Below are positions 1 through 64,000 of a stretch of 64,000 nt of DNA, in pieces. Source of the stretch: Bacteroidetes bacterium endosymbiont of Geopemphigus sp. (GTDB taxonomy: Bacteria > Bacteroidota > Bacteroidia > Flavobacteriales > Blattabacteriaceae); NCBI RefSeq assembly GCF_002904345.1, contig NZ_PEIH01000005.1:674449-738448 (forward strand), in the 5' to 3' direction. The first letter of the stretch is position 1. Each line of letters opens with the position of its first letter. A program made the position numbers and the translations under genes. The notes under the pieces are model-generated. The model was not told where the DNA came from. It made no database searches and saw only the letters and a program-made list of their open reading frames with translations.

Positions 1-143
1 ACAGTTATTTAATTCAAAAAGGCATTGTCCTGAGAGACCGTTCGGCAGAGGAACTTTGTGAGGGATGTTTACGGATTACTGTAGGTACCCATAAAGAAAA
101 TCAATTACTCATAGAAGCTCTTGAAAATTATCAGAAATCATGA
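1..143 (+). CDS. hisC: Histidinol-phosphate aminotransferase, C-terminal end only (cut by window start)
   Basis: The first 143 bases encode the last ~46 residues of a PLP-dependent aminotransferase. The tail reads in part [20 protein letters not shown], which is the conserved HisC C-terminus (R-D-R-S, then LRITVGT, then a final helix). HisC makes histidinol phosphate from imidazole-acetol phosphate and glutamate. The stop TGA (141-143) overlaps the hisB start ATG (140-142) in an ATGA, as at the other translationally coupled junctions in this operon. The catalytic lysine lies outside the window. Confidence 0.88.
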
Positions 144-1279
144 AAAAAAAGCTTTTGTTCATCGATAGAGATGGCACTTTAGTTAAGGAAATTCCTCCGA
201 AATATCAGATTGATTCACTCGATAAAGTTATCTTCTACCCTGGGGCGATCTCTTATATGGCACGTATTGCTTCTGAGCTGGATTACGAATTGGTAATGGT
301 GACTAATCAAGATGGTTTGGGAACAGAAAGCTTTCCCGAGGAGCGCTTTACAGTAGCGCATGAATATATTATTCAAACTTTTAAGAGAGAAGGCGTTCAT
401 TTTTCAGCCGTTCACATAGACCGCAGCTTTGCCAAAGAGAATATTCCTACGCGTAAACCAGACATAGGAATGCTTTCGGCTTATTTTTCACCGGCTTATG
501 ATCTGACTAATTCCTTTGTCATCGGCGATAGAATTACCGATGTGCTTTTAGCTAAAAATATAGGATGCAAAGCTATATGGCTAAACCAGGGAAATAACCT
601 TGGACAACACGAGGCTACAAGAACGGCAGAGGAACTCGCGATTTTCATTGCTTTAGAGACCATTCACTGGAAGAAAATTTATGAATATCTCAAATTTAGT
701 CTTCGCTACTGCCAACATAGACGACATACTCGGGAAACAGATATACAAATCGAGCTTCAACTCGACGGCACAGGAATATATGATATCCATACAGGATTAT
801 TTTTTTTTGATCATATGCTTGAGCAGATCAGCCGTCATGGAGGACTAGATCTCCATATCAAAGCACAAGGGGATTTATCTGTTGATGAACACCACACCAT
901 TGAAGATACAGGCATTGCGCTTGGTGAAGCTTTTACAAAAGCACTGGGAGACAAACGAGGCATAGCACGCTATGGCTTCCTTTTGCCCATGGATGACGCT
1001 TTGGCTCAATTAGCATTAGATTTAGGAGGAAGAAGTCAGTTGGTATGGAACGTTGATTTTCATCGCGAGATGATAGGAGATGTGCCGACAGAAATGTTTT
1101 CGCATTTTTTCAAGTCTTTTGCAGATGCAGCCGAGTGTAATCTCAACATACGGGCCGAGGGCACAAATGAACATCACAAAATAGAGTCTATATTTAAGGC
1201 TTTCGCTCGCAGCCTTAAAATGGCCGCGTGCCGTGATCCTTATAACGATCAATTGCCCTCTACTAAAGGAAAACTATGA
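140..1279 (+). CDS. hisB: Bifunctional histidinol-phosphatase / imidazoleglycerol-phosphate dehydratase
   Basis: A 379-residue fusion catalysing two steps of histidine synthesis. The N-terminal half is a HAD-superfamily phosphatase with the nucleophile motif DRDGT (D9, D11), a TNQ at about 55-57 and the late acidic motif IGDRITD near 128-134. The C-terminal half (from about 195) is the dehydratase, with the metal-binding [10 protein letters not shown] at 249-258 and a second EHHKIE repeat near 345. The cysteines of the zinc loop known in the E. coli phosphatase domain are not seen; the loop reads [15 protein letters not shown] believe this is common in Bacteroidota HisB but could not check. 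The start is set by the ATGA overlap with hisC, and the stop overlaps hisH in the same way. Confidence 0.96.
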
Positions 1280-1869
1280 AGACCGTTATTGTAAAATATC
1301 CTGCAGGGAACGTACAGTCGATAGTATTTGCTCTAGAGCGTATTGGATTACAGTCGATTATCAGCGATAAAAAAGAAGCTATTCAAGGTGCTGATAAGGT
1401 AATTATTCCAGGGGTAGGCGAAGCAAGATCAGCCATGGAATATTTTCGTAAAACAGGACTTGATCAACTGATTCCAAATTTAAAACAACCTGTTTTAGGC
1501 ATCTGCCTGGGTATGCAGCTTCTTTGCCTTCACTCGGAAGAAAACAACACCCCTTGTCTGGGAATTTTTGATCTACCAGTAAAAAAATTTGTCCCCTCTG
1601 ATGATTCCATGCTTAAAGTTCCACATATGGGATGGAACAAACTTTTCAATACTCAGGGAGTACTTTTTAAAGAGATAGAAAAAGACACTTATCAATATTT
1701 CGTACACAGCTATTATGTACCATTAAGCTTACATACCACTGCTTTGTCGGAGTATTTTTTGCCTTACAGCGCAGCTTTGCAGAAAGATAATTTTTATGCC
1801 TTGCAGTTTCATCCTGAAAAATCAGGAAAGCAAGGGCAAAGAATTATCCATAGCTTCCTCAAATTATGA
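1276..1869 (+). CDS. hisH: Imidazole glycerol phosphate synthase, glutaminase subunit
   Basis: A 197-residue class I glutamine amidotransferase that releases ammonia from glutamine and passes it to HisF. Visible motifs are the oxyanion-side GVGEA (46-50), the nucleophile elbow GICLGMQ with Cys77, and the catalytic His-Pro-Glu at about 179-181 in QFHPEKSG. Length is normal for the family. Start ATG 1276 overlaps the hisB stop by 4 bases; hisA follows after 11 bases. All catalytic residues are present, so the subunit should be active. Confidence 0.96.
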
Positions 1870-1880
1870 AACTTTAGAAC

Positions 1881-2606
1881 ATGCAAATCATACCAGCTAT
1901 AGATCTTATCGACGGAAAATGCGTACGTCTTATTCAGGGAGACTATACCCAAAAGAAAATATATAGTCATCACCCGCTGGAAGTAGCATTGCGCTTTGAA
2001 GAGGCCGGTATTTCACGATTGCACCTGGTGGATCTTGATGGAGCTAAAAATGGCAAGCTTATTCATTGGAATATCTTAGAGCAATTGACTACCCATACGC
2101 GATTGCTCATCGACTTTGGAGGAGGCATTCAGAGCGATCAAGACCTAAAAGCTGTCTTTGAAAGCGGAGCCTACATGGCTACTATAGGCAGTATCGCTGT
2201 AAAAAAACCAGAGCTGTTTAAAAACTGGATCGGGCGCTATGGTAGTGAAAAAATCCTCCTGGGCGCTGATGTAAAAGATGAGAAAATTCTGATACACGGC
2301 TGGAAACAAGTTACTGAGATTTCGATGTGGGAATTTATTAAAAAAAAAATAGCTGAAGGTGTGGAGCAACTTTTTTGTACTGATATCGCCAAAGATGGCC
2401 TCTTATCAGGCCCTTCTGTAAATCTCTACCGAAAAATCATTCAGAGATTTCCCAATCTAAAATTAATCGCCAGCGGTGGCATAAATCAACTAAAAGATTT
2501 GAAAGAATTGCAAGCTCTAGGTTGTAAAGGAGCAATTATCGGAAAAGCGCTATACGAGAATAAAATTCAGCTCTCGGAGCTGAAAAATTTTACAAATCCC
2601 ATATAA
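1881..2606 (+). CDS. hisA: ProFAR isomerase (phosphoribosylformimino-AICAR-P isomerase)
   Basis: A 241-residue (beta/alpha)8 barrel that opens the ribose ring in an Amadori rearrangement, making PRFAR for HisH-HisF. The general-base aspartate is in PAIDLIDGKCVRL (D8). The second catalytic aspartate is in LLGADVKDEK near residue 130. Phosphate-binding glycines are in FGGGIQS and IASGGI. The stop TAA directly abuts the hisF ATG with no spacer, which is consistent with coupled translation. Confidence 0.96.
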   Translation: MQIIPAIDLIDGKCVRLIQGDYTQKKIYSHHPLEVALRFEEAGISRLHLVDLDGAKNGKLIHWNILEQLTTHTRLLIDFGGGIQSDQDLKAVFESGAYMATIGSIAVKKPELFKNWIGRYGSEKILLGADVKDEKILIHGWKQVTEISMWEFIKKKIAEGVEQLFCTDIAKDGLLSGPSVNLYRKIIQRFPNLKLIASGGINQLKDLKELQALGCKGAIIGKALYENKIQLSELKNFTNPI

Positions 2607-3380
2607 ATGCTTACCAAGCGTATTATTCCCTGCCTGGACATCAAAGGTAGAAGGACCGTTAAAGGTATCCGTTTTAAACATCTTCAAGATGCCGGAGATC
2701 CAGTAGAGCTGGCTGCGCGATACGCCCAAGAAGGTGCAGATGAACTTGTTTTTCTCGATATCAGCGCTACAGAGGAAAGACGAAAAACATTAGCGCCATT
2801 AGTTAAAGAAATCGCACGAGAACTTTATATTCCCTTCACTATCGGAGGAGGTGTAGGATCGATAAGGGATGTAGAAATTTTGCTGAGTGCAGGAGCAGAT
2901 AAAATATCTCTCAACACTTGCGCTTTCCAGAGACCTCAATTGCTCGATGAGCTCGTCCAGCGCTTTGGAAGTCAATGCGTAGTTTTGGCTATAGATATAC
3001 AATATGAAGAGGAAGAATGGTGGGTTTACCTCAATGGTGGTCGCCTGAAAACTACAAGAAAGGCAATGGATTGGGCTCGAGAGGCTATCGATCGCGGTAT
3101 TGGAGAGATTCTCTTAACTTCCATGGACCAAGATGGTACCAAGAAAGGATTTGCCTTAGATATTACCTGTGAGTTCTCTGAAAAACTTTCCGTACCTATC
3201 ATCGCTTCCGGAGGAGCGGGAAAAGTAGAAGATTTTTATAATGTTTTTCAAAAAGGTAAGGCTGATGCAGCTCTAGCCGCCAGCGTTTTCCATTATAGAG
3301 AAATTGAAATTCCGACCTTAAAAAAATACCTAAGTCAACAAGGTATTACCGTTCGCCCTACTAAAACTTGTATAAAATGA
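2607..3380 (+). CDS. hisF: Imidazole glycerol phosphate synthase, cyclase subunit
   Basis: A 257-residue (beta/alpha)8 barrel that cyclises PRFAR with ammonia from HisH to give imidazole glycerol phosphate plus AICAR. The catalytic aspartates are in [15 protein letters not shown] (D11) and VLAIDIQ (about D130). Phosphate-binding loops IGGGVGS and IIASGGAGK are intact. It follows hisA directly, and its TGA (3378-3380) overlaps the hisIE start as ATGA. Nothing unusual is seen. Confidence 0.97.
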
Positions 3381-4000
3381 TATTACCTTCTATAGAATCC
3401 ATTGATTTTCAAAAATTCCCTGAGGAGCTTATCCCGGCGATTATTCAGGACAAACACACCTCAAAAGTTCTTATGCTAGGCTACATGGACAAAGCCGCTT
3501 ATCAAGAAACGTTGCGAAAACTTCGCGTAACTTTTTATAGCCGATCTAAAAAAAGACTCTGGACCAAGGGCGAGAAAAGCGGAGATTATTTGATGGTTCG
3601 TGAAATCCGAATCGATTGTGATAAAGATGCTTTATTGATTAAAGCCCAGCCACTAGGCCCTACTTGTCATACCGGAGCTGATAGCTGCTGGAGTGAAGAA
3701 AATGAAGAAACTTATGGGTTTCTAAGTCAACTTGAAGAAGTTATATCTCATCGAAGAAAGCAAAAATCTGAACGCTCTTATATCAGCAAACTCTTTGAAA
3801 AAGGAATAAATAAGATCGCGCAAAAATTCGGAGAAGAAGCTGTGGAGCTCATCATAGAATCGAAAGATGAAAGTAAAAAACTTTTCTTAAACGAAGCGGC
3901 GGATCTATTGTTTCATTACCTGATTTTACTACAAGCCAAGAATTATATCCTTAAAGAAGTAGTGGAAGTTCTCAAAGAGCGGAATAAGTCTCATCAATAG
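3377..4000 (+). CDS. hisIE: Bifunctional phosphoribosyl-AMP cyclohydrolase / phosphoribosyl-ATP pyrophosphatase
   Basis: The product covers steps 2 and 3 of histidine synthesis. The N-terminal cyclohydrolase carries LMLGYMDK, a zinc/metal-binding [10 protein letters not shown] and the GPTCHTG motif. The C-terminal pyrophosphatase (from about residue 115) carries the metal-binding [13 protein letters not shown] and [12 protein letters not shown] chose ATG 3377, which gives 207 residues, because it overlaps the hisF stop as ATGA like the other junctions. An in-frame TTG at 3368 would add three residues. It is the last gene of the operon; no clear terminator hairpin follows. Confidence 0.95.
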
Positions 4001-4022
4001 TAAAAATCAAGTATTCCCTCTG

Positions 4023-4410
4023 TCAGTTGATTTCCATCAATTTATGAGTCTGTGAAGACATCCACCAACGCGAATATCGCTTGATATATTCAATAATCTT
4101 CGGAATCATCTCCTTCGAGCGACTCCATTTGGGTTGCAATAAAAGGAAATAATCATCACTTATACGAGCGTCGTGATCTTCAGCAAAGAAGAAATCGTTC
4201 CGGTTGTGAATAACGATCTTCAACTCATGGACTTTTAAATAAATATGTTGAATTGGAAGTTTTTTCACTTAGATAGAAAGGTAAATCCAATCAAAAAAAT
4301 CACTTAAAGGATAGGTTACCGGATGAAGATAATAACCTTTAGCCTTCCTTCCGGCATAGATTCCCTCACCCTGAAGAGAATAAAAATCTCCATAACAGAT
4401 AATTTACCTA
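4023..4410 (-). pseudogene. queE: Internally deleted 7-carboxy-7-deazaguanine synthase
   Basis: QueE is a radical-SAM enzyme making the queuosine precursor CDG. Two pieces remain on the minus strand. Near 4325-4400 is an N-terminal piece reading FYSLQGEGIYAGRKA, a very characteristic QueE start. At 4023-4268 an open stretch of 81 codons ends in NRNDFFFAEDHDARI, LQPKWSRSKEMIPKII and SSQTHKLMEI, which is the QueE C-terminus. The middle, including the CxxxCxxC cluster motif, has been deleted, so the enzyme cannot function. It lies just downstream of folD on the same strand. Confidence 0.85.
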
Positions 4411-4454
4411 TGGTAGTTTTTCCGGGATTTTTAGCTGCTTGTTAAAAATTGTAC

Positions 4455-5336
4455 TCAAAACTTCCTTCTCTTTACAGCCCACAGAGTATTTTTCAGAAGC
4501 ATCGCGCGTGTCAAAGGACCTACTCCTCCCGGCACCGGAGTAAGATAAGAAGCCTTACCGTAAACACTTTCAAAATCAACATCTCCTGCCAAACGATAAC
4601 CTCTAGATGAAGAGTTATCCTTCACGCGAGTAACTCCTACGTCAATCACTACGGCATTCTTTCGAATCATATCGGCTTTCAAAAATCCCGGAACGCCCAA
4701 AGCGGTGATAACGATATCGGCCTGACGTGTAAATTTTATCACATCAGGGGTAAAACTATGGGCAAGCGTAACGGTACTGTTTCCGGGCAAGGCTTTGCGA
4801 GCCATAAGAATGCTCATAGGTTTTCCCACAATGGCGCTTCGTCCGATGATAACCGTATGTTTACCTTGTGTATCAATCAAATATCGCTTAAGCAAGCTAA
4901 GGATTCCGGAAGGAGTGGCGGGAAGAAAAGTTTCTATATCAAGCGCCATCTTTCCTACATTCATCGGATGAAAACCATCCACATCCTTATCCGGATGAAT
5001 AGCTAGTATTACTTCTTGCGCATCGATATGAGGGGGTAAGGGTAGTTGCACGATAAAACCATCTACCGAAGTATAACGATTAAGTCTATGAATCAATTCC
5101 AGGAGTTCCTCCTGGGAAGCGTTGTGAGGTAATTGTTCTAGCGAAGAACGAAAGCCTACGTTTTGACAGTCTTTTACCTTATTACGAACATAAGCTTGAC
5201 TGGCCGGATCTTCACCCACTAAAACCGCTGCCAAATGTGGAGCATCATAGCCTGCTTTCTTGAGTTGATTCACTTCAGTCGTTATTTCCTTACGAAACTC
5301 ATAGGCTAAGGCATTCCCATCGAGAAGCTGTGTCAT
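4455..5336 (-). CDS. folD: Bifunctional methylenetetrahydrofolate dehydrogenase / methenyltetrahydrofolate cyclohydrolase
   Basis: A 293-residue cytosolic NADP-dependent enzyme interconverting 5,10-methylene- and 10-formyl-tetrahydrofolate for purine and formyl-Met-tRNA supply. The catalytic lysine is K53 in QAYVRNKVK. Family signatures QLPLPPH (97-103), DKDVDGFHP (116-124), TPSG (141-144) and GRSAIVGKP (165-173) are all present. Length is standard. A sequence TACCTTTAC, close to the Bacteroidota -7 box, lies just upstream on the minus strand. The neighbouring queE has decayed while this gene is intact. Confidence 0.96.
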   Translation of the reverse strand: MTQLLDGNALAYEFRKEITTEVNQLKKAGYDAPHLAAVLVGEDPASQAYVRNKVKDCQNVGFRSSLEQLPHNASQEELLELIHRLNRYTSVDGFIVQLPLPPHIDAQEVILAIHPDKDVDGFHPMNVGKMALDIETFLPATPSGILSLLKRYLIDTQGKHTVIIGRSAIVGKPMSILMARKALPGNSTVTLAHSFTPDVIKFTRQADIVITALGVPGFLKADMIRKNAVVIDVGVTRVKDNSSSRGYRLAGDVDFESVYGKASYLTPVPGGVGPLTRAMLLKNTLWAVKRRKF

Positions 5337-5406
5337 ATAAAAGAAAGTTTTTACAGTGGTAAAGGTACAGAGAGTTTATTTCTTTAAAAAAGACTTATTT
5401 AAAAAA

Positions 5407-6156
5407 TTATATTTTTTGGCTCAGTTCAATAAATTCTCCTACCGAAAGTTGCTCCGCTCTCTGATCAAGAACAGGAATTTTGTAAAATGAATCCGACAAT
5501 TTCAAAGGTTTAAGCGCATTACGGAGAGTTTTTCGTCTTTGATTGAAAGCACTCTTAACAAGCTTAAAAAAAAAGCCTTCCTCTAGTTTTGGCATATGAG
5601 ATTTCCTGCGAAGACGAATCACAGCAGATTTTACTTTTGGTGGCGGTGAAAAAACCTGCTCATTAACTGTAAAAAGATAATCAACTTCATAAAAAGTCTG
5701 TACTAAAACCGAAAGAATACCATAAATTTTATTGCCACATTTAGCCGCTATACGCTCAGCCACTTCCTTTTGGAACATACCTACGCACTCAGGAATAGAA
5801 TTCCGATATTCTAAAACGCGAAAGAGGATTTGTGAGGAAATATTATAGGGAAAATTACCAATTAGGGCAAAAGAAGAAAACAAAGGTTCCCATTTTAAAA
5901 AATCCGCTTGCACTATATACTCTTTTAAAGAGGGAAATTCTTCCCGAAGGTAATTTACAGATTCTCTATCGAGTTCTACCAAAAAAAAATTTGAGGTATT
6001 CTTAAGAAGATAGCGCGTAAGAACACCCGTACCTGGTCCTACTTCCACTACAAAAGAATAATTCCGAAAAGAAAGGCTTTTGAAAATTTTTTCGGCAATA
6101 TTATGATCGGTAAGAAAATGCTGACCCAAATGCTTTTTAGGACGAATTTTTAACAT
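5407..6156 (-). CDS. rsmA: 16S rRNA dimethyladenosine transferase (KsgA)
   Basis: A 249-residue SAM-dependent methyltransferase that dimethylates two adjacent adenines in the 3'-terminal hairpin of 16S rRNA during small-subunit assembly. Motifs are the N-terminal KKHLGQHFL (7-15), the SAM-binding EVGPGTG (38-44) and the catalytic NFPY (101-104). The C-terminal helical domain ends with FNQRRKTLRNAL and RAEQLSVGEF, as expected. It is transcribed divergently from the AMP-nucleosidase-like gene and has a TATATTTG promoter box 16 bases before its ATG. Confidence 0.96.
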   Translation of the reverse strand: MLKIRPKKHLGQHFLTDHNIAEKIFKSLSFRNYSFVVEVGPGTGVLTRYLLKNTSNFFLVELDRESVNYLREEFPSLKEYIVQADFLKWEPLFSSFALIGNFPYNISSQILFRVLEYRNSIPECVGMFQKEVAERIAAKCGNKIYGILSVLVQTFYEVDYLFTVNEQVFSPPPKVKSAVIRLRRKSHMPKLEEGFFFKLVKSAFNQRRKTLRNALKPLKLSDSFYKIPVLDQRAEQLSVGEFIELSQKI

Positions 6157-6171
6157 ACTTATTCAACAGAA

Positions 6172-6179
6172 CAAATATA
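6172..6179 (-). promoter_or_regulatory. Bacteroidota-type -7 promoter box for rsmA
   Basis: The minus strand reads TATATTTG, an exact match to the Bacteroidota sigma factor -7 consensus TAnnTTTG, ending 15 bases before the rsmA ATG. No convincing TTTG -33 element is seen at the expected 17-23 base spacing. Confidence 0.45.
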
Positions 6180-6215
6180 GACAGAGAAGAAAGTAAAAGA
6201 ATGAATAACAAAAAC

Positions 6216-6223
6216 TAAATTTG
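6216..6223 (+). promoter_or_regulatory. Bacteroidota-type -7 promoter box for the AMP-nucleosidase-like gene
   Basis: TAAATTTG matches TAnnTTTG exactly, 18 bases upstream of ATG 6242. With the rsmA box it forms a divergent promoter pair within 85 bases. The -33 element is not clear. Confidence 0.45.
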
Positions 6224-6241
6224 TAAAACATCGGTAAAAAC

Positions 6242-7924
6242 ATGCCCGAACAATCTCTTTCAAAAGCCAAACAATCGAGCAACGCTATTGAACGCTTGCA
6301 AGTGACCATGCGCTACCTTTTTAATAGAGGTGCTTATAAGCCAAATGGTCCTTCAGGACAAACGTTAAAAGAGCTTTTACTATTGTTGCGACCTGAAATC
6401 TATGGAGATATGGTCGATAAAGAAAAGGTAGAGCTCAAGGGGTTGATCTATATAATGGACCGCTTGCCCAATGGCATAGAAGGTTGTCGCTACATTCATT
6501 TAACCACAGACGAGGGTTATTTGCGAGCAAATTTCCATTCAATCATACCACCCAAAAGGCGAAGGAATTGCTATCGTATTGATGATTATCAGATGAATAT
6601 TGAAATTACTCGTGGTCGCTCAGAGGTATATGATTTGCTCACTCACTTGACTTTTTTATTTATCGAAGGACAGAAAATCATGGATAAAGCCTATACAAAA
6701 AGTACTAAAAAGATTTCTCGCGAATGGAAATTTCTTGAACACATCGCCCTAAGCGATGAAACACTAACTTCCCAGGAGAGAAAAATAGGCCTCATTCATT
6801 TATCTACCTTACTTGGACGTACTTTTCAAGAGACCCTTGAAGCGGAAGCGCGTTTTTCTAAGGATCACGATAAAAAACAATTTTTTAAAATTATCTATCA
6901 TTTAGGTCAACTTAGTATAGATGAATTATTGCGCGGTGAAAAGCGGGTGATTTCATTTAGCCCTACGCTTCGCGAGCGCATTGGGCATCATTTTTACGGT
7001 GAGACATGGGCACATAATATTAAAAAAACACTTATAAAAAAACAACAACTATCAAGAGGACTCCATATTATAAGTGCCAATATGCACGGAGCGCTTAACA
7101 GCTTTTACGCTCGTAAAGCTCTGGGAAAAGATTTCAAAGACAAAAATGATCTGGAAATCTACAAAAAGCTTAGTCAACCAGGAAGTCATAGCCTGCGCGA
7201 GATCGTTTCACAATATGCAAGAGCAAATGGTACAGTTATGATCGATGACCACTCTGGAGCCAATATCAATGTTCAAATCATCGATTTGAAAAAAGTTGAT
7301 CTCTCAGAAACTGCCTTTGAATCGATAGAAAAACCTCATCAAAAAGATCTGCTCATCGTTATGGACTATGCCTTTGGTGAGCAAGCCTATGAAGTAATGG
7401 ATGAACTGTTAAAACCTTGTAAGGACGAAAAGCAATTATATAAAATGAATATCAAATCCATTTCCATCATGGGCAAGGCAGGTATATTAGATGGAAAAAA
7501 GGGAGATATCATGGTGCCTGATGCACATATTTTTGAAGGGTCAGCAGATAATTACCCGATAAAAAACGCCCTCTCGGGCGATGATTTTAGAGGCGCTCGT
7601 CTTGGAGTTTGTGAGGGTTTAATGGTAACCGTATTAGGAACCTCTTTGCAAAATAAAGACTTATTGAAATATTTCAAGAACTCCAGCTGGGGAGCTATAG
7701 GTCTGGAAATGGAGGGCGCTCATTATCAAAAAGCCATCCAATCTGCGGTAAATATTCGCAGACATCTCTCTGAAGATATCGTATTGCGATATGCTTACTA
7801 TGCCTCGGACAATCCGCTCGAGAGCGGTAGCACCTTAGCCTCAGGAGGATTAGGATTGAGTGGCGTGAAACCTACCTATCTAATCACGCAGAGAATCCTC
7901 GAGCAAATTCTTTCTGGAAAATAA
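6242..7924 (+). CDS. AMP-nucleosidase-like / nucleoside phosphorylase-superfamily protein (Bacteroidota DUF6909-type)
   Basis: A 560-residue soluble protein without signal peptide. The C-terminal part (about 340-560) resembles the nucleoside phosphorylase/AMP nucleosidase fold: LLIVMDYAFGEQAYEVMDEL, a GKAGIL loop, and GLEMEGAHYQKA, the methionine-glutamate ribose-binding motif typical of this superfamily. The N-terminal 300 residues are a helical region I associate with the long Bacteroidota proteins once annotated as AMP nucleosidase. If that is right the reaction would be AMP to adenine plus ribose-5-phosphate, but substrate cannot be read from sequence. xth follows after 5 bases, so the two are probably cotranscribed. 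Confidence 0.75.
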   Translation: MPEQSLSKAKQSSNAIERLQVTMRYLFNRGAYKPNGPSGQTLKELLLLLRPEIYGDMVDKEKVELKGLIYIMDRLPNGIEGCRYIHLTTDEGYLRANFHSIIPPKRRRNCYRIDDYQMNIEITRGRSEVYDLLTHLTFLFIEGQKIMDKAYTKSTKKISREWKFLEHIALSDETLTSQERKIGLIHLSTLLGRTFQETLEAEARFSKDHDKKQFFKIIYHLGQLSIDELLRGEKRVISFSPTLRERIGHHFYGETWAHNIKKTLIKKQQLSRGLHIISANMHGALNSFYARKALGKDFKDKNDLEIYKKLSQPGSHSLREIVSQYARANGTVMIDDHSGANINVQIIDLKKVDLSETAFESIEKPHQKDLLIVMDYAFGEQAYEVMDELLKPCKDEKQLYKMNIKSISIMGKAGILDGKKGDIMVPDAHIFEGSADNYPIKNALSGDDFRGARLGVCEGLMVTVLGTSLQNKDLLKYFKNSSWGAIGLEMEGAHYQKAIQSAVNIRRHLSEDIVLRYAYYASDNPLESGSTLASGGLGLSGVKPTYLITQRILEQILSGK

Positions 7925-7929
7925 AGTTT

Positions 7930-8694
7930 ATGAAAATTATCAGTTACAACATCAATGGCATCCGCGCAGCGATTAAAAAAGGTTTGCTCAACTGGATAGA
8001 GAAAGCGCAACCCGATGTGCTTTGTTTACAAGAGATCAAAGCAAATATTTCTCAGATTGAGACCAAAGCTTTTGAGGATTTAGGCTATTATCATCACTGG
8101 TTTCCTGCGCAAAAGAAGGGATACAGCGGCGTGGCCATCCTTTCGAAAGAATCACCTTTGCACGTGGAATATGGAGCAGGAATGAACTATATGGATAGCG
8201 AAGGACGCATATTGCGCGCGGATTTTGAATATTGCTCCATCATAAGTCTTTATATTCCTTCAGGTTCAAATATGGAGGCTCGTTTAGATTTCAAACTGCA
8301 ATTTTTGAAAGATTTTTACAATTATATTCAAAAAATTAAGAAAAATTATCCTAGACTGATCATTTGCGGAGATTATAACATTTGCCATGAGGCCATAGAT
8401 ATTCATGATCCGGTAAGAAATGCTAAGAATTCAGGGTTTTTACCTGTTGAGCGTAAATGGATAAGTCGATTTATCGAATTAGGTTTTATAGATAGCTTTC
8501 GGCATTTCATCAGCACGCCCTTCCATTACAGCTGGTGGAGCTATAGGGCCAACGCACGAGATAAAAATAAAGGTTGGCGCATCGACTATCAAATGGTCAG
8601 TGAGCCGATAAAAGAGCACATGCAAAGGGCTTTTATTCTACCCGAAGCCAGGCATTCAGACCATTGCCCTGTTGGTTTGCATATGAAATTTTAA
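7930..8694 (+). CDS. xth: Exodeoxyribonuclease III / AP endonuclease
   Basis: A 254-residue exonuclease/endonuclease/phosphatase-fold DNA repair enzyme that nicks abasic sites and trims 3' ends. Active-site residues are visible: N7 in ISYNINGIR, E35 in LCLQEIK, D148 and N150 in ICGDYN, and the terminal Asp-His in ARHSDHCP (D244, H245). GWRIDYQMVS is also conserved. Length matches the family. It is intact, in contrast to the broken repair genes rarA and uvrA in the same window. Confidence 0.95.
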   Translation: MKIISYNINGIRAAIKKGLLNWIEKAQPDVLCLQEIKANISQIETKAFEDLGYYHHWFPAQKKGYSGVAILSKESPLHVEYGAGMNYMDSEGRILRADFEYCSIISLYIPSGSNMEARLDFKLQFLKDFYNYIQKIKKNYPRLIICGDYNICHEAIDIHDPVRNAKNSGFLPVERKWISRFIELGFIDSFRHFISTPFHYSWWSYRANARDKNKGWRIDYQMVSEPIKEHMQRAFILPEARHSDHCPVGLHMKF

Positions 8695-8696
8695 CC

Positions 8697-9330
8697 TAAG
8701 GAAATAATATTTTGAGCACCTTAGCAGAAGAGGCATTGGGAAAAGTAATTTGAAGTTTTTTTTAGAGAGCGTAGGCGCTATTTGAGAGATGCTTACCCTC
8801 TCCTTAGTGTTTCTCCTAGAAATTCCGTGTCCATACCAAATCAACGGGCACATGTGTGTCATAAGTATAGAGGGCGAGCCATGTGTGGAACCTTTTAAAT
8901 GTTCGGAATAAAGAACGTCCGGCTTTAAAATATCATCAAATCACCACTGCGTTGCGGATCTATGGTCCATGAAATCATTTTTCCGTATGAATCTCTCTAT
9001 GTGTAGTAAATTTCCTTGTGCTCTAGCGGATCATACCAATCATTGGTCAGGATACCATGTGAGGAAGGATCACCACCCGTAAAGATTGAGGAATGACCTA
9101 CAGATCTATAAGTGGGCATATAATCATAATGAGTATTTTGAAAAGTATAACCTTTGTTCATAAGAGGTTTGAATCCTACATATGAAAATTGCTTTTCAAA
9201 GCGATAAAGGTATTCTTTCCGCATCTGATTAATAACAATACCCACTACCAGAACAGGATGCTCTAAAGGGATTTGGGCAAAAAAGGAGAAAGAAAAAAAG
9301 AGTAAATAAATAGCGTATAAATGTTGATTT
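8697..9330 (-). pseudogene. pafA: Remnant of a secreted PafA-type alkaline phosphatase
   Basis: Minus-strand remains of a secreted phosphomonoesterase. An N-terminal stretch (about 9330 down to 8997) encodes a hydrophobic signal-like segment ending FFAQ, then INQMRKEYLYRFEK, NTHYDYMPTYRSVGHSSIFTG and HGILTNDWYD, which matches PafA. The nucleophile position normally lies in the THYNYVPTYTAPGH region, so S or T candidates survive there. A C-terminal piece near 8730-8930 reads GSTHGSP and PLIWYGHGI, then ISQIAPTLS. The whole middle is missing and there are frameshifts and no good start codon. The intact enzyme is about 540 residues. Confidence 0.72.
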
Positions 9331-9439
9331 TTTATAGCATATAATTATGTTGTTATTGAACTGCAAGTATATGCGACATGTGAATTATTTCAATAAGAAT
9401 GTTTTGCTAAATTTGAGATCTTATGAATTAATTCATTTC

Positions 9440-11161
9440 ATGAATAGTAAAGCTAAGCGCTATACTGTTAGCGCCGCCTTTCCCTATGCCAATGGCCCGG
9501 TTCATATTGGACATCTGGCAGGAGTTTATATACCGGCAGATATTTTTGTACGTTATCTCCGCTCTAAAAAAAAAGAAGTGGTATTTATCTGCGGCTCTGA
9601 TGAGCACGGCGTTCCCATTACTTTGCGTGCCAAAGAAGAGGGAATCAACCCCAAGGAGGCAGTGGACAAATATCATTTTATGATTAAGGAGAGTTTCGAA
9701 AAATTCGGCATCTCTTTCGATCATTATTCAAGGACCTCATCATCCACGCATTACCGTACGGCCAGCGATTTCTTTAAAAAACTTTATCAGGAAAGAGTTT
9801 TTATCGAGGAGGTTTCCCAGCAATATTATGATGAGAAAGCCTCTGAGTTTCTGTCTGATAGATATATATCGGGAACTTGTCCGAGTTGTCAAAATCCGAA
9901 CGCCTACGGGGATCAGTGTGAAAAATGCGGGAGCACACTTAGCCCAAAAGAACTTATCAAACCGCGATCAGCGCTCAGCGGCAACCGACCTGTACTTAAG
10001 GATACCAGGCATTGGTACTTGCCATTGGATCGCTATGAAGACTTTCTTAAGCAATGGATTCTGATGGATCATAAAACAGACTGGAAAATCAATGTATATG
10101 GACAGGCCAAATCTTGGCTTGATGAAGGATTAAAACCTCGTGCGGTCACTCGCGATCTGAAATGGGGCATTCCTGTTCCGGTTAAAGGAGCTGAAGGCAA
10201 AGTATTATATGTATGGTTTGACGCGCCTATAGGCTATATTTCCTCCACCATTGAATGGGCTGAAAGCCAGGGAAAAAATTGGGAGTCTTACTGGAAGAAT
10301 AAAGACACTTCATTAATTCACTTTATCGGAAAGGACAATATTGTATTTCATTGCATTATTTTTCCCGTCATGCTCAAAGCGCATGGTGATTATATACTTC
10401 CAAAAAACATTCCTGCCAACGAGTTCCTTAATTTGGAAAACAAAAAAATTTCCACCTCAAGAAACTGGGCGGTATGGTTGCATGAATATCTAGAAGATTT
10501 TCCCGGTCAGGAAGATGTCCTTCGGTATGTATTGACCGCTAATATGCCTGAAAATAAAGATAATAATTTTACCTGGAAAGATTTCCAGGGACACAACAAT
10601 TCTGAATTGGTCGGAATCTTAGGGAATTTCATCAATCGCATCAGTGTACTTACCGAAAAGTATTTCTCTAAAAAAGTACCCATACCTAAAATATTTACAG
10701 AAAATGATTGTCAAAAACTTAAAGAATTGCAAAGATTTCCTGAACGTATAGGAAATTTAATAGAAGCTTACAGGTTTCGAGAAGCTTTGAGCGAGTTCAT
10801 GAAAATCGCTCGAATGGGAAATAAATATCTGGCCGATCAAGCACCATGGAAAACACATGATCAAGATCCTGAGCGAACGTCAACTGTGATATATATATCC
10901 TTACAAATCGCCGGAATGCTTACCCATCTATCTGAGCCTCTTCTGCCTAAAACTTCTGAAAAATTAATGAAAATGCTCAGAATTTCCCCCATTTCATGGG
11001 ATAATTTACAAGATATAGAATTATTAAAACCTGGACATCTGTTGGGAAAAACAGACTTATTATTTGAAAAAATTGAAACCCCAACTATTAATAAACAACG
11101 AAAAAAACTGATAAAAGATTCTGTTGATTCAGAAAAAAATCATCCTGCTCAAGAAAAGTAG
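9440..11161 (+). CDS. metG: Methionyl-tRNA synthetase, catalytic and anticodon-binding core
   Basis: Charges tRNA-Met. The HIGH motif is at 22-25 of the product from ATG 9440 (VHIGHLAG), the zinc knuckle is [18 protein letters not shown], and the KMSKS-equivalent loop reads KISTS. I chose ATG 9440 because the reading frame from 9347 adds 31 residues not seen in the family, before the conserved [18 protein letters not shown]. The result is 573 residues, about 110 short of usual Bacteroidota MetRS, because a TAG stop and frameshifts cut off the C-terminal tRNA-binding domain. The core is complete and probably sufficient for charging. Confidence 0.93.
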
Positions 11162-11474
11162 GATTTTTTAAAAAAAAAGCTCTGTACAGGAACTATAATA
11201 GAAGCTGGAAAAATAGCTCAAGCCGACACCGACTGCTCAAGCTTCAGGTAGATATGGGAACTCAGGTGCGAACCATTGTATCAGGTATTTCCGAGAGCTA
11301 TTCCGCGCAGGAAATTATCGGAAAACAAGTAACCATAGTAGCGAATCTCGCACCGCGTAAAATCTGGGGAATCGAAAGCAATGGCACACGCTATTGATGA
11401 CCGAGAATTCCGATAAAGAACTCGTATTTGTAAGCCCGGAAGAAAAAGTAAAAAATGAAATTTCTATAGCTTAA
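11162..11474 (+). pseudogene. metG: Decayed C-terminal tRNA-binding (EMAP/Arc1p-type OB) domain of metG
   Basis: Directly after the metG stop, three frames contain the missing OB-fold domain: TGTIIEAGKIAQADTD, then, after a frameshift, LKLQVDMGTQVRTIVSG and IIGKQVTIVANLAPRKIWGIES, then, after a stop, a tail DKELVFVSPEEKVKNE ending at TAA 11472. These match the dimerising tRNA-binding domain normally fused to MetRS in this phylum. It is not translatable in one frame. Confidence 0.85.
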
Positions 11475-11639
11475 TTCATCTTTCTCTAAAAATATTTTTT
11501 AGAAATGAAAAACGATGAAATAACAAAGCAGCTGTTAGAAAAAGTAAAGAGATAAGCATCTCTTGTTTTATTCCTCTAAAGAGATCATAAGTTTGATTTC
11601 GTATCAATCTTAAGTCAGAAATAGGTTCAATAGAATAAT

Positions 11640-12085
11640 AAAAAAGAACGAAAGTTCAAGCTTTTGGATGGGCGTCTTGACTGATGTAAAAGCTCGTGGA
11701 GTAAGAGAGAGTAAAGAGTTCTCTTCTGATATGAGGCAGATTAACACTCCCGCTAAAGAACCTGCCCAGGGCGCTTTAAATGATTTTCATAAGTGGGAAG
11801 CTAAATATTCTTATGCCGTTAGATATTGGAAAGATAATTAGTGGGAACTTATTGTATTTTTTGAGTTTTTCCTTTTTCAGATTAGAAAAATCATTTATAC
11901 CACCAATATAATTGAAAATCTAAATGGAAAAATCAGAAAGCACACACAAAATTAAGATGTCCTTTCCTATTTTATGAGGCTGTCCCCAAATTAAGTGGGA
12001 GGCTACCAAAAAATGGTCTATCCCTATTCAAAACTGGGGGATTATTTTAGGCCAATTTATGGAGATCTTTCAATAAAGAATTAAA
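11640..12085 (+). pseudogene. IS256-family transposase remnant
   Basis: Fragments of a mutator/IS256-type DDE transposase: SSFWMGVLTDVKARGV (11655-11705), then an internal deletion, [35 protein letters not shown], and the end KLGDYFRPIYG-like tail. Stops and frameshifts occur throughout and the middle of the DDE domain is missing. A short open stretch starting at 11504 may be its N-terminus. No terminal inverted repeats or target duplication could be identified, so only the coding remnant is claimed. The element is immobile. Confidence 0.8.
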
Positions 12086-12199
12086 TTATGAATTTTCAGC
12101 CTAACTTTTCTCTTTACTCACTTTACGCGGTAGTATCAGACATTCCGGCTTTGTATTTTACAAATTACAAACTTCTCATCCTATTTTATTAATCACACA

Positions 12200-13210
12200 G
12201 CCTCTTCTCATAAAGTTTTAAGCTTTTCGGCGTGTTCTCTCGGAGAGACCTTGATATACTCTAAAAACTCCTTTTCCGTTTTATGTCCCGTGATCGCCAC
12301 GATCGATAAGTTGAGCAGCTTGCCGTAAAGGTTTATGGCGAAGGATCTTCGTCAGGTGTGAGAGCTTACCAATCGGTATTTGGAAAATGCGCCCTCTTCC
12401 TTGTATCTTGTTTCGGGGTTCATCAAAACTCCTCGGTTCGTTGTGTAATACTGGAGAGCCGGAAGATCTCCTTAAAATAGAGGTTAAACTTATTATTTGC
12501 TATCTCTATTCGCAATCCGCCTCTTTTATCTAATACCGCTTTAAGCTGTGGACGTAGTGGTATAATGATTTTATGATCTTTCTTTTGCGTTTACGACTCT
12601 ATATAGCCTACACTGATATTCTTTACATCGAGCTTTAAAAAGTCGCAGCCTCACTATAAAGCAGTCTCCAGCTTTATCTGGCCTCTCATTTTCAAAGAGA
12701 TCCAGATCGTAAATCTTCTTCAATCTAATCATCGCTTAAGTAAACGCTCTCACTCTTTACCGAAGAACCTTTAGGAACAAAACTCAGGATTCTCAAACTC
12801 TTCATGTAGTCTGGACCTTTAAAGTTTAACTATCCTACCTAAGGGTTTTGATGCCTTTCATAACGACCCATACACTTGCGTCTCTAAGTTATTCAAGCCT
12901 GCTTAATGTTCTATAAACTCCTTATTAAAACTAAGGTTTATATCAGTGAACTTTACTATCGCATTCTCTTATATTCATTCAAAAGCTTTAAGCTTGCTTA
13001 AGGCAGTTTTGTATGTTTTTATTGTGTTTTGAGAAAGGAATTTTCTTTATTCTTCTTGATCAGGTTAAGAGCTTTCTTTATATAATCATTAGTCCGTTTC
13101 GCTACAGAGACAGCTTTGTCCTTTTCATGAGTTCCGCCAAAAAATTCGGCTATCTTTTTTCTTAACCACGCTTTATCGATAATACGCCCCACTATATGAT
13201 CGTAACTCAT
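12200..13210 (-). pseudogene. Tyrosine recombinase (phage/conjugative-element integrase) remnant
   Basis: Minus-strand wreck of a Bacteroidota SAM-like-domain integrase. The N-terminal part (13210-13019) is open for 63 codons and reads in part DKAWLRKKIAEFFGG. After it come SKLKAF, KFTDINLSFNKEFIEH and other pieces in shifting frames. The C-terminal catalytic region reads SSHT(stop)RRSFAINLYGK and ITGHKTEKEFLEYIKVSPREHAEKL, the typical end of these enzymes. At least one in-frame TGA and several frameshifts are present. Such integrases sit at one end of integrative elements; no cargo genes are visible beside it. Confidence 0.8.
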
Positions 13211-13429
13211 TTGCTCAATGATATAAACTGAGAGCTTTTTAGGTAATTAACGATATTATGAAAGTAATCATAAATACACGGTAAATTCACTAAAATCTTT
13301 CTAAAATCCTTTTGAAAATTGCATTTAAGGGATATAATTGCAATGTAAGTATTTTACTGAATTACAATTTATTTCTTCATTTCAGAAGGAATATTCCCTC
13401 AATACTTTCAAGAAAGTAGATTATCGAAG

Positions 13430-14600
13430 TGTTTCCTACTCCTCATCCTTATGAGGAGATTGATAGCCCTTTCCATAATTTAATTCTTTCATAAAAGTGG
13501 TAGATGGGGTTCCTCAAATGTAAAAGAACCGGTAAATCTCCTGTATGTCTCAAATATTCCTGTGCAGTGTTGATCGCCTTATAAGAAAGATTCCCATTTG
13601 GGAGCTTGCGCGGGGTACACTGCGCACTGACTTAGTAAAAGTCTGCTCTCAGGATAACCGACAACGTTTATTGCCTGGAATCTACTATTAGACGGTACAA
13701 AGAATCATAGGATCAGCATTCCCAATATCCTCAGAGGACAAAATAAGCATGAACCGGGCAATAAATTTTACCTCCTCTCTGCCTTCGATCATCCGGTCCA
13801 ACCAATAAAGAGCAGCATCTTCCTGCGATGCGCGAAGCGATTTAATAAAAGCTGAGGAACTATCATATGTATTGCTCCTGCCTTATCATAACAAACAGAT
13901 TTTTGGGCAAGAGATTTCCTAACAAGCGTATCATCTACCTCAATGACAGATTGCTCCGAAAGCATGCTCACCACGAACTCAAGGGTATTGAGTAATTCTC
14001 GATCGTCTCCATTAAAATAAGACAATAAGGAACCGGATTGTCTAAAGAGAATTTTCTTTTTGGAAAGCGCCATAGATCTTTTTCAATGGCTTGCCTTCCC
14101 AGATCTTTAAGTTCCGCTATGGGTTAATAGGCAAAGTGTGTAAATTGAGCACGCGAAATCAAAGCGGTTACCACCTCAAAGCCAGAATTTTCAGTTGTAG
14201 CGCCAATCACAAGCTGAGCCAACCCCTCTTTTTCACCACCTCCAGTAAAGAGTTCTTGTTAGGATTTATTAAAACGATGAATCTCATCGATAAAAAGCAC
14301 CGGGACGTTAGCGGAAAAAGGTCAGATGTTTTAATTTTTTCAATTAGTTCGCAAACCTCTTTCAAACCCGAGCTTACTGCGCTTAACTGATGAAAAGACC
14401 TTTTTAAAACCTGAGCCAACAAACGCTCCAGAGTAGGACTGTACCAGGAGACTCCATAAGACCTTCTACGGCAGGTAATTAGCATGAAGCATCGTAATAA
14501 TCCCCTCAGGTCCCATAAGCTTGAGGCTGACCTATATAATCCTCCAGGGATTTAGGTCGCATGCGCTCAACTAAAGGAATTTCTCATATAATTTCTTAAT
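13430..14600 (-). pseudogene. rarA: Replication-associated recombination ATPase RarA (MgsA), broken
   Basis: RarA is an AAA+ ATPase acting at stalled forks. The minus strand from about 14600 reads LVERMRPKSLEDYIGQPQ, then ALKRSFHQLSAVSSGLKEV-like sequence with RSFHQLSAVSSG, then the Walker B/sensor region, including an NSLLEVVKKRGWLSL segment, then LLNTLEFVV and [20 protein letters not shown], ending with INTAQEYLRHTGDLPV. Frameshifts and stops separate these blocks and the Walker A segment is damaged (LLWSVCWL where GPPGVGKT-like sequence is expected). Length of the wreck is close to full size, so loss is by small mutations. Confidence 0.85.
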
Positions 14601-14645
14601 GATTTTCAAAGATACTAATTGCAAAATCATTATTTTTGCTAGGCC

Positions 14646-14888
14646 ATGAAAGTTCTTAGAAAGATCACCATCTGGCCTTTTATAATCTTAATCAGAGTGT
14701 ATCAACGAGCAGTTTCTCCGTGGCTTGGAGAGAATTGTCGTTTTGTGCCGAGTTGTTCAGCCTATGTTATGGAAGCCTTAAAAACATATGGACTTTTTTA
14801 TGGAAGTTTTCTGGGTTTAAAGAGAATTCTTCGTTGCCATCCATGGAGCAAAGATGGTTATGATCCACTGACGAAAGAAAATACTTGA
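14646..14888 (+). CDS. yidD: Membrane protein insertion efficiency factor YidD
   Basis: An 80-residue basic, amphipathic membrane-associated protein that aids YidC-dependent insertion. It has the family's diagnostic pattern: [13 protein letters not shown], then [15 protein letters not shown] with the conserved cysteines, then [18 protein letters not shown]. Its TGA overlaps the lgt ATG by one base (TGATG), so the two are likely cotranslated. Both serve the cell envelope. Confidence 0.95.
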
Positions 14889-15760
14889 TGAATAGATTGA
14901 AATACATCCTATGGGACCCGATCAAGGGTATAGAGCTTGGTTTTTTTACGATCCATTTTTATAGTCTCATGTTTGTTTTAGCGTTTTTATGCGGATGGGG
15001 CATCATGAATCAGATTTATGATACAGAAAAAGTAGATAAAAAACATCTCGACTCTTTGCTGCTTTATACTGTGCTAGGCACACTTATAGGCGCGCGTTTG
15101 GGACAAGTCTTCTTCTATGATTTGCCTTACTTCAAAAATCATTGGATGGAAGCTTTATTACCTATAAGAGAAAGGCAAGATACTTATTTTATGGGTATTT
15201 TTAAAGACTATGAATTCATAGGCTACCGTGGTCTGGCCAGTCATGGGGCCACTCTGGGTTTGATCCTCTCAAGCTGGCTCTATAGCAAACGCATTCTTCA
15301 TAAACCATTTTTATGGATATGCGATAGAATTTGCATACCCGTTGCTTTAGGAGGAATGTTCGTGCGCATCGGCAATTTTTTCAACTCTGAAATCGTTGGC
15401 AAACCTAAGGATTTGCCATGGGCAGTGAAATTCATGCAAATGGACGAAGAATATGGCGAAATAGTTCCCCGGCACCCGGCCCAACTTTACGAATCATTAG
15501 GGTATTTATGTATTTTTCTTATCATTTATTTCATCTACCGAAAAACGAATAAGAAATACTATTTAGGCTATATGTTCGGTCTATTCTTTACGCTGTTATG
15601 GTCTGTGAGGTTTTTAACAGAATTCATTAAAGAACCACAGGGGCATGAAATACTTTATACAAGCATGCTTAATACCGGTCAGCTTCTTAGTATTCCTTTT
15701 ATAATTATAGGGCTTTTCCTCATGGCCACAGGCGGGAAAAGAAAATTTAATCTACCATGA
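14888..15760 (+). CDS. lgt: Prolipoprotein diacylglyceryl transferase
   Basis: A 290-residue inner-membrane enzyme that adds diacylglycerol to the lipobox cysteine of prolipoproteins. The signature GRxGNFFN appears as VRIGNFFNSEIVG. The conserved histidine motif is YRGLASHGATLG, and HPAQLYESLG follows; about seven hydrophobic segments are evident. I chose ATG 14888 over an in-frame TTG at 14885 because it overlaps the yidD stop. The next gene encodes a lipoprotein, a plausible Lgt substrate. Confidence 0.95.
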   Translation: MNRLKYILWDPIKGIELGFFTIHFYSLMFVLAFLCGWGIMNQIYDTEKVDKKHLDSLLLYTVLGTLIGARLGQVFFYDLPYFKNHWMEALLPIRERQDTYFMGIFKDYEFIGYRGLASHGATLGLILSSWLYSKRILHKPFLWICDRICIPVALGGMFVRIGNFFNSEIVGKPKDLPWAVKFMQMDEEYGEIVPRHPAQLYESLGYLCIFLIIYFIYRKTNKKYYLGYMFGLFFTLLWSVRFLTEFIKEPQGHEILYTSMLNTGQLLSIPFIIIGLFLMATGGKRKFNLP

Positions 15761-16263
15761 AACGAATCTTTTTTAATGTACTGCTTGTGGGGCTGATTTT
15801 TATGGCTTGCGAAAGCAAAAGCACCTCAGATGTATCGACAACGAAAGAAGATCAAAATATTGAAATAGAGTTTATCAAACAGGGGGAACTCTGGTTAAAA
15901 AATGGCGATAAAGTCCTTAAGAAACTAGATATAGAGCTCGCCACTACAGAAATTCAGCATTCCCAGGGCTTGATGTACCGCTCCTTTATGAACGAGAATC
16001 GCGGAATGCTATTTATCTTTGAACAATCTGAACAGAGAAGTTTTTGGATGAAAAACACACGCATTCCGTTAGATATAATTTATATAAAAGAAGACGGTAC
16101 GGTATTGAACATCGCAAAGAACGCAACAGCATTTACAGAAATTGGGATAGACTCTTCTAAAGGTCCAACAAAATTTGTACTTGAAGTAAATGCCGGAATG
16201 GCTGATAAATGGAGAGTAAAAGAAGGTGAAACAAAGGCGTATTTTGAAAAAATCGCTCAATAA
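15757..16263 (+). CDS. DUF192-family lipoprotein
   Basis: A 168-residue protein with a lipoprotein signal (LVGLIFMAC, cysteine at about residue 18) followed by a DUF192 domain. Domain marks are IELATTEIQHSQGLMYR, NRGMLFIFEQ, FWMKNTRIPLDIIYI and a final FVLEVNAGMADKWRVKEGE. The biochemical role of DUF192 proteins is not established. Its ATG overlaps the lgt stop by 4 bases, so the two are probably cotranscribed and the product is likely lipidated by Lgt. Confidence 0.88.
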   Translation: MKRIFFNVLLVGLIFMACESKSTSDVSTTKEDQNIEIEFIKQGELWLKNGDKVLKKLDIELATTEIQHSQGLMYRSFMNENRGMLFIFEQSEQRSFWMKNTRIPLDIIYIKEDGTVLNIAKNATAFTEIGIDSSKGPTKFVLEVNAGMADKWRVKEGETKAYFEKIAQ

Positions 16264-16299
16264 CGTGGCTTTATAGATATTATTTATAGTTTAGACATA

Positions 16300-16713
16300 T
16301 GCATTACCGTAAAATTATCAAGAAACTTTCTTCAGATGTAAGTCTTGGAAGCCCTGCGTTACTTGTGTTGATAAGTATAATAATTTCCAGTATACTGCTT
16401 TCCTTACTATAGAATATTATTATACTCTTAGTTCAATATGTTTTGAACATTACAAGCCTTCGGGATCTAAAATCGTATTAATAGAAAAAATTCCTAAAAC
16501 GAGCTCAGTTCCTTATAGAAGAGAAGTAGCCATAGAATATGGATTATTCATATCCATTTTTACTATCGTAATTGTTATATCTTTTTCCGTTCTTGCAGGA
16601 ATGCATATCCTAAATAATACTCGAAATTCAAAAGAAAAAATACCTGTAAAATACAGCTGTCTAAAGTACATTGGTAAAATTGTGCTGATAAAAAAAAGAG
16701 TAAACATGTTATG
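16300..16713 (+). pseudogene. Unrecognised, frameshifted membrane-protein remnant
   Basis: From ATG 16300 the frame encodes HYRKIIKKLSSDVSLGSP and a hydrophobic run (LLVLISIIISSILL) before a stop at about 16410. A second frame then continues with YGLFISIFTIVIVISFSVLAG, a further membrane segment, and ends at a TGA near 16713. This looks like one small two-segment membrane protein broken by a frameshift, but I recognise no family. It could also be two unrelated fragments. Confidence 0.35.
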
Positions 16714-17140
16714 AAAATATTTGATGAGTTCAAACAATTCATCTCCCGTGGTAATCCCTTAGATTTAGCTATAGAGGTGATCATCGGAGGAGCGTTTGGG
16801 AAATTGGTTAATTCAATAGCAGATAATCTTTTAATGCTACCCCTGGTATATATTACCAGCGATAAACGTTTTAACAGTTTAAAATTTGTGCTCAAGAAGA
16901 AGATTTGACCTTCAATCCGAAAACTCAAACACCTGGGTATTGAATGAATTAGCCATCCATTATGGAGATTTTATACAAGATTTCATTAGTTTTTGATCAT
17001 ATCTGCTTGTATATTTTTAATCGTAAAGGGCCTTAACCGCCTTCACAAAAAGCATGTGGAAAATACTCCACCCAGTCTTAAGGAAAACCTTTTAACGAAG
17101 ATTCGAGATGCGCTAAAAATCCGTGGATTAAAAACCTTAT
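16711..17140 (+). pseudogene. mscL: Large-conductance mechanosensitive channel, broken
   Basis: The first 65 codons read [20 protein letters not shown] and [17 protein letters not shown], the N-terminal amphipathic helix and first membrane helix of MscL. The frame is lost at about 16900. Later frames carry DLTFNPKT, then AIHYGDFIQDF, IISACIFLIVKGLNRL (second helix) and LLTKIRDALKIRG (cytoplasmic helix). At least two frameshifts and a TGA make the channel non-functional. Intact MscL is about 130-140 residues. Confidence 0.88.
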
Positions 17141-17505
17141 TGAAATACCAAAACATTATTGGTAATAATGTTATTTACACCAGATTAATCAGAGTAATAC
17201 TTAAAGTGCTTTTTTACAATGCGTAATTTATACTATTAGTCTAATTTTTAAGTTGATTTAAGTTAGTTTATGAGACAAAGTGATCGCTTAATTTCTATCG
17301 TGCGCCTCTGGAGTTAATTTCAATCTTTTTATCGAAGCTATTATTTTTTTCTATCCAGAAAAACATTTTAAAAATAAAAAGTCTTTCAGAAATATATTCT
17401 AATAGCTTACTCCAAATCCAAAGCTAAACCCATAGATATTCTAGTATATTTATCTATATATCTTATAATCTCTACTCTAGAGGAAAAAATACTGATAAAG
17501 AGAAC
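17141..17505 (+). other. AT-rich spacer between mscL and P-type ATPase remnants
   Basis: No reading frame with recognisable protein similarity, RNA gene or repeat is seen. It may hold eroded 3' sequence of mscL and 5' sequence of the ATPase gene. Confidence 0.3.
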
Positions 17506-19355
17506 ATGTATGAGCATACACATGATAAAGAAGTCAGTAGTCTTTACCAGTGGATATTAACTTTGGGGAGTTTTCTTACATTGATCTTAAGCATTTACTT
17601 AGATCACGATCTAAAAAGCAATTTTCTTAAAGAGAAAATACATTTGCTCTGGTATTTGATAGCTTACCTTCTCATAGCTTTTCCAGTTTTAGTACAAGCA
17701 GTCAGATATACTAAAAAAGGAAGCTTTTTTAATGAATTTTCTCTGATTCTTATGGCAACTCTTGGAGTATTCTATCAAGAGGCTGCCGTAAACAGAGCTA
17801 AAAGAAATATTAAGACCCTTCTGGACTATTCGACCTAAGACAGTTGAAGTGTTTAGAAATGATGTTTTCTCAAAAACCCATCCGGAGAATTTCCGTATTA
17901 TTCAAGTGCGTGCCGGAGGAAAGGTTCCGCTTGACGGATTACTACGTAAAGGTTTTGAATCTTCCTTTAATACAGCAGCTCTTACTGGAGAGAGCCGTCC
18001 CCAAAGACTAAAGAGCGGTAAAAACGTTCTAGCCAGAATGATTAATCTTCAAAAAACTATAGAAATCGAGGTTATCCAGATTTTTAAAGAGAGTTCTTTA
18101 GCTCGCGTTCTCGATCTGGTATAAAACGCCTCGTCTAAAAAAGCGCGTACTGAACAACTCATCAGTCGATTGGCAAAAATCAATACATCAATTGTAACAA
18201 GCATTGCGTTCTTATTTTATTTTTTTCCTTTTTTTTCCTTATTTTTTTGTAAAAAATTATGTGTTCGATGAGTGGTTTCATCTCTCGCTGATCTTTTTAG
18301 TGATTTCATGTTTGTGCCTTGGTCATTTCGATTCCACTGGACTATACCGGCGGGATAGGAGCGACTTCGCGTATGGGAATTTTATTTAACGGTTCAAATT
18401 ATCTTGATATAATGAGTCGGTTTAATACGGTAATTATGGACAAGACCGGTACCTTAACTAAAGGCGTATTTAATGTACGAGAAAATCGTATTGGGAGAAA
18501 AATATAACTCTGAGGAGGAATTTGGCACGTTAGCGGCAGCTCTGGAATCGAAATCCACACATCTGGTGGCGCAGGTCATTTGTCGTTGGATCGCTGAAAA
18601 AAAATATAGACATGCAAACTACTTCTATAAAAGAAATAGAAGTAATTTCAGGTTACGGTCTTACAAGAAAGGTTAATGATCGAAAAGTGCTTGCCGGAAA
18701 CCGAAAATTGCTAAAGCGGTACGCTATAGACTATCCTCTCATTCTTGATCAAAAGACAGATACCTTAGTAATGATAGCTCTAGATGATCGTTTCACAGGA
18801 TGTTTCGTGATCGCCGATGAACTTAAAAAAGATACCGCCCAGGCGATTGCGAATATGCAAGAGATATGTATAGAAAGAATTCTCTGCCTATCAGGAGATA
18901 AAAATTCCGTAGTACAAAAAACAACGCAATCACTAAACATTGGAGAAGCCTATGGAGAGTTGCTTCCTGAAGAAGGAAGGAACAGTGGAAGATATTAAAA
19001 AAAAGACTCCTATGTGCTTGCTTTTGCAGGAGATAGCATCAATGATACGCCAGTATTAGCTCTAAGTGACGTAGGTATCGTTATGGTGGGTCTTAGGTAG
19101 CGATGTAGCCATAGAAACAGCCGATGTGGTCATTCAAACAGATCAACCCTAACGAATTGTTACAGCTGTAAAATAGGGAAAGACACTAAAAAAATAATAT
19201 GGCAAAACATTAGCCTGGCTTTCATCATAAAAGGAATTGTATTAATCTTAGGAGTCGGAAATTTAGCAAATATGTGGGAAGCTGTTTTTGCCGATGTAGG
19301 TGTTTCACTTATAGCTATTATGAATGCCATGCGGATTCATAGAATAAATTTTTAA
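17506..19355 (+). pseudogene. Heavy-metal translocating P-type ATPase (P1B, Zn/Cd/Co-type), broken
   Basis: Remains of a metal efflux pump in shifting frames. The first two membrane helices and a NRAKRNIKTLLDYS linker are open from 17506 to 17838. The actuator domain has VPLDGLL and AALTGESRPQ (TGES). The membrane metal-site region reads CALVISIPLDYTGGIGATS, with the first cysteine of the usual CPC lost. The phosphorylation motif DKTGTLT (about 18438), VISGYG, the hinge GDSINDTPVLALSDVG (about 19030) and a last membrane helix follow. Stops at 17838, 18122 and later, plus several frameshifts, kill it. Confidence 0.9.
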
Positions 19356-19696
19356 AAATAAGATTCAGTTCTAAAAAATGTATAGTCATCATTTATTTTA
19401 TGTATTTTCTTGGCATATATGTGGATTGCTTATATATGAGTTGGTTAATTGATTAAAAAAACCATTATACTGGCATATAAGCAAAAATATCAAGAAAATT
19501 TAGTAAATGAATTGTTGATAAACCAAGAAATAAATCTAACAGATCAGTATTATTATTTTTGAATTAAGCAATAAATTTGTTTTACTCTTTTCTTGGCGCG
19601 TTTTAAAAATTTTAATCATAAATGAAATGCTGCGCGCAAGAAAATTTGTCCTGTACAAAAAATTCAATAAAATAGTTAAATATTTATTAAAACATT
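19356..19696 (+). promoter_or_regulatory. nrdBA upstream region with repeated TTTTCTTG / CAAGAAAA motifs
   Basis: This 341-base stretch has no gene. It contains TTTTCTTGGCATATA at 19405, a second TGGCATATA at 19471, CAAGAAAA at 19491, CCAAGAAA at 19523, and an imperfect inverted repeat TTTTCTTGGCGCG (19588-19600) / CGCGCAAGAAAA (19633-19644). The last pair could form a stem 50-100 bases upstream of nrdB. It could be an operator or leader structure for the reductase genes, or chance in an AT-rich spacer. Confidence 0.3.
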
Positions 19697-20668
19697 ATGA
19701 GCATTACCCAAGAACGATTGGCCTTTAAGCCTTTTGAGTATCAGTGGGCCTATGATTACTGGTTCAAACAACAAAATGCTCACTGGCTGCATACAGAAAT
19801 CAATATGCAATCTGATGTAAAAGACTGGAATGAAAATCTTTCTGAAGAGGAAAAATCTGTGATTGGCGAAATCTTAAAAGGCTTCACACAAACCGAAACT
19901 GAAGTAGGAAACTATTGGTCTACAATGGTACCTGAGTGGTTCCCTGTTCCTGAAATTAAAATCATGGCGCAGACCTTTGGCGCTTTCGAGACCATACACG
20001 CTACAGCTTACTCTTATTTGAATGACACCTTGGGTCTAGATGATTTTGAAGCTTTTCTTAAGGATGAAGCCACGATGAATAAACTCCGTACGCTAATGGA
20101 CGTACGTTATGATCAGAATAAAGATTATCCGTTGGAGAACATCGCTCGAAGTTTAGCTCTATTTTCAGCTGCTGCCGAGGGCATTCAACTTTTTTCCTCT
20201 TTCGCCGTACTTCTTTCCTTTAGAAGGTCAAATCGTTTAAAAGGAATTGGGCAACAAATGATTTTTTCCATACGCGATGAATCGTTGCATTCAGAGGCTG
20301 GCTGCAAAATATTTCGCGTCCTCTGCGGGGAAAATCCCGACTTATTAATATCTATAGAAAAATTAATTTATGAAGGTATTGAATTAGCATTAAATAACGA
20401 ATTCATATTTATAGATCGAATATTTGAAAAAGGAGATTTACTCACCGTAAGCAAAGCGCAGCTTAAAAATTTCATGAAAGATCGAGCCAACAGAAAACTG
20501 TTAGAACTAGGTCTTAACGAAAAATATGAGGTAGATCATGATCTATTGGAAGAAATGAGTTGGTTTTACATCACCGTATCGGGTGAGCAGCAAACCGACT
20601 TTTTTGACAACAGAGAAACAGGTTATAGCAAGCCAAATACGGACTGGAATACAGCAAATCTTTTTTAA
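19697..20668 (+). CDS. nrdB: Class I ribonucleotide reductase, beta (radical-generating) subunit
   Basis: A 323-residue ferritin-like diiron protein that makes the radical needed to reduce ribonucleotides. Metal ligands by spacing are E67, E98 and H101 (FETIHATAY), E161 (AAEGIQLF), and E195 and H198 (RDESLHSE). Tyr105, four residues after H101, is in the position of the radical tyrosine. The C-terminal tail (NTDWNTANLF) is of the kind that docks on the alpha subunit. nrdA follows 6 bases later. The N-terminus (FKPFEYQWAYDYWF) differs from the other NrdB type I know from Flavobacteriia. Confidence 0.95.
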   Translation: MSITQERLAFKPFEYQWAYDYWFKQQNAHWLHTEINMQSDVKDWNENLSEEEKSVIGEILKGFTQTETEVGNYWSTMVPEWFPVPEIKIMAQTFGAFETIHATAYSYLNDTLGLDDFEAFLKDEATMNKLRTLMDVRYDQNKDYPLENIARSLALFSAAAEGIQLFSSFAVLLSFRRSNRLKGIGQQMIFSIRDESLHSEAGCKIFRVLCGENPDLLISIEKLIYEGIELALNNEFIFIDRIFEKGDLLTVSKAQLKNFMKDRANRKLLELGLNEKYEVDHDLLEEMSWFYITVSGEQQTDFFDNRETGYSKPNTDWNTANLF

Positions 20669-20674
20669 AATTTT

Positions 20675-22396
20675 ATGAAAACACACCCTATCGCTAAAAA
20701 AATGGGATGGCGAGTTGAAAAAGACTTTCCACTTTGGGGAAACAATGAGCTTTATCTAACTACCATAAAAGGCGGCTACCTGTTAAAAGATGAAACTCCT
20801 TTTGAAGCCTATAAGAGAATGGCAAGGACCGCTGTGAGAATTCATAAAAATCCTTCTCTTGAGGAAAAATTTTTTGATATTTTTTGGAAAGGCTGGCTGA
20901 TTCCTTCTACCCCTGTAATGGTTAATCTTGGAACAGAAAAAGGCTTACCCATTAGTTGCTTTTCAAGTCGTGTAGGGGATAGTATGTATGACATTTACCG
21001 TAAAAACCTTGAAATGGCTATACTAAGTAAGCATGGAGGGGGAACAGCCTACGATTTCAGCAAAGTACGTCCAGCTGGAGCTCTGATTAAAGAAGGGGCT
21101 CTAGGTACTTCTGATGGAATTATTCCGTTTATCAAATCTTATGATAGTACTATCATTGCCAGCAAACAAGGTCGTACGCGCAGAGGAGCCGTAGCAATTT
21201 ATCTGGATATAGAACATAAAGAATACCCTCAGTTTCTGGAAATAAGAGAGCCAAAAGGCGATGTGAATCGTCAATGTCATAATATTCATCAGGGAGCTGT
21301 GATTTCCGATAAATTCATGCGGAAAGTACTTCAAAAAGAAGGTGATGAAAGGGAATTATGGCTTGATACACTTAAAAAGCGTGTGAAAACAGGTGAACCA
21401 TATCTTTTTTTTATTGATAACACTAACAAAAATCTTTCAAAAAATTGGAAAGAAAACGATCTTAGAATATGGCATAGTAACCTTTGTTCAGAAATCATGC
21501 TTCCTACTGATGAAAATCATACGCTGGTTTGCTGTCTTTCTTCAATGAATTTATATAAATATGACGAGTGGAAAGATACGGATGCAATATTTTACGCTAT
21601 ACTATTTCTTGATGCCGTAATTCAGGAATTTATTGAAAAGGGACGCTGTATAAAAGGGATAGAGGACGCTGTTCGTTTTGCTGAAAAAAGCAGAGCTCTC
21701 GGATTAGGTTCACTAGGCTGGCATTCTTATTTACAGTCAAAAATGGTTCCTTTTATTTCTTTACAGGCCAATACCTTAACCAGAGTAGTTTTTGGAAAAA
21801 TTCAAACAGAAGCTCAAAGAGCTACCTATCACCTCGCTAAGGTATATGGTGAATCTGAATGGACCAAGGACACAGGCAGACGCAATCTAACGTTAACGGC
21901 GATTGCGCCTAATCGAAGCTCCGCCAAGCTTGGCGGAGGCCTTTCACAAGGCATAGAACCTATCGCAGCAAATATTTATGTGGATGATGATGCTAAGGGA
22001 ATGCATATTCGAAAAAATCCTCAACTAGAAACCTTACTCAGAAAAAAAGATCTTAACACTCCTGAAATATGGGACCATATTGCTAATGAAAAAGGATCTT
22101 GTCAAAACATAGAAGCACTTAGTGAAGAGGAAAGAAACGTTTTTAAATGCTTTAAGGAGATTAATCAATTGGAATTGATACGACAAGCTGCTATTCGTCA
22201 AACCTACATAGATCAGGCTCAAAGTATTAATTTAGCTTTTCCTCAAGATGCGCCAGCAAAATTTATTAATCAAGTACATATAGAAGCCTGGAAAAACGGT
22301 TTAAAAAGTCTTTACTATTATAGAAGTGAAAGCATTTTACGTGCGGAAACCAAGATGCGGGATTTATACTCAGAGTGCTTATTATGTGAGGGTTGA
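20675..22396 (+). CDS. nrdA: Class I ribonucleotide reductase, alpha (catalytic) subunit, short form without ATP-cone
   Basis: A 573-residue catalytic subunit that reduces NDPs. The redox cysteine pair is C95 (LPISCFSS) and C286 (VCCLSSMNL); the thiyl-radical site is NLCSEI with N269, C271 and E273; a Tyr run in LKSLYYYRSES carries the radical relay; the C-terminal thiol tail is CLLCEG. All catalytic residues are present. It is roughly 190-220 residues shorter than common NrdA, with no room for an N-terminal ATP-cone, so dATP feedback through that domain should be absent. Operon with nrdB. Confidence 0.93.
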   Translation: MKTHPIAKKMGWRVEKDFPLWGNNELYLTTIKGGYLLKDETPFEAYKRMARTAVRIHKNPSLEEKFFDIFWKGWLIPSTPVMVNLGTEKGLPISCFSSRVGDSMYDIYRKNLEMAILSKHGGGTAYDFSKVRPAGALIKEGALGTSDGIIPFIKSYDSTIIASKQGRTRRGAVAIYLDIEHKEYPQFLEIREPKGDVNRQCHNIHQGAVISDKFMRKVLQKEGDERELWLDTLKKRVKTGEPYLFFIDNTNKNLSKNWKENDLRIWHSNLCSEIMLPTDENHTLVCCLSSMNLYKYDEWKDTDAIFYAILFLDAVIQEFIEKGRCIKGIEDAVRFAEKSRALGLGSLGWHSYLQSKMVPFISLQANTLTRVVFGKIQTEAQRATYHLAKVYGESEWTKDTGRRNLTLTAIAPNRSSAKLGGGLSQGIEPIAANIYVDDDAKGMHIRKNPQLETLLRKKDLNTPEIWDHIANEKGSCQNIEALSEEERNVFKCFKEINQLELIRQAAIRQTYIDQAQSINLAFPQDAPAKFINQVHIEAWKNGLKSLYYYRSESILRAETKMRDLYSECLLCEG

Positions 22397-22400
22397 TAAA

Positions 22401-22429
22401 GAAAAAAGCCTCCAAATAGAGGCTTTTTT
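22401..22429. terminator. Bidirectional intrinsic terminator between nrdA and the rRNA operon
   Basis: AAAAAAGCCTC, loop CAAATA, GAGGCTTTTTT forms a GC-containing stem flanked by A and T runs on both sides. It can stop nrdBA transcription on the plus strand and rRNA transcription on the minus strand. Confidence 0.8.
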
Positions 22430-22439
22430 ACTAAAAAGA

Positions 22440-22549
<110 letters not shown>

Positions 22550-22599
22550 AGCTTTGTATATTTTTAACACACGAGTTAACAAATAAAAACTATACTTTC

Positions 22600-25478
<2,879 letters not shown>

Positions 25479-25542
25479 CTACTTTCAGTAAAGTATAGAT
25501 TTTATTTGTTATGATTCGTATGTCAAAGAACTTTTCAAAAAG

Positions 25543-25616
25543 TGGAGAATATCGGATTCGAACCGATGGCCTCCTGCGTGCAAAGCAGGCGCTCTAGCCA
25601 GCTGAGCTAATCCCCC
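25543..25616 (-). tRNA. trnA: tRNA-Ala (TGC)
   Basis: The minus strand folds as a cloverleaf: acceptor GGGGGAT/ATTCTCC, D-arm AGCTCAGCTGGCTAGAGC, anticodon stem-loop CCTGCTTTGCACGCAGG with TGC anticodon, T-arm ATCGGTTCGAATCCGAT, discriminator A. The CCA end is not encoded. It sits in the 16S-23S spacer in the usual Ile-Ala arrangement. Confidence 0.96.
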
Positions 25617-25628
25617 TTCTCTTTCACG

Positions 25629-25702
25629 TAGTCTCGCGCGGATTTGAACCGCGGACCTCTACATTATCAGTGTAGCGCTCTAACCAACTGAGCTACGAGA
25701 CT
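25629..25702 (-). tRNA. trnI: tRNA-Ile (GAT)
   Basis: Minus-strand cloverleaf: acceptor AGTCTCG/CGAGACT, D-arm AGCTCAGTTGGTTAGAGC, anticodon loop CTGATAA with GAT, T-arm CGCGGTTCAAATCCGCG, discriminator A. No CCA is encoded. It lies between 16S and tRNA-Ala, 12 bases from the latter. Confidence 0.96.
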
Positions 25703-25798
25703 ATTAAAAAAGAAGTCGAACGGCTTCGTTTTGTTTGGGAAATATATTATAAAAAAATAAAAGCTTTGCGTATTCCCTCGAGAAAAAAACTTCTCTGA

Positions 25799-27332
<1,534 letters not shown>

Positions 27333-27571
27333 TGCTATATTTGAAGTGTTAATCTTTCTCTAGGGAAAACACAAGGCTTTTACTCTTATTTTATCTTTTT
27401 AAATGAACGTCCTGAGATCAAAACTATTCCTTTTAACAGGGAATGCAAATGTAAAACAATTTTATTTTCGACAAAATAATTTTTAAAGTTTTATATTCGA
27501 AATATTTGTATAATACAAATCGAAAAACTATTTAATAGAACTTCTTATTACCTTATTAGGCTTTTCGGTTG

Positions 27572-27601
27572 CAAACATACAATAATATTTCTGATTGCAA
27601 A
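27572..27601 (-). promoter_or_regulatory. rRNA operon promoter (Bacteroidota type)
   Basis: On the minus strand TTTG (27598-27601), 18 bases, then TATGTTTG (27572-27579). This matches the Bacteroidota consensus of TTTG, 17-23 bases, TAnnTTTG in both boxes. It lies about 240 bases before the mature 16S start. The intergenic stretch 27333-27737 holds this promoter, an AT-rich rRNA leader and the divergent queA promoter, and nothing else that I recognise. Confidence 0.75.
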
Positions 27602-27702
27602 AAAATCTACAAAATATTTTCACAAAAAGTGTTTTAATATTTTCATATACCTGAGCTGAAGTTTTCAAAATCAAACTTTTTTATTCTCGCGCCGTAGGGT
27701 TG

Positions 27703-27710
27703 TATATTTG
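27703..27710 (+). promoter_or_regulatory. -7 promoter box for queA
   Basis: TATATTTG matches TAnnTTTG exactly, 28 bases before the queA ATG. A T-rich run lies at the -33 distance but without a clear TTTG. Divergent from the rRNA promoter. Confidence 0.5.
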
Positions 27711-27737
27711 CCAAGGAAATAATTCATATACAACTAG

Positions 27738-28799
27738 ATGAAAACTTCGGATTTTGATTTTGAGTTACCGGAAAAACTCCTTGCAGAACGACCTTCCCAA
27801 GAAAGGGATGAGGCACGGTTGATGGTGGTTCACAGAAAAACAGGAGAAATCGAACATAAATTATTTAAGGACCTTATCAATTATTTTGACGAGAGAGATG
27901 TTATGATTCTCAACAACACTAAGGTGTTTCCGGCAAGATTGTATGGAAATAAAGAAAAAACGGGAGCAAGAATCGAAGTTTTTCTCTTAAGAGAATTGGA
28001 TCATGAAAACAAAGTACTGGATGTACTTGTAGATCCGGCCAGAAAAATACGGATTGGTAATAAAATTTATTTTGGCGAGAATACCGAAGATGACAATGCT
28101 CTAGTAGCGGAAGTCATAGATAATACCACCTCAAGAGGAAGAACACTGCGCTTTCTTTCAGATAGTTCGTATGAAGAATTTCAGGCACAACTCAGAACTC
28201 TGGGACAAACTCCGCTTCCAAAATATATTAAAAGATCTGTGGACAAAAATGACGCTGAACGCTATCAAACTATTTACGCTAAAGAAGAAGGTGCAGTAGC
28301 AGCCCCTACAGCTGGTCTGCATTTCTCCAAACATTTATTAAAAAGACTGGAAATTAAAGGAGTTTCGCTTGCTGAGATTACTTTACATATAGGACTAGGG
28401 ACTTTTGCCACGGTTGAGGTTGAAGATCTTTCCAAACATAAAATGGATTCTGAGGAATGCCATATCCAATCCAAAGCTTGTGAGATCATCAATGTAGGTA
28501 TTGAACGAAAAAAACGAGTTTGCGCAGTAGGAACTACTGCTATGCGTGCCATAGAAACCTCGGTATCAGTGGGCAATCGTCTGAATACATTTGATGGTTG
28601 GACAAATAAATTTATTTTTCCGCCTTATGAATTTCGCATCGCCAATTGTATGATCACTAATTTTCATATGCCCAAATCCACTTTACTAATTATGATTTCA
28701 GCCTTTACAGGTTATGATTTAACGATGAAAGCCTATGAAACAGCCATAAAAGAAAAGTATCAGTTTTATTCCTATGGAGATGCCATGCTTATACTATAG
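27738..28799 (+). CDS. queA: S-adenosylmethionine:tRNA ribosyltransferase-isomerase
   Basis: A 353-residue enzyme converting preQ1 at the wobble position of tRNA (Tyr, His, Asn, Asp) to epoxyqueuosine. Conserved blocks are the N-terminal [15 protein letters not shown], the [11 protein letters not shown] segment, PLPKYIKR, the [10 protein letters not shown] motif with HIGLGTF, and the C-terminal [12 protein letters not shown]. It is full length and appears functional, although queE, needed to make the deazaguanine precursor, is gutted in this window. Either preQ1 comes from elsewhere or this gene is a recent relic. Confidence 0.95.
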
Positions 28800-28812
28800 A
28801 TGATTTTTTTAA

Positions 28813-29895
28813 ATGTCTGATCGTTTAAAAAAAGACCTTCGAAACTTATCACTCGAGAAAATCCAAACGACGCTCAAAGAGCTCGAGGAAAAAACTTTTC
28901 GAGCCAGGCAAATCTACTATTGGATTTGGCATCAAGGTGTTAAAGAATTTCATCAAATGAGCAATCTTCCAAAAGATTTGCAGGCAAAACTTAAAGAGCG
29001 ATTTTACATAAGATCTGTTGAATTAAAAGAAGTTCAATATAGCTCGGACGGAACATTAAAGAATGGACTTAAACTATACGACGGAAAAAATATAGAATCG
29101 GTCTTAATTCCTTCGCTCAAGCGTTCTACCGGCTGCATATCTTCACAAGTAGGTTGCAGCTTAGATTGTGCTTTCTGCGCTACATCACAATTACCTCGCA
29201 TGCGGAATCTGGAAGTGGGCGAAATATATGATCAGGTCCAAATTCTTGATAGTCAAAGTAGAAAGAATTTTAAAAAATCTTTAAATAATATCGTATTTAT
29301 GGGAATGGGTGAGCCTTTGTTGAATTATAAAAATGTAATGAAAGCCATCGAGAGAATTATTACTTCTAGAAACCTACAAATCAGCGCGCGACGCATTACT
29401 TTATCCACCTCAGGTATCCCCAAGATGATTCGAAGGTTAGCTGATGACGAGCCACGTTTTAAACTAGCCCTTTCTTTACACGCAGTCCGGGAAGAAATAA
29501 GAAATAGTATTATGCCTTTTAGCAAAAACTTTCCACTTACAGAATTACTCGATTCCTTAAAGTATTGGTATTCAAAAACAAAAGATCGCATTACTATTGA
29601 ATATATCATATGGGAAGGCATTAATGATCAGCAAGAAGATATTAGAGCGCTGGTGAAATTCTGCAAGGCAGTTCCCTCTAAAGTAAATCTCATAGAGTAC
29701 AACCCTATTGGAAAATCACAATTTAGACAAGTCAATGAGAAAAAGCTACAGGAATATTTACATACCCTTGAAAAAAATGGCATTGTAGGAAAGATACGTC
29801 ATAGCAGGGGCAAAGACATTGATGCGGCGTGTGGACAGCTCGCTAATAAGAATAGCCTGATACCATCAGGATCTAACGAAGTGTTTATTTCATGA
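28813..29895 (+). CDS. rlmN: Dual-specificity 23S rRNA A2503 / tRNA A37 C2-methyltransferase
   Basis: A 360-residue radical-SAM methyltransferase. The cluster cysteines are C115, C119 and C122 in QVGCSLDCAFCATS. MGMGEPLLNY (SAM binding) and ITLSTSGIPKMI are also diagnostic, and the second catalytic cysteine is in IDAACGQLA near residue 343. It follows queA by 13 bases and is probably cotranscribed; both modify RNA. Nothing unusual is seen. Confidence 0.95.
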   Translation: MSDRLKKDLRNLSLEKIQTTLKELEEKTFRARQIYYWIWHQGVKEFHQMSNLPKDLQAKLKERFYIRSVELKEVQYSSDGTLKNGLKLYDGKNIESVLIPSLKRSTGCISSQVGCSLDCAFCATSQLPRMRNLEVGEIYDQVQILDSQSRKNFKKSLNNIVFMGMGEPLLNYKNVMKAIERIITSRNLQISARRITLSTSGIPKMIRRLADDEPRFKLALSLHAVREEIRNSIMPFSKNFPLTELLDSLKYWYSKTKDRITIEYIIWEGINDQQEDIRALVKFCKAVPSKVNLIEYNPIGKSQFRQVNEKKLQEYLHTLEKNGIVGKIRHSRGKDIDAACGQLANKNSLIPSGSNEVFIS

Positions 29896-29904
29896 AGATT
29901 TTTC

Positions 29905-30270
29905 TGCTTAATAAGTTTTGCTCTGGTAGGTCTGTATCGCTTAGAAGTCAAGAAATTTCACGAAATCCTTAAAAAATGAATCTGGTAGCTGTACTTCCAA
30001 ATAAGCTAAAGAAAAGCTCAAGTCCGAAATATATCCGAGATGCTCTGTAACCCTTTTAATGACAGTGACGGAAACGCAGAAATATATAAACTGGACAAAC
30101 CATCAGGGAATATTACTCAATCCGTTCATTTGATCAATGCTAAAAGTAAAGACTTGGAAAACATTGCCTGTGAAGTAAGATCTCTTTATATTTCCGATAA
30201 AGGAAATAATCTTAGCTATCGAAAAGATCTGGCGATTTATAAAATGGATACACTTACAGCTGCGTAGGCA
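29905..30270 (+). pseudogene. Unrecognised degraded reading frame between rlmN and the prenyl synthase
   Basis: One frame near 29905-29975 encodes a hydrophobic start (IFLLISFALVGLYRLEVKKF), resembling a signal or lipoprotein leader. After stops, an open stretch of 75 codons at 30040-30267 encodes a polar segment (ITQSVHLINAKSKDLENI and ISDKGNNLSYRKDL). This looks like a former secreted protein broken near its N-terminus, but I do not recognise the family. The 75-codon frame could also be a chance open frame. Confidence 0.3.
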
Positions 30271-30381
30271 AACTAAAACGGACGTCTCTGCTAAAAAATC
30301 TATTTTTATTTTCTTGAGTAAAAAAGTCTTGAGTAAAACAGCTACCCTACCAGATCAAAACACCAAGATAGATAAACATCA

Positions 30382-31359
30382 ATGAGTAAAATCATCAAAA
30401 AAATTCGTGCGCCTATTGCCGAAGAAATGCATTCCTTCGAGAAAAAATTTTATCAAGCTATACAGAGTAAAGTAGCACTTTTAGACCGAATAACTCATTA
30501 TATTATTCATAGAAAAGGCAAACAAATGCGTCCTATGTTGGTGTTTCTTACAGCCAAAATGCTAGGAAGACCTGTAGAAAAGACGCATCATGCAGCCACA
30601 CTTATAGAGTTAATTCACACCGCTACCCTGGTACATGATGATGTAGTAGATGACAGTCATATGCGACGCAGTTTTTTTTCAATTAATGCTCTCTGGAAAA
30701 ACAAGATTGCCGTATTGGTAGGTGATTATCTACTTTCTCGAAGTCTTATGATTGCCACAGAAAAAAATCATTCAGACTTATTAGAGATCATCTCAAGAAC
30801 CATAAAACAAATGAGCGAAGGTGAGCTGCTTCAAATAGAAAAATCCAGAAGACTAGACATCAATGAAAAAATTTATGAAGAAATTATACTAGATAAAACC
30901 GCCAGCCTAATCAGTGCTTGTTGTGAGGGAGGTGCAAGCTCGGTAGAAGCTGATAAAGAAACCTGCATTCAAATGCGACGCTTTGGAGAGCTTGCTGGAT
31001 TAGCATTTCAGATTAAGGATGACCTATTTGACTATGAACAAAACCCTCTCATCGGGAAACCTTCTGGCCTTGATATCAAAGAACGTAAAATGACCCTACC
31101 ATTGATTCATGTTATAGAAAAAAGCGACTCGAAAACCCGAAAATGGCTTATAAATTCTATAAAAAATCATAATGAAGATAAAAAACGTATACAAGAGATC
31201 ATATCGTTTGTTCGCAAAGAGGGTGGACTCGACTATGCTATAGAGCGGATGAGTCAATTACGTAAAGAAGCTTTAGAAATACTTAAGAATTATCCAGAAA
31301 ATTCTTCAAAAGAAGCCTTGAGTTTGATGGTAAATTATGTGATAGAGCGTCGAATTTAA
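30382..31359 (+). CDS. ispB: Long-chain all-trans polyprenyl diphosphate synthase
   Basis: A 325-residue trans-prenyltransferase making the isoprenoid side chain of quinones. The first aspartate-rich motif is HDDVVDDSHMRR (DDVVD 86-90), and the second is QIKDDLFDYE. The fifth residue before the first motif is small (A81), which leaves the product channel open and suggests a long chain, in contrast to F74 in the second synthase at 45054. A menaquinone tail would suit the quinol-oxidising complex encoded at 54540-62906. The exact chain length is not readable from sequence. Confidence 0.85.
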   Translation: MSKIIKKIRAPIAEEMHSFEKKFYQAIQSKVALLDRITHYIIHRKGKQMRPMLVFLTAKMLGRPVEKTHHAATLIELIHTATLVHDDVVDDSHMRRSFFSINALWKNKIAVLVGDYLLSRSLMIATEKNHSDLLEIISRTIKQMSEGELLQIEKSRRLDINEKIYEEIILDKTASLISACCEGGASSVEADKETCIQMRRFGELAGLAFQIKDDLFDYEQNPLIGKPSGLDIKERKMTLPLIHVIEKSDSKTRKWLINSIKNHNEDKKRIQEIISFVRKEGGLDYAIERMSQLRKEALEILKNYPENSSKEALSLMVNYVIERRI

Positions 31360-31503
31360 AATATCGGGATAATCTTAACAAAGCCAATTACGATAAAGAT
31401 TAAAAATCTCAGAGAGATATTTTTTTAGAATAATACATAATTTTCAAGGCTTTGATCATACAGTTGATTTATATAGAGCAGCAGAGTGCCGATTTTTAAA
31501 TTA

Positions 31504-31511
31504 TATTTTTG
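31504..31511 (+). promoter_or_regulatory. Possible -7 promoter box for topA
   Basis: TATTTTTG fits TAnnTTTG, 19 bases before the topA ATG. No -33 element is clear, and T-rich sequence makes a chance match easy. Confidence 0.3.
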
Positions 31512-31530
31512 TAAATATATTTAAATCGAA

Positions 31531-33846
31531 ATGGCAAAAAATCTGGTTATCGTCGAATCTCCGGCCAAGGCCAAAACTATACAGGGTTATTTGGGTAAAG
31601 ACTTTGAGGTAGCATCAAGCTTTGGGCATATTGCCGACTTGCCTGAAAAAGGAATGGGCGTAGATATTCAAAATAATTTTGAGCCCGTTTATGTGGTGCC
31701 GCCTGATAAAAAGAGCACTGTAAAGAAACTTCAATCTATGGCTAGTAAATCTGATACCATATGGCTAGCTTCTGATGAGGATCGTGAAGGAGAGGCTATC
31801 GCCTGGCATCTTTACAAAGAGCTAAAAATACCTGAAAATAAGCTTCGTCGCATTGTTTTTCATGAGATTACGAAAAAGGCCATTATGCAAGCGATAGAAA
31901 AGCCGCGCGCCATCAATCAAGATTTAGTAGATGCGCAACAAGCGCGCAGAGTACTTGATCGTTTGGTGGGTTTTGAACTCTCTCCAGTGCTATGGAAAAA
32001 GATCAAAACCGGTCTTTCAGCCGGGCGTGTCCAATCCGTGGCAGTGCGCTTGATCGTGGAACGTGAAAAAGATATACGAGCTTTTAAAGCGGCAGAATTC
32101 TACAAAGTAGCCGCTCTGTTTCTCTCAGAAAAAGGAGAGGAATTTAAAGCGCAATTGGAAAACACCTTTGAAAACAAAGAGCAAGCAGAAGCGTTTCTAA
32201 AAAAATGTATGCATACACAATTCAGTGCTTACAAAATTGTAATAAAGCCTGGGAAAAAGAGTCCTTCTGCGCCTTTTACTACCTCAAGTCTTCAACAAGA
32301 GACCTCAAAGAAATTAGGTTATTCCGTAGCACGTACCATGCGTCTGGCACAACAATTATATGAAGAAGGGTATATCACCTATATGCGTACCGATAGTCTA
32401 AATCTCTCAGAAGATGCCATTACTGCAGTTAAAGATCATATCATTACACAATTCGGGGAAAAATATGCCTGTCCCAGGAGATATACTACCAAAAATAAAT
32501 CTGCACAAGAAGCGCACGAAGCCATCCGTCCTACAGATATAAACAAACTCCAGGTAGGCCAGGAGATAGCACAACAGCGCCTTTACGAGCTAATATGGAA
32601 GCGCACCCTTGCCGGGCAGATGTCTGAAGCGATTTTGGAAAGAACAATCTTATACATTCGTACGCCTGATCAAAGCGATTTTATTGCAAAAGGACAAGTG
32701 ATCACCTTTGATGGTTTTTTAAAACTATACAAAGAAAATAGTGAGATTATTAATAAAGGAGAATTTAAAGATCAATTACCAAAAATCAAAGAAGGAGAAT
32801 TGTTAAAAAACGAAAAAATCACTTCTATGCAGCGCTTTACTAAACATCCTCCACGTTATAGCGAAGCCTCATTAGTAAAAACTTTAGAAGAACTTGGTAT
32901 AGGACGTCCTTCCACTTATGTACCTACCATCTCAACCATTCAAAGGCGAAATTATGTGGAGCTTATGGATCTTGAAGGCAGCGAACGCTCTTATGAAATC
33001 ATGACACTTACCCAAGGAGACATTTTAAAAAAGCAAGAAAAAGAAATCATAGGTGCAGATAAGAAAAAGCTCATTCCCACTGATGTGGGAATAGTGGTAA
33101 ACGATTTCCTGGTAGGAAACTTTCAACATATTCTCGATTACGGATTCACCGCCAAGGTAGAAGAGAGCTTCGATGAAATCGCTAAAGGCAAAGAAGTTTG
33201 GAATACATTGATTAAAAGATTTTATAGCGATTTTCACCCAAAAGTAGAGGACGCTACTAAAAGCAGTGCAAAAAGTCATGGAGAACGATTGCTTGGTACC
33301 GACTCTAAATCTGGCAAAAGAGTTTTTGCCAGAATCGGCCGTTTTGGCCCGATGATCCAAATGGGTGAGGTAGAGAACGAAGAAAAGCCCAGGTTCGCAT
33401 CTTTATTAAAAGATCAACATATAGACAGTATTTCTTTAGAAGAGGCCTTACAATTATTTGAACTTCCAAGGAAGTTAGGAACTTTTGAAGAAAATGAAAT
33501 CAACGTAAGTATTGGACGCTTTGGTCCCTACATTAAGCATGATGGAAAATTCATCTCAATTAAAGAAGAAAGCGGCTACTCCCCTTATAAAATTACCTTA
33601 GAGCAAGCCATAGAGCTTATTGAGCGAAATCGAGAAGAAAGCGCTAAAAATCTTATTCGATGTTTTGAAGAAGTTGATCCACCTATAGAGGTGATCAATG
33701 GACGTTTTGGTCCCTATATCCGACAGAGGAAGGCTAATTATAAAATCCCAAAAAATCTGCAACTTGAAAAGCTTAATGTTGAAGTATGTAAAAAGATTAT
33801 TTCACAACCGAAACCCAAGGAAAAAAGAAAAAAATTTAAGGAGTGA
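31531..33846 (+). CDS. topA: DNA topoisomerase I (type IA)
   Basis: A 771-residue enzyme that relaxes negative supercoils. The Toprim domain has VIVESPAKAKTIQGYL and the metal-binding SDEDREGE (81-88). The catalytic tyrosine is Y284 in YITYMRTDS. The C-terminal third has repeated GRFGPYI/GRFGPMI-type modules (three copies, about 600-740) instead of zinc fingers, then a basic tail. This zinc-less C-terminus is a known form in Bacteroidota. The stop overlaps the next gene's GTG start by 4 bases. Confidence 0.95.
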   Translation: MAKNLVIVESPAKAKTIQGYLGKDFEVASSFGHIADLPEKGMGVDIQNNFEPVYVVPPDKKSTVKKLQSMASKSDTIWLASDEDREGEAIAWHLYKELKIPENKLRRIVFHEITKKAIMQAIEKPRAINQDLVDAQQARRVLDRLVGFELSPVLWKKIKTGLSAGRVQSVAVRLIVEREKDIRAFKAAEFYKVAALFLSEKGEEFKAQLENTFENKEQAEAFLKKCMHTQFSAYKIVIKPGKKSPSAPFTTSSLQQETSKKLGYSVARTMRLAQQLYEEGYITYMRTDSLNLSEDAITAVKDHIITQFGEKYACPRRYTTKNKSAQEAHEAIRPTDINKLQVGQEIAQQRLYELIWKRTLAGQMSEAILERTILYIRTPDQSDFIAKGQVITFDGFLKLYKENSEIINKGEFKDQLPKIKEGELLKNEKITSMQRFTKHPPRYSEASLVKTLEELGIGRPSTYVPTISTIQRRNYVELMDLEGSERSYEIMTLTQGDILKKQEKEIIGADKKKLIPTDVGIVVNDFLVGNFQHILDYGFTAKVEESFDEIAKGKEVWNTLIKRFYSDFHPKVEDATKSSAKSHGERLLGTDSKSGKRVFARIGRFGPMIQMGEVENEEKPRFASLLKDQHIDSISLEEALQLFELPRKLGTFEENEINVSIGRFGPYIKHDGKFISIKEESGYSPYKITLEQAIELIERNREESAKNLIRCFEEVDPPIEVINGRFGPYIRQRKANYKIPKNLQLEKLNVEVCKKIISQPKPKEKRKKFKE

Positions 33847-35000
33847 TTCAAGATTTCTTAGATTCAAAAAGTCAGGTTTTACAGGCTAGGAAAGAAAGTT
33901 TACATCCTTTTTCATTGTGCCATTCATTTAAAGCTTTTAGTGGAGACTGGAGAGTTCATAACGAAAAATTGGCTTTGGTTACCGTGAATGAAAATAGAAA
34001 TTCTGAGCAGGAAATTGCCATATCTACCGATATAAATAATATCAGAGAGGCTCTTTATACTTTATATACCGGTCAATGGAAAGAAAAACTATTGGATATA
34101 GGTAACATCCTTCAGGGTGCCTCTTTAGGAGATAGTATATACGCTTTGCGGCAAGTAAGCGGGGCCTTGCTAAAAAAAAATATCTTGCCTATAATTATTG
34201 GAGGAAATGATTTACTGACCTATGCTCAATACAGATCTCATGATGAAATTCATCAGGTTATGGAAGTGGTGCGTGTAGATAGTCGCTTTGATTTAGGTAT
34301 AGATCAAAGTCCTTTTTTGACCTCACAAACTCACTTGAATCATATGATAGTTCAGGAGCCGCAAAAACTTTTCAATTATTACCATCTAGCTTACCAGAGC
34401 TATTTAATAGCACCGCAAGAGGCAGATCTGATGATTTCAAAATTATATTTTGAATGTCACCGACTGGGTTCATTGATTGAAGATATTAGCGAGGCTGAGC
34501 CGGTGTTTCGTTCCTCCGATATGGCAAGCTTTGACATAAGCTCCATCCGCCTTGCAGACGCTCCTGGACAATTTTTCGGATCCCCTAATGGTCTCAACGC
34601 AAGAGAAGCATGTATCTTGGCAAGATATGCCGGGCTAAGCAATCGCATAAAATCTATTGGAATTTTTGGCTATCAATCGTCACGAGATATCTACGGCCAA
34701 AGCGCAAAACTTATCGCGCAGATGATATGGCACTTTATAGAAGGTTATTTCGCAAGGTGCCCAGATAAAGCTTTTGATAATGAAAAAGATTATAAACGCT
34801 ATCTAATAGCTCACGAAGATGAGCCACTAGTTTTCCTCGAAAGCATAAGTACCGATCGCTGGTGGATGGAATTGCCCTGTCTGGATAAACGGTCAAAAAA
34901 GCACTATGTAGCCTGCTCGAAAAATGATTACCTCAAGGCGCTCAATGGTGAAATTTTAGATCGCTGGTGGAATAGTTATAAAAGATATAATTTAAAATAG
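33843..35000 (+). CDS. Arginase/formiminoglutamase-fold protein with an altered metal site
   Basis: A 385-residue ureohydrolase-like protein starting at GTG 33843, in ATGA-like overlap with topA. Expected arginase motifs appear in changed form: IIIGGNDLLTYAQY where arginases have GGxHS/GGSxD, VRVDSRFDLG in place of DAHxD, and MASFDISSIRLADAPG in place of SFDxDxxDP. Several manganese ligands are therefore missing, so arginase or formiminoglutamase activity is doubtful even though databases often use that name. In Flavobacteriia this gene sits between topA and gldK. Here it is still open while the four gld genes after it are all broken. Confidence 0.8.
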   Translation: MIQDFLDSKSQVLQARKESLHPFSLCHSFKAFSGDWRVHNEKLALVTVNENRNSEQEIAISTDINNIREALYTLYTGQWKEKLLDIGNILQGASLGDSIYALRQVSGALLKKNILPIIIGGNDLLTYAQYRSHDEIHQVMEVVRVDSRFDLGIDQSPFLTSQTHLNHMIVQEPQKLFNYYHLAYQSYLIAPQEADLMISKLYFECHRLGSLIEDISEAEPVFRSSDMASFDISSIRLADAPGQFFGSPNGLNAREACILARYAGLSNRIKSIGIFGYQSSRDIYGQSAKLIAQMIWHFIEGYFARCPDKAFDNEKDYKRYLIAHEDEPLVFLESISTDRWWMELPCLDKRSKKHYVACSKNDYLKALNGEILDRWWNSYKRYNLK

Positions 35001-35093
35001 AATAGAATAAAAAAATAAAATATAAATGTTTTCTGGAGAATAAAAAATGTCTAGTGTCTAGTTTTAATTAGGTGCTTTCTGTAAACAAGTGAA

Positions 35094-36290
35094 ATGAAAA
35101 AAATATTCTCCTAGATCGTGCTTTTCACTTTAATGCTTTCTTGCAATTTTCTGAAACGAAAGAATAAAAACCGTGGCCAACTTATCGTTACGGAACGAAT
35201 CAAACCCTGGAATATCGAGCGCCTCTATGGAATAGTTAAAATTCCTGGAGGCACATTTATTATAGGACAATCCGACTTACGATATGAGTGGAAACAATCG
35301 CCTGGCAGCTCCTTCAAGAACCGTGACCTTGTCAAGTTTTTTCATGGATGATAAGGAAATTACAAATGCCGAATACAGAAAATTTGTCTATGAGGTTCGA
35401 GATTCTTTAACCAGAGAACTCCTTGCTAAAATGGCTGAAGAATTAGCTGGATATGAACAAGATGAAGGCATAGGACAATACATCTATCTCAAAAAGAAGA
35501 GGAATAAGATCTTAGTCTTTATGAAGAGTATATTCGTTAAAACAGTACCGAGAGAGAGGGTGATTTCACAGAGAAGAAAGACCCTAAAATCAACTGGGAC
35601 GTACCGCTGGAATGGGATCTGAAAAAATATCCTAATGTGAGTTATACCGAAGTGATAGAATCTTTTTACTATCCACCTGATCAGAGAATAGACGGAGAAA
35701 AATCCATCGATCCGAAAAAAAAACTTAAATACGCCTACAAATGGATAGACACCGAATCCGCACTTAAGAGCGGAAAACCACTTGAAAGAGCATATCATTC
35801 GTGAGGAAATTGAAGTACATCCCGATACTACACACCTTGGGCCTAGGAATACACCGCCTGGATGGGGCCTTAGCAATGGCACTTATCCATAGGGAGAAAC
35901 CTATTTAACAGATGATAGGGGATGTTTTCTGGCTAACTTCAAGCCTCGCGACGAGGGAATTAATCTGGAAGGAAAAAAAGACCATATGTATACCAACCAA
36001 AGTGAGATCTTTCTCGCCTAACGGTTACGGTTTGTATGATATGGACGCTTTCCTATTTTAATAATGATGCTTATAAGAGCACCGCTACTTTAAACCCTTA
36101 CATTTATATAGAGATAAAAATCAAAAAAAAAGTTATAAAAGGAGGCTCCTGGAAGGATATCAGATATTATCTACAAGTAGGCGTACGTGATTTGTAATAC
36201 GCTGATTCATAGCGTATTTACATAGGATTTTAAACCATACAGCCCATACCTGAAAACGCTATTACAGAGTAAAGCAGGAAAAAAATAAAA
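35094..36290 (+). pseudogene. gldK: Gliding motility / type IX secretion lipoprotein GldK, broken
   Basis: GldK forms the outer-membrane-associated ring of the T9SS core with GldN. From ATG 35094 the frame stops after seven codons. Later frames carry a lipobox-like MLSCN, YGIVKIPGGTFIIGQSD, SFFMDDKEITNAEYRKFVYEV, INWDVPLEWDLKKYPNVSYT, ERAYH, the sulfatase-modifying-factor-like NTPPGWGLSNGTYP, and NLEGKKDHMYTNQSE. Many stops and frameshifts are present, but order and spacing match an intact GldK of about 450 residues, so decay is by point mutation and small indels. Confidence 0.9.
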
Positions 36291-36300
36291 TAAACAATCA

Positions 36301-36775
36301 TGGCATTAAAAGCTAACAAATAGGACAAGATATTCAATGTCGTTTATAGAATTGGAGTTTTTATCGTCATTTTAGGAGTAGTAGGAAAGCTATCACATGC
36401 TTCCTGGGGTGATTATGCTATTCTAAGATGATCGTTGAGGTGATTTTCGACCCCCTTTGCCGGAAAGTACGCCTGGGAGCGTGTCTACCCTGAACTCTCA
36501 TATGAAAACGTTCTCTCAAGTGAATCTTTCAAGCAATTACATGAAAGTATAGAATTGCTCAGAATAGCACCGATCTAACTGCTCTGGATAAATGAAAAAG
36601 ACACGCCTTCCTCCGAAGGCTGTACAGGACATGCTTAAAGCATGGAAACAAAGCCTTAGAGAGACCAGATTTTTAATACACTGAAAGCTCTTAGCAATAA
36701 ATTATCGACCATGAATAAGATCTATGAAAGCATGCTCGCCACTATAAGTCGAACTCAAAATCTATCTTAAGCGCT
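36301..36775 (+). pseudogene. gldL: Gliding motility / type IX secretion motor protein GldL, broken
   Basis: GldL is the inner-membrane, proton-driven motor component of the T9SS. The start MALKANK is followed by TAG, then FNVVYRIGVFIVILGVVGKL (first membrane helix) and SHASWGDYAI. The second helix region is mostly deleted; then FAGKYAWERVYPELSYENVL and FNTLKALSNKLSTMNKIYES with SMLATISR follow. Stops occur throughout. It begins 12 bases after the gldK remnant and keeps the native order. Confidence 0.88.
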
Positions 36776-36779
36776 AAAA

Positions 36780-38110
36780 ATGTCTCAACATAAAATCTCA
36801 CCTCGTCAAAAATGATCAACTTGATGTATCTGATATTCATCGCTATGATGATGATGAATATAGACCGTGAGGTGTTGAGATCTTTTGATTACACCAATCA
36901 AAGCTTGAAGAGGATAGCTGAAAAATGGGCGAGGACAACGAGTTGTTTTATGAAAATATTAAGAAAAAGTCTGCAAAAAATCTTAAAAAATACATTAAGA
37001 TATACAAAAAAGCATTCGATATAAAAAAACTATCTGAAGGTTTTTACCAGTAGATTGAATCCTTAAAAGATACTTTAAAAGAAAGCGCCAGCCTTGATGA
37101 AAAAGTGCAGAGTTTTGATTATCGGCGAATGGAATCCAGTCATTATGTGGATAATTTTTTTGATGCAGGTAAGCCCAATGCACGAGTACAAAGATTTAAA
37201 AACGAAATAGAGAATTTTCGCGCGCATGTCTCCTCATTTTACTCTAACTCAAATGAGACTGATAAAAAAGACTCCTAGCTGGAAAACAGATTTTTCAGAT
37301 AACCTTTCATTGCCTCGCTTACCAATTTTTCAAAAATCCAAATGGATATCCGAAATGAAGAATTTCGGACTTTCCTTTCAATGCTCAGGGGAAAATTAGA
37401 GGAGGATATAGCTGTGAATCAATTCGAAGCAATGGTGTTTGGGCCGAAAATGCTTATGCGTGGAGAAAAAGCGCAAGAAAAAATAGCTCTGGCCATTCGT
37501 GACACTTCCTTAGGGATACAAGTTTTGGAAAATGAACAAACGATACCTATTTCCTATAATTATCAGGTTATAGCAGATAAAGATAAACGATACGTAGAAA
37601 ATAAGATTTATGAAAAAACCTCAGAGAGCGTCATATCAGCGGATAAAATGAATGTGGTTTACCCGTGGAGTAGATAACCTATTCTAGCTCTATTCCAGGG
37701 TTTGCCCTCGGCAAACCTCTCGATGAGCGCCTCTACAGGAAAACTATCTAAAATAGGAATTGTCCGCTTGGTATATAGCCCCGGAAAAGACAATACTGTG
37801 GATTTCACATTAAGCGCAAAAACCACTACGGGAAAGATTATTTCGCAAAAAGAATTTCCGAATTAAGAATTACCTTCCAATCAAGGAAGGATAGACGGAG
37901 AAGCCGAACAGTAAATTCCGGAAATCTCACTGGAAAAAGTGAGCATAGGTGCGCAGATTCCCGGCTTTGAGTTTTCGGTAAAACTTATCGTAAGCGATTT
38001 TACCGTAAATCCTGGACATACGTATCATGAATACAAAAAAGCTTTTTCTGATTTCCGTTATACTCATAAATATAAAAATATGATCTCAAAGCCTTTTAAA
38101 GGCTAACTCA
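36780..38110 (+). pseudogene. gldM: Gliding motility / type IX secretion protein GldM, broken
   Basis: GldM spans the periplasm and transmits force from GldL to the GldK-GldN ring. The start SQHKISPRQK is frameshifted into MINLMYLIFIAMMMMNIDRE (the single N-terminal membrane helix), then VLRSFDYTNQSL. Later pieces are EEFRTFLSMLRGKLEED, EKIALAIRDTSLGIQV, MNVVYPW, then SMSASTGKLSKIG and PGKDNTVDFTLSAKTTTGK of the C-terminal immunoglobulin-like domains, and SDFTVNPG. Stops and frameshifts separate the blocks. The longest open piece is 37342-37677. Confidence 0.88.
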
Positions 38111-38855
38111 CCGGAAGAATTTAGAAAAACACTTCAAGAGAAAGAAGAAGAAGATGAATCTACGCCTTATCCTGAGGTAGAGGAAAAAGACATAGCTTGG
38201 TCCAAAGTGGTATAGGAAATCGTTGACCTGAATGAAAAAGTCAATCAAATCTATTACTATGATAATGATAAGCTGATCAATCCCCGAAAATCTCTTTTTA
38301 CAGGGATTAATTGAAGATATAAAAAAAAGGAAAAATAAAGTAAATATATGAAAATGAGACGTTTAAAAACAGGGTCAACGAAGCTGATTTACTTAAAAAA
38401 ACCAACGTATTGACACCACAGACGCAGGCTGGGAAATTCTCAATCGGGGAGGAATACTCACTGATGAGTATACAGACCGTCACGATGTTAAGAGCAGTGA
38501 CATAAACATGTTCAAGATCAAGGGAATACGGTATATGGATCGTCGCATGGGCGAATTATGCTATTGCCTTCTGGCGACTCGTTTCCATGGCTCCTGATCT
38601 TTATCAACTCATAAAAGATATAAGAGGAAGAATATAATATATTAAGCTCTTAATGACGATGGACCTACACAGGTGTCTTTTGATGATTTGCTAAATGCCC
38701 GAAAATTCTCTTCAGTAATTTATAAGGAGAGCAATCTCTACGGCAATCATCCTATCAAGGATTAACCTCCCCACAGGACGCTCATGAGCAAATTCAGGAG
38801 AGCCAACGAATCAAAGGGAATATACGGAAAAAAGAAGAAGAGATGTAGAATCCAT
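38111..38855 (+). pseudogene. gldN: Gliding motility / type IX secretion protein GldN, broken
   Basis: GldN partners with GldK. Remains include AWSKVV, EIVDLNEKVNQIYYYDNDKL, NPRKSLF, YETFKNRVNEADLLKKTNV-like sequence, DTTDAGWEILNRGG, then FKIKGIRYMDRRMGELCY, VSFDDLLNARKFSSVIYKE-like and NLYGNHPIKD. The end AHEQIQESQRIKGNIR lies near 38785-38850. Frameshifts and stops are frequent. dnaG follows within about 45 bases on the same strand. Confidence 0.85.
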
Positions 38856-38898
38856 AAAAAGATTGTAATTTTCAACTCTCTCAATATAAGATCGGCAT

Positions 38899-40806
38899 AT
38901 GATTTCTCAAGATACCATAGATCAAATCTTTTCCAGAGCTCTGGTAGAAGAAGTCATTGGAGATTTTGTACAGCTGAAAAAAAGTGGCAGCGCTTATAAG
39001 GGCCTAAGCCCTTTCGCGAATGAGCGCACCCCATCTTTTGTAGTCTCCCCGGCCAAACAAATCTGGAAAGATTTTAGCTCGGGAAAAGGAGGTAATGTAG
39101 TGAGCTTTCTCATGGAACATGAGCATTTTACCTATCTTGAGGCGCTCGGCTACCTGGCCAGGAAGTACAATATTGAATTCAAGGAAGAAAAAATGCGCTC
39201 AGCCGGAGAAGAACAAACGGCCAATGAAAAAGAAAGCCTTTACATCATTCAGGAATATGCACAACGCTTTTTCAGAGAGCAATTAAAAGAAAGCCAGGAA
39301 GAATGCAATATAGGGTTGAGCTATTTAAAAGAGCGAGGTTTTAGCGAGGAGACGATCGAAAAATTTCAACTCGGTTACGCCACGGAAGATCGCAAACGTT
39401 TTACCGAAAGAGCCCTTAAAGAAGGTTTTCAAATGGAATATCTGGAAAAGTCTGGGCTCAGTATCATAAAGAGTGAAGAGGTATTTGATCGGTTTCGCGG
39501 ACGCATTATCTTCCCTATTCATAGTTTTTCAGGCAGAGTCCTGGGCTTTGGCGGCAGAATTCTCAGGTCAAACGCCCACGCGGCGAAATACCTCAACTCA
39601 CCTGAAAGTAATATCTATCATAAAAGCCAGATTCTCTATGGCATTCATCAGGCCAAGCAAGCCATTTTAAAGGAAGGTAACTGCCATCTAGTAGAAGGTT
39701 ATACTGATATGATTTCTCTCTATCAAGCCGGCGTGCAAAATGTGGTGGCTTCTTCCGGAACGGCTCTTACGGTGGATCAAATCTGTCTGATCAAAAGACT
39801 CACAACCAATATAGTTTTACTCTATGATGGAGACTCAGCAGGTATTAAGGCAGCCCTTCGGGGAATAGATCTGATTTTAGAGCAGGAAATGAACGTACGC
39901 GTACTTTTATTTCCTGACGGAGAAGATCCCGATTCTTTCGCGCGCAGCCATACCTCCTCGGATCTTATCGCTTTTCTTAAGGAAGAAAGTCAAGACTTTA
40001 TACATTTCAAAACCCAGCTTCTCCTTAAAAAAGGTAAAAATGACCCCATAAAGCATGCTACGCTGATTCGAGATGTAGTGGAGAGCATTTCGAAGACGTC
40101 TAATTTGATTCGCCGTGAAGTATACATAAAAGAAACAGCGAAAATGTTGGAAATAAGCGAGCGAGTGCTTTTTCAGGAGCTCGCCCAGATCGATCGAAAA
40201 AGCCTGAGGGAAGAAGAAAAAAAGTTTCGACAGGAAAGTATCCGTGCAAAAATTCAAATCAACCTAGAAAGTACCGATGAGATAGATCCGCTTGAAATTC
40301 TTGAGGAAGAACTTATCAGTTTGATGCTGCTGCACGGCGAGCATCCGCTTCCGGCTGTTGAAGGCCTCTCAAAAGAGCGGAATATTATTCAGGAAGTAAT
40401 TGAGCATTTCGATGCAGATCACATGGGATTTTCTAATCCCTTTTATCAAAAAATTTTTAGGGAAATTCAGGAAGGCCTTGCAAAAAATGAATATAGAACA
40501 GTCAATTATTTCCTTGAGCTAAACGATGAGACATTAGCGCGTTTTATCTCTTCAAAATTAGTGGAGCCTGACCAGCTGGCGCGTTTTGATAAGAAAGGAA
40601 TTCATATAATACCCAGGGAGAAAAAATTAACCCATTATTTTCAACAGGCGCTCTTACGCTATAAAGCCCACTATATCTCAAAACTTATCGAAAAGCGGAA
40701 AGATGCCTTAAAACAAGCAAACGATGCAGATCTATCTCTGAAAGAGATTTGCAGATTAATCGATTTGAAAAATAAGATCAACAAAGAATTAGGACGTGAA
40801 GTATAG
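38899..40806 (+). CDS. dnaG: DNA primase
   Basis: A 635-residue primase that makes RNA primers at the fork. The N-terminal template-binding domain reads KGLSPFANERTPSFVVSPAK and DFSSGKGGN; the CHC2 zinc ligands (CPFH and CFGCG in most bacteria) are all replaced. I recall the same replacement in other Flavobacteriia, so it is probably lineage-wide and not damage. The Toprim core is intact: VEGYTDM (266-270) and YDGDSAG (310-315). The C-terminal helical domain expected to bind DnaB follows. The frame is clean although it lies just after four pseudogenes. Confidence 0.94.
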   Translation: MISQDTIDQIFSRALVEEVIGDFVQLKKSGSAYKGLSPFANERTPSFVVSPAKQIWKDFSSGKGGNVVSFLMEHEHFTYLEALGYLARKYNIEFKEEKMRSAGEEQTANEKESLYIIQEYAQRFFREQLKESQEECNIGLSYLKERGFSEETIEKFQLGYATEDRKRFTERALKEGFQMEYLEKSGLSIIKSEEVFDRFRGRIIFPIHSFSGRVLGFGGRILRSNAHAAKYLNSPESNIYHKSQILYGIHQAKQAILKEGNCHLVEGYTDMISLYQAGVQNVVASSGTALTVDQICLIKRLTTNIVLLYDGDSAGIKAALRGIDLILEQEMNVRVLLFPDGEDPDSFARSHTSSDLIAFLKEESQDFIHFKTQLLLKKGKNDPIKHATLIRDVVESISKTSNLIRREVYIKETAKMLEISERVLFQELAQIDRKSLREEEKKFRQESIRAKIQINLESTDEIDPLEILEEELISLMLLHGEHPLPAVEGLSKERNIIQEVIEHFDADHMGFSNPFYQKIFREIQEGLAKNEYRTVNYFLELNDETLARFISSKLVEPDQLARFDKKGIHIIPREKKLTHYFQQALLRYKAHYISKLIEKRKDALKQANDADLSLKEICRLIDLKNKINKELGREV

Positions 40807-40869
40807 AAAATATTTTTTCAAGTTAAACGCTTTTCTGTAGAGAAGATCATAAGTGCTATAGTTTTTAAG

Positions 40870-41660
40870 ATAAATTTTTAAGCTGCTTCGCAGGCTATAT
40901 CTTCATTATGCAAGAGATGACGCTCAAAAAAAAAACAGAGGACCAGCTATCAAGAACCACTCTTTTCCAACTATCAGAAAAGAGCAGCCAAACTTGTCCC
41001 CTTCTTGTCAAATTTAGAAATCTTAAAAATGATACTGCAAAGCTAAGGAATAGTTTCTCGGATCGATAGGGTTGATATAGAAGCTTCTGTAAGTATATTG
41101 GTCCAATAGAGATCATGACTGTAAAAGCTCAATCGTTTTCTTATACTGATACCCCAGAGAAACTTTTATGATAGTATAATTTGGCAGTTTTATGGATACC
41201 TCATCCGAGGATCCAATACCTCTTTACTTTATCTTAAAGGTATCATTAATAATCGCTTTTAGTAAAGATAGATTTCCCCAACTCAGGAAACGTCAGATTA
41301 TTATTTATAAAACCTGAAACAACATCGATTTGATCTATGTATTCAGGATTATGTTGATTTTTTTGTCATTCTGCCACGGTTCACGATTTTGCTGATTGAT
41401 GTATAACCCATATGCTCAATTTTAGCATGTAACAGCCACTTTCGATCTTCTCATAGCGATAAGTTCCGATGGAACTTATAAAAAAGTTTTCTCGGCTGCT
41501 ATGTGTTTTCCTGTCCTTGTTTTAACAAGAACAAACAGATTCTGGACAAAACTTGTCCCTTGGGATCATACACCTTTCAATAATAGAATGTTTTGAGTCC
41601 CTGTGCACTCGAGATAAAACAGCCCGAAAGGAATAAAAATTGATATACTGTCTTTCATCG
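40870..41660 (-). pseudogene. Outer-membrane beta-barrel protein remnant (TonB-dependent-receptor-like)
   Basis: The minus strand carries, in shifting frames, segments such as SLQ/SLGYQYKKTIEL, then NPIDPRNYSLALQYHF followed by a stop near 41030. A terminal amphipathic strand ending in phenylalanine is the usual end of a bacterial outer-membrane barrel, and NPIDPRNY-type sequence before it is common in TonB-dependent receptors. Stops and frameshifts are frequent, and nothing N-terminal such as a plug domain could be identified. The family assignment is tentative; this also accounts for most of the gap between dnaG and ccsA. Confidence 0.4.
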
Positions 41661-41781
41661 ATTTATGATATTAATAAGAATTTAACGAGGACAAATGTGA
41701 TTTTTTATTATTAAATCTAAATTAAAATTAGAAACTCAAAACATAGAAAAGTGATGAATTTCAAGATGTGATTCTCAAAAA

Positions 41782-44700
41782 TTATTTATAGCTCCTTAAA
41801 GACTTGCGAATCTGGTATTGCGCCATAACTGCGATAAGAAAAATGGAAAAAATTACATAATAAATCCAGAAGGGAATAGGGATGGGGTCTCCTTTGGCAT
41901 AGGAGTGCAAACCTGATAAGTAATAGTTGACCCCAAAATAAGTCATGACAATAGAAGCAAGCGAGAGAATACTTGCAAAATTAAAAGCAAAAATCCCCCT
42001 CAAACCGGGAACCAGTCGCATGTGTAAGACAAAGGTGTAGACCATTACACTTATAAAAGCCCAGGTTTCTTTGGGATCCCAGCTCCAATAGCGCCCCCAA
42101 CTTTCATTGGCCCAAACTCCTCCCAAAAAAGTTCCGATAGTTAATAGAAATAAGCCCACCATAAGGGTCATTTCATTGATCAGGGTCAATTCTTTAATAA
42201 TATTTTCAGAAATAGAACGTTTTGTAAAAGGTTGCAAAACATATAATATTAATACGGTTAAGCCTAAAAATCCGCCTACGGCAAAAAAACCGTAGCTTGA
42301 GGTAATGATCGCCACATGAACCATCAACCAGTAAGATTTAAGCACTGGTACCAAATGGGTCACTTCCGGACTCATAAGATTGCCATGGGCTACACCCAAT
42401 AAAGCAGTAGCAGAAAGGGCTGCGATAGATGGGATAAAAAGATTGCCTTTACGATAAAAAATCCAGCTTGATAGAATCATACACCAGCTGATAAAAACCG
42501 CTGATTCATAGCCATTGCTCCAAGGAGCATGTCCGGAAATATACCAACGTAGCCCTAAGCCAAAAGCATGGATTAAAAAAGTCAGGCATATAAGAACAAT
42601 AAGGACGCGAGCTGATAATCGCATCATAGATGAAAAGAAAAAAAGTCTAGCAAAGGCCAGTAGTAGTAAAAGCGCCCCTAGTAGAGCGTAGGCTAGCATA
42701 GATCTATAAAAAATATTTGCGTTATTGTAAAATACCTCAGCCTCAACCCTGGAGGATGAAGGCAAGATTTCACGGCCATAGCGCTGCTGATAATCGCTGA
42801 TTTTTTTAAGCAAATGATCCGCTTCTTGCCAGAGACCCGACTTTTGTGCCTCGGTGAGCGCGACGAAATACTCATTTAACATCTCTAAGGCGATAGTGTC
42901 GATTTTCATATCTGCTCGCATCCAGCCGGTCCAGGTATGGTCAGGGTCTTTCGGAATAGGGAAAACACGCAAATATTGCCCCTGCAAAATTCCCGATATA
43001 ATACCTATGCGCTCGTTCAAATCTATAAGCGCTTTATCATACTCATTACGCTGGGCAGGACTTTTTGAAAAAGCCTGCTTATAATCTCTTTGCAATATAA
43101 AATCTACCTGCCCGGTGCGCGGCTCAAAATAATAAAGATTTATCAGTGAGGTACAATCATGCTTATCAGCCTTAGTAATCTTTAATAATTTATTTCCACC
43201 TTTATTGCCTACTTTAATAAAGGGAGCCTGTGTCCAAAGGGTAGGGTCCTGATGAATTGCGAGCATCCACTGCACAGCGCTCCAGCCCCTTATTTGATCT
43301 CGCTTGTAGATTTTTCGGAGCAATTCCAGGGCCATAGTATGTACGGGCTTAATACGCCCTCCCTGGTCCTGAACAAGCCAACGACTGAATTTGTCCAAAT
43401 GCGCTTTTGGCACTTCCGGATAAGAGCCAATAAGTTTTTCCAGCTCTATCATTTTAACAGAAGAAGGACGATGCTGAGCCTGGATACTTGTAAAAAATGG
43501 AAGTAAAAGAATGAGAAACAGTATTTTTTCACCGGAGGTTTTAAGTAAAGTGCGCCTTAATTTCCAGAAACGCGTGCCTCGCCAAAAAAGACTTAAAAAC
43601 ATACCTAAGGCCAATAGCGCATAACCCATGTAAGAAATGAGGGTCCCCCAATAGTCATGATTAACAGAAAGATGTGTGCCCTTGGCGTCTGGATCATAGC
43701 CCGATTGAAAAAAACGATAACCTTTATAATCTATCACATTATTCATGAAAATCCGCATGTTTTGTTCGCGATCCCCGTCAATAAGGGTCAACTCGCTTGC
43801 AAAAGAAGAAGGACTGGAAGAACCGGGGTAGCGCTCGAGCTCAAAGCGGTTTAAACGAATTGCAAAAGGGGTATGCATCAAAATAGATCCATAGCCGATA
43901 GAGATTTGTTTATCGCCTAAAAGAATCTGCCCATTCATATCAAGTTGGCCTTTTTTCCCGAAAAATGTAAGGGTCTTTGACAGATCACCGCTTGAAATTT
44001 CTGCAGTAATAGCATCAGGAAAATTTTCCTGCTGGGATTTGGGCGCCGAAGTATACTTTAAAATACCATAACGCACCGGATCTGGAATCACCCATTGCAC
44101 AGAGCCCACCTGATAAAGCGCTCTGAGATGCAGCTCAGAAGGTACTCCCTTTTGTATATGCCCTCTGGCACCTGTGGCCATAATAGTATAACTACCCTCA
44201 AAGGGGGAAAGAAGATATAACTTTCCGTTTTTCTCATAGACTTGTAAGGTATTGGGTCCCAAGTATCCTGAAAAACTGATAGAAAGCATGCCAAAGTTCT
44301 TTGAATGACCTTTGCCAAGATAAGTTTCTACACGACCCTGGTTAGCTGTAGTCACAACTTTAAGTAAGGGTTTACCACTGGAACTTTCGATAAACATCTC
44401 ACGGGCGGCTGGAACATAATCTATAACTCTTAATCTAAGAATATCTTCTTCAAACTGAAATTTCCCCTGAAATCCGCTGTGCAAGGGCACTAATAAATAA
44501 AGCATTTCATAACCCCGAATGCGATTATCTTTAGATACCTGGAGTTTAATAAAAGTTTTATCAGAAATGATTTGCTCAGAAGTAGCTCCTTCGCGAATAG
44601 ACATCATTCCCTCAAAACCGATATACCGAGAAATGGCCCCCCCTATAAAAATCCATACAAAAGCCAAGTGAAAAATAAGCAACGGCCATTTTTCTTTCTT

Positions 44701-44913
44701 CCAGAGACGATATTTTCCAATATTTCCGATAAAGCATACTATGAGAAGTATCATAAGAGTTTCAAACCAACTGGCTTCATAGATCAAAGCTTTGGCGGTA
44801 GCTGTAGTATAAATCTGCTCGAAAAAGGTACCCACTGCCATTGAAATTGCAAAAACAAGAAGAAGAACAGCCATTATACGGGTAGAAAACAGTAGATTAA
44901 AAGCTTGGCGCAT
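41782..44913 (-). CDS. ccsA: Fused cytochrome c maturation protein (ResB/CcsB-like plus CcsA)
   Basis: A 1043-residue inner-membrane protein of the system II pathway, which exports haem and ligates it to apocytochromes c. The N-terminal third is ResB-like (membrane helices up to about 100, then GAISRYIG and a large periplasmic domain). A second membrane cluster lies near 420-470. The C-terminal third is CcsA with the haem-binding tryptophan-rich motif WGRYWSWDPKETW (from residue 939) and flanking histidines such as HVAIIT. This fused form is usual in the phylum. It is needed for the c-type cytochromes ActA and ActE encoded here. Confidence 0.93.
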   Translation of the reverse strand: MRQAFNLLFSTRIMAVLLLVFAISMAVGTFFEQIYTTATAKALIYEASWFETLMILLIVCFIGNIGKYRLWKKEKWPLLIFHLAFVWIFIGGAISRYIGFEGMMSIREGATSEQIISDKTFIKLQVSKDNRIRGYEMLYLLVPLHSGFQGKFQFEEDILRLRVIDYVPAAREMFIESSSGKPLLKVVTTANQGRVETYLGKGHSKNFGMLSISFSGYLGPNTLQVYEKNGKLYLLSPFEGSYTIMATGARGHIQKGVPSELHLRALYQVGSVQWVIPDPVRYGILKYTSAPKSQQENFPDAITAEISSGDLSKTLTFFGKKGQLDMNGQILLGDKQISIGYGSILMHTPFAIRLNRFELERYPGSSSPSSFASELTLIDGDREQNMRIFMNNVIDYKGYRFFQSGYDPDAKGTHLSVNHDYWGTLISYMGYALLALGMFLSLFWRGTRFWKLRRTLLKTSGEKILFLILLLPFFTSIQAQHRPSSVKMIELEKLIGSYPEVPKAHLDKFSRWLVQDQGGRIKPVHTMALELLRKIYKRDQIRGWSAVQWMLAIHQDPTLWTQAPFIKVGNKGGNKLLKITKADKHDCTSLINLYYFEPRTGQVDFILQRDYKQAFSKSPAQRNEYDKALIDLNERIGIISGILQGQYLRVFPIPKDPDHTWTGWMRADMKIDTIALEMLNEYFVALTEAQKSGLWQEADHLLKKISDYQQRYGREILPSSSRVEAEVFYNNANIFYRSMLAYALLGALLLLLAFARLFFFSSMMRLSARVLIVLICLTFLIHAFGLGLRWYISGHAPWSNGYESAVFISWCMILSSWIFYRKGNLFIPSIAALSATALLGVAHGNLMSPEVTHLVPVLKSYWLMVHVAIITSSYGFFAVGGFLGLTVLILYVLQPFTKRSISENIIKELTLINEMTLMVGLFLLTIGTFLGGVWANESWGRYWSWDPKETWAFISVMVYTFVLHMRLVPGLRGIFAFNFASILSLASIVMTYFGVNYYLSGLHSYAKGDPIPIPFWIYYVIFSIFLIAVMAQYQIRKSLRSYK

Positions 44914-45053
44914 GGAGTTAACTTTATCAGAGTAAAGGTAGAAAAATTAACTACGCTAAAGGAAGATTGATAAGGGTTTAGACCCTATAAACCTTATTTG
45001 ATTTGTATATCACAGAATACAGATATAAACTTATATTTAAAAAAATTATCTCT

Positions 45054-46025
45054 ATGAAGTCACTGTCAAAATATCAACTGCTCATCGAAGAATATATTAA
45101 AAAAAATTTCTTTGATAAAATGTCTGAAAATATCTATGAACCTATTAATTACGTTTTATCAATGACTGCAAAACGTGTTCGTCCCTCGCTTTGCTTGTTG
45201 GCTACGGAGATATTCGAAGGAGATATATATAAAGCTTTAAAACCCGCTGTGGCTCTTGAATTTTTCCACAATTTCACGCTCATTCACGATGATATTATGG
45301 ATAAAGCTCCGCTGCGTAGAGGAAACCTCAGCGTGCATAAAAAATGGAACGAAACTACAGCCATTCTCTCTGGTGATCTTTTGCTGATCAAAGCTTATCA
45401 GCTACTAGAAGGACTTGAACCAGAACTATTTTACAAAATAGTCCGAGAGCTTTCGAATACGGGCGTAAAAGTTTGTGAAGGGCAGCAAATGGATATGAGT
45501 CTAGAAGAAAATTCTGAAGCTATATTTCAGCAATATATTGAAATGATCCAGCATAAAACGGCAGCACTTATCGGATCAGCACTAAAAACAGGTGCCCTTT
45601 TGGCTGAAGCTTGTGAAGAAGATGCAAACCATTTATATGAAACAGGGAAAAACATCGGTATAGCCTTTCAAATACAAGATGATCTGCTGGATGTATTTGG
45701 ACAGACCGAACGTATAGGTAAAAAACATGCAGGCGATATTTATGGAAATAAAAAAACCATTCTTTATTTTAAAACCCTTGCGAAGGCCAAAGAAAGAGAA
45801 AGAGAAGAATTGTTCTACTGGTATAGTATCAGAACTGACAATATAGATAAGATATATGCCGTAGAGCAAATCTTTAAAAAATTGCACATTGGAGAAGAGG
45901 TAAAAAAAGAACTAATTCGATATCGACAAAAAAGTCTGGATTGTCTTTCAAAAGTTACGGGAAATAAAGAAAAAAAACAGGCACTTATCGAGTTTCTTGA
46001 TGAATCGCTTATACGTCTTTACTGA
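45054..46025 (+). CDS. Short-chain polyprenyl (farnesyl/geranylgeranyl-type) diphosphate synthase
   Basis: A 323-residue trans-prenyltransferase. First aspartate-rich motif HDDIMDKAPLRRG (DDIMD 79-83), second QIQDDLLDVFG. The fifth residue before the first motif is bulky (F74), which in this family restricts chain length and suggests FPP or GGPP as product, supplying the long-chain enzyme at 30382 and undecaprenyl synthesis. I chose ATG 45054 because the frame upstream to 45003 adds 17 residues without family similarity. Confidence 0.85.
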   Translation: MKSLSKYQLLIEEYIKKNFFDKMSENIYEPINYVLSMTAKRVRPSLCLLATEIFEGDIYKALKPAVALEFFHNFTLIHDDIMDKAPLRRGNLSVHKKWNETTAILSGDLLLIKAYQLLEGLEPELFYKIVRELSNTGVKVCEGQQMDMSLEENSEAIFQQYIEMIQHKTAALIGSALKTGALLAEACEEDANHLYETGKNIGIAFQIQDDLLDVFGQTERIGKKHAGDIYGNKKTILYFKTLAKAKEREREELFYWYSIRTDNIDKIYAVEQIFKKLHIGEEVKKELIRYRQKSLDCLSKVTGNKEKKQALIEFLDESLIRLY

Positions 46026-46042
46026 CAGCATAGCTCTTAAGT

Positions 46043-46816
46043 TCAATACAAACATTCTATTGATAAGCCATCATAAGCGGGCAAAACACCAGAAGGTAAA
46101 TCTTTGATCAAATCTTTATGAAATCCGATTTCATAACTCATATGGGTAAGATAGGTCTTTTCAGGAGAAAGTTTTTTAATGATATTTAAGGCCTGAGGTA
46201 ATGAAAAATGAGAAGGATGCTCTGGCTTAATTCTTAAAGTATTCAACACCAAAAACTCAATATTTTTTAAGGACTCTATAGTGGTCTCTGGAAGAAAGCT
46301 AGCATCGGTAATATAAGCAAACCGGCCTATACGGTACCCCAAGATAAATAAATCATTGTGCTGTACCTCTAATGACAGAATCCTGAACCCTTCTACATCA
46401 AAAATTTCCTGACTCTTTATAGAAAGAAGCGAAAGTTCAGGTTTTCCTGCAAATTTTTTCTCTGAAAAAATATAAGAAAAACGATACTTAACCTCCTCAA
46501 GAACCCGTTCCAGGGCATATACAGGAATAGGTTTCTTAGCTTTAAAATAAATTGGGCGCAAATCATCAAGACCTGCTAGATGATCATTATGTTCGTGAGT
46601 AAGCAAGAGAGCATCTATACAATCTTTACGATTTTTCAGCATCTGCATACGAAAATCGGGACCGCAGTCTATAAGCAGATTTTTATTGCCTTTTTCTATA
46701 AGAATGGAGCTTCGCGTGCGTCTATCTCTGGGATCTTGTGAAAGACATACAGGGTGGGTACATCCAATAACAGGGACGCCTTGTGAGGTGCCCGTGCCCA
46801 GGAAAGTGATTCTCAT
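46043..46816 (-). CDS. Metallo-beta-lactamase-fold hydrolase (PhnP-like)
   Basis: A 257-residue soluble hydrolase with the binuclear metal motif THEHNDHLAG (H74, H76, D78, H79), an N-terminal FLGTGTSQGVPVIGCTHPVC, a LIDCGPDFR segment, ITDASF and a C-terminal THMSYEIGFH. The N-terminal GTGTSxGxPxxGC pattern is that of the PhnP-like subfamily, whose members cleave cyclic phosphodiesters; the substrate here is unknown. No phosphonate genes are nearby. It is 11 bases downstream of recA on the same strand and probably cotranscribed. Confidence 0.85.
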   Translation of the reverse strand: MRITFLGTGTSQGVPVIGCTHPVCLSQDPRDRRTRSSILIEKGNKNLLIDCGPDFRMQMLKNRKDCIDALLLTHEHNDHLAGLDDLRPIYFKAKKPIPVYALERVLEEVKYRFSYIFSEKKFAGKPELSLLSIKSQEIFDVEGFRILSLEVQHNDLFILGYRIGRFAYITDASFLPETTIESLKNIEFLVLNTLRIKPEHPSHFSLPQALNIIKKLSPEKTYLTHMSYEIGFHKDLIKDLPSGVLPAYDGLSIECLY

Positions 46817-46827
46817 ATATAAATTTT

Positions 46828-47829
46828 CTATACCTTAATCGTTAAGTTTTCCTGAATGACTTGTTCTATTTCTTCACGCAACTCATCTTTATCCTTAAGT
46901 AGTTCTTTGACCGTATCACGCCCCTGACCCAAACGCACCTCTCCATAACTAAACCAGGAACCGCTCTTTTTGATAATACCCATTTCAACACCCAAGTCAA
47001 GCACCTCTCCGGTACGTGAGATACCCTCACCATACATGATATCAAACTCAGCAGTTCTAAAAGGTGGAGCCACCTTATTTTTTACTACTCTTACGCGGGT
47101 ACGATTTCCTATGGTTTCTTCACCATTTTTAATCTGTACCCCTCGACGGACATCCAGACGGATTGATGAGTAAAATTTCAGAGCGTTTCCTCCGGTAGTG
47201 GTTTCCGGATTTCCAAACATAACGCCAATTTTTTCTCTTAATTGATTGATAAAAAAAGCTGTACATTTTGTTTTACTGATGCTACCCGTTAATTTTCTAA
47301 GTGCCTGAGACATTAAACGCGCTTGCAGGCCCACTTTAGAATCACCCATTTCTCCTTCAATTTCGCTACGTGGGGTAAGAGCAGCTACTGAATCGATAAC
47401 AATGATATCAATAGCGCCTGAACGAATAAGATTATCTGCTATTTCAAGGGCTTGTTCACCATGGTCAGGTTGAGAGATGATGAGATCATCAACATTCACG
47501 CCTAATTTCTGCGCGTACACACGATCAAAGGCATGCTCGGCATCTATAAAAGCAGCCAGTCCACCATTTTTCTGAGCTTGCGCGATGGCATGCAGTGCAA
47601 GGGTGGTTTTTCCCGAAGATTCCGGACCATAAATTTCTACAACACGACCCCGGGGATAACCTGCCACGCCCAGCGCTCTGTCGAGATTTAAAGAACCGGA
47701 TGGAATAACTTCCACTTCTTCTATAGCGGAATCTCCCATACGCATGACAGTTCCTTTGCCATAGGTTTTATCCATTTTATCGAGAACAAGCTGAAGCGCT
47801 TTTTTCTTCTGCTCTAAATCTTCACCCAT
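46828..47829 (-). CDS. recA: Recombinase RecA
   Basis: A 333-residue strand-exchange ATPase. Walker A is GPESSGKTT (68-76), Walker B is [12 protein letters not shown], and the L2 loop is present around [13 protein letters not shown]. Length and order of motifs are normal. It is intact in a window where rarA and uvrA are broken, so homologous recombination is presumably retained. The bcp gene lies 17 bases upstream on the same strand. Confidence 0.97.
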
Positions 47830-47845
47830 ATTTTTTTGTGTATTA

Positions 47846-48298
47846 TTATTGTTGTTTCATAATTTGTAAAGCATGATCTTTGGTCTTTACATTATCGATA
47901 ATACGCGAGATATATCCCTTCTCATCGATGATAAAAGTTTTTCTAAGAATGCCCTCGTAAGATTTACCTAAAAATTTCTTGGACCCCCAGGCTTCAAAAG
48001 CCCTAATGACCTCTTTACCTTCATCAGCGAGCAAGAGAAAAGGCAAGCGATAATTTTCACGAAATTTTTTCTGTCGCTCAGGCGAATCTGCGCTTACTCC
48101 GAGTAATTCGTAGTTTTGATCCTGTAAGCTTTGGTAATAATCTCTCAAACTGCAGGCTTCCGCGGTACAGCCAGGTGTGCTGGCTCTTGGATAAAAAAAT
48201 ATTATCAATTTTTTTCCTCTGTAATCCGTTACATTTATCTTTTTACCGTCTTGATCTACCCCATCGAAATGAGGAATTTTATCGCCTGCTTTTAACAT
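47846..48298 (-). CDS. bcp: Thioredoxin-dependent peroxiredoxin (Bcp/PrxQ)
   Basis: A 150-residue thiol peroxidase that reduces hydroperoxides. Peroxidatic C44 and resolving C49 are in [13 protein letters not shown], typical of PrxQ. The following [13 protein letters not shown] and [10 protein letters not shown] are conserved. It is the first gene of a likely bcp-recA-PhnP-like run on the minus strand. Confidence 0.95.
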
Positions 48299-48596
48299 GT
48301 ATGTATCTTTATTTTAATGCATAAAAATACAGATTTTCAGGCTATTTTTAAACTGTTTTAAACCCTAAAATCTCCCTCTAAGCAAGCTTATTTAATCGAC
48401 GATATTTTAAAGATTTCAAATTAAGTGTGCCCTTTTATAAGCTATATCTAAAACAATTAAAAACCAACAAAATAATAGTTTTGTAAACTTCTACCCTGAT
48501 CAATATAAAGATATCTTTAAAAAATTCCGGAGCATGGAAAACAGCAAAAAACACTATTATAATGTTTATATAACTCTCGAGATATTTTAAATCCAG
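48299..48596. other. AT-rich divergent intergenic region
   Basis: About 300 bases between bcp (minus) and nth (plus). Besides presumed promoters (a TATTTTTA on the minus strand near 48325 resembles the -7 box), I see no gene, RNA or repeat. Confidence 0.3.
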
Positions 48597-49307
48597 ATGA
48601 AAGATAGAATTAACCTAATTATCAACATTTTAGAATCACTTTATCCAAATCCTTCGATTCCATTGCAGCATAAAGATCCCTTTACTCTGCTTATTTCAGT
48701 ACTCCTCTCAGCGCAAAGCACAGATAAAAAAGTAAATGAGATCAGTTCTGATCTTTTCACCAAGGCCGATACGCCTGAAAAAATGGCCGCGCTAGAGGTT
48801 AAAAAAATCAGCGAGTTAATCAAAAAAATAGGATTATATAATAGTAAAGCAAAAAATATCCAAGCGCTTTCCAAAATATTGATAGAAAAACACCATGGAC
48901 AAGTGCCGGACAGTTTTGAAGAGCTGGAAAAACTACCCGGTGTAGGACATAAGACCGCATCAGTGGTGATGTCCCAAGCCTTTAGTAAGACAGCCTTTCC
49001 TGTAGACACACATATACACCGACTTATGTATCGCTGGGGTCTGAGCAGTGGAAAGAGCGTTGAACAGACAGAAAAGGACGCTAAAAATTTATTTCCCAGA
49101 GAATTATGGAATAAACTTCATCTGCAAATCATTTACTATGGAAGGGAATATTCGCCTGCACGCGGATGGTACCTAGAGAAAGATCTTATTGCGCAATCAC
49201 TTCTAAAAGAAGATTCTCAAAAAGGCAAATCATCAAATTCGTTTTCCGAAGAGGCAACGGCACTATCTGATACAGGAGGTACAGAAGGCGCGCTTACTGA
49301 AGAATGA
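48597..49307 (+). CDS. nth: Endonuclease III without iron-sulfur ligands
   Basis: A DNA glycosylase/AP-lyase removing oxidised pyrimidines. The helix-hairpin-helix ELEKLPGVGHKTASVV carries catalytic K119, and D137 lies in FPVDTHIHR. The C-terminal loop, which in most bacteria holds four cysteines for a 4Fe-4S cluster, reads REYSPARGWYLEKDLIAQ with no cysteines; I think this form occurs in other Flavobacteriia. The product is 236 residues, longer than usual. Its last 30 codons (from 49217) run antisense over the 3' end of the DUF3127 gene, suggesting a lost native stop. Confidence 0.9.
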   Translation: MKDRINLIINILESLYPNPSIPLQHKDPFTLLISVLLSAQSTDKKVNEISSDLFTKADTPEKMAALEVKKISELIKKIGLYNSKAKNIQALSKILIEKHHGQVPDSFEELEKLPGVGHKTASVVMSQAFSKTAFPVDTHIHRLMYRWGLSSGKSVEQTEKDAKNLFPRELWNKLHLQIIYYGREYSPARGWYLEKDLIAQSLLKEDSQKGKSSNSFSEEATALSDTGGTEGALTEE

Positions 49308-49591
49308 AGTGTTTGATTATGAACTTTTTCTATGCGCCAACCCTGTATGGAATTAAAATATTTTGTCACCCCTTCAGGATTGACCCACTCTCTGCCACGC
49401 AAATTGATTGAGATTTTCACCTGATCATCGGGCATCAATGCATCGAGCAGTTCGGTCTTGTCCTGAACAAATTCTACGAGTATATGTTGAGGATACTGCT
49501 CTTCGGTAATAAGCACCAATTCACGCTTTCTAAAGCCGCTAGCAAAAGTTTGAGTGTCTGAAATTTTTTTTACTCTTCCTGATATTTCCAT
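49217..49591 (-). CDS. DUF3127 protein
   Basis: A 124-residue soluble protein of unknown function found across Bacteroidota. It starts EISGRVKKISDTQTFASGFRKRE and has VEFVQDKTELLDAL and REWVNPEGVTKYFNSIQGW, then a low-complexity serine/proline linker and an acidic tip ending EFDDLPF. That tip resembles the protein-docking tail of single-stranded DNA-binding protein, so an OB-fold partner role is possible but unproven. The 3' end overlaps nth convergently by 91 bases. The conserved-looking tail argues that this gene's end is the original one. Confidence 0.85.
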   Translation of the reverse strand: MEISGRVKKISDTQTFASGFRKRELVLITEEQYPQHILVEFVQDKTELLDALMPDDQVKISINLRGREWVNPEGVTKYFNSIQGWRIEKVHNQTLHSSVSAPSVPPVSDSAVASSENEFDDLPF

Positions 49592-49612
49592 AATTAATCG
49601 CTATGTTTTAAA

Positions 49613-50536
49613 TCACACCTTATCTGTAGGCTTTTTCCCGGAGTTTTTCATGGCATCGCCAATCTGACTAGAAGCGCTGAAAGAAGCCACCATGGTATTG
49701 AGCATTTCACTGGCGGCTCCAGGTGAATTGGGCAGCAAAATCAAATTGGTATTAGTACCCTCACCCATTGACTGCAAGGTATCATAATGTTGAGTTACAA
49801 CGATCAGAGCCGACGCTTCTTGCGAATTGATACCTACATTGTTAAGCACTTCTACCGATTCAAGCAGCCCTTTGGCAATTTCTCGTCTTTGATCGGCGAT
49901 ACCTTTTCCTTGCAGTTGTTTGCTCTGAGCCTCGGCCTTGGCTTTGGCGACGATTTTGATGCGCTCGGCTTCCGCTTCATACTCTGCGGCTACTTTTTCA
50001 CGCTCAGCTGTATTAATACGATTCATCGCTTGCTTGACTTGTTCATCGGGATTGATATCAGTTACCAGTGCTTTAATGATCGAATAACCATAATTATGCA
50101 TAGCCTCATCAAGCTCCCTCTTAACGGCCAGGGCAATATCATCTTTTCGTTCAAAAACATCGTCAAGACGCATTTTAGGCACCTCAGCACGAACCACGTC
50201 AAATACATAAGCGGTAATCTGTTCATGAGGATTTTCAAGTTTATAAAAAGCCTCATAAGCTTTATCTTTGATAACCTTAAATTGCACCGACACCTTAAGG
50301 TGAACAAATACATTATCTTTAGTCTTGGTCTCTATAGTCACATCGAGTTGTTGTATTCTCAAAGAAATAAGACCTACTACCTGATCAAATAAAGGAAGTT
50401 TCAATTGCAAGCCCGCCTGACGAATGCCTACGAAACGCCCAAAACGCTCTACAATAGCGGCGCTCTGTTGTTTAACGACAAAAATCATACCTAGGCTTCC
50501 AATCAGAAACAGTGAAAACAATATAATAAAAGTCAT
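49613..50536 (-). CDS. SPFH/Band 7 membrane protein
   Basis: A 307-residue stomatin-family protein: one N-terminal membrane anchor (about 1-20), an SPFH domain (VVKQQSAAIVERFGRF, DQVVGLISLRIQQLDV, NVFVHLKVSVQFKV), then an alanine/glutamate-rich coiled coil (AEREKVAAEYEAEAERIKI) and a polar tail. Such proteins oligomerise at the membrane and act as scaffolds or protease regulators; a specific partner is not evident here. It lies 21 bases upstream of DUF3127 on the same strand. Confidence 0.88.
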   Translation of the reverse strand: MTFIILFSLFLIGSLGMIFVVKQQSAAIVERFGRFVGIRQAGLQLKLPLFDQVVGLISLRIQQLDVTIETKTKDNVFVHLKVSVQFKVIKDKAYEAFYKLENPHEQITAYVFDVVRAEVPKMRLDDVFERKDDIALAVKRELDEAMHNYGYSIIKALVTDINPDEQVKQAMNRINTAEREKVAAEYEAEAERIKIVAKAKAEAQSKQLQGKGIADQRREIAKGLLESVEVLNNVGINSQEASALIVVTQHYDTLQSMGEGTNTNLILLPNSPGAASEMLNTMVASFSASSQIGDAMKNSGKKPTDKV

Positions 50537-50566
50537 AAAATATTTTATTAAAAATGAGAAAAGTTC

Positions 50567-50893
50567 TTATAACATGCCCAGCTCCAAGCGTGCTTCCTCG
50601 CTAAGCATTTCAGAGCTCCAGGGAGGATCGAAGGTTAAAGTCAGATCTACCTCCCGCACTTCATCAATAGCTTGAACTTTTTGCTTTACCTCCTCAGGAA
50701 GAGTTTCAGCCACAGGACAATTGGGAGTGGTTAGTGTCATAATAATCTTTATATCTGCCTCATCACTTATCTGAACATCATAAATTAGCCCTAATTCATA
50801 GACATCTACAGGAATTTCGGGATCATAAATGGATCTCAAGACCGAAATGATTCGCTCTCCAAGAATATGGGTTTTCTCTTCTGTAAGGGACAT
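50567..50893 (-). CDS. sufT: MIP18/DUF59 iron-sulfur cluster assembly protein (SufT-like)
   Basis: A 108-residue protein with the DUF59 signature IYDPEIPVDVYELGLIYDV, the conserved cysteine in LTTPNCPVAE, and a terminal FDPPWSSEMLSEEARLELGM. Such proteins help deliver iron-sulfur clusters to client proteins; clients in this window include ActB and RlmN. No other suf genes are seen here. It sits 30 bases upstream of the SPFH gene on the minus strand. Confidence 0.88.
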   Translation of the reverse strand: MSLTEEKTHILGERIISVLRSIYDPEIPVDVYELGLIYDVQISDEADIKIIMTLTTPNCPVAETLPEEVKQKVQAIDEVREVDLTLTFDPPWSSEMLSEEARLELGML

Positions 50894-50957
50894 AGCTTTT
50901 TAAGCTTACTCGGAAAGTAAATTCCGAAAAGAAATAATATTATATAAAGAAAGAGCA

Positions 50958-52361
50958 TTAAAGAGGCTGGCCAAACTTATCAAATAGGTGAACAGGATAA
51001 CCCATTTTTTTTATCGATGGCATGATCTTTTGCAGATCTCCTACCACAAGCACGCGAAGATGATCAGAGATATATTTTTTCGCCGCCTGAGTAACCTCAG
51101 ATGCAGTTACCGATTGTAAACTTTTGAGATAATTCTGATAAAAATTTTCAGAAAGCGACTCGGTAAATTCTTCCACGATAAAGCGAGCTGCGCTCTGTGG
51201 ATCCTCCAAAGCAAGAACAAAATTTCCTGACATTTCGTTCTTGAAGGATGTAAGCTCTTTTTCTTCTATAGGTTCTTTTATTCTTCTTATTTCCTTTAAA
51301 AACTCCTCAACGGCAAGAGCTACCACTTCAGTGCGCACTTGCGCGCCCGCTCGGAACGATCCGATATCTTTATTGGGTATCAAACTTGAATAGGCGCCGT
51401 AAGTATAGCCTTTATCCTCTCGTAAGTTTAAAAATAGACGGCCTTGCGATCCTCCGCCTAAGATTCTGTTAGCAAGGCTGGCGGAAAAATAATCGGGAGA
51501 AGATTTTTTAAAATTAACGGGAGCACCTACATTTATTACAGCTTGTGTTGAAGAAGGTAAATCCACCATATCGATCTCTATCGCAGAAAGCGGCAAGGGT
51601 AATTGATATTTTTTCGAGGATATTGGGTGGGTTTTCCAGTTAGAAAAATATTCTTCAGCTAATTTATAAGCCTCTTCTTTGGTAATATCTCCTACAAAAG
51701 TCAGATAGGCTTCTTCAGGCCCGAAGAATTTCTCATAAAACACGCGAAAATCTTTCAACTGGATATTCTTAAGGCTCTCATCGCTAGCATATTCTGCATA
51801 AGGATGATTCCCGTAATAAAGTTTATTTCGAACGCGCGCTGAAACAGCCTCAGGGTCTTTTTCGCTCATCTCGAGTTTAGTAAGGCTCCGTTTGATAAGC
51901 TTTTTAAACTCTTGAGTGTTATCAAATCGAGGTTCAAGAACCATTTCGTTCATCAAAGCCAAGGAAGGCACAAAATAACGCTTAAGTGATGAGAGGTAAA
52001 TTCGAGAAAATGAAGAATATAACGAAGTGCCCATCTGATCTATTTCTTCATCAAATTGCTCCTTAGTATGTTTTTTCGTTCCTGACCTGAGCATTTCGCC
52101 GAATATATCTTTTATACCAGCTTTATCCCCCTGAGATAAGGGATCGCGGTCAAAAGCAAGGGAGAGACGTACAACAGGGTATTTATGGTCTTCCACGCAT
52201 AGGACGGTTAGCCCATTTTTCAAACGAAAGACCTGAGGTTTAGAAATTCTGATCACAGAAGGAGGATCCCCTTTGGGCGGATTTTTACGATCGATTTGAG
52301 CAAAACTTCCTATGAAGGAACTAAACATAAGTACAAAAATTATTGAATAATGAAATTTCAT
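50958..52361 (-). CDS. M16-family peptidase-like protein, non-catalytic partner
   Basis: A 467-residue exported protein with an N-terminal signal (MFSSFIGSFAQ). It has the M16 fold, including a C-terminal LREDKGYTYGAYSSL (the R/Y pair used in catalysis), but lacks the HxxEH zinc motif: the corresponding stretch reads FGEMLRSGTKKH. It is 12 bases downstream of an M16 peptidase that has HxxEH. Such pairs form heterodimers in which one chain binds zinc and the other supplies the R/Y residues, so I infer a two-chain periplasmic peptidase. Confidence 0.9.
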   Translation of the reverse strand: MKFHYSIIFVLMFSSFIGSFAQIDRKNPPKGDPPSVIRISKPQVFRLKNGLTVLCVEDHKYPVVRLSLAFDRDPLSQGDKAGIKDIFGEMLRSGTKKHTKEQFDEEIDQMGTSLYSSFSRIYLSSLKRYFVPSLALMNEMVLEPRFDNTQEFKKLIKRSLTKLEMSEKDPEAVSARVRNKLYYGNHPYAEYASDESLKNIQLKDFRVFYEKFFGPEEAYLTFVGDITKEEAYKLAEEYFSNWKTHPISSKKYQLPLPLSAIEIDMVDLPSSTQAVINVGAPVNFKKSSPDYFSASLANRILGGGSQGRLFLNLREDKGYTYGAYSSLIPNKDIGSFRAGAQVRTEVVALAVEEFLKEIRRIKEPIEEKELTSFKNEMSGNFVLALEDPQSAARFIVEEFTESLSENFYQNYLKSLQSVTASEVTQAAKKYISDHLRVLVVGDLQKIMPSIKKMGYPVHLFDKFGQPL

Positions 52362-52373
52362 CGTATAGAAATT

Positions 52374-53687
52374 TTATTGAGACTTCGGAAGATTATACAA
52401 ACGAACCCGCTGGAAATTATTTAAGTATCGATTAGTCACGCGTTTTATATCCTCAACAGAGATCGACTGATATTTATTTATCACCGTATTGATCATATTG
52501 GTATTCTTAAAATACACATGATAATTAGAGAGATTATGCGCCACGTCTTCCATAAAGTTATTTCCATCAATAAAAGATTTTTCTAAAGCATTAATCTGCT
52601 TTTCCAGTTCTTTTTGTCCTATGCCGTCTTTTTTCAATCGATCGATTTCTTCATCGAGCGCATTCACTACCTCATCTAAGGGTACACCGGAGTTAGTGAT
52701 GGCATATATGAGAAAGATACCATAATCTTCCATATCAGATAAAAAAGCGCCTGCCTCGGAAGCCAACTGTCTTTTATTTACTACATTCTTCGCAATCCGT
52801 GAGCTCTCTCCACTCGAGAGAATCCTATCTATAATCTTTAATACGTAAGCGTCTTTATCTGTTTTTTTAGGAGCTCTGTAAGCTAAGATCACCGCAGGTA
52901 CCTGAGCGTTTTTATCTTGATAGATCGAAACAACTTCGGAAGTAAGAGGCGCTTCCAGTACATGAGGCCTTGGAATAACAATCTTACCCTTCGGTATGGT
53001 GCCGAAGTAGGCCTCTATCCATTTTTTGGCTTCCTCTAGATTTATATTTCCGGCAATGGTTAGCGTAGCATTATTGGGCACATAAAAAATTTCGTAAAAT
53101 TTTTTATAATCCTCTTCCTTGGCCGCATTCAGGTCTTCCATAGAACCGATAACAGAAAATCGGTAAGGATGTTTTTTAAAAAGCAAAGCTGGAATTTCTT
53201 CCCAGAAGGCGATATTGTAAGGTTGGTTATCATAACGCATGCGCTTTTCTTCTTTTACTACTTCTCTTTGAGTGTCTATTCCTTTTTGATCCACACGAGC
53301 ATGGAGCATACGTTCGGATTCGAGCCAGAGCGCCAGCTTCAATTGGTTGGAAGGAAGTGTTTCGTAATAATAGGTATGATCTTGTTGAGTATAGGCATTT
53401 CCGGTGCCTCCATTTGATTGAATGTGTTTAAAAAACTCGCCGCGACCAATATTCTCGGAGCCTTCGAACATCAAATGTTCAAAAAAATGAGCGAATCCCG
53501 TACGTTTTGGCGATTCATTTTTAGAGCCCACGTGATAAAGTACAGAAACAGTTACTATAGGATTTGTACGGTTCTGATGCAGAATTACATGTAATCCATT
53601 ATCTAAAGTATATTCCGTAAAACTAATCTGTACGTTTGAGGTAGAAAGTGCCAGCATTGCAAATAGAAATGTAGAAAGAATTTTCAT
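52374..53687 (-). CDS. M16-family zinc peptidase, catalytic subunit
   Basis: A 437-residue exported metallopeptidase. The inverted zinc motif is HFFEH (67-71) in GFAHFFEHLMFEGS, with the distal glutamate in REVVKEEKRMRYD. A signal peptide is present (FLFAMLALSTSNVQ). It precedes its non-catalytic partner by 12 bases. The C-terminal half is M16-like but lacks an obvious R/Y pair, consistent with shared catalysis. Likely role: degradation of peptides in the periplasm. Confidence 0.92.
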   Translation of the reverse strand: MKILSTFLFAMLALSTSNVQISFTEYTLDNGLHVILHQNRTNPIVTVSVLYHVGSKNESPKRTGFAHFFEHLMFEGSENIGRGEFFKHIQSNGGTGNAYTQQDHTYYYETLPSNQLKLALWLESERMLHARVDQKGIDTQREVVKEEKRMRYDNQPYNIAFWEEIPALLFKKHPYRFSVIGSMEDLNAAKEEDYKKFYEIFYVPNNATLTIAGNINLEEAKKWIEAYFGTIPKGKIVIPRPHVLEAPLTSEVVSIYQDKNAQVPAVILAYRAPKKTDKDAYVLKIIDRILSSGESSRIAKNVVNKRQLASEAGAFLSDMEDYGIFLIYAITNSGVPLDEVVNALDEEIDRLKKDGIGQKELEKQINALEKSFIDGNNFMEDVAHNLSNYHVYFKNTNMINTVINKYQSISVEDIKRVTNRYLNNFQRVRLYNLPKSQ

Positions 53688-53924
53688 GCAAAACTAATTT
53701 CCTTTAAAGTCAAAAAATATGTTGGGCGAATATAAGAAATTTTAATTGTAAGCTGATATAAAATAAGCTTAATCTATCCTCACTAAGTAAATTTAAGTAC
53801 TCCTTTTAATAAATAGTGTTATCAAATATATATCCTGGATAAAAAGCATAAGTAGCACGACTTCTTATCATTAGCAGATCTTTGCCTGCAATTTGCTTAT
53901 GTTTATAACTACTTAGTCATATTT

Positions 53925-54290
53925 TATAATCAGGTCGTTGAAAAACAATTTGAGAGTGTAAATCCTGGTACGATTGACTCCATTCCCTTAGTAAGGGATA
54001 AGCCTGATCGCGATCTTTAGTGCAAAACACCCGAAGTTTGTAATCTTTTTGCCTAGAATAAAAGTCCGGGCACTCATATCTTTTTTAACAGGTAAATTTT
54101 TATCCGCATGCTTTCTTTTTTCCTGAAAATCTCTTTTTTCAAAAGGGATTTTTTCTGTAAAATGGGCTATTCTTAGGAAACGATTTTCTTTTATGGTTAA
54201 TATTCATCTTGTAATGAAAAGCCAAAACATTCGTATCGGTGTCAAGCCCCCATTGACCTATTGGTGCTTAGTCGGGAGCATCTTGTGATT
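53925..54290 (-). pseudogene. Possible SPOR-domain protein remnant
   Basis: One minus-strand frame between about 54060 and 53925 reads QKDYKLRVFCTKDRDQAYPL, then LREWSQSYQDLHSQIVFQRPDYKI before a stop. The pattern of an alternating strand, a helix and a final FQRPDYK-like strand resembles the first half of a SPOR (peptidoglycan-binding) domain, as in a protein often encoded beside the act operon in Flavobacteriia. The part up to 54290 is broken sequence with no clear match. Identification is tentative. Confidence 0.35.
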
Positions 54291-54299
54291 TTAGCGAAA

Positions 54300-54440
54300 A
54301 AGTCAAAATAAAAAATATTAAATACACTATATTAATTATTAATTATTAATATTTTTGAATATATCACATGTATATCGTATATATATATTTATTATATAAA
54401 TATTATTTAGAACGATTATAAATTTAACTCAGAAACTGAG
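54300..54440. other. Extremely AT-rich stretch before the act operon
   Basis: Nearly pure A/T with runs of ATTATTAATT and a TATATATATA core. No gene fits. It may be a curved or easily melted upstream region of the act promoter, or simply neutral decay. Confidence 0.3.
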
Positions 54441-54480
54441 AACACCTCAAAAAGCACTCGTATACTTTTTTGCTTTATTC

Positions 54481-54488
54481 TACTTTTG
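54481..54488 (+). promoter_or_regulatory. Possible -7 promoter box for the act operon
   Basis: TACTTTTG fits TAnnTTTG, 51 bases before the actA ATG. No -33 TTTG is found at proper spacing. The only candidate start region before actA. Confidence 0.35.
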
Positions 54489-54539
54489 CTCCGTTAAAGC
54501 AAGGTAGGTTATTAACCACTACAATCATTTTCCCTTTAA

Positions 54540-55880
54540 ATGAAAGATTCACGAAAGGAAATACATTTATTAATCGCTCTAGGTGTCTTTTTTTCTATTG
54601 CTTTTCAAACGCTCAGGGCACAGAATAAAATTAAAGGGAATGCCGAGAACGGCGCTTCTCTTTATAAGACCAATTGTACAGCATGCCATGCCACTGACCT
54701 TACAAAAAAACTTATAGGCCCCGCTCTTTCTCGCGTCACCGAAAAAAGAAGCCGCGATTGGCTTCACAAATGGATTAAGAACAATAAAGCTTTAAGAGAA
54801 AGCGGAGATAAAGACGCCCTTGCCATTTATGAAGAGTATGGTAAGGTAGAAATGAATCTGTTTCCTCAGCTCTCCGAAACTGATATTGACGACATTCTTT
54901 CTTTTATTAAGAATCCTCCAGGACCTAAAGAGGAAAAAACTCCTTCTGAAACAAACGGTAAAAATTTACAAGATCCTTCAAGCGGAACTTATACAAAACT
55001 AATCCTAATAGGATTTGCAGTACTATCGGTTATATTGCTGTTAATTCTGATTAGAATTTACACGCTAATCCGCGTTCTCAACGCCAAAACTTTTGATGAA
55101 TACAAAGCAAGTAAGAAGAAAATATCAATAAATATCCCCGAGATTCTTGAAAAATACCGCACTCTTGGCTATTCCTTGATAGGGGCGCTATTTCTTTTAT
55201 CACTTTTCGGGCTATGGGATTTTCTGATGAATATCGATGTCAATAAAGGTTACCAGCCTAATCAGCCTATTTATTTTTCTCACAAAATCCATGCGGGAAT
55301 TAACAAAATTGATTGTCAATATTGTCATTCGAGCGCCAAATACGGAAAGGTCTCTGGAATTCCCTCAGCTAATGTTTGTATGAACTGTCACTTGATTATC
55401 AACGAGTATAAAGGGGATTATATAGAAGAGGGGAAAGACAAAGCTTTCTATACCTCTGAAATTCAGAAGATCTACAAATCTATTGGATGGGATCCAAATA
55501 CGCGTACCTACTCAGGTAAAAATGAGCCCATACGATGGACGCGTATTCATAATATGCCGGATTTCGTCTACTTTAACCATTCGCAGCATGTAATATTAGG
55601 AGAGGACGCCATTAAAAAGTCGAAAAATGTAGATGTAGTCTGCAAAGCTTGCCATGGCGAGGTACAGGAGATGGACAAAATAAAAATAGCGAATGATTTT
55701 ACTATGGGCTGGTGCGTCAGTTGTCATCGTACCATAGAGGTAGATATGAATAATAAATATTACACGGAATATTTCAACGAATTACATGAAAAACTGAAAA
55801 AACAGCATGGCAGTAAAGCTAATCCAAAGATTACCGTAGATGCTGTGGGCGGTATAGAATGTGCTAAATGTCATTATTAA
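54540..55880 (+). CDS. actA: Alternative Complex III subunit ActA, six-haem cytochrome c
   Basis: A 446-residue membrane-anchored cytochrome of the quinol:electron-acceptor oxidoreductase. An N-terminal signal ends near LRAQ. One CxxCH (46-50) lies in a monohaem domain, then two membrane helices (about 152-172 and 211-230), then five further CxxCH sites at 259, 280, 368, 392 and 441, a fused mono- plus pentahaem layout. All six haem sites are intact, and the protein needs the system II maturation factor encoded at 41782. First gene of a six-gene operon. Confidence 0.94.
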   Translation: MKDSRKEIHLLIALGVFFSIAFQTLRAQNKIKGNAENGASLYKTNCTACHATDLTKKLIGPALSRVTEKRSRDWLHKWIKNNKALRESGDKDALAIYEEYGKVEMNLFPQLSETDIDDILSFIKNPPGPKEEKTPSETNGKNLQDPSSGTYTKLILIGFAVLSVILLLILIRIYTLIRVLNAKTFDEYKASKKKISINIPEILEKYRTLGYSLIGALFLLSLFGLWDFLMNIDVNKGYQPNQPIYFSHKIHAGINKIDCQYCHSSAKYGKVSGIPSANVCMNCHLIINEYKGDYIEEGKDKAFYTSEIQKIYKSIGWDPNTRTYSGKNEPIRWTRIHNMPDFVYFNHSQHVILGEDAIKKSKNVDVVCKACHGEVQEMDKIKIANDFTMGWCVSCHRTIEVDMNNKYYTEYFNELHEKLKKQHGSKANPKITVDAVGGIECAKCHY

Positions 55881-55903
55881 TTTAAAAAATTACAGCTGAA
55901 AGC

Positions 55904-58900
55904 ATGGATTCAAAGAGAAAATACTGGAGAGGATTGCCTGAGCTGCAGAACGAGAATCTCAGAGAAGAGCTAGCGGGAAAAGAATTCCCTCAGGAGATTC
56001 CCGTGGAAGTTTTTCTCTCTAATCAGAAAAAACTTGAAGCAGAAAAAACCACACGTCGCGACTTTCTCAAATGGATGGGATTCGGGACAGCCGCGGTAGC
56101 TTTGGCTGCCTGTAAAGGACCTGTTATTCGTTCGATTCCGTATGTGGTAAAACCCGATTCAATTACACCGGGCATACCAAATTACTACGCCTCCACGATG
56201 TTCGACGGCTTCGACCTAGCGAGTGTTTTGGTTAAGACTCGCGAGGGAAGACCTATCAAAATTGAGTCTAACACCATCGCTCCATATTTTCAGAGCATCT
56301 CAGCGCGTATACAAGCTTCACTGCTTTCTCTATATGACGATGAACGCTTAAAAGGGCCTGCGATCAAGGGAAAATCGGTATCATGGGATACATTGGATGA
56401 ATATGTTACAGAACGGCTGAAAAAAGTACACGAAAGCGGTAGACAAATCGTTTTGCTTTGCTCTTCTTTTCCAAGTCCCTCAACTAAAAAATTGTTCTGG
56501 AATTTCTCACAGATCTACCCTACGGCACGCCTGGTTACTTATGATGCCTATTCTTATTCCTATGCTCTGGAAGCTACCGAGGAAATATTAGGCACAAGGG
56601 CCTTGCCTTATTATGAGCTTTCAAAAACTGAACTGATCGTCTCTTTCGATGCGGATTTCCTGGGACACTGGAGTCCTGAGAGTCTCGAGAAAGTTTACGC
56701 TAAGCGTAAGAAACCGGCTTCCGATATGCTCACACACATTCAGATAGAAAGCAATATGAGCCTTACGGGTGCCAATGCCGATACGCGTATTCCGCTGAAA
56801 CCATCACAAGTGCGTAAAATGCTAGCCGAAGTATACAAGGCACTTAACGGAGGTTCGACAAACACGAGAGCGCAAAAAATAGCCCAGGCTATTAAAGACA
56901 AGGGCTCTAAAGCGGTAGTTTTCGCCGATGGAAGTAAAGAAGCGTATGCATTGGCCTTATTGATCAATAAGCAGATCCAAAGTGGGTCACTTAAAAAAGA
57001 TCGTTTTTTGCTTGCCAAAGAAAGCGATGACAAGGCTTTTGAGAGATTCATTAAAGATCTTAAGGAAGATCATATAGGAGCGGTTTTAGTGAATGATACC
57101 AATCCTTTATATAGCTTTTCCGCGGCGGAGGAACTAAGAGAAGCATTAAAAAAAATTAAACTCACCGTCTCATTTGCCATCAAAGAGGATGAGACCTCAG
57201 AAGTGATGAAAGTATGGGCGCCTAAACACCATTGGCTAGAGAGCTGGGGAGATGCTTATCCTATTACGGGTATGTACACGCTGACGCAACCGGTCATCCA
57301 ACCTATATTTAATACCCGTCAACTGCAGGATTCTCTACTTACATGGAGCAAACCTGGAGAAGGAAATTTAAGTTTTGACAGGGAAAGCTTACTGAGTTGT
57401 TATGATAATTGTAACGGAAAAATCCCTACCTATTATGATTTTCTAAGAAGCTTCTGGGAGAGAAATATATTACCTAAAGCTAACGTTTCTTCTTTTAACA
57501 AATCTCTTTTTGATGGGTTCGTAGAAATACCGGAAAATCCGGAACTTAATACTCTCGCCATCGATGAGTCCCCCTATCTCAGGGGACTCATAAATACATC
57601 TGAAAAAAAAGATCTTGAATTAAGGCTTTATACAAAAACAGCTATAGGAGACGGGGTACAAGCCAACAATCCCTGGTTGCAGGAATTACCGGATCCTATC
57701 ACAAGAACTACCTGGGAAAACTATGTTACTCTCTCATCAGCTGATGCTAAAAATTTGGGCATTCGAAACTGGCATATCGGAGATGGAGCAATGAACGGAA
57801 ATTGTGTCAACCTTAAGATGGGTAACATAAATCTTGAAAAGATTCCTGTATATATTCAACCAGGACAAGCGTTAGGCTCAATAGGTTTGGCCTTAGGATA
57901 CGGCCGCGAAAAAGGAAAAGCGGCACTTCAAGCAAGTGGCGTCAACGCTTATAAGCTTTATAAAAATTTCAATATATTCCAGGAGGGAATTCAACTTGAA
58001 AAATCTGAAGAAATTCATAAATTTTCCTGCATTCAGCTGCAACACACCTTAGTAGGAAGAACTTCCATTGCACGAGAAACCGATCTGGAAACTTTTCTGA
58101 CTCAACCCAAGAAAGTTTGGAATGAAGAAGAAAAAATAGGAACTTATAAGGGGAAAATTCCCTCTAATAAGGTCACTCTTTGGAAAGAGAAAGACCGCAC
58201 TCAGGGTCATCACTTCAATCTTTCGGTGGATTTGAACGCTTGCACCGGATGCGGTTCTTGCATTATTGCCTGTCACGCGGAAAATAACGTTCCGGTAGTG
58301 GGCAAGGATGAAATTCGCAAATCAAGAGATATGCACTGGCTGCGTATCGATCGTTATTATTCTACCGAAGAGAGTTTTGAGAGTCTGGAAGAAAAAGGTC
58401 TTTCGCAAAAGAATATGTTTTCCGAGCCGGAGATGTACACGCATTTACTCGAACCTGAAACCAATCCACAAGTGATTTTTCAGCCGGTGATGTGTCAGCA
58501 TTGCAATAATGCACCCTGTGAAACGGTTTGTCCAGTAGCGGCTACATCACATGGCGGACAAGGTCAGAATATGATGGCTTATAATCGCTGCGTGGGAACA
58601 CGTTACTGCGCCAATAACTGTCCTTATAAGGTACGTCGCTTCAATTGGTTCAATTATGCAGAAAACGACAAATTTGATTTCTACATGAATAATGATCTGG
58701 GGCGAATGGTATTAAATCCTGATGTAGTGATCCGAAGTCGTGGCGTAATGGAAAAATGCTCTCTATGTATTCAGATGACGCAAGCCACCGTATTAAAAGC
58801 AAAAAAAGAAAGACGAAAAGTAAAAGATGAGGAATTTCAAACCGCTTGTACCAAAGCTTGTCCTACGGAAGCTTTGAGCTTTGGAGATATTAACGATCAA

Positions 58901-59017
58901 GAAAGTCAGATAACTCAAAAACTCAAAGAAGACAGAAGTTACAAACTACTAGATTTTATCGGAACTCGACCCAATGTGTTTTATCAGGTGAAAGTAAGAC
59001 ATTCGAAAAAGATTTAA
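55904..59017 (+). CDS. actB: Alternative Complex III subunit ActB, molybdopterin-oxidoreductase-like iron-sulfur protein
   Basis: A 1037-residue periplasmic subunit. It begins with a variant twin-arginine signal (RRDFLKWMGFG, arginines 51-52) and an AAC lipobox-like site. The large middle part has the molybdopterin oxidoreductase fold; in characterised complexes it binds no cofactor. The C-terminal ferredoxin-like part has CTGCGSCIIAC, CQHCNNAPCETVCP, CVGTRYCANNCPYK and CSLC...CTKACPTEAL, ligands for four clusters. It lies 23 bases after actA. All cysteine motifs are intact. Confidence 0.95.
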   Translation: MDSKRKYWRGLPELQNENLREELAGKEFPQEIPVEVFLSNQKKLEAEKTTRRDFLKWMGFGTAAVALAACKGPVIRSIPYVVKPDSITPGIPNYYASTMFDGFDLASVLVKTREGRPIKIESNTIAPYFQSISARIQASLLSLYDDERLKGPAIKGKSVSWDTLDEYVTERLKKVHESGRQIVLLCSSFPSPSTKKLFWNFSQIYPTARLVTYDAYSYSYALEATEEILGTRALPYYELSKTELIVSFDADFLGHWSPESLEKVYAKRKKPASDMLTHIQIESNMSLTGANADTRIPLKPSQVRKMLAEVYKALNGGSTNTRAQKIAQAIKDKGSKAVVFADGSKEAYALALLINKQIQSGSLKKDRFLLAKESDDKAFERFIKDLKEDHIGAVLVNDTNPLYSFSAAEELREALKKIKLTVSFAIKEDETSEVMKVWAPKHHWLESWGDAYPITGMYTLTQPVIQPIFNTRQLQDSLLTWSKPGEGNLSFDRESLLSCYDNCNGKIPTYYDFLRSFWERNILPKANVSSFNKSLFDGFVEIPENPELNTLAIDESPYLRGLINTSEKKDLELRLYTKTAIGDGVQANNPWLQELPDPITRTTWENYVTLSSADAKNLGIRNWHIGDGAMNGNCVNLKMGNINLEKIPVYIQPGQALGSIGLALGYGREKGKAALQASGVNAYKLYKNFNIFQEGIQLEKSEEIHKFSCIQLQHTLVGRTSIARETDLETFLTQPKKVWNEEEKIGTYKGKIPSNKVTLWKEKDRTQGHHFNLSVDLNACTGCGSCIIACHAENNVPVVGKDEIRKSRDMHWLRIDRYYSTEESFESLEEKGLSQKNMFSEPEMYTHLLEPETNPQVIFQPVMCQHCNNAPCETVCPVAATSHGGQGQNMMAYNRCVGTRYCANNCPYKVRRFNWFNYAENDKFDFYMNNDLGRMVLNPDVVIRSRGVMEKCSLCIQMTQATVLKAKKERRKVKDEEFQTACTKACPTEALSFGDINDQESQITQKLKEDRSYKLLDFIGTRPNVFYQVKVRHSKKI

Positions 59018-59041
59018 TTCAAGCCACTATAACTAAGAACT

Positions 59042-60442
59042 ATGTCAGGTCATTACGAATCCCCCATAAGAGAGCCTCTGATTTTAGGAAACAAAACCTA
59101 TCATGACATCACACAAGACGTTGCGCGTCCTATAGAGAGCAAGGCCGGAAAACTCTGGTGGATCACTTTTGGGACGGCGCTTATGGCGCTCGTCTGGGGT
59201 ATGGGTTGCATTCTTTATACCATAGGAACAGGTATCGGCGTGTGGGGATTGAATCGCACCGTCAACTGGGCATGGGATATTACCAATTTTGTCTGGTGGG
59301 TAGGTATCGGGCACGCCGGAACTTTGATCTCGGCTGTACTTTTGCTATTTCGTCAAAAATGGCGCCTTTCCATCAACCGCTCAGCAGAGGCTATGACGAT
59401 CTTTGCCGTGGTGCAAGCCGGTCTGTTTCCAATCATTCATATGGGACGTCCCTGGGATGCTTATTGGGTATTACCTATTCCTAACCAATTTGGAACGCTC
59501 TGGCCTAACTTTAATTCCCCTTTGCTTTGGGATGTTTTCGCTATCAGCACTTATTTTTCGGTGTCAACTGTATTTTGGTTTATGGGACTGATTCCGGACT
59601 TCGCGATGATTCGCGACCGCGTCACCAAGCCCATTCAAAAAAAGATTTACAGTATACTGAGTTTTGGTTGGGGTGGTAAGGCCAAACACTGGCAGCGCTT
59701 TGAAGAATTGTCCCTAGTACTTGCAGGCCTGTGTACTCCTCTGGTATTTTCAGTACATACCATCGTTTCTTTTGACTTCGCCACCTCTGTTATCAAAGGT
59801 TGGCACAGCACGGTTTTTCCTCCTTATTTCGTAGCGGGAGCGATTTTCTCAGGCTTCGCGATGGTGCAAACCCTTTTAGGTGTAGCGCGTAAAGTATTGC
59901 ACTTAGAAGATTATATCACCCAAAAGCATATAGAGTACATGAACATCGTGATCGTTGTTACCGGTGGAATGGTAGCGGTAGCCTATATCACAGAGTTTAT
60001 TCTGGCCTGGTATTCGGGAAGTCCTTTTGAGGATTTTACCTATTTTTCTCCCGGCGCGGCCACAGGACCATTCTGGTGGGCTTTCTGGGCATTGATCATC
60101 TGCAATGTTTTGCTGCCCCAAGCATTATGGTTCAAATGCGTGCGCCGGAGTTTTTTTTGGTCATATGTAATTTCGATTTTCATCAATATAGGCATGTGGT
60201 TTGAGCGTTTTGACATCATTGTTTTGAATCTTAGTCATGATTATCTTCCATCTACTTGGACGGGATTTTTACCGTCTTTTGTGGATATCGGAATTTTTAT
60301 CGGTACCAACGGTTTTTTCTTTGTGTTGTATCTTCTTTATGCAAGGACTTTCCCAGTGATCGCACAAGCAGAATTAAAAACCATCATGAAATCATCGAGC
60401 GAGAAATATAAAAAAATGAGAGATGAGCAAGGGAACCACTAA
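59042..60442 (+). CDS. actC: Alternative Complex III subunit ActC, NrfD-like membrane quinol-binding subunit
   Basis: A 466-residue polytopic membrane protein with roughly ten hydrophobic segments. It begins with a short cytoplasmic N-terminus (PIREPLILGNKTYHDIT), then WWITFGTALMALVWGMG. Family marks include VWWVGIGHAGTLISA, HMGRPWDAYW and FFVLYLLYARTFPVI near the end. ActC is one of the two NrfD-type subunits thought to bind quinol and carry proton paths. Its last 20 bases overlap the start of actD. Confidence 0.94.
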   Translation: MSGHYESPIREPLILGNKTYHDITQDVARPIESKAGKLWWITFGTALMALVWGMGCILYTIGTGIGVWGLNRTVNWAWDITNFVWWVGIGHAGTLISAVLLLFRQKWRLSINRSAEAMTIFAVVQAGLFPIIHMGRPWDAYWVLPIPNQFGTLWPNFNSPLLWDVFAISTYFSVSTVFWFMGLIPDFAMIRDRVTKPIQKKIYSILSFGWGGKAKHWQRFEELSLVLAGLCTPLVFSVHTIVSFDFATSVIKGWHSTVFPPYFVAGAIFSGFAMVQTLLGVARKVLHLEDYITQKHIEYMNIVIVVTGGMVAVAYITEFILAWYSGSPFEDFTYFSPGAATGPFWWAFWALIICNVLLPQALWFKCVRRSFFWSYVISIFINIGMWFERFDIIVLNLSHDYLPSTWTGFLPSFVDIGIFIGTNGFFFVLYLLYARTFPVIAQAELKTIMKSSSEKYKKMRDEQGNH

Positions 60443-60962
60443 AATTGTCTACGGACTCTACGATGATGATGATCTTACGATACAGAGCATCAAGTCTTTG
60501 CGAAAAAAAGGTGTACAAATTCATGAGGTATATACTCCCTTTCCCGTACATGGAATAGATAAGGAACTTGGCCTGAAAAAAACTCGAATATCTGATTTAT
60601 CTTTTGTGTATGGACTTTTTGGAACTACTCTTGCCTGCGTGCTTACTTGGTATACCATGATTCATGACTGGCCTCAAGATATTGGGGGAAAACCCGCATA
60701 TGCCTGGTATATGAATTTGCCAGCTTTCATTCCCATTATATTTGAGCTGACGGTATTCTGCGCAGCGCATTTCATGTGCATCACATATTTAATACGCTGC
60801 AGACTTTTCCCCGGCGCTCCACCACAGAATCCAGATCCAAGAACTACTGATGATAAATTTTTAATAGAACTTCACACTTCCGTAACAGAGGTAGATGAAT
60901 TGGTAAGTGAGTTTAAAGAAAGCGGAGCGATAGAGATCACCGTAAAAGAGTTAGCCTCATGA
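60423..60962 (+). CDS. actD: Alternative Complex III subunit ActD (DUF3341)
   Basis: A 179-residue protein: a cytoplasmic alpha/beta domain (KIVYGLYDDDDLTIQSIKSL, then HEVYTPFPVHGID), two membrane helices (about 60-85 and 95-120, with the conserved KPAYAWYMNLPAFIPIIFEL region), and a cytoplasmic tail with DDKFLIEL. It overlaps actC by 20 bases and actE by 4. In known complexes ActD packs against ActC; it has no cofactor. Confidence 0.93.
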   Translation: MSKGTTKIVYGLYDDDDLTIQSIKSLRKKGVQIHEVYTPFPVHGIDKELGLKKTRISDLSFVYGLFGTTLACVLTWYTMIHDWPQDIGGKPAYAWYMNLPAFIPIIFELTVFCAAHFMCITYLIRCRLFPGAPPQNPDPRTTDDKFLIELHTSVTEVDELVSEFKESGAIEITVKELAS

Positions 60963-61561
60963 AAAAAACACCAAGTCTATACAAAGGTTTTTTAATTCTT
61001 CTCTCGTCGGGATATATCCTACAGAATTGCTCAAGCAAATCCGATCCTAAGAGAGTCTATATGCCTGATATATATTACTCAAAGGCTTATGAACCTTATG
61101 CCGATCCTGTAAGTCCTTACAGAGAAGAAGACAATAGAGTGCTTTTATTTAAAAATGGCACTACATCTTTACTTCCGGTAATCGGAACGGTAGCTCGAAC
61201 CGAAGATGACAGTCTTCCCTATACCCTTCCCGACTCTAATGAAGGTTATGAAGCTTCGTTAAAAATTTTGACTTCACCTCTGGATTTAAATCAAAAAACG
61301 GAAAATCTTGAAAGAGGTAAGGCTATATATCAGATGAATTGCGCTATATGTCATGGTGATATAGGCGATGGACAAGGAGAATTGGTAAAAAATGAAAAGA
61401 TTTTAGGAGTGCCTAATTATAAGGATCGCGACATCACTATAGGAAGTATTTATTATGTAATTATGTACGGAAGAAATAATATGGGCTCTTACGCCTCGCA
61501 GCTTACGCCGGCAGATCGCTGGAAAATAGCTGAATATGTCATGCAATTAAAAAAACAATAA
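60959..61561 (+). CDS. actE: Alternative Complex III subunit ActE, monohaem cytochrome c lipoprotein
   Basis: A 200-residue lipoprotein with lipobox YILQNC (C24), the conserved YMPDIYYSKAYEPYADP segment, and one CxxCH haem site at 128-132 in NCAICHGDIGDGQG. A distal methionine candidate is in RNNMGSYASQL. ActE passes electrons out from ActA and ActB. Its start overlaps actD by 4 bases (ATGA), and actF follows after 19 bases. Confidence 0.94.
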   Translation: MKKTPSLYKGFLILLSSGYILQNCSSKSDPKRVYMPDIYYSKAYEPYADPVSPYREEDNRVLLFKNGTTSLLPVIGTVARTEDDSLPYTLPDSNEGYEASLKILTSPLDLNQKTENLERGKAIYQMNCAICHGDIGDGQGELVKNEKILGVPNYKDRDITIGSIYYVIMYGRNNMGSYASQLTPADRWKIAEYVMQLKKQ

Positions 61562-61580
61562 TTTCAGAAAGATCGCTACC

Positions 61581-62906
61581 ATGTACCAACACAGCCACCC
61601 ATTAAAAAAAAATTCCTTTACTCTAATGATTATTGGCATTATCATTATGGCTTTCGGATTTTACCAAGGTTTTTCAATGAATAAAGAAAAAATTCTTGAC
61701 TTTGTGCAAACGCATCCCGAGAGATTTGATAATGAATCGATTGAAAATTTCAATAAGAAAGAATTAAAAACACTTGAAGCTGAACATATACACCATCTGC
61801 TAGAGCAGACACATAATCGTCCCTGGTCGGCGCTTTACATGGCAGCCTTTTATTTTACGGGTATCTCCTTGGGCGCGCTATTTTTTTTAGGTATTCAACA
61901 TGCGGCGCAATCAGGTTGGTCCATAGTAGTAAGTCGTATCATGGAGGGTATAGCTTCCTTTATCCCCTATGGAGGAGCGCTTATACTATTAATATTAATA
62001 TTCAACGGTATGGGCGTAGTACATATGTTTCATTGGATGGATCCTTCTCTGTCTGATCCAGAGTCATCAAATTATGATGAATTAATCGCTAACAAACGAC
62101 CTTTCTTAAATATTCCCTTCTATATTCTGCGAAGTATTATTTATATAGCAGGCTGGACTTTTTTTATGTGCTGGCTGAAACGACTTTCAAAGAAGTTAGA
62201 TAAGACGCTTAGTTTGAAAGATCATAATAAATTACACGATGTAAGCGTTGTCTTCATATCTTTTTTCGGTGTGAGCTCCATGATAATGGGTTGGGACTGG
62301 ATCATGTCTTTGGATCCTCATTGGCTTAGTACTTTATTTGGCTGGTATGTTTTGGGGTCTTATTGGGTATCAGGAATCACTGTAATTACCTTAGTAGCTC
62401 TCTATCTTAAAAGTCGCGGATACCTCCCCTTCTTTAATGACAATCATCTACACGATCTCGCCAAATATATGTTTGCTACCAGTCTTTTATGGACTTATTT
62501 ATGGTTTGCGCAATTTTTGCTTTACTGGTATGGAAATATTCCTGAGGAAGTGGCTTATTTCATGCACCGTGCAGGTCAATACAATTATATTCACTTTTTA
62601 ATGCTCATTCCTAATTTTCTGCTTCCGCTATTGGGACTTATTAGTAGCAGTGCAAAAAGAAAACCTAAGATCATCATTACCTTCGGTTGCATCATTCTTA
62701 TTGGGCATATTATCGATATGTATAATATGATTATGCCAGGTAGTGTAGGAGGTTTTTACGGTTTTGGCGCGGCGGAGATCGGTAGTCTATTTTTTGTGAG
62801 CGGAGGTTTTTTATTCATCGTATTCCGAGCGCTTAGCCAAATGGAGTTGGCTCCAAGAGGAAATCAACTTTTCCACGAGAGCGAAGTCTATGAATACCCC
62901 TTCTGA
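61581..62906 (+). CDS. actF: Alternative Complex III subunit ActF, second NrfD-like membrane subunit
   Basis: A 441-residue membrane protein with about ten hydrophobic segments, related to ActC. Marks are FYFTGISLGALFFLGIQHA, RPFLNIPFYILRSI, GWDWIMSLDPHWLSTLFGWY and MLIPNFLLPL. It probably forms the second proton/quinol half of the membrane module. It is the last intact gene of the operon. In many Flavobacteriia cytochrome oxidase genes follow here; instead a broken uvrA begins 51 bases later. Confidence 0.93.
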   Translation: MYQHSHPLKKNSFTLMIIGIIIMAFGFYQGFSMNKEKILDFVQTHPERFDNESIENFNKKELKTLEAEHIHHLLEQTHNRPWSALYMAAFYFTGISLGALFFLGIQHAAQSGWSIVVSRIMEGIASFIPYGGALILLILIFNGMGVVHMFHWMDPSLSDPESSNYDELIANKRPFLNIPFYILRSIIYIAGWTFFMCWLKRLSKKLDKTLSLKDHNKLHDVSVVFISFFGVSSMIMGWDWIMSLDPHWLSTLFGWYVLGSYWVSGITVITLVALYLKSRGYLPFFNDNHLHDLAKYMFATSLLWTYLWFAQFLLYWYGNIPEEVAYFMHRAGQYNYIHFLMLIPNFLLPLLGLISSSAKRKPKIIITFGCIILIGHIIDMYNMIMPGSVGGFYGFGAAEIGSLFFVSGGFLFIVFRALSQMELAPRGNQLFHESEVYEYPF

Positions 62907-62957
62907 TCTGAAAATTTTTAACAGACAATCTTTACATTTACTACACAGGTTTATTGT

Positions 62958-64000
62958 ATGGAACACAGCCAAAAAGCCATAAAAAGTCATTTCCTTAAAA
63001 TAAGGGGCGCGCAGCTACATAATCTGAAAAATATCGATATCGATATCTCGAGCGGTAGCTTTGTGGTAATTACCAGATTAAACGGAAGTGGAAAATCTAC
63101 TTTAGCTTTTGATACTTTGTATGCTGAAGGCCAGCGAAGATATGTTGAGAATCTTTCCTCCTATGCACGTCAATTTCTCAGAAAGCTTGACAAACCAAAA
63201 GTAGATTCAATAAAAGGAATTAGCCCGAGTATAGCTATTGAGCAAAAGGCTACACTTACCAATCCGTGATCTACGGTGGAGGCACCAGTACTGAAATTTA
63301 TGATTACCTCAAACTTCTTTATGCACGTATCGGAAGAACCTATTCGCCTATTTCCGGAGAGGAAGTAAAAAAAAGATAACGTAGGGACATTATAAATTAT
63401 CTCCGCTTATTACTTGAAAATAAACCATTTTTATTGATAAGTCCCGTAAAGATACCGGGCAACAGGACTTTTCTTGAACAAATAGCTGTTTTTCGGCAAC
63501 AGGGATATATGCGTATTCAGGTAGATGGTCATTTACTGAGCATTGAAGAGGCGATCGATTACGACTACGAGCCTAAAGATCCTGAGCGTTCTTTTCTAGT
63601 TATCGAACGTATTCTAACACAAGATGATGAGGAATCTTATCAAAAACTAGCAGACTCCATAGAGATCGCCTTTCAAGAAGGCCAGGGAAGGTGTCTGTTG
63701 GAAAATATCCAGACAAAAGAGCAAATACACTTTTCAGAACGTTTTGAAAAAGACGGTATAGTTTTTCATCTACCCGATCTTTATTTTTTTACTTTTAACA
63801 ATCCTTACGGAGCATGTCCTCTTTGCGAGGGTTACGGGAAAATCATGGAAATAGATGAAAACTTAGTAATCCCTGACAAAAACCTATCAGTTTATGAAGA
63901 CGCCGTGGCTTGCTGAAATGGAGTTTCCTCACAAGTCTGGAAAGAAAAGCTGACTTCAAATGCTCAAAAGAGCAACTTCCCTATACACAAGCCCTACATA
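62958..64000 (+). pseudogene. uvrA: Excinuclease ABC subunit A, broken (continues past window end)
   Basis: UvrA is the DNA-damage sensor of nucleotide excision repair. From ATG 62958 the frame reads [18 protein letters not shown], a Walker A in [20 protein letters not shown] and the [14 protein letters not shown] block. A frameshift near 63265 moves TEIYDYLKLLYARIGRTYSP into another frame, which stops at 63377. A third frame (63434-63916) carries the UvrB-binding/zinc region, including NNPYGACPLCEGYG, and stops at a TGA where IACW-like sequence is expected. Further codons continue in frame. At least two frameshifts and a stop mean it is dead unless recoded. Confidence 0.9.

Follow-up and report, generated by a model that had tools for sequence, protein, structure and literature searches.

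The window analysed here, a stretch of 64,000 nucleotides from the genome of the Bacteroidetes bacterium endosymbiont of Geopemphigus sp., contains 3.9 kb between an arginase-like gene and dnaG in which the coding strand holds no open reading frame (ORF) of at least 130 amino acids. A sequence-only reading had placed the decaying remains of gldK, gldL, gldM, and gldN in this gap, raising the question of whether the core of the type IX secretion system (T9SS) and of the gliding machinery has genuinely been lost, whether other parts of the system share its fate, and how recently this happened. GldL and GldM constitute the proton-driven inner-membrane motor of the system, whereas GldK and GldN form its periplasmic ring. 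The genome comprises 1,317,719 bases on five contigs and is 92.16% complete; the window is located within contig C4 (1.05 Mb).

Profiles of gldK, gldL, gldM, and gldN were derived from the intact operons of 19 same-order genomes. A GldM match was present in 28 genomes of the order; 20 operon loci were taken from these, and one (L068), whose GldM match is weak, was left out of the profiles. The profiles were aligned to the window by dynamic programming permitting stops and frameshifts, with 40 shuffles of each gene’s own region serving as the null for remnant scores. All four genes are recognisable on the plus strand, in the order K-L-M-N and between positions 35094 and 38845, with scores far above those of the shuffles (Table 1), confirming the arrangement and location that had been read from the sequence. 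The gldK remnant displays six stops, five frameshifts, and 84 deleted profile columns in total, an internal block being gone; its first open piece matches the GldK family (TIGR03525, E 2.3e-6, 27 bits) below the cut-off. Five stops and four frameshifts interrupt gldM, which matches TIGR03517 with stops inside (E 2.1e-25, below cut-off), and four stops and five frameshifts were identified in gldN. The gldL gene survives as two scraps, which together retain ~88 recognisable columns out of the 218 in its profile (columns 11–75 and, in the C-terminal scrap, 193–215); its N-terminal remnant contains two stops and no frameshift, or three frameshifts and no stop when a cheaper frameshift penalty is applied. 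The description of long, alignable remnants with several stops and frameshifts each therefore suits gldK, gldM, and gldN, with the reservation of the missing gldK block, and applies only loosely to the fragmentary gldL.

Table 1 Position and state of the gldKLMN remnants, their neighbors, and further T9SS genes. Window positions are given unless a contig (C4) or locus (L083) is named.
Feature	Position	Strand	State and evidence
topA (DNA topoisomerase I), upstream neighbor	31531..33846	+	Intact; TIGR01051, 685.9 bits, over cut-off
Arginase/formimidoylglutamase-like gene, immediate upstream neighbor	33843..35000	+	Open; TIGR01227, E 1.7e-15
gldK (ring lipoprotein)	35094..36242	+	Pseudogene; score 392 vs shuffle maximum 32.8
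gldL, N-terminal membrane part	36327..36500	+	Remnant; score 50 vs shuffle maximum 28.5
gldL, C-terminal scrap	36681..36749	+	Remnant; score 42.5 vs shuffle maximum 24.5
gldM (motor shaft protein)	36780..38007	+	Pseudogene; score 188 vs shuffle maximum 29.5
gldN (ring component)	38084..38845	+	Pseudogene; score 152 vs shuffle maximum 29.8
dnaG (primase), downstream neighbor	38899..40806	+	Intact; TIGR01391, 423.7 bits, over cut-off
gldJ	C4, L083:9464-10885	minus	Open frame of 473 aa; TIGR03524, E 2.2e-100
porV, next to gldJ	C4:15,034-16,177		Remnant; 2 stops, 7 frameshifts
sprA (translocon)	C4:928,690-933,862		Remnant; SprA model, 13 pieces, 10 with stops

Altogether, frameshift-aware alignment yielded 17 in-frame stops and 14 frameshifts in gldKLMN, that is 31 breaks in ~3.3 kb, in counts that shift somewhat with alignment penalties, as exemplified by gldL. 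Such a pattern could in principle result from sequencing or assembly errors in an operon that is really intact. However, the adjoining topA and arginase-like gene contain neither stops nor frameshifts in 765 and 338 aligned codons, respectively, when aligned by the same method (sets of 18 and 14 rows chosen by length, whose leave-one-out identity falls as low as 0.20 and 0.35), and nine long genes of the window remain open across 5,688 codons. Errors would likewise not account for the deletion of entire blocks, nor for the breakage of the functionally linked genes sprA and porV, located far off. The same holds for the relatives: 19 intact operons with the same order of genes, each aligned to profiles built without it, produced zero stops and zero frameshifts over 26,494 aligned codons (8,175 + 3,871 + 9,507 + 4,941). 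As breaks are absent from relatives, topA, the arginase-like gene, and the nine window genes, they are local and do not reflect a general error rate, and we give an origin in faulty sequence next to no credence. Recoding or programmed frameshifting was ruled out too, the breaks being many, irregular, and accompanied by deletions. Further stretches of the window also appear decayed.

The operon was initially described as lying in ancestral order between the arginase-like gene and dnaG. Both genes indeed adjoin the remnants; the former matches TIGR01227 with 57 bits, below the cut-off of 229, and the latter is a 635-codon open frame. Among 20 order loci of ~19 kb each, homologues of the window’s TopA and arginase-like proteins are present near gldM in 16 and 14 loci, respectively, whereas a DnaG homologue was found in none (0/20). 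Searches from the opposite side, in the 3–10 kb flanks of 18 named but distant dnaG loci, gave no match to gldL, gldM, or gldN, and the gldK profile alone matched two of them (L033 and L044). We therefore conclude that the upstream neighbors are ancestral and that the dnaG side has changed; adjacency to dnaG was rejected as an ancestral trait.

A broken operon would not abolish secretion if copies located elsewhere, for instance on a plasmid or in sequence missing from the assembly, kept a T9SS working. At 92.16% completeness and in five contigs, the unseen part could hold an intact copy, and plasmid-borne gldKLMN genes are known from Cardinium cBtQ1, according to the accessible portion of the report (PMC6147030). 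Moreover, one 124-aa ORF with a sorting domain is open. In the assembled genome, however, the GldM model matches the gldKLMN locus only, and a model of the FGE-sulfatase fold, which covers both GldK and GldJ, detects the gldK remnant and a single open protein, GldJ. This genome-wide search, directed at GldM and GldK, hence revealed remnants and no intact second copy of either protein. SprA and PorV, too, are found only as remnants. The sprA remnant contains 21 stops and 25 frameshifts and lacks 559 of the 2,282 profile columns; this profile comprises four relatives, a fifth (L096) having yielded no ORF of suitable length, and three of its four rows begin after the start of the open frame. An ORF located directly upstream is presumably ruvA-like. 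SprA is over the cut-off and unbroken in five of six order controls, with no match in G058, and is unmatched in both family controls (0/2). For porV, the break counts were obtained with a profile of two relatives, and the match reaches the curated cut-off only when same-frame pieces are summed (93.1 vs 90 bits, with 14 stops inside).

No PorU-type peptidase was matched in this genome, nor in two of six order controls, and a PorU remnant is not claimed, given that one relative’s PorU scored 53 vs 52 for the reverse-complement null. For PorP/SprF, the model matched only 33 codons, within a frame of 46 aa, and one of four order controls gave no match at all. T9SS C-terminal sorting domains other than type B gave three matches at E up to 0.1, one of which exceeds the cut-off and corresponds to the 124-aa open ORF, with a signal-like start. 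In six order controls, the numbers of matches were 54, 0, 4, 47, 71, and 105; among 14 unrelated control genomes, six had some match at the same threshold, one of them over the cut-off. The two remaining matches were discarded as cargo candidates, both being under the cut-off and the weaker one (E 0.03) having no nearby ORF above 100 aa. Assembly of the machine is impossible when gldKLMN and the genes for the SprA pore and PorV are all disrupted. We therefore regard it as almost certain that the stretch consists of four genuine pseudogenes of a former gldKLMN operon, and that secretion and gliding through the T9SS have been lost, in line with the initial claim; judged by the breaks in its genes, the system is very probably dead. 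Its persistence from copies elsewhere appears very unlikely.

To estimate the age of this loss, neutral decay was modelled from codons like those of the nine intact window genes under four mutation settings. The stop fraction of gldKLMN (17/1,097) corresponds to 0.10–0.13 substitutions per site (95% Poisson limits 0.054–0.242), that of sprA (21/1,707) to 0.08–0.10 (95% Poisson limits 0.045–0.168). Both stop fractions are far below saturation, the equilibrium being 0.066–0.088. These values suggest ~0.08–0.13 neutral substitutions per site since a fairly recent, undated loss, a rough figure since stops in deleted or unalignable parts go undetected. Break densities of gldKLMN and sprA are not different (stops p = 0.51, frameshifts p = 0.74, binomial test), compatible with both having been lost at about the same time. 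The loss can thus be called recent in a relative sense, whereas the notion of a dated snapshot is not borne out, as this would take a clock rate or a close sister genome. Mechanistically, selection may have been relaxed in a lineage with ongoing genome reduction, after which stops, small indels, and deletions would pile up at near-neutral rates. Symbiosis is a candidate cause of the loss; by itself it does not imply it, since a Bacteroidota ectosymbiont of a termite flagellate retains a complete T9SS, as described in the accessible part of that report (PMC12483993).

Evidence against a complete loss comes from gldJ, a linked lipoprotein gene that is largely open, so that parts of the system are unequally decayed. 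The protein reaches 337 bits compared with a curated TIGR03524 cut-off of 458.2, GldJ still being its best family. The gene adjoins an ORF of 430 aa that we take to be murF, and ORFs of 418–427 aa are located beside gldJ in four relatives. Aligned with five relatives, gldJ displays a single frameshift affecting approximately the last 25 aligned residues, with no stop before it and one in the shifted tail, and 57 profile columns are deleted. At the stop density of the operon, 7.3 stops would be expected in its 472 open codons compared with none observed (P = 0.0007), and at the operon’s decay level six frameshifts instead of one, in a post hoc comparison that assumes the same onset and rate as for the operon. 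We conclude that selection on gldJ probably outlasted the death of the other genes, and that gldJ is now either in the first stage of decay or functional in a truncated form.

Two explanations may be considered for this state. In our view it is likely, though short of certain, that gldJ belongs to the same dead system and simply decays late, having no present function. Such late decay is in agreement with the frameshift near the C-terminus, the stop in the shifted tail, the 57 deleted profile columns, the score below the family cut-off, and an identity to the relatives’ consensus of 42% (192/461) compared with 50–55% for the five intact relatives (leave-one-out). The shortage of stops and frameshifts fits it equally well but also permits present selection, and the codon-position GC, which falls inside the range of 11 intact genes, argues against it. 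Alternatively, GldJ might have a T9SS-independent role and still be selected in its C-terminally shortened form, outliving motor, ring, and translocon, which we consider rather improbable. If true, a shortened GldJ would act for the cell envelope although the machine that it supposedly stabilises is gone. The same pattern would then cover those strains of Cardinium and Amoebophilus in which GldJ is retained and the T9SS is incomplete. Among the matches listed for the order sample, GldJ occurs without GldM in two genomes (G099 and G356) and GldM without GldJ in two others (G090 and G239), as compared by eye at E up to 0.001 for GldM and up to 1e-20 for GldJ, where GldK can match the GldJ model. 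GldJ without GldM is accordingly rare in the order among these listed matches, and the mismatched genomes may be assembly gaps.

The survey of GldM covered 80 genomes: the present one, 48 others from its family, and 31 from the order. None of the 48 family members gave a match, compared with 28 of the 31 order relatives (27 over the cut-off) and, in a larger draw from the order, 333 of 393 genomes (328 over the cut-off). The present genome thus shares the end point of its family, a state without working GldM, and differs from it in being larger (1.3 Mb compared with 200–600 kb in the 48 others) and in having remnants that are still visible. A lineage becoming dependent on its host, as initially proposed, is plausible, given the small genomes of these relatives and the decayed appearance of other window stretches, while the proposal of a flavobacterial ancestor rests on the assignment of the intact relatives to the same order and on family genome sizes that suggest Blattabacteriaceae (Blattabacterium, Sulcia, and related symbionts). 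Because the other family members gave no GldM match, the order of loss is not readable from them; it becomes readable here, where gldKLMN, sprA, and porV persist as remnants and gldJ is nearly open.

Loss of the T9SS in Bacteroidota symbionts is already known, and the case presented here, though instructive as an intermediate, belongs to a known category. What is new is that sprA and porV have decayed in parallel and that gldJ has survived. A literature search reaching few subscription journals returned no report of T9SS or gliding remnants in this family, and within the same scope no literature on the T9SS in Blattabacterium. The locus offers a direct case for gradual T9SS erosion in symbionts, and it raises the testable question of what GldJ does without a T9SS. 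Otherwise, it represents ordinary reductive evolution, a clear but expected step of genome shrinkage.

A comparison with Flavobacterium johnsoniae bears on the shortened GldJ. There, according to an accessible excerpt (PMC8444969, on Johnston et al. 2018), truncation at the extreme C-terminus of GldJ left secretion intact and abolished gliding. As far as this excerpt shows, those mutants resemble the present case in possessing a GldJ without its extreme C-terminus; unlike in the mutants, GldK, GldL, GldM, GldN, and SprA are lost here too, leaving a shortened GldJ without a machine to serve. Fewer C-terminal residues are reportedly missing from the proteins of the Johnston mutants than from GldJ of the present genome.

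Closer parallels are provided by Cardinium and Amoebophilus (Amoebophilaceae), which, in the accessible parts of the literature, are likewise Bacteroidota endosymbionts with an incomplete or absent T9SS. According to these sources, gldKLMN is found in some Cardinium strains and not in others (PMC6147030, PMC6387759, PMC12342168), and GldJ is reported in cCpun, cSfur, and A. asiaticus. Gradual T9SS loss during genome reduction was proposed by Siozios et al. 2019 (PMC6387759), an idea that the available text of a 2025 review calls unexamined (PMC12342168). In the portions of these reports at hand, gldKLMN of Cardinium and Amoebophilus is described as present or absent by strain, not as pseudogenes in place. 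Unlike in the Amoebophilaceae, the erosion described here concerns another family, in which gldKLMN, sprA, and porV persist as remnants and gldJ remains largely open.

The coding density of the window is low: ORFs chosen at a length of at least 130 aa cover, together with the rRNAs, 72% of positions 1-64000, and five gaps exceed 700 bases, the largest being the stretch of gldKLMN remnants. A partial transposase match and the pieces of a RarA/MgsA-type protein, the latter accompanied by a phage-integrase SAM-like match below its cut-off, lie within 11713-14884, and we read all three as further decayed genes. The partial E1-E2 ATPase match falls in a stretch holding no ORF of at least 130 aa and is probably another broken transporter. 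For metG, a domain search of the window detected a tRNA-binding domain downstream, in a frame differing from that of the synthetase. Such a domain is a frequent C-terminal part of methionyl-tRNA synthetase, and metG may thus have had its appended domain cut off.

Open and apparently decayed features in the window and at locus L080 of the same genome
Feature	Position	Strand	State or evidence
hisB, hisH, hisA, hisF (histidine biosynthesis)	140-3380	+	open; every gene passes one or more curated cut-offs
metG (methionyl-tRNA synthetase)	9347-11161	+	profile match as far as position 555 of 676
tRNA-binding domain	11227-11385	+	domain search
Mutator-type transposase	11713-11952	+	partial match, PF00872
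RarA/MgsA-type AAA protein	12000-14884	-	split across two frames; one piece over its cut-off
E1-E2 ATPase domain	17897-18253	+	partial match, domain search
Cytochrome c, 1037-aa protein, NrfD-type membrane protein (row)	54540-62906	+	open
124-aa ORF, signal-like start and T9SS sorting domain	L080:1318-1692		open

The 124-aa ORF with the sorting domain, a putative T9SS cargo, is still open despite the broken export machine. Among the order relatives, the GldM match at L068 (G072:C1), in a genome of 83% completeness, is weak and partial (E 5.4e-4) and lies inside a 393-codon open frame. A homology test at this locus found no topA, arginase-like or DnaG homologues around the match, which may be due to chance or may represent a divergent relative.

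Amid the decay of other genes, the four histidine biosynthesis genes are retained. The 1037-aa protein yields molybdopterin/Fe-S-type matches, and the gene row to which it belongs resembles alternative complex III, so that respiration may be kept.
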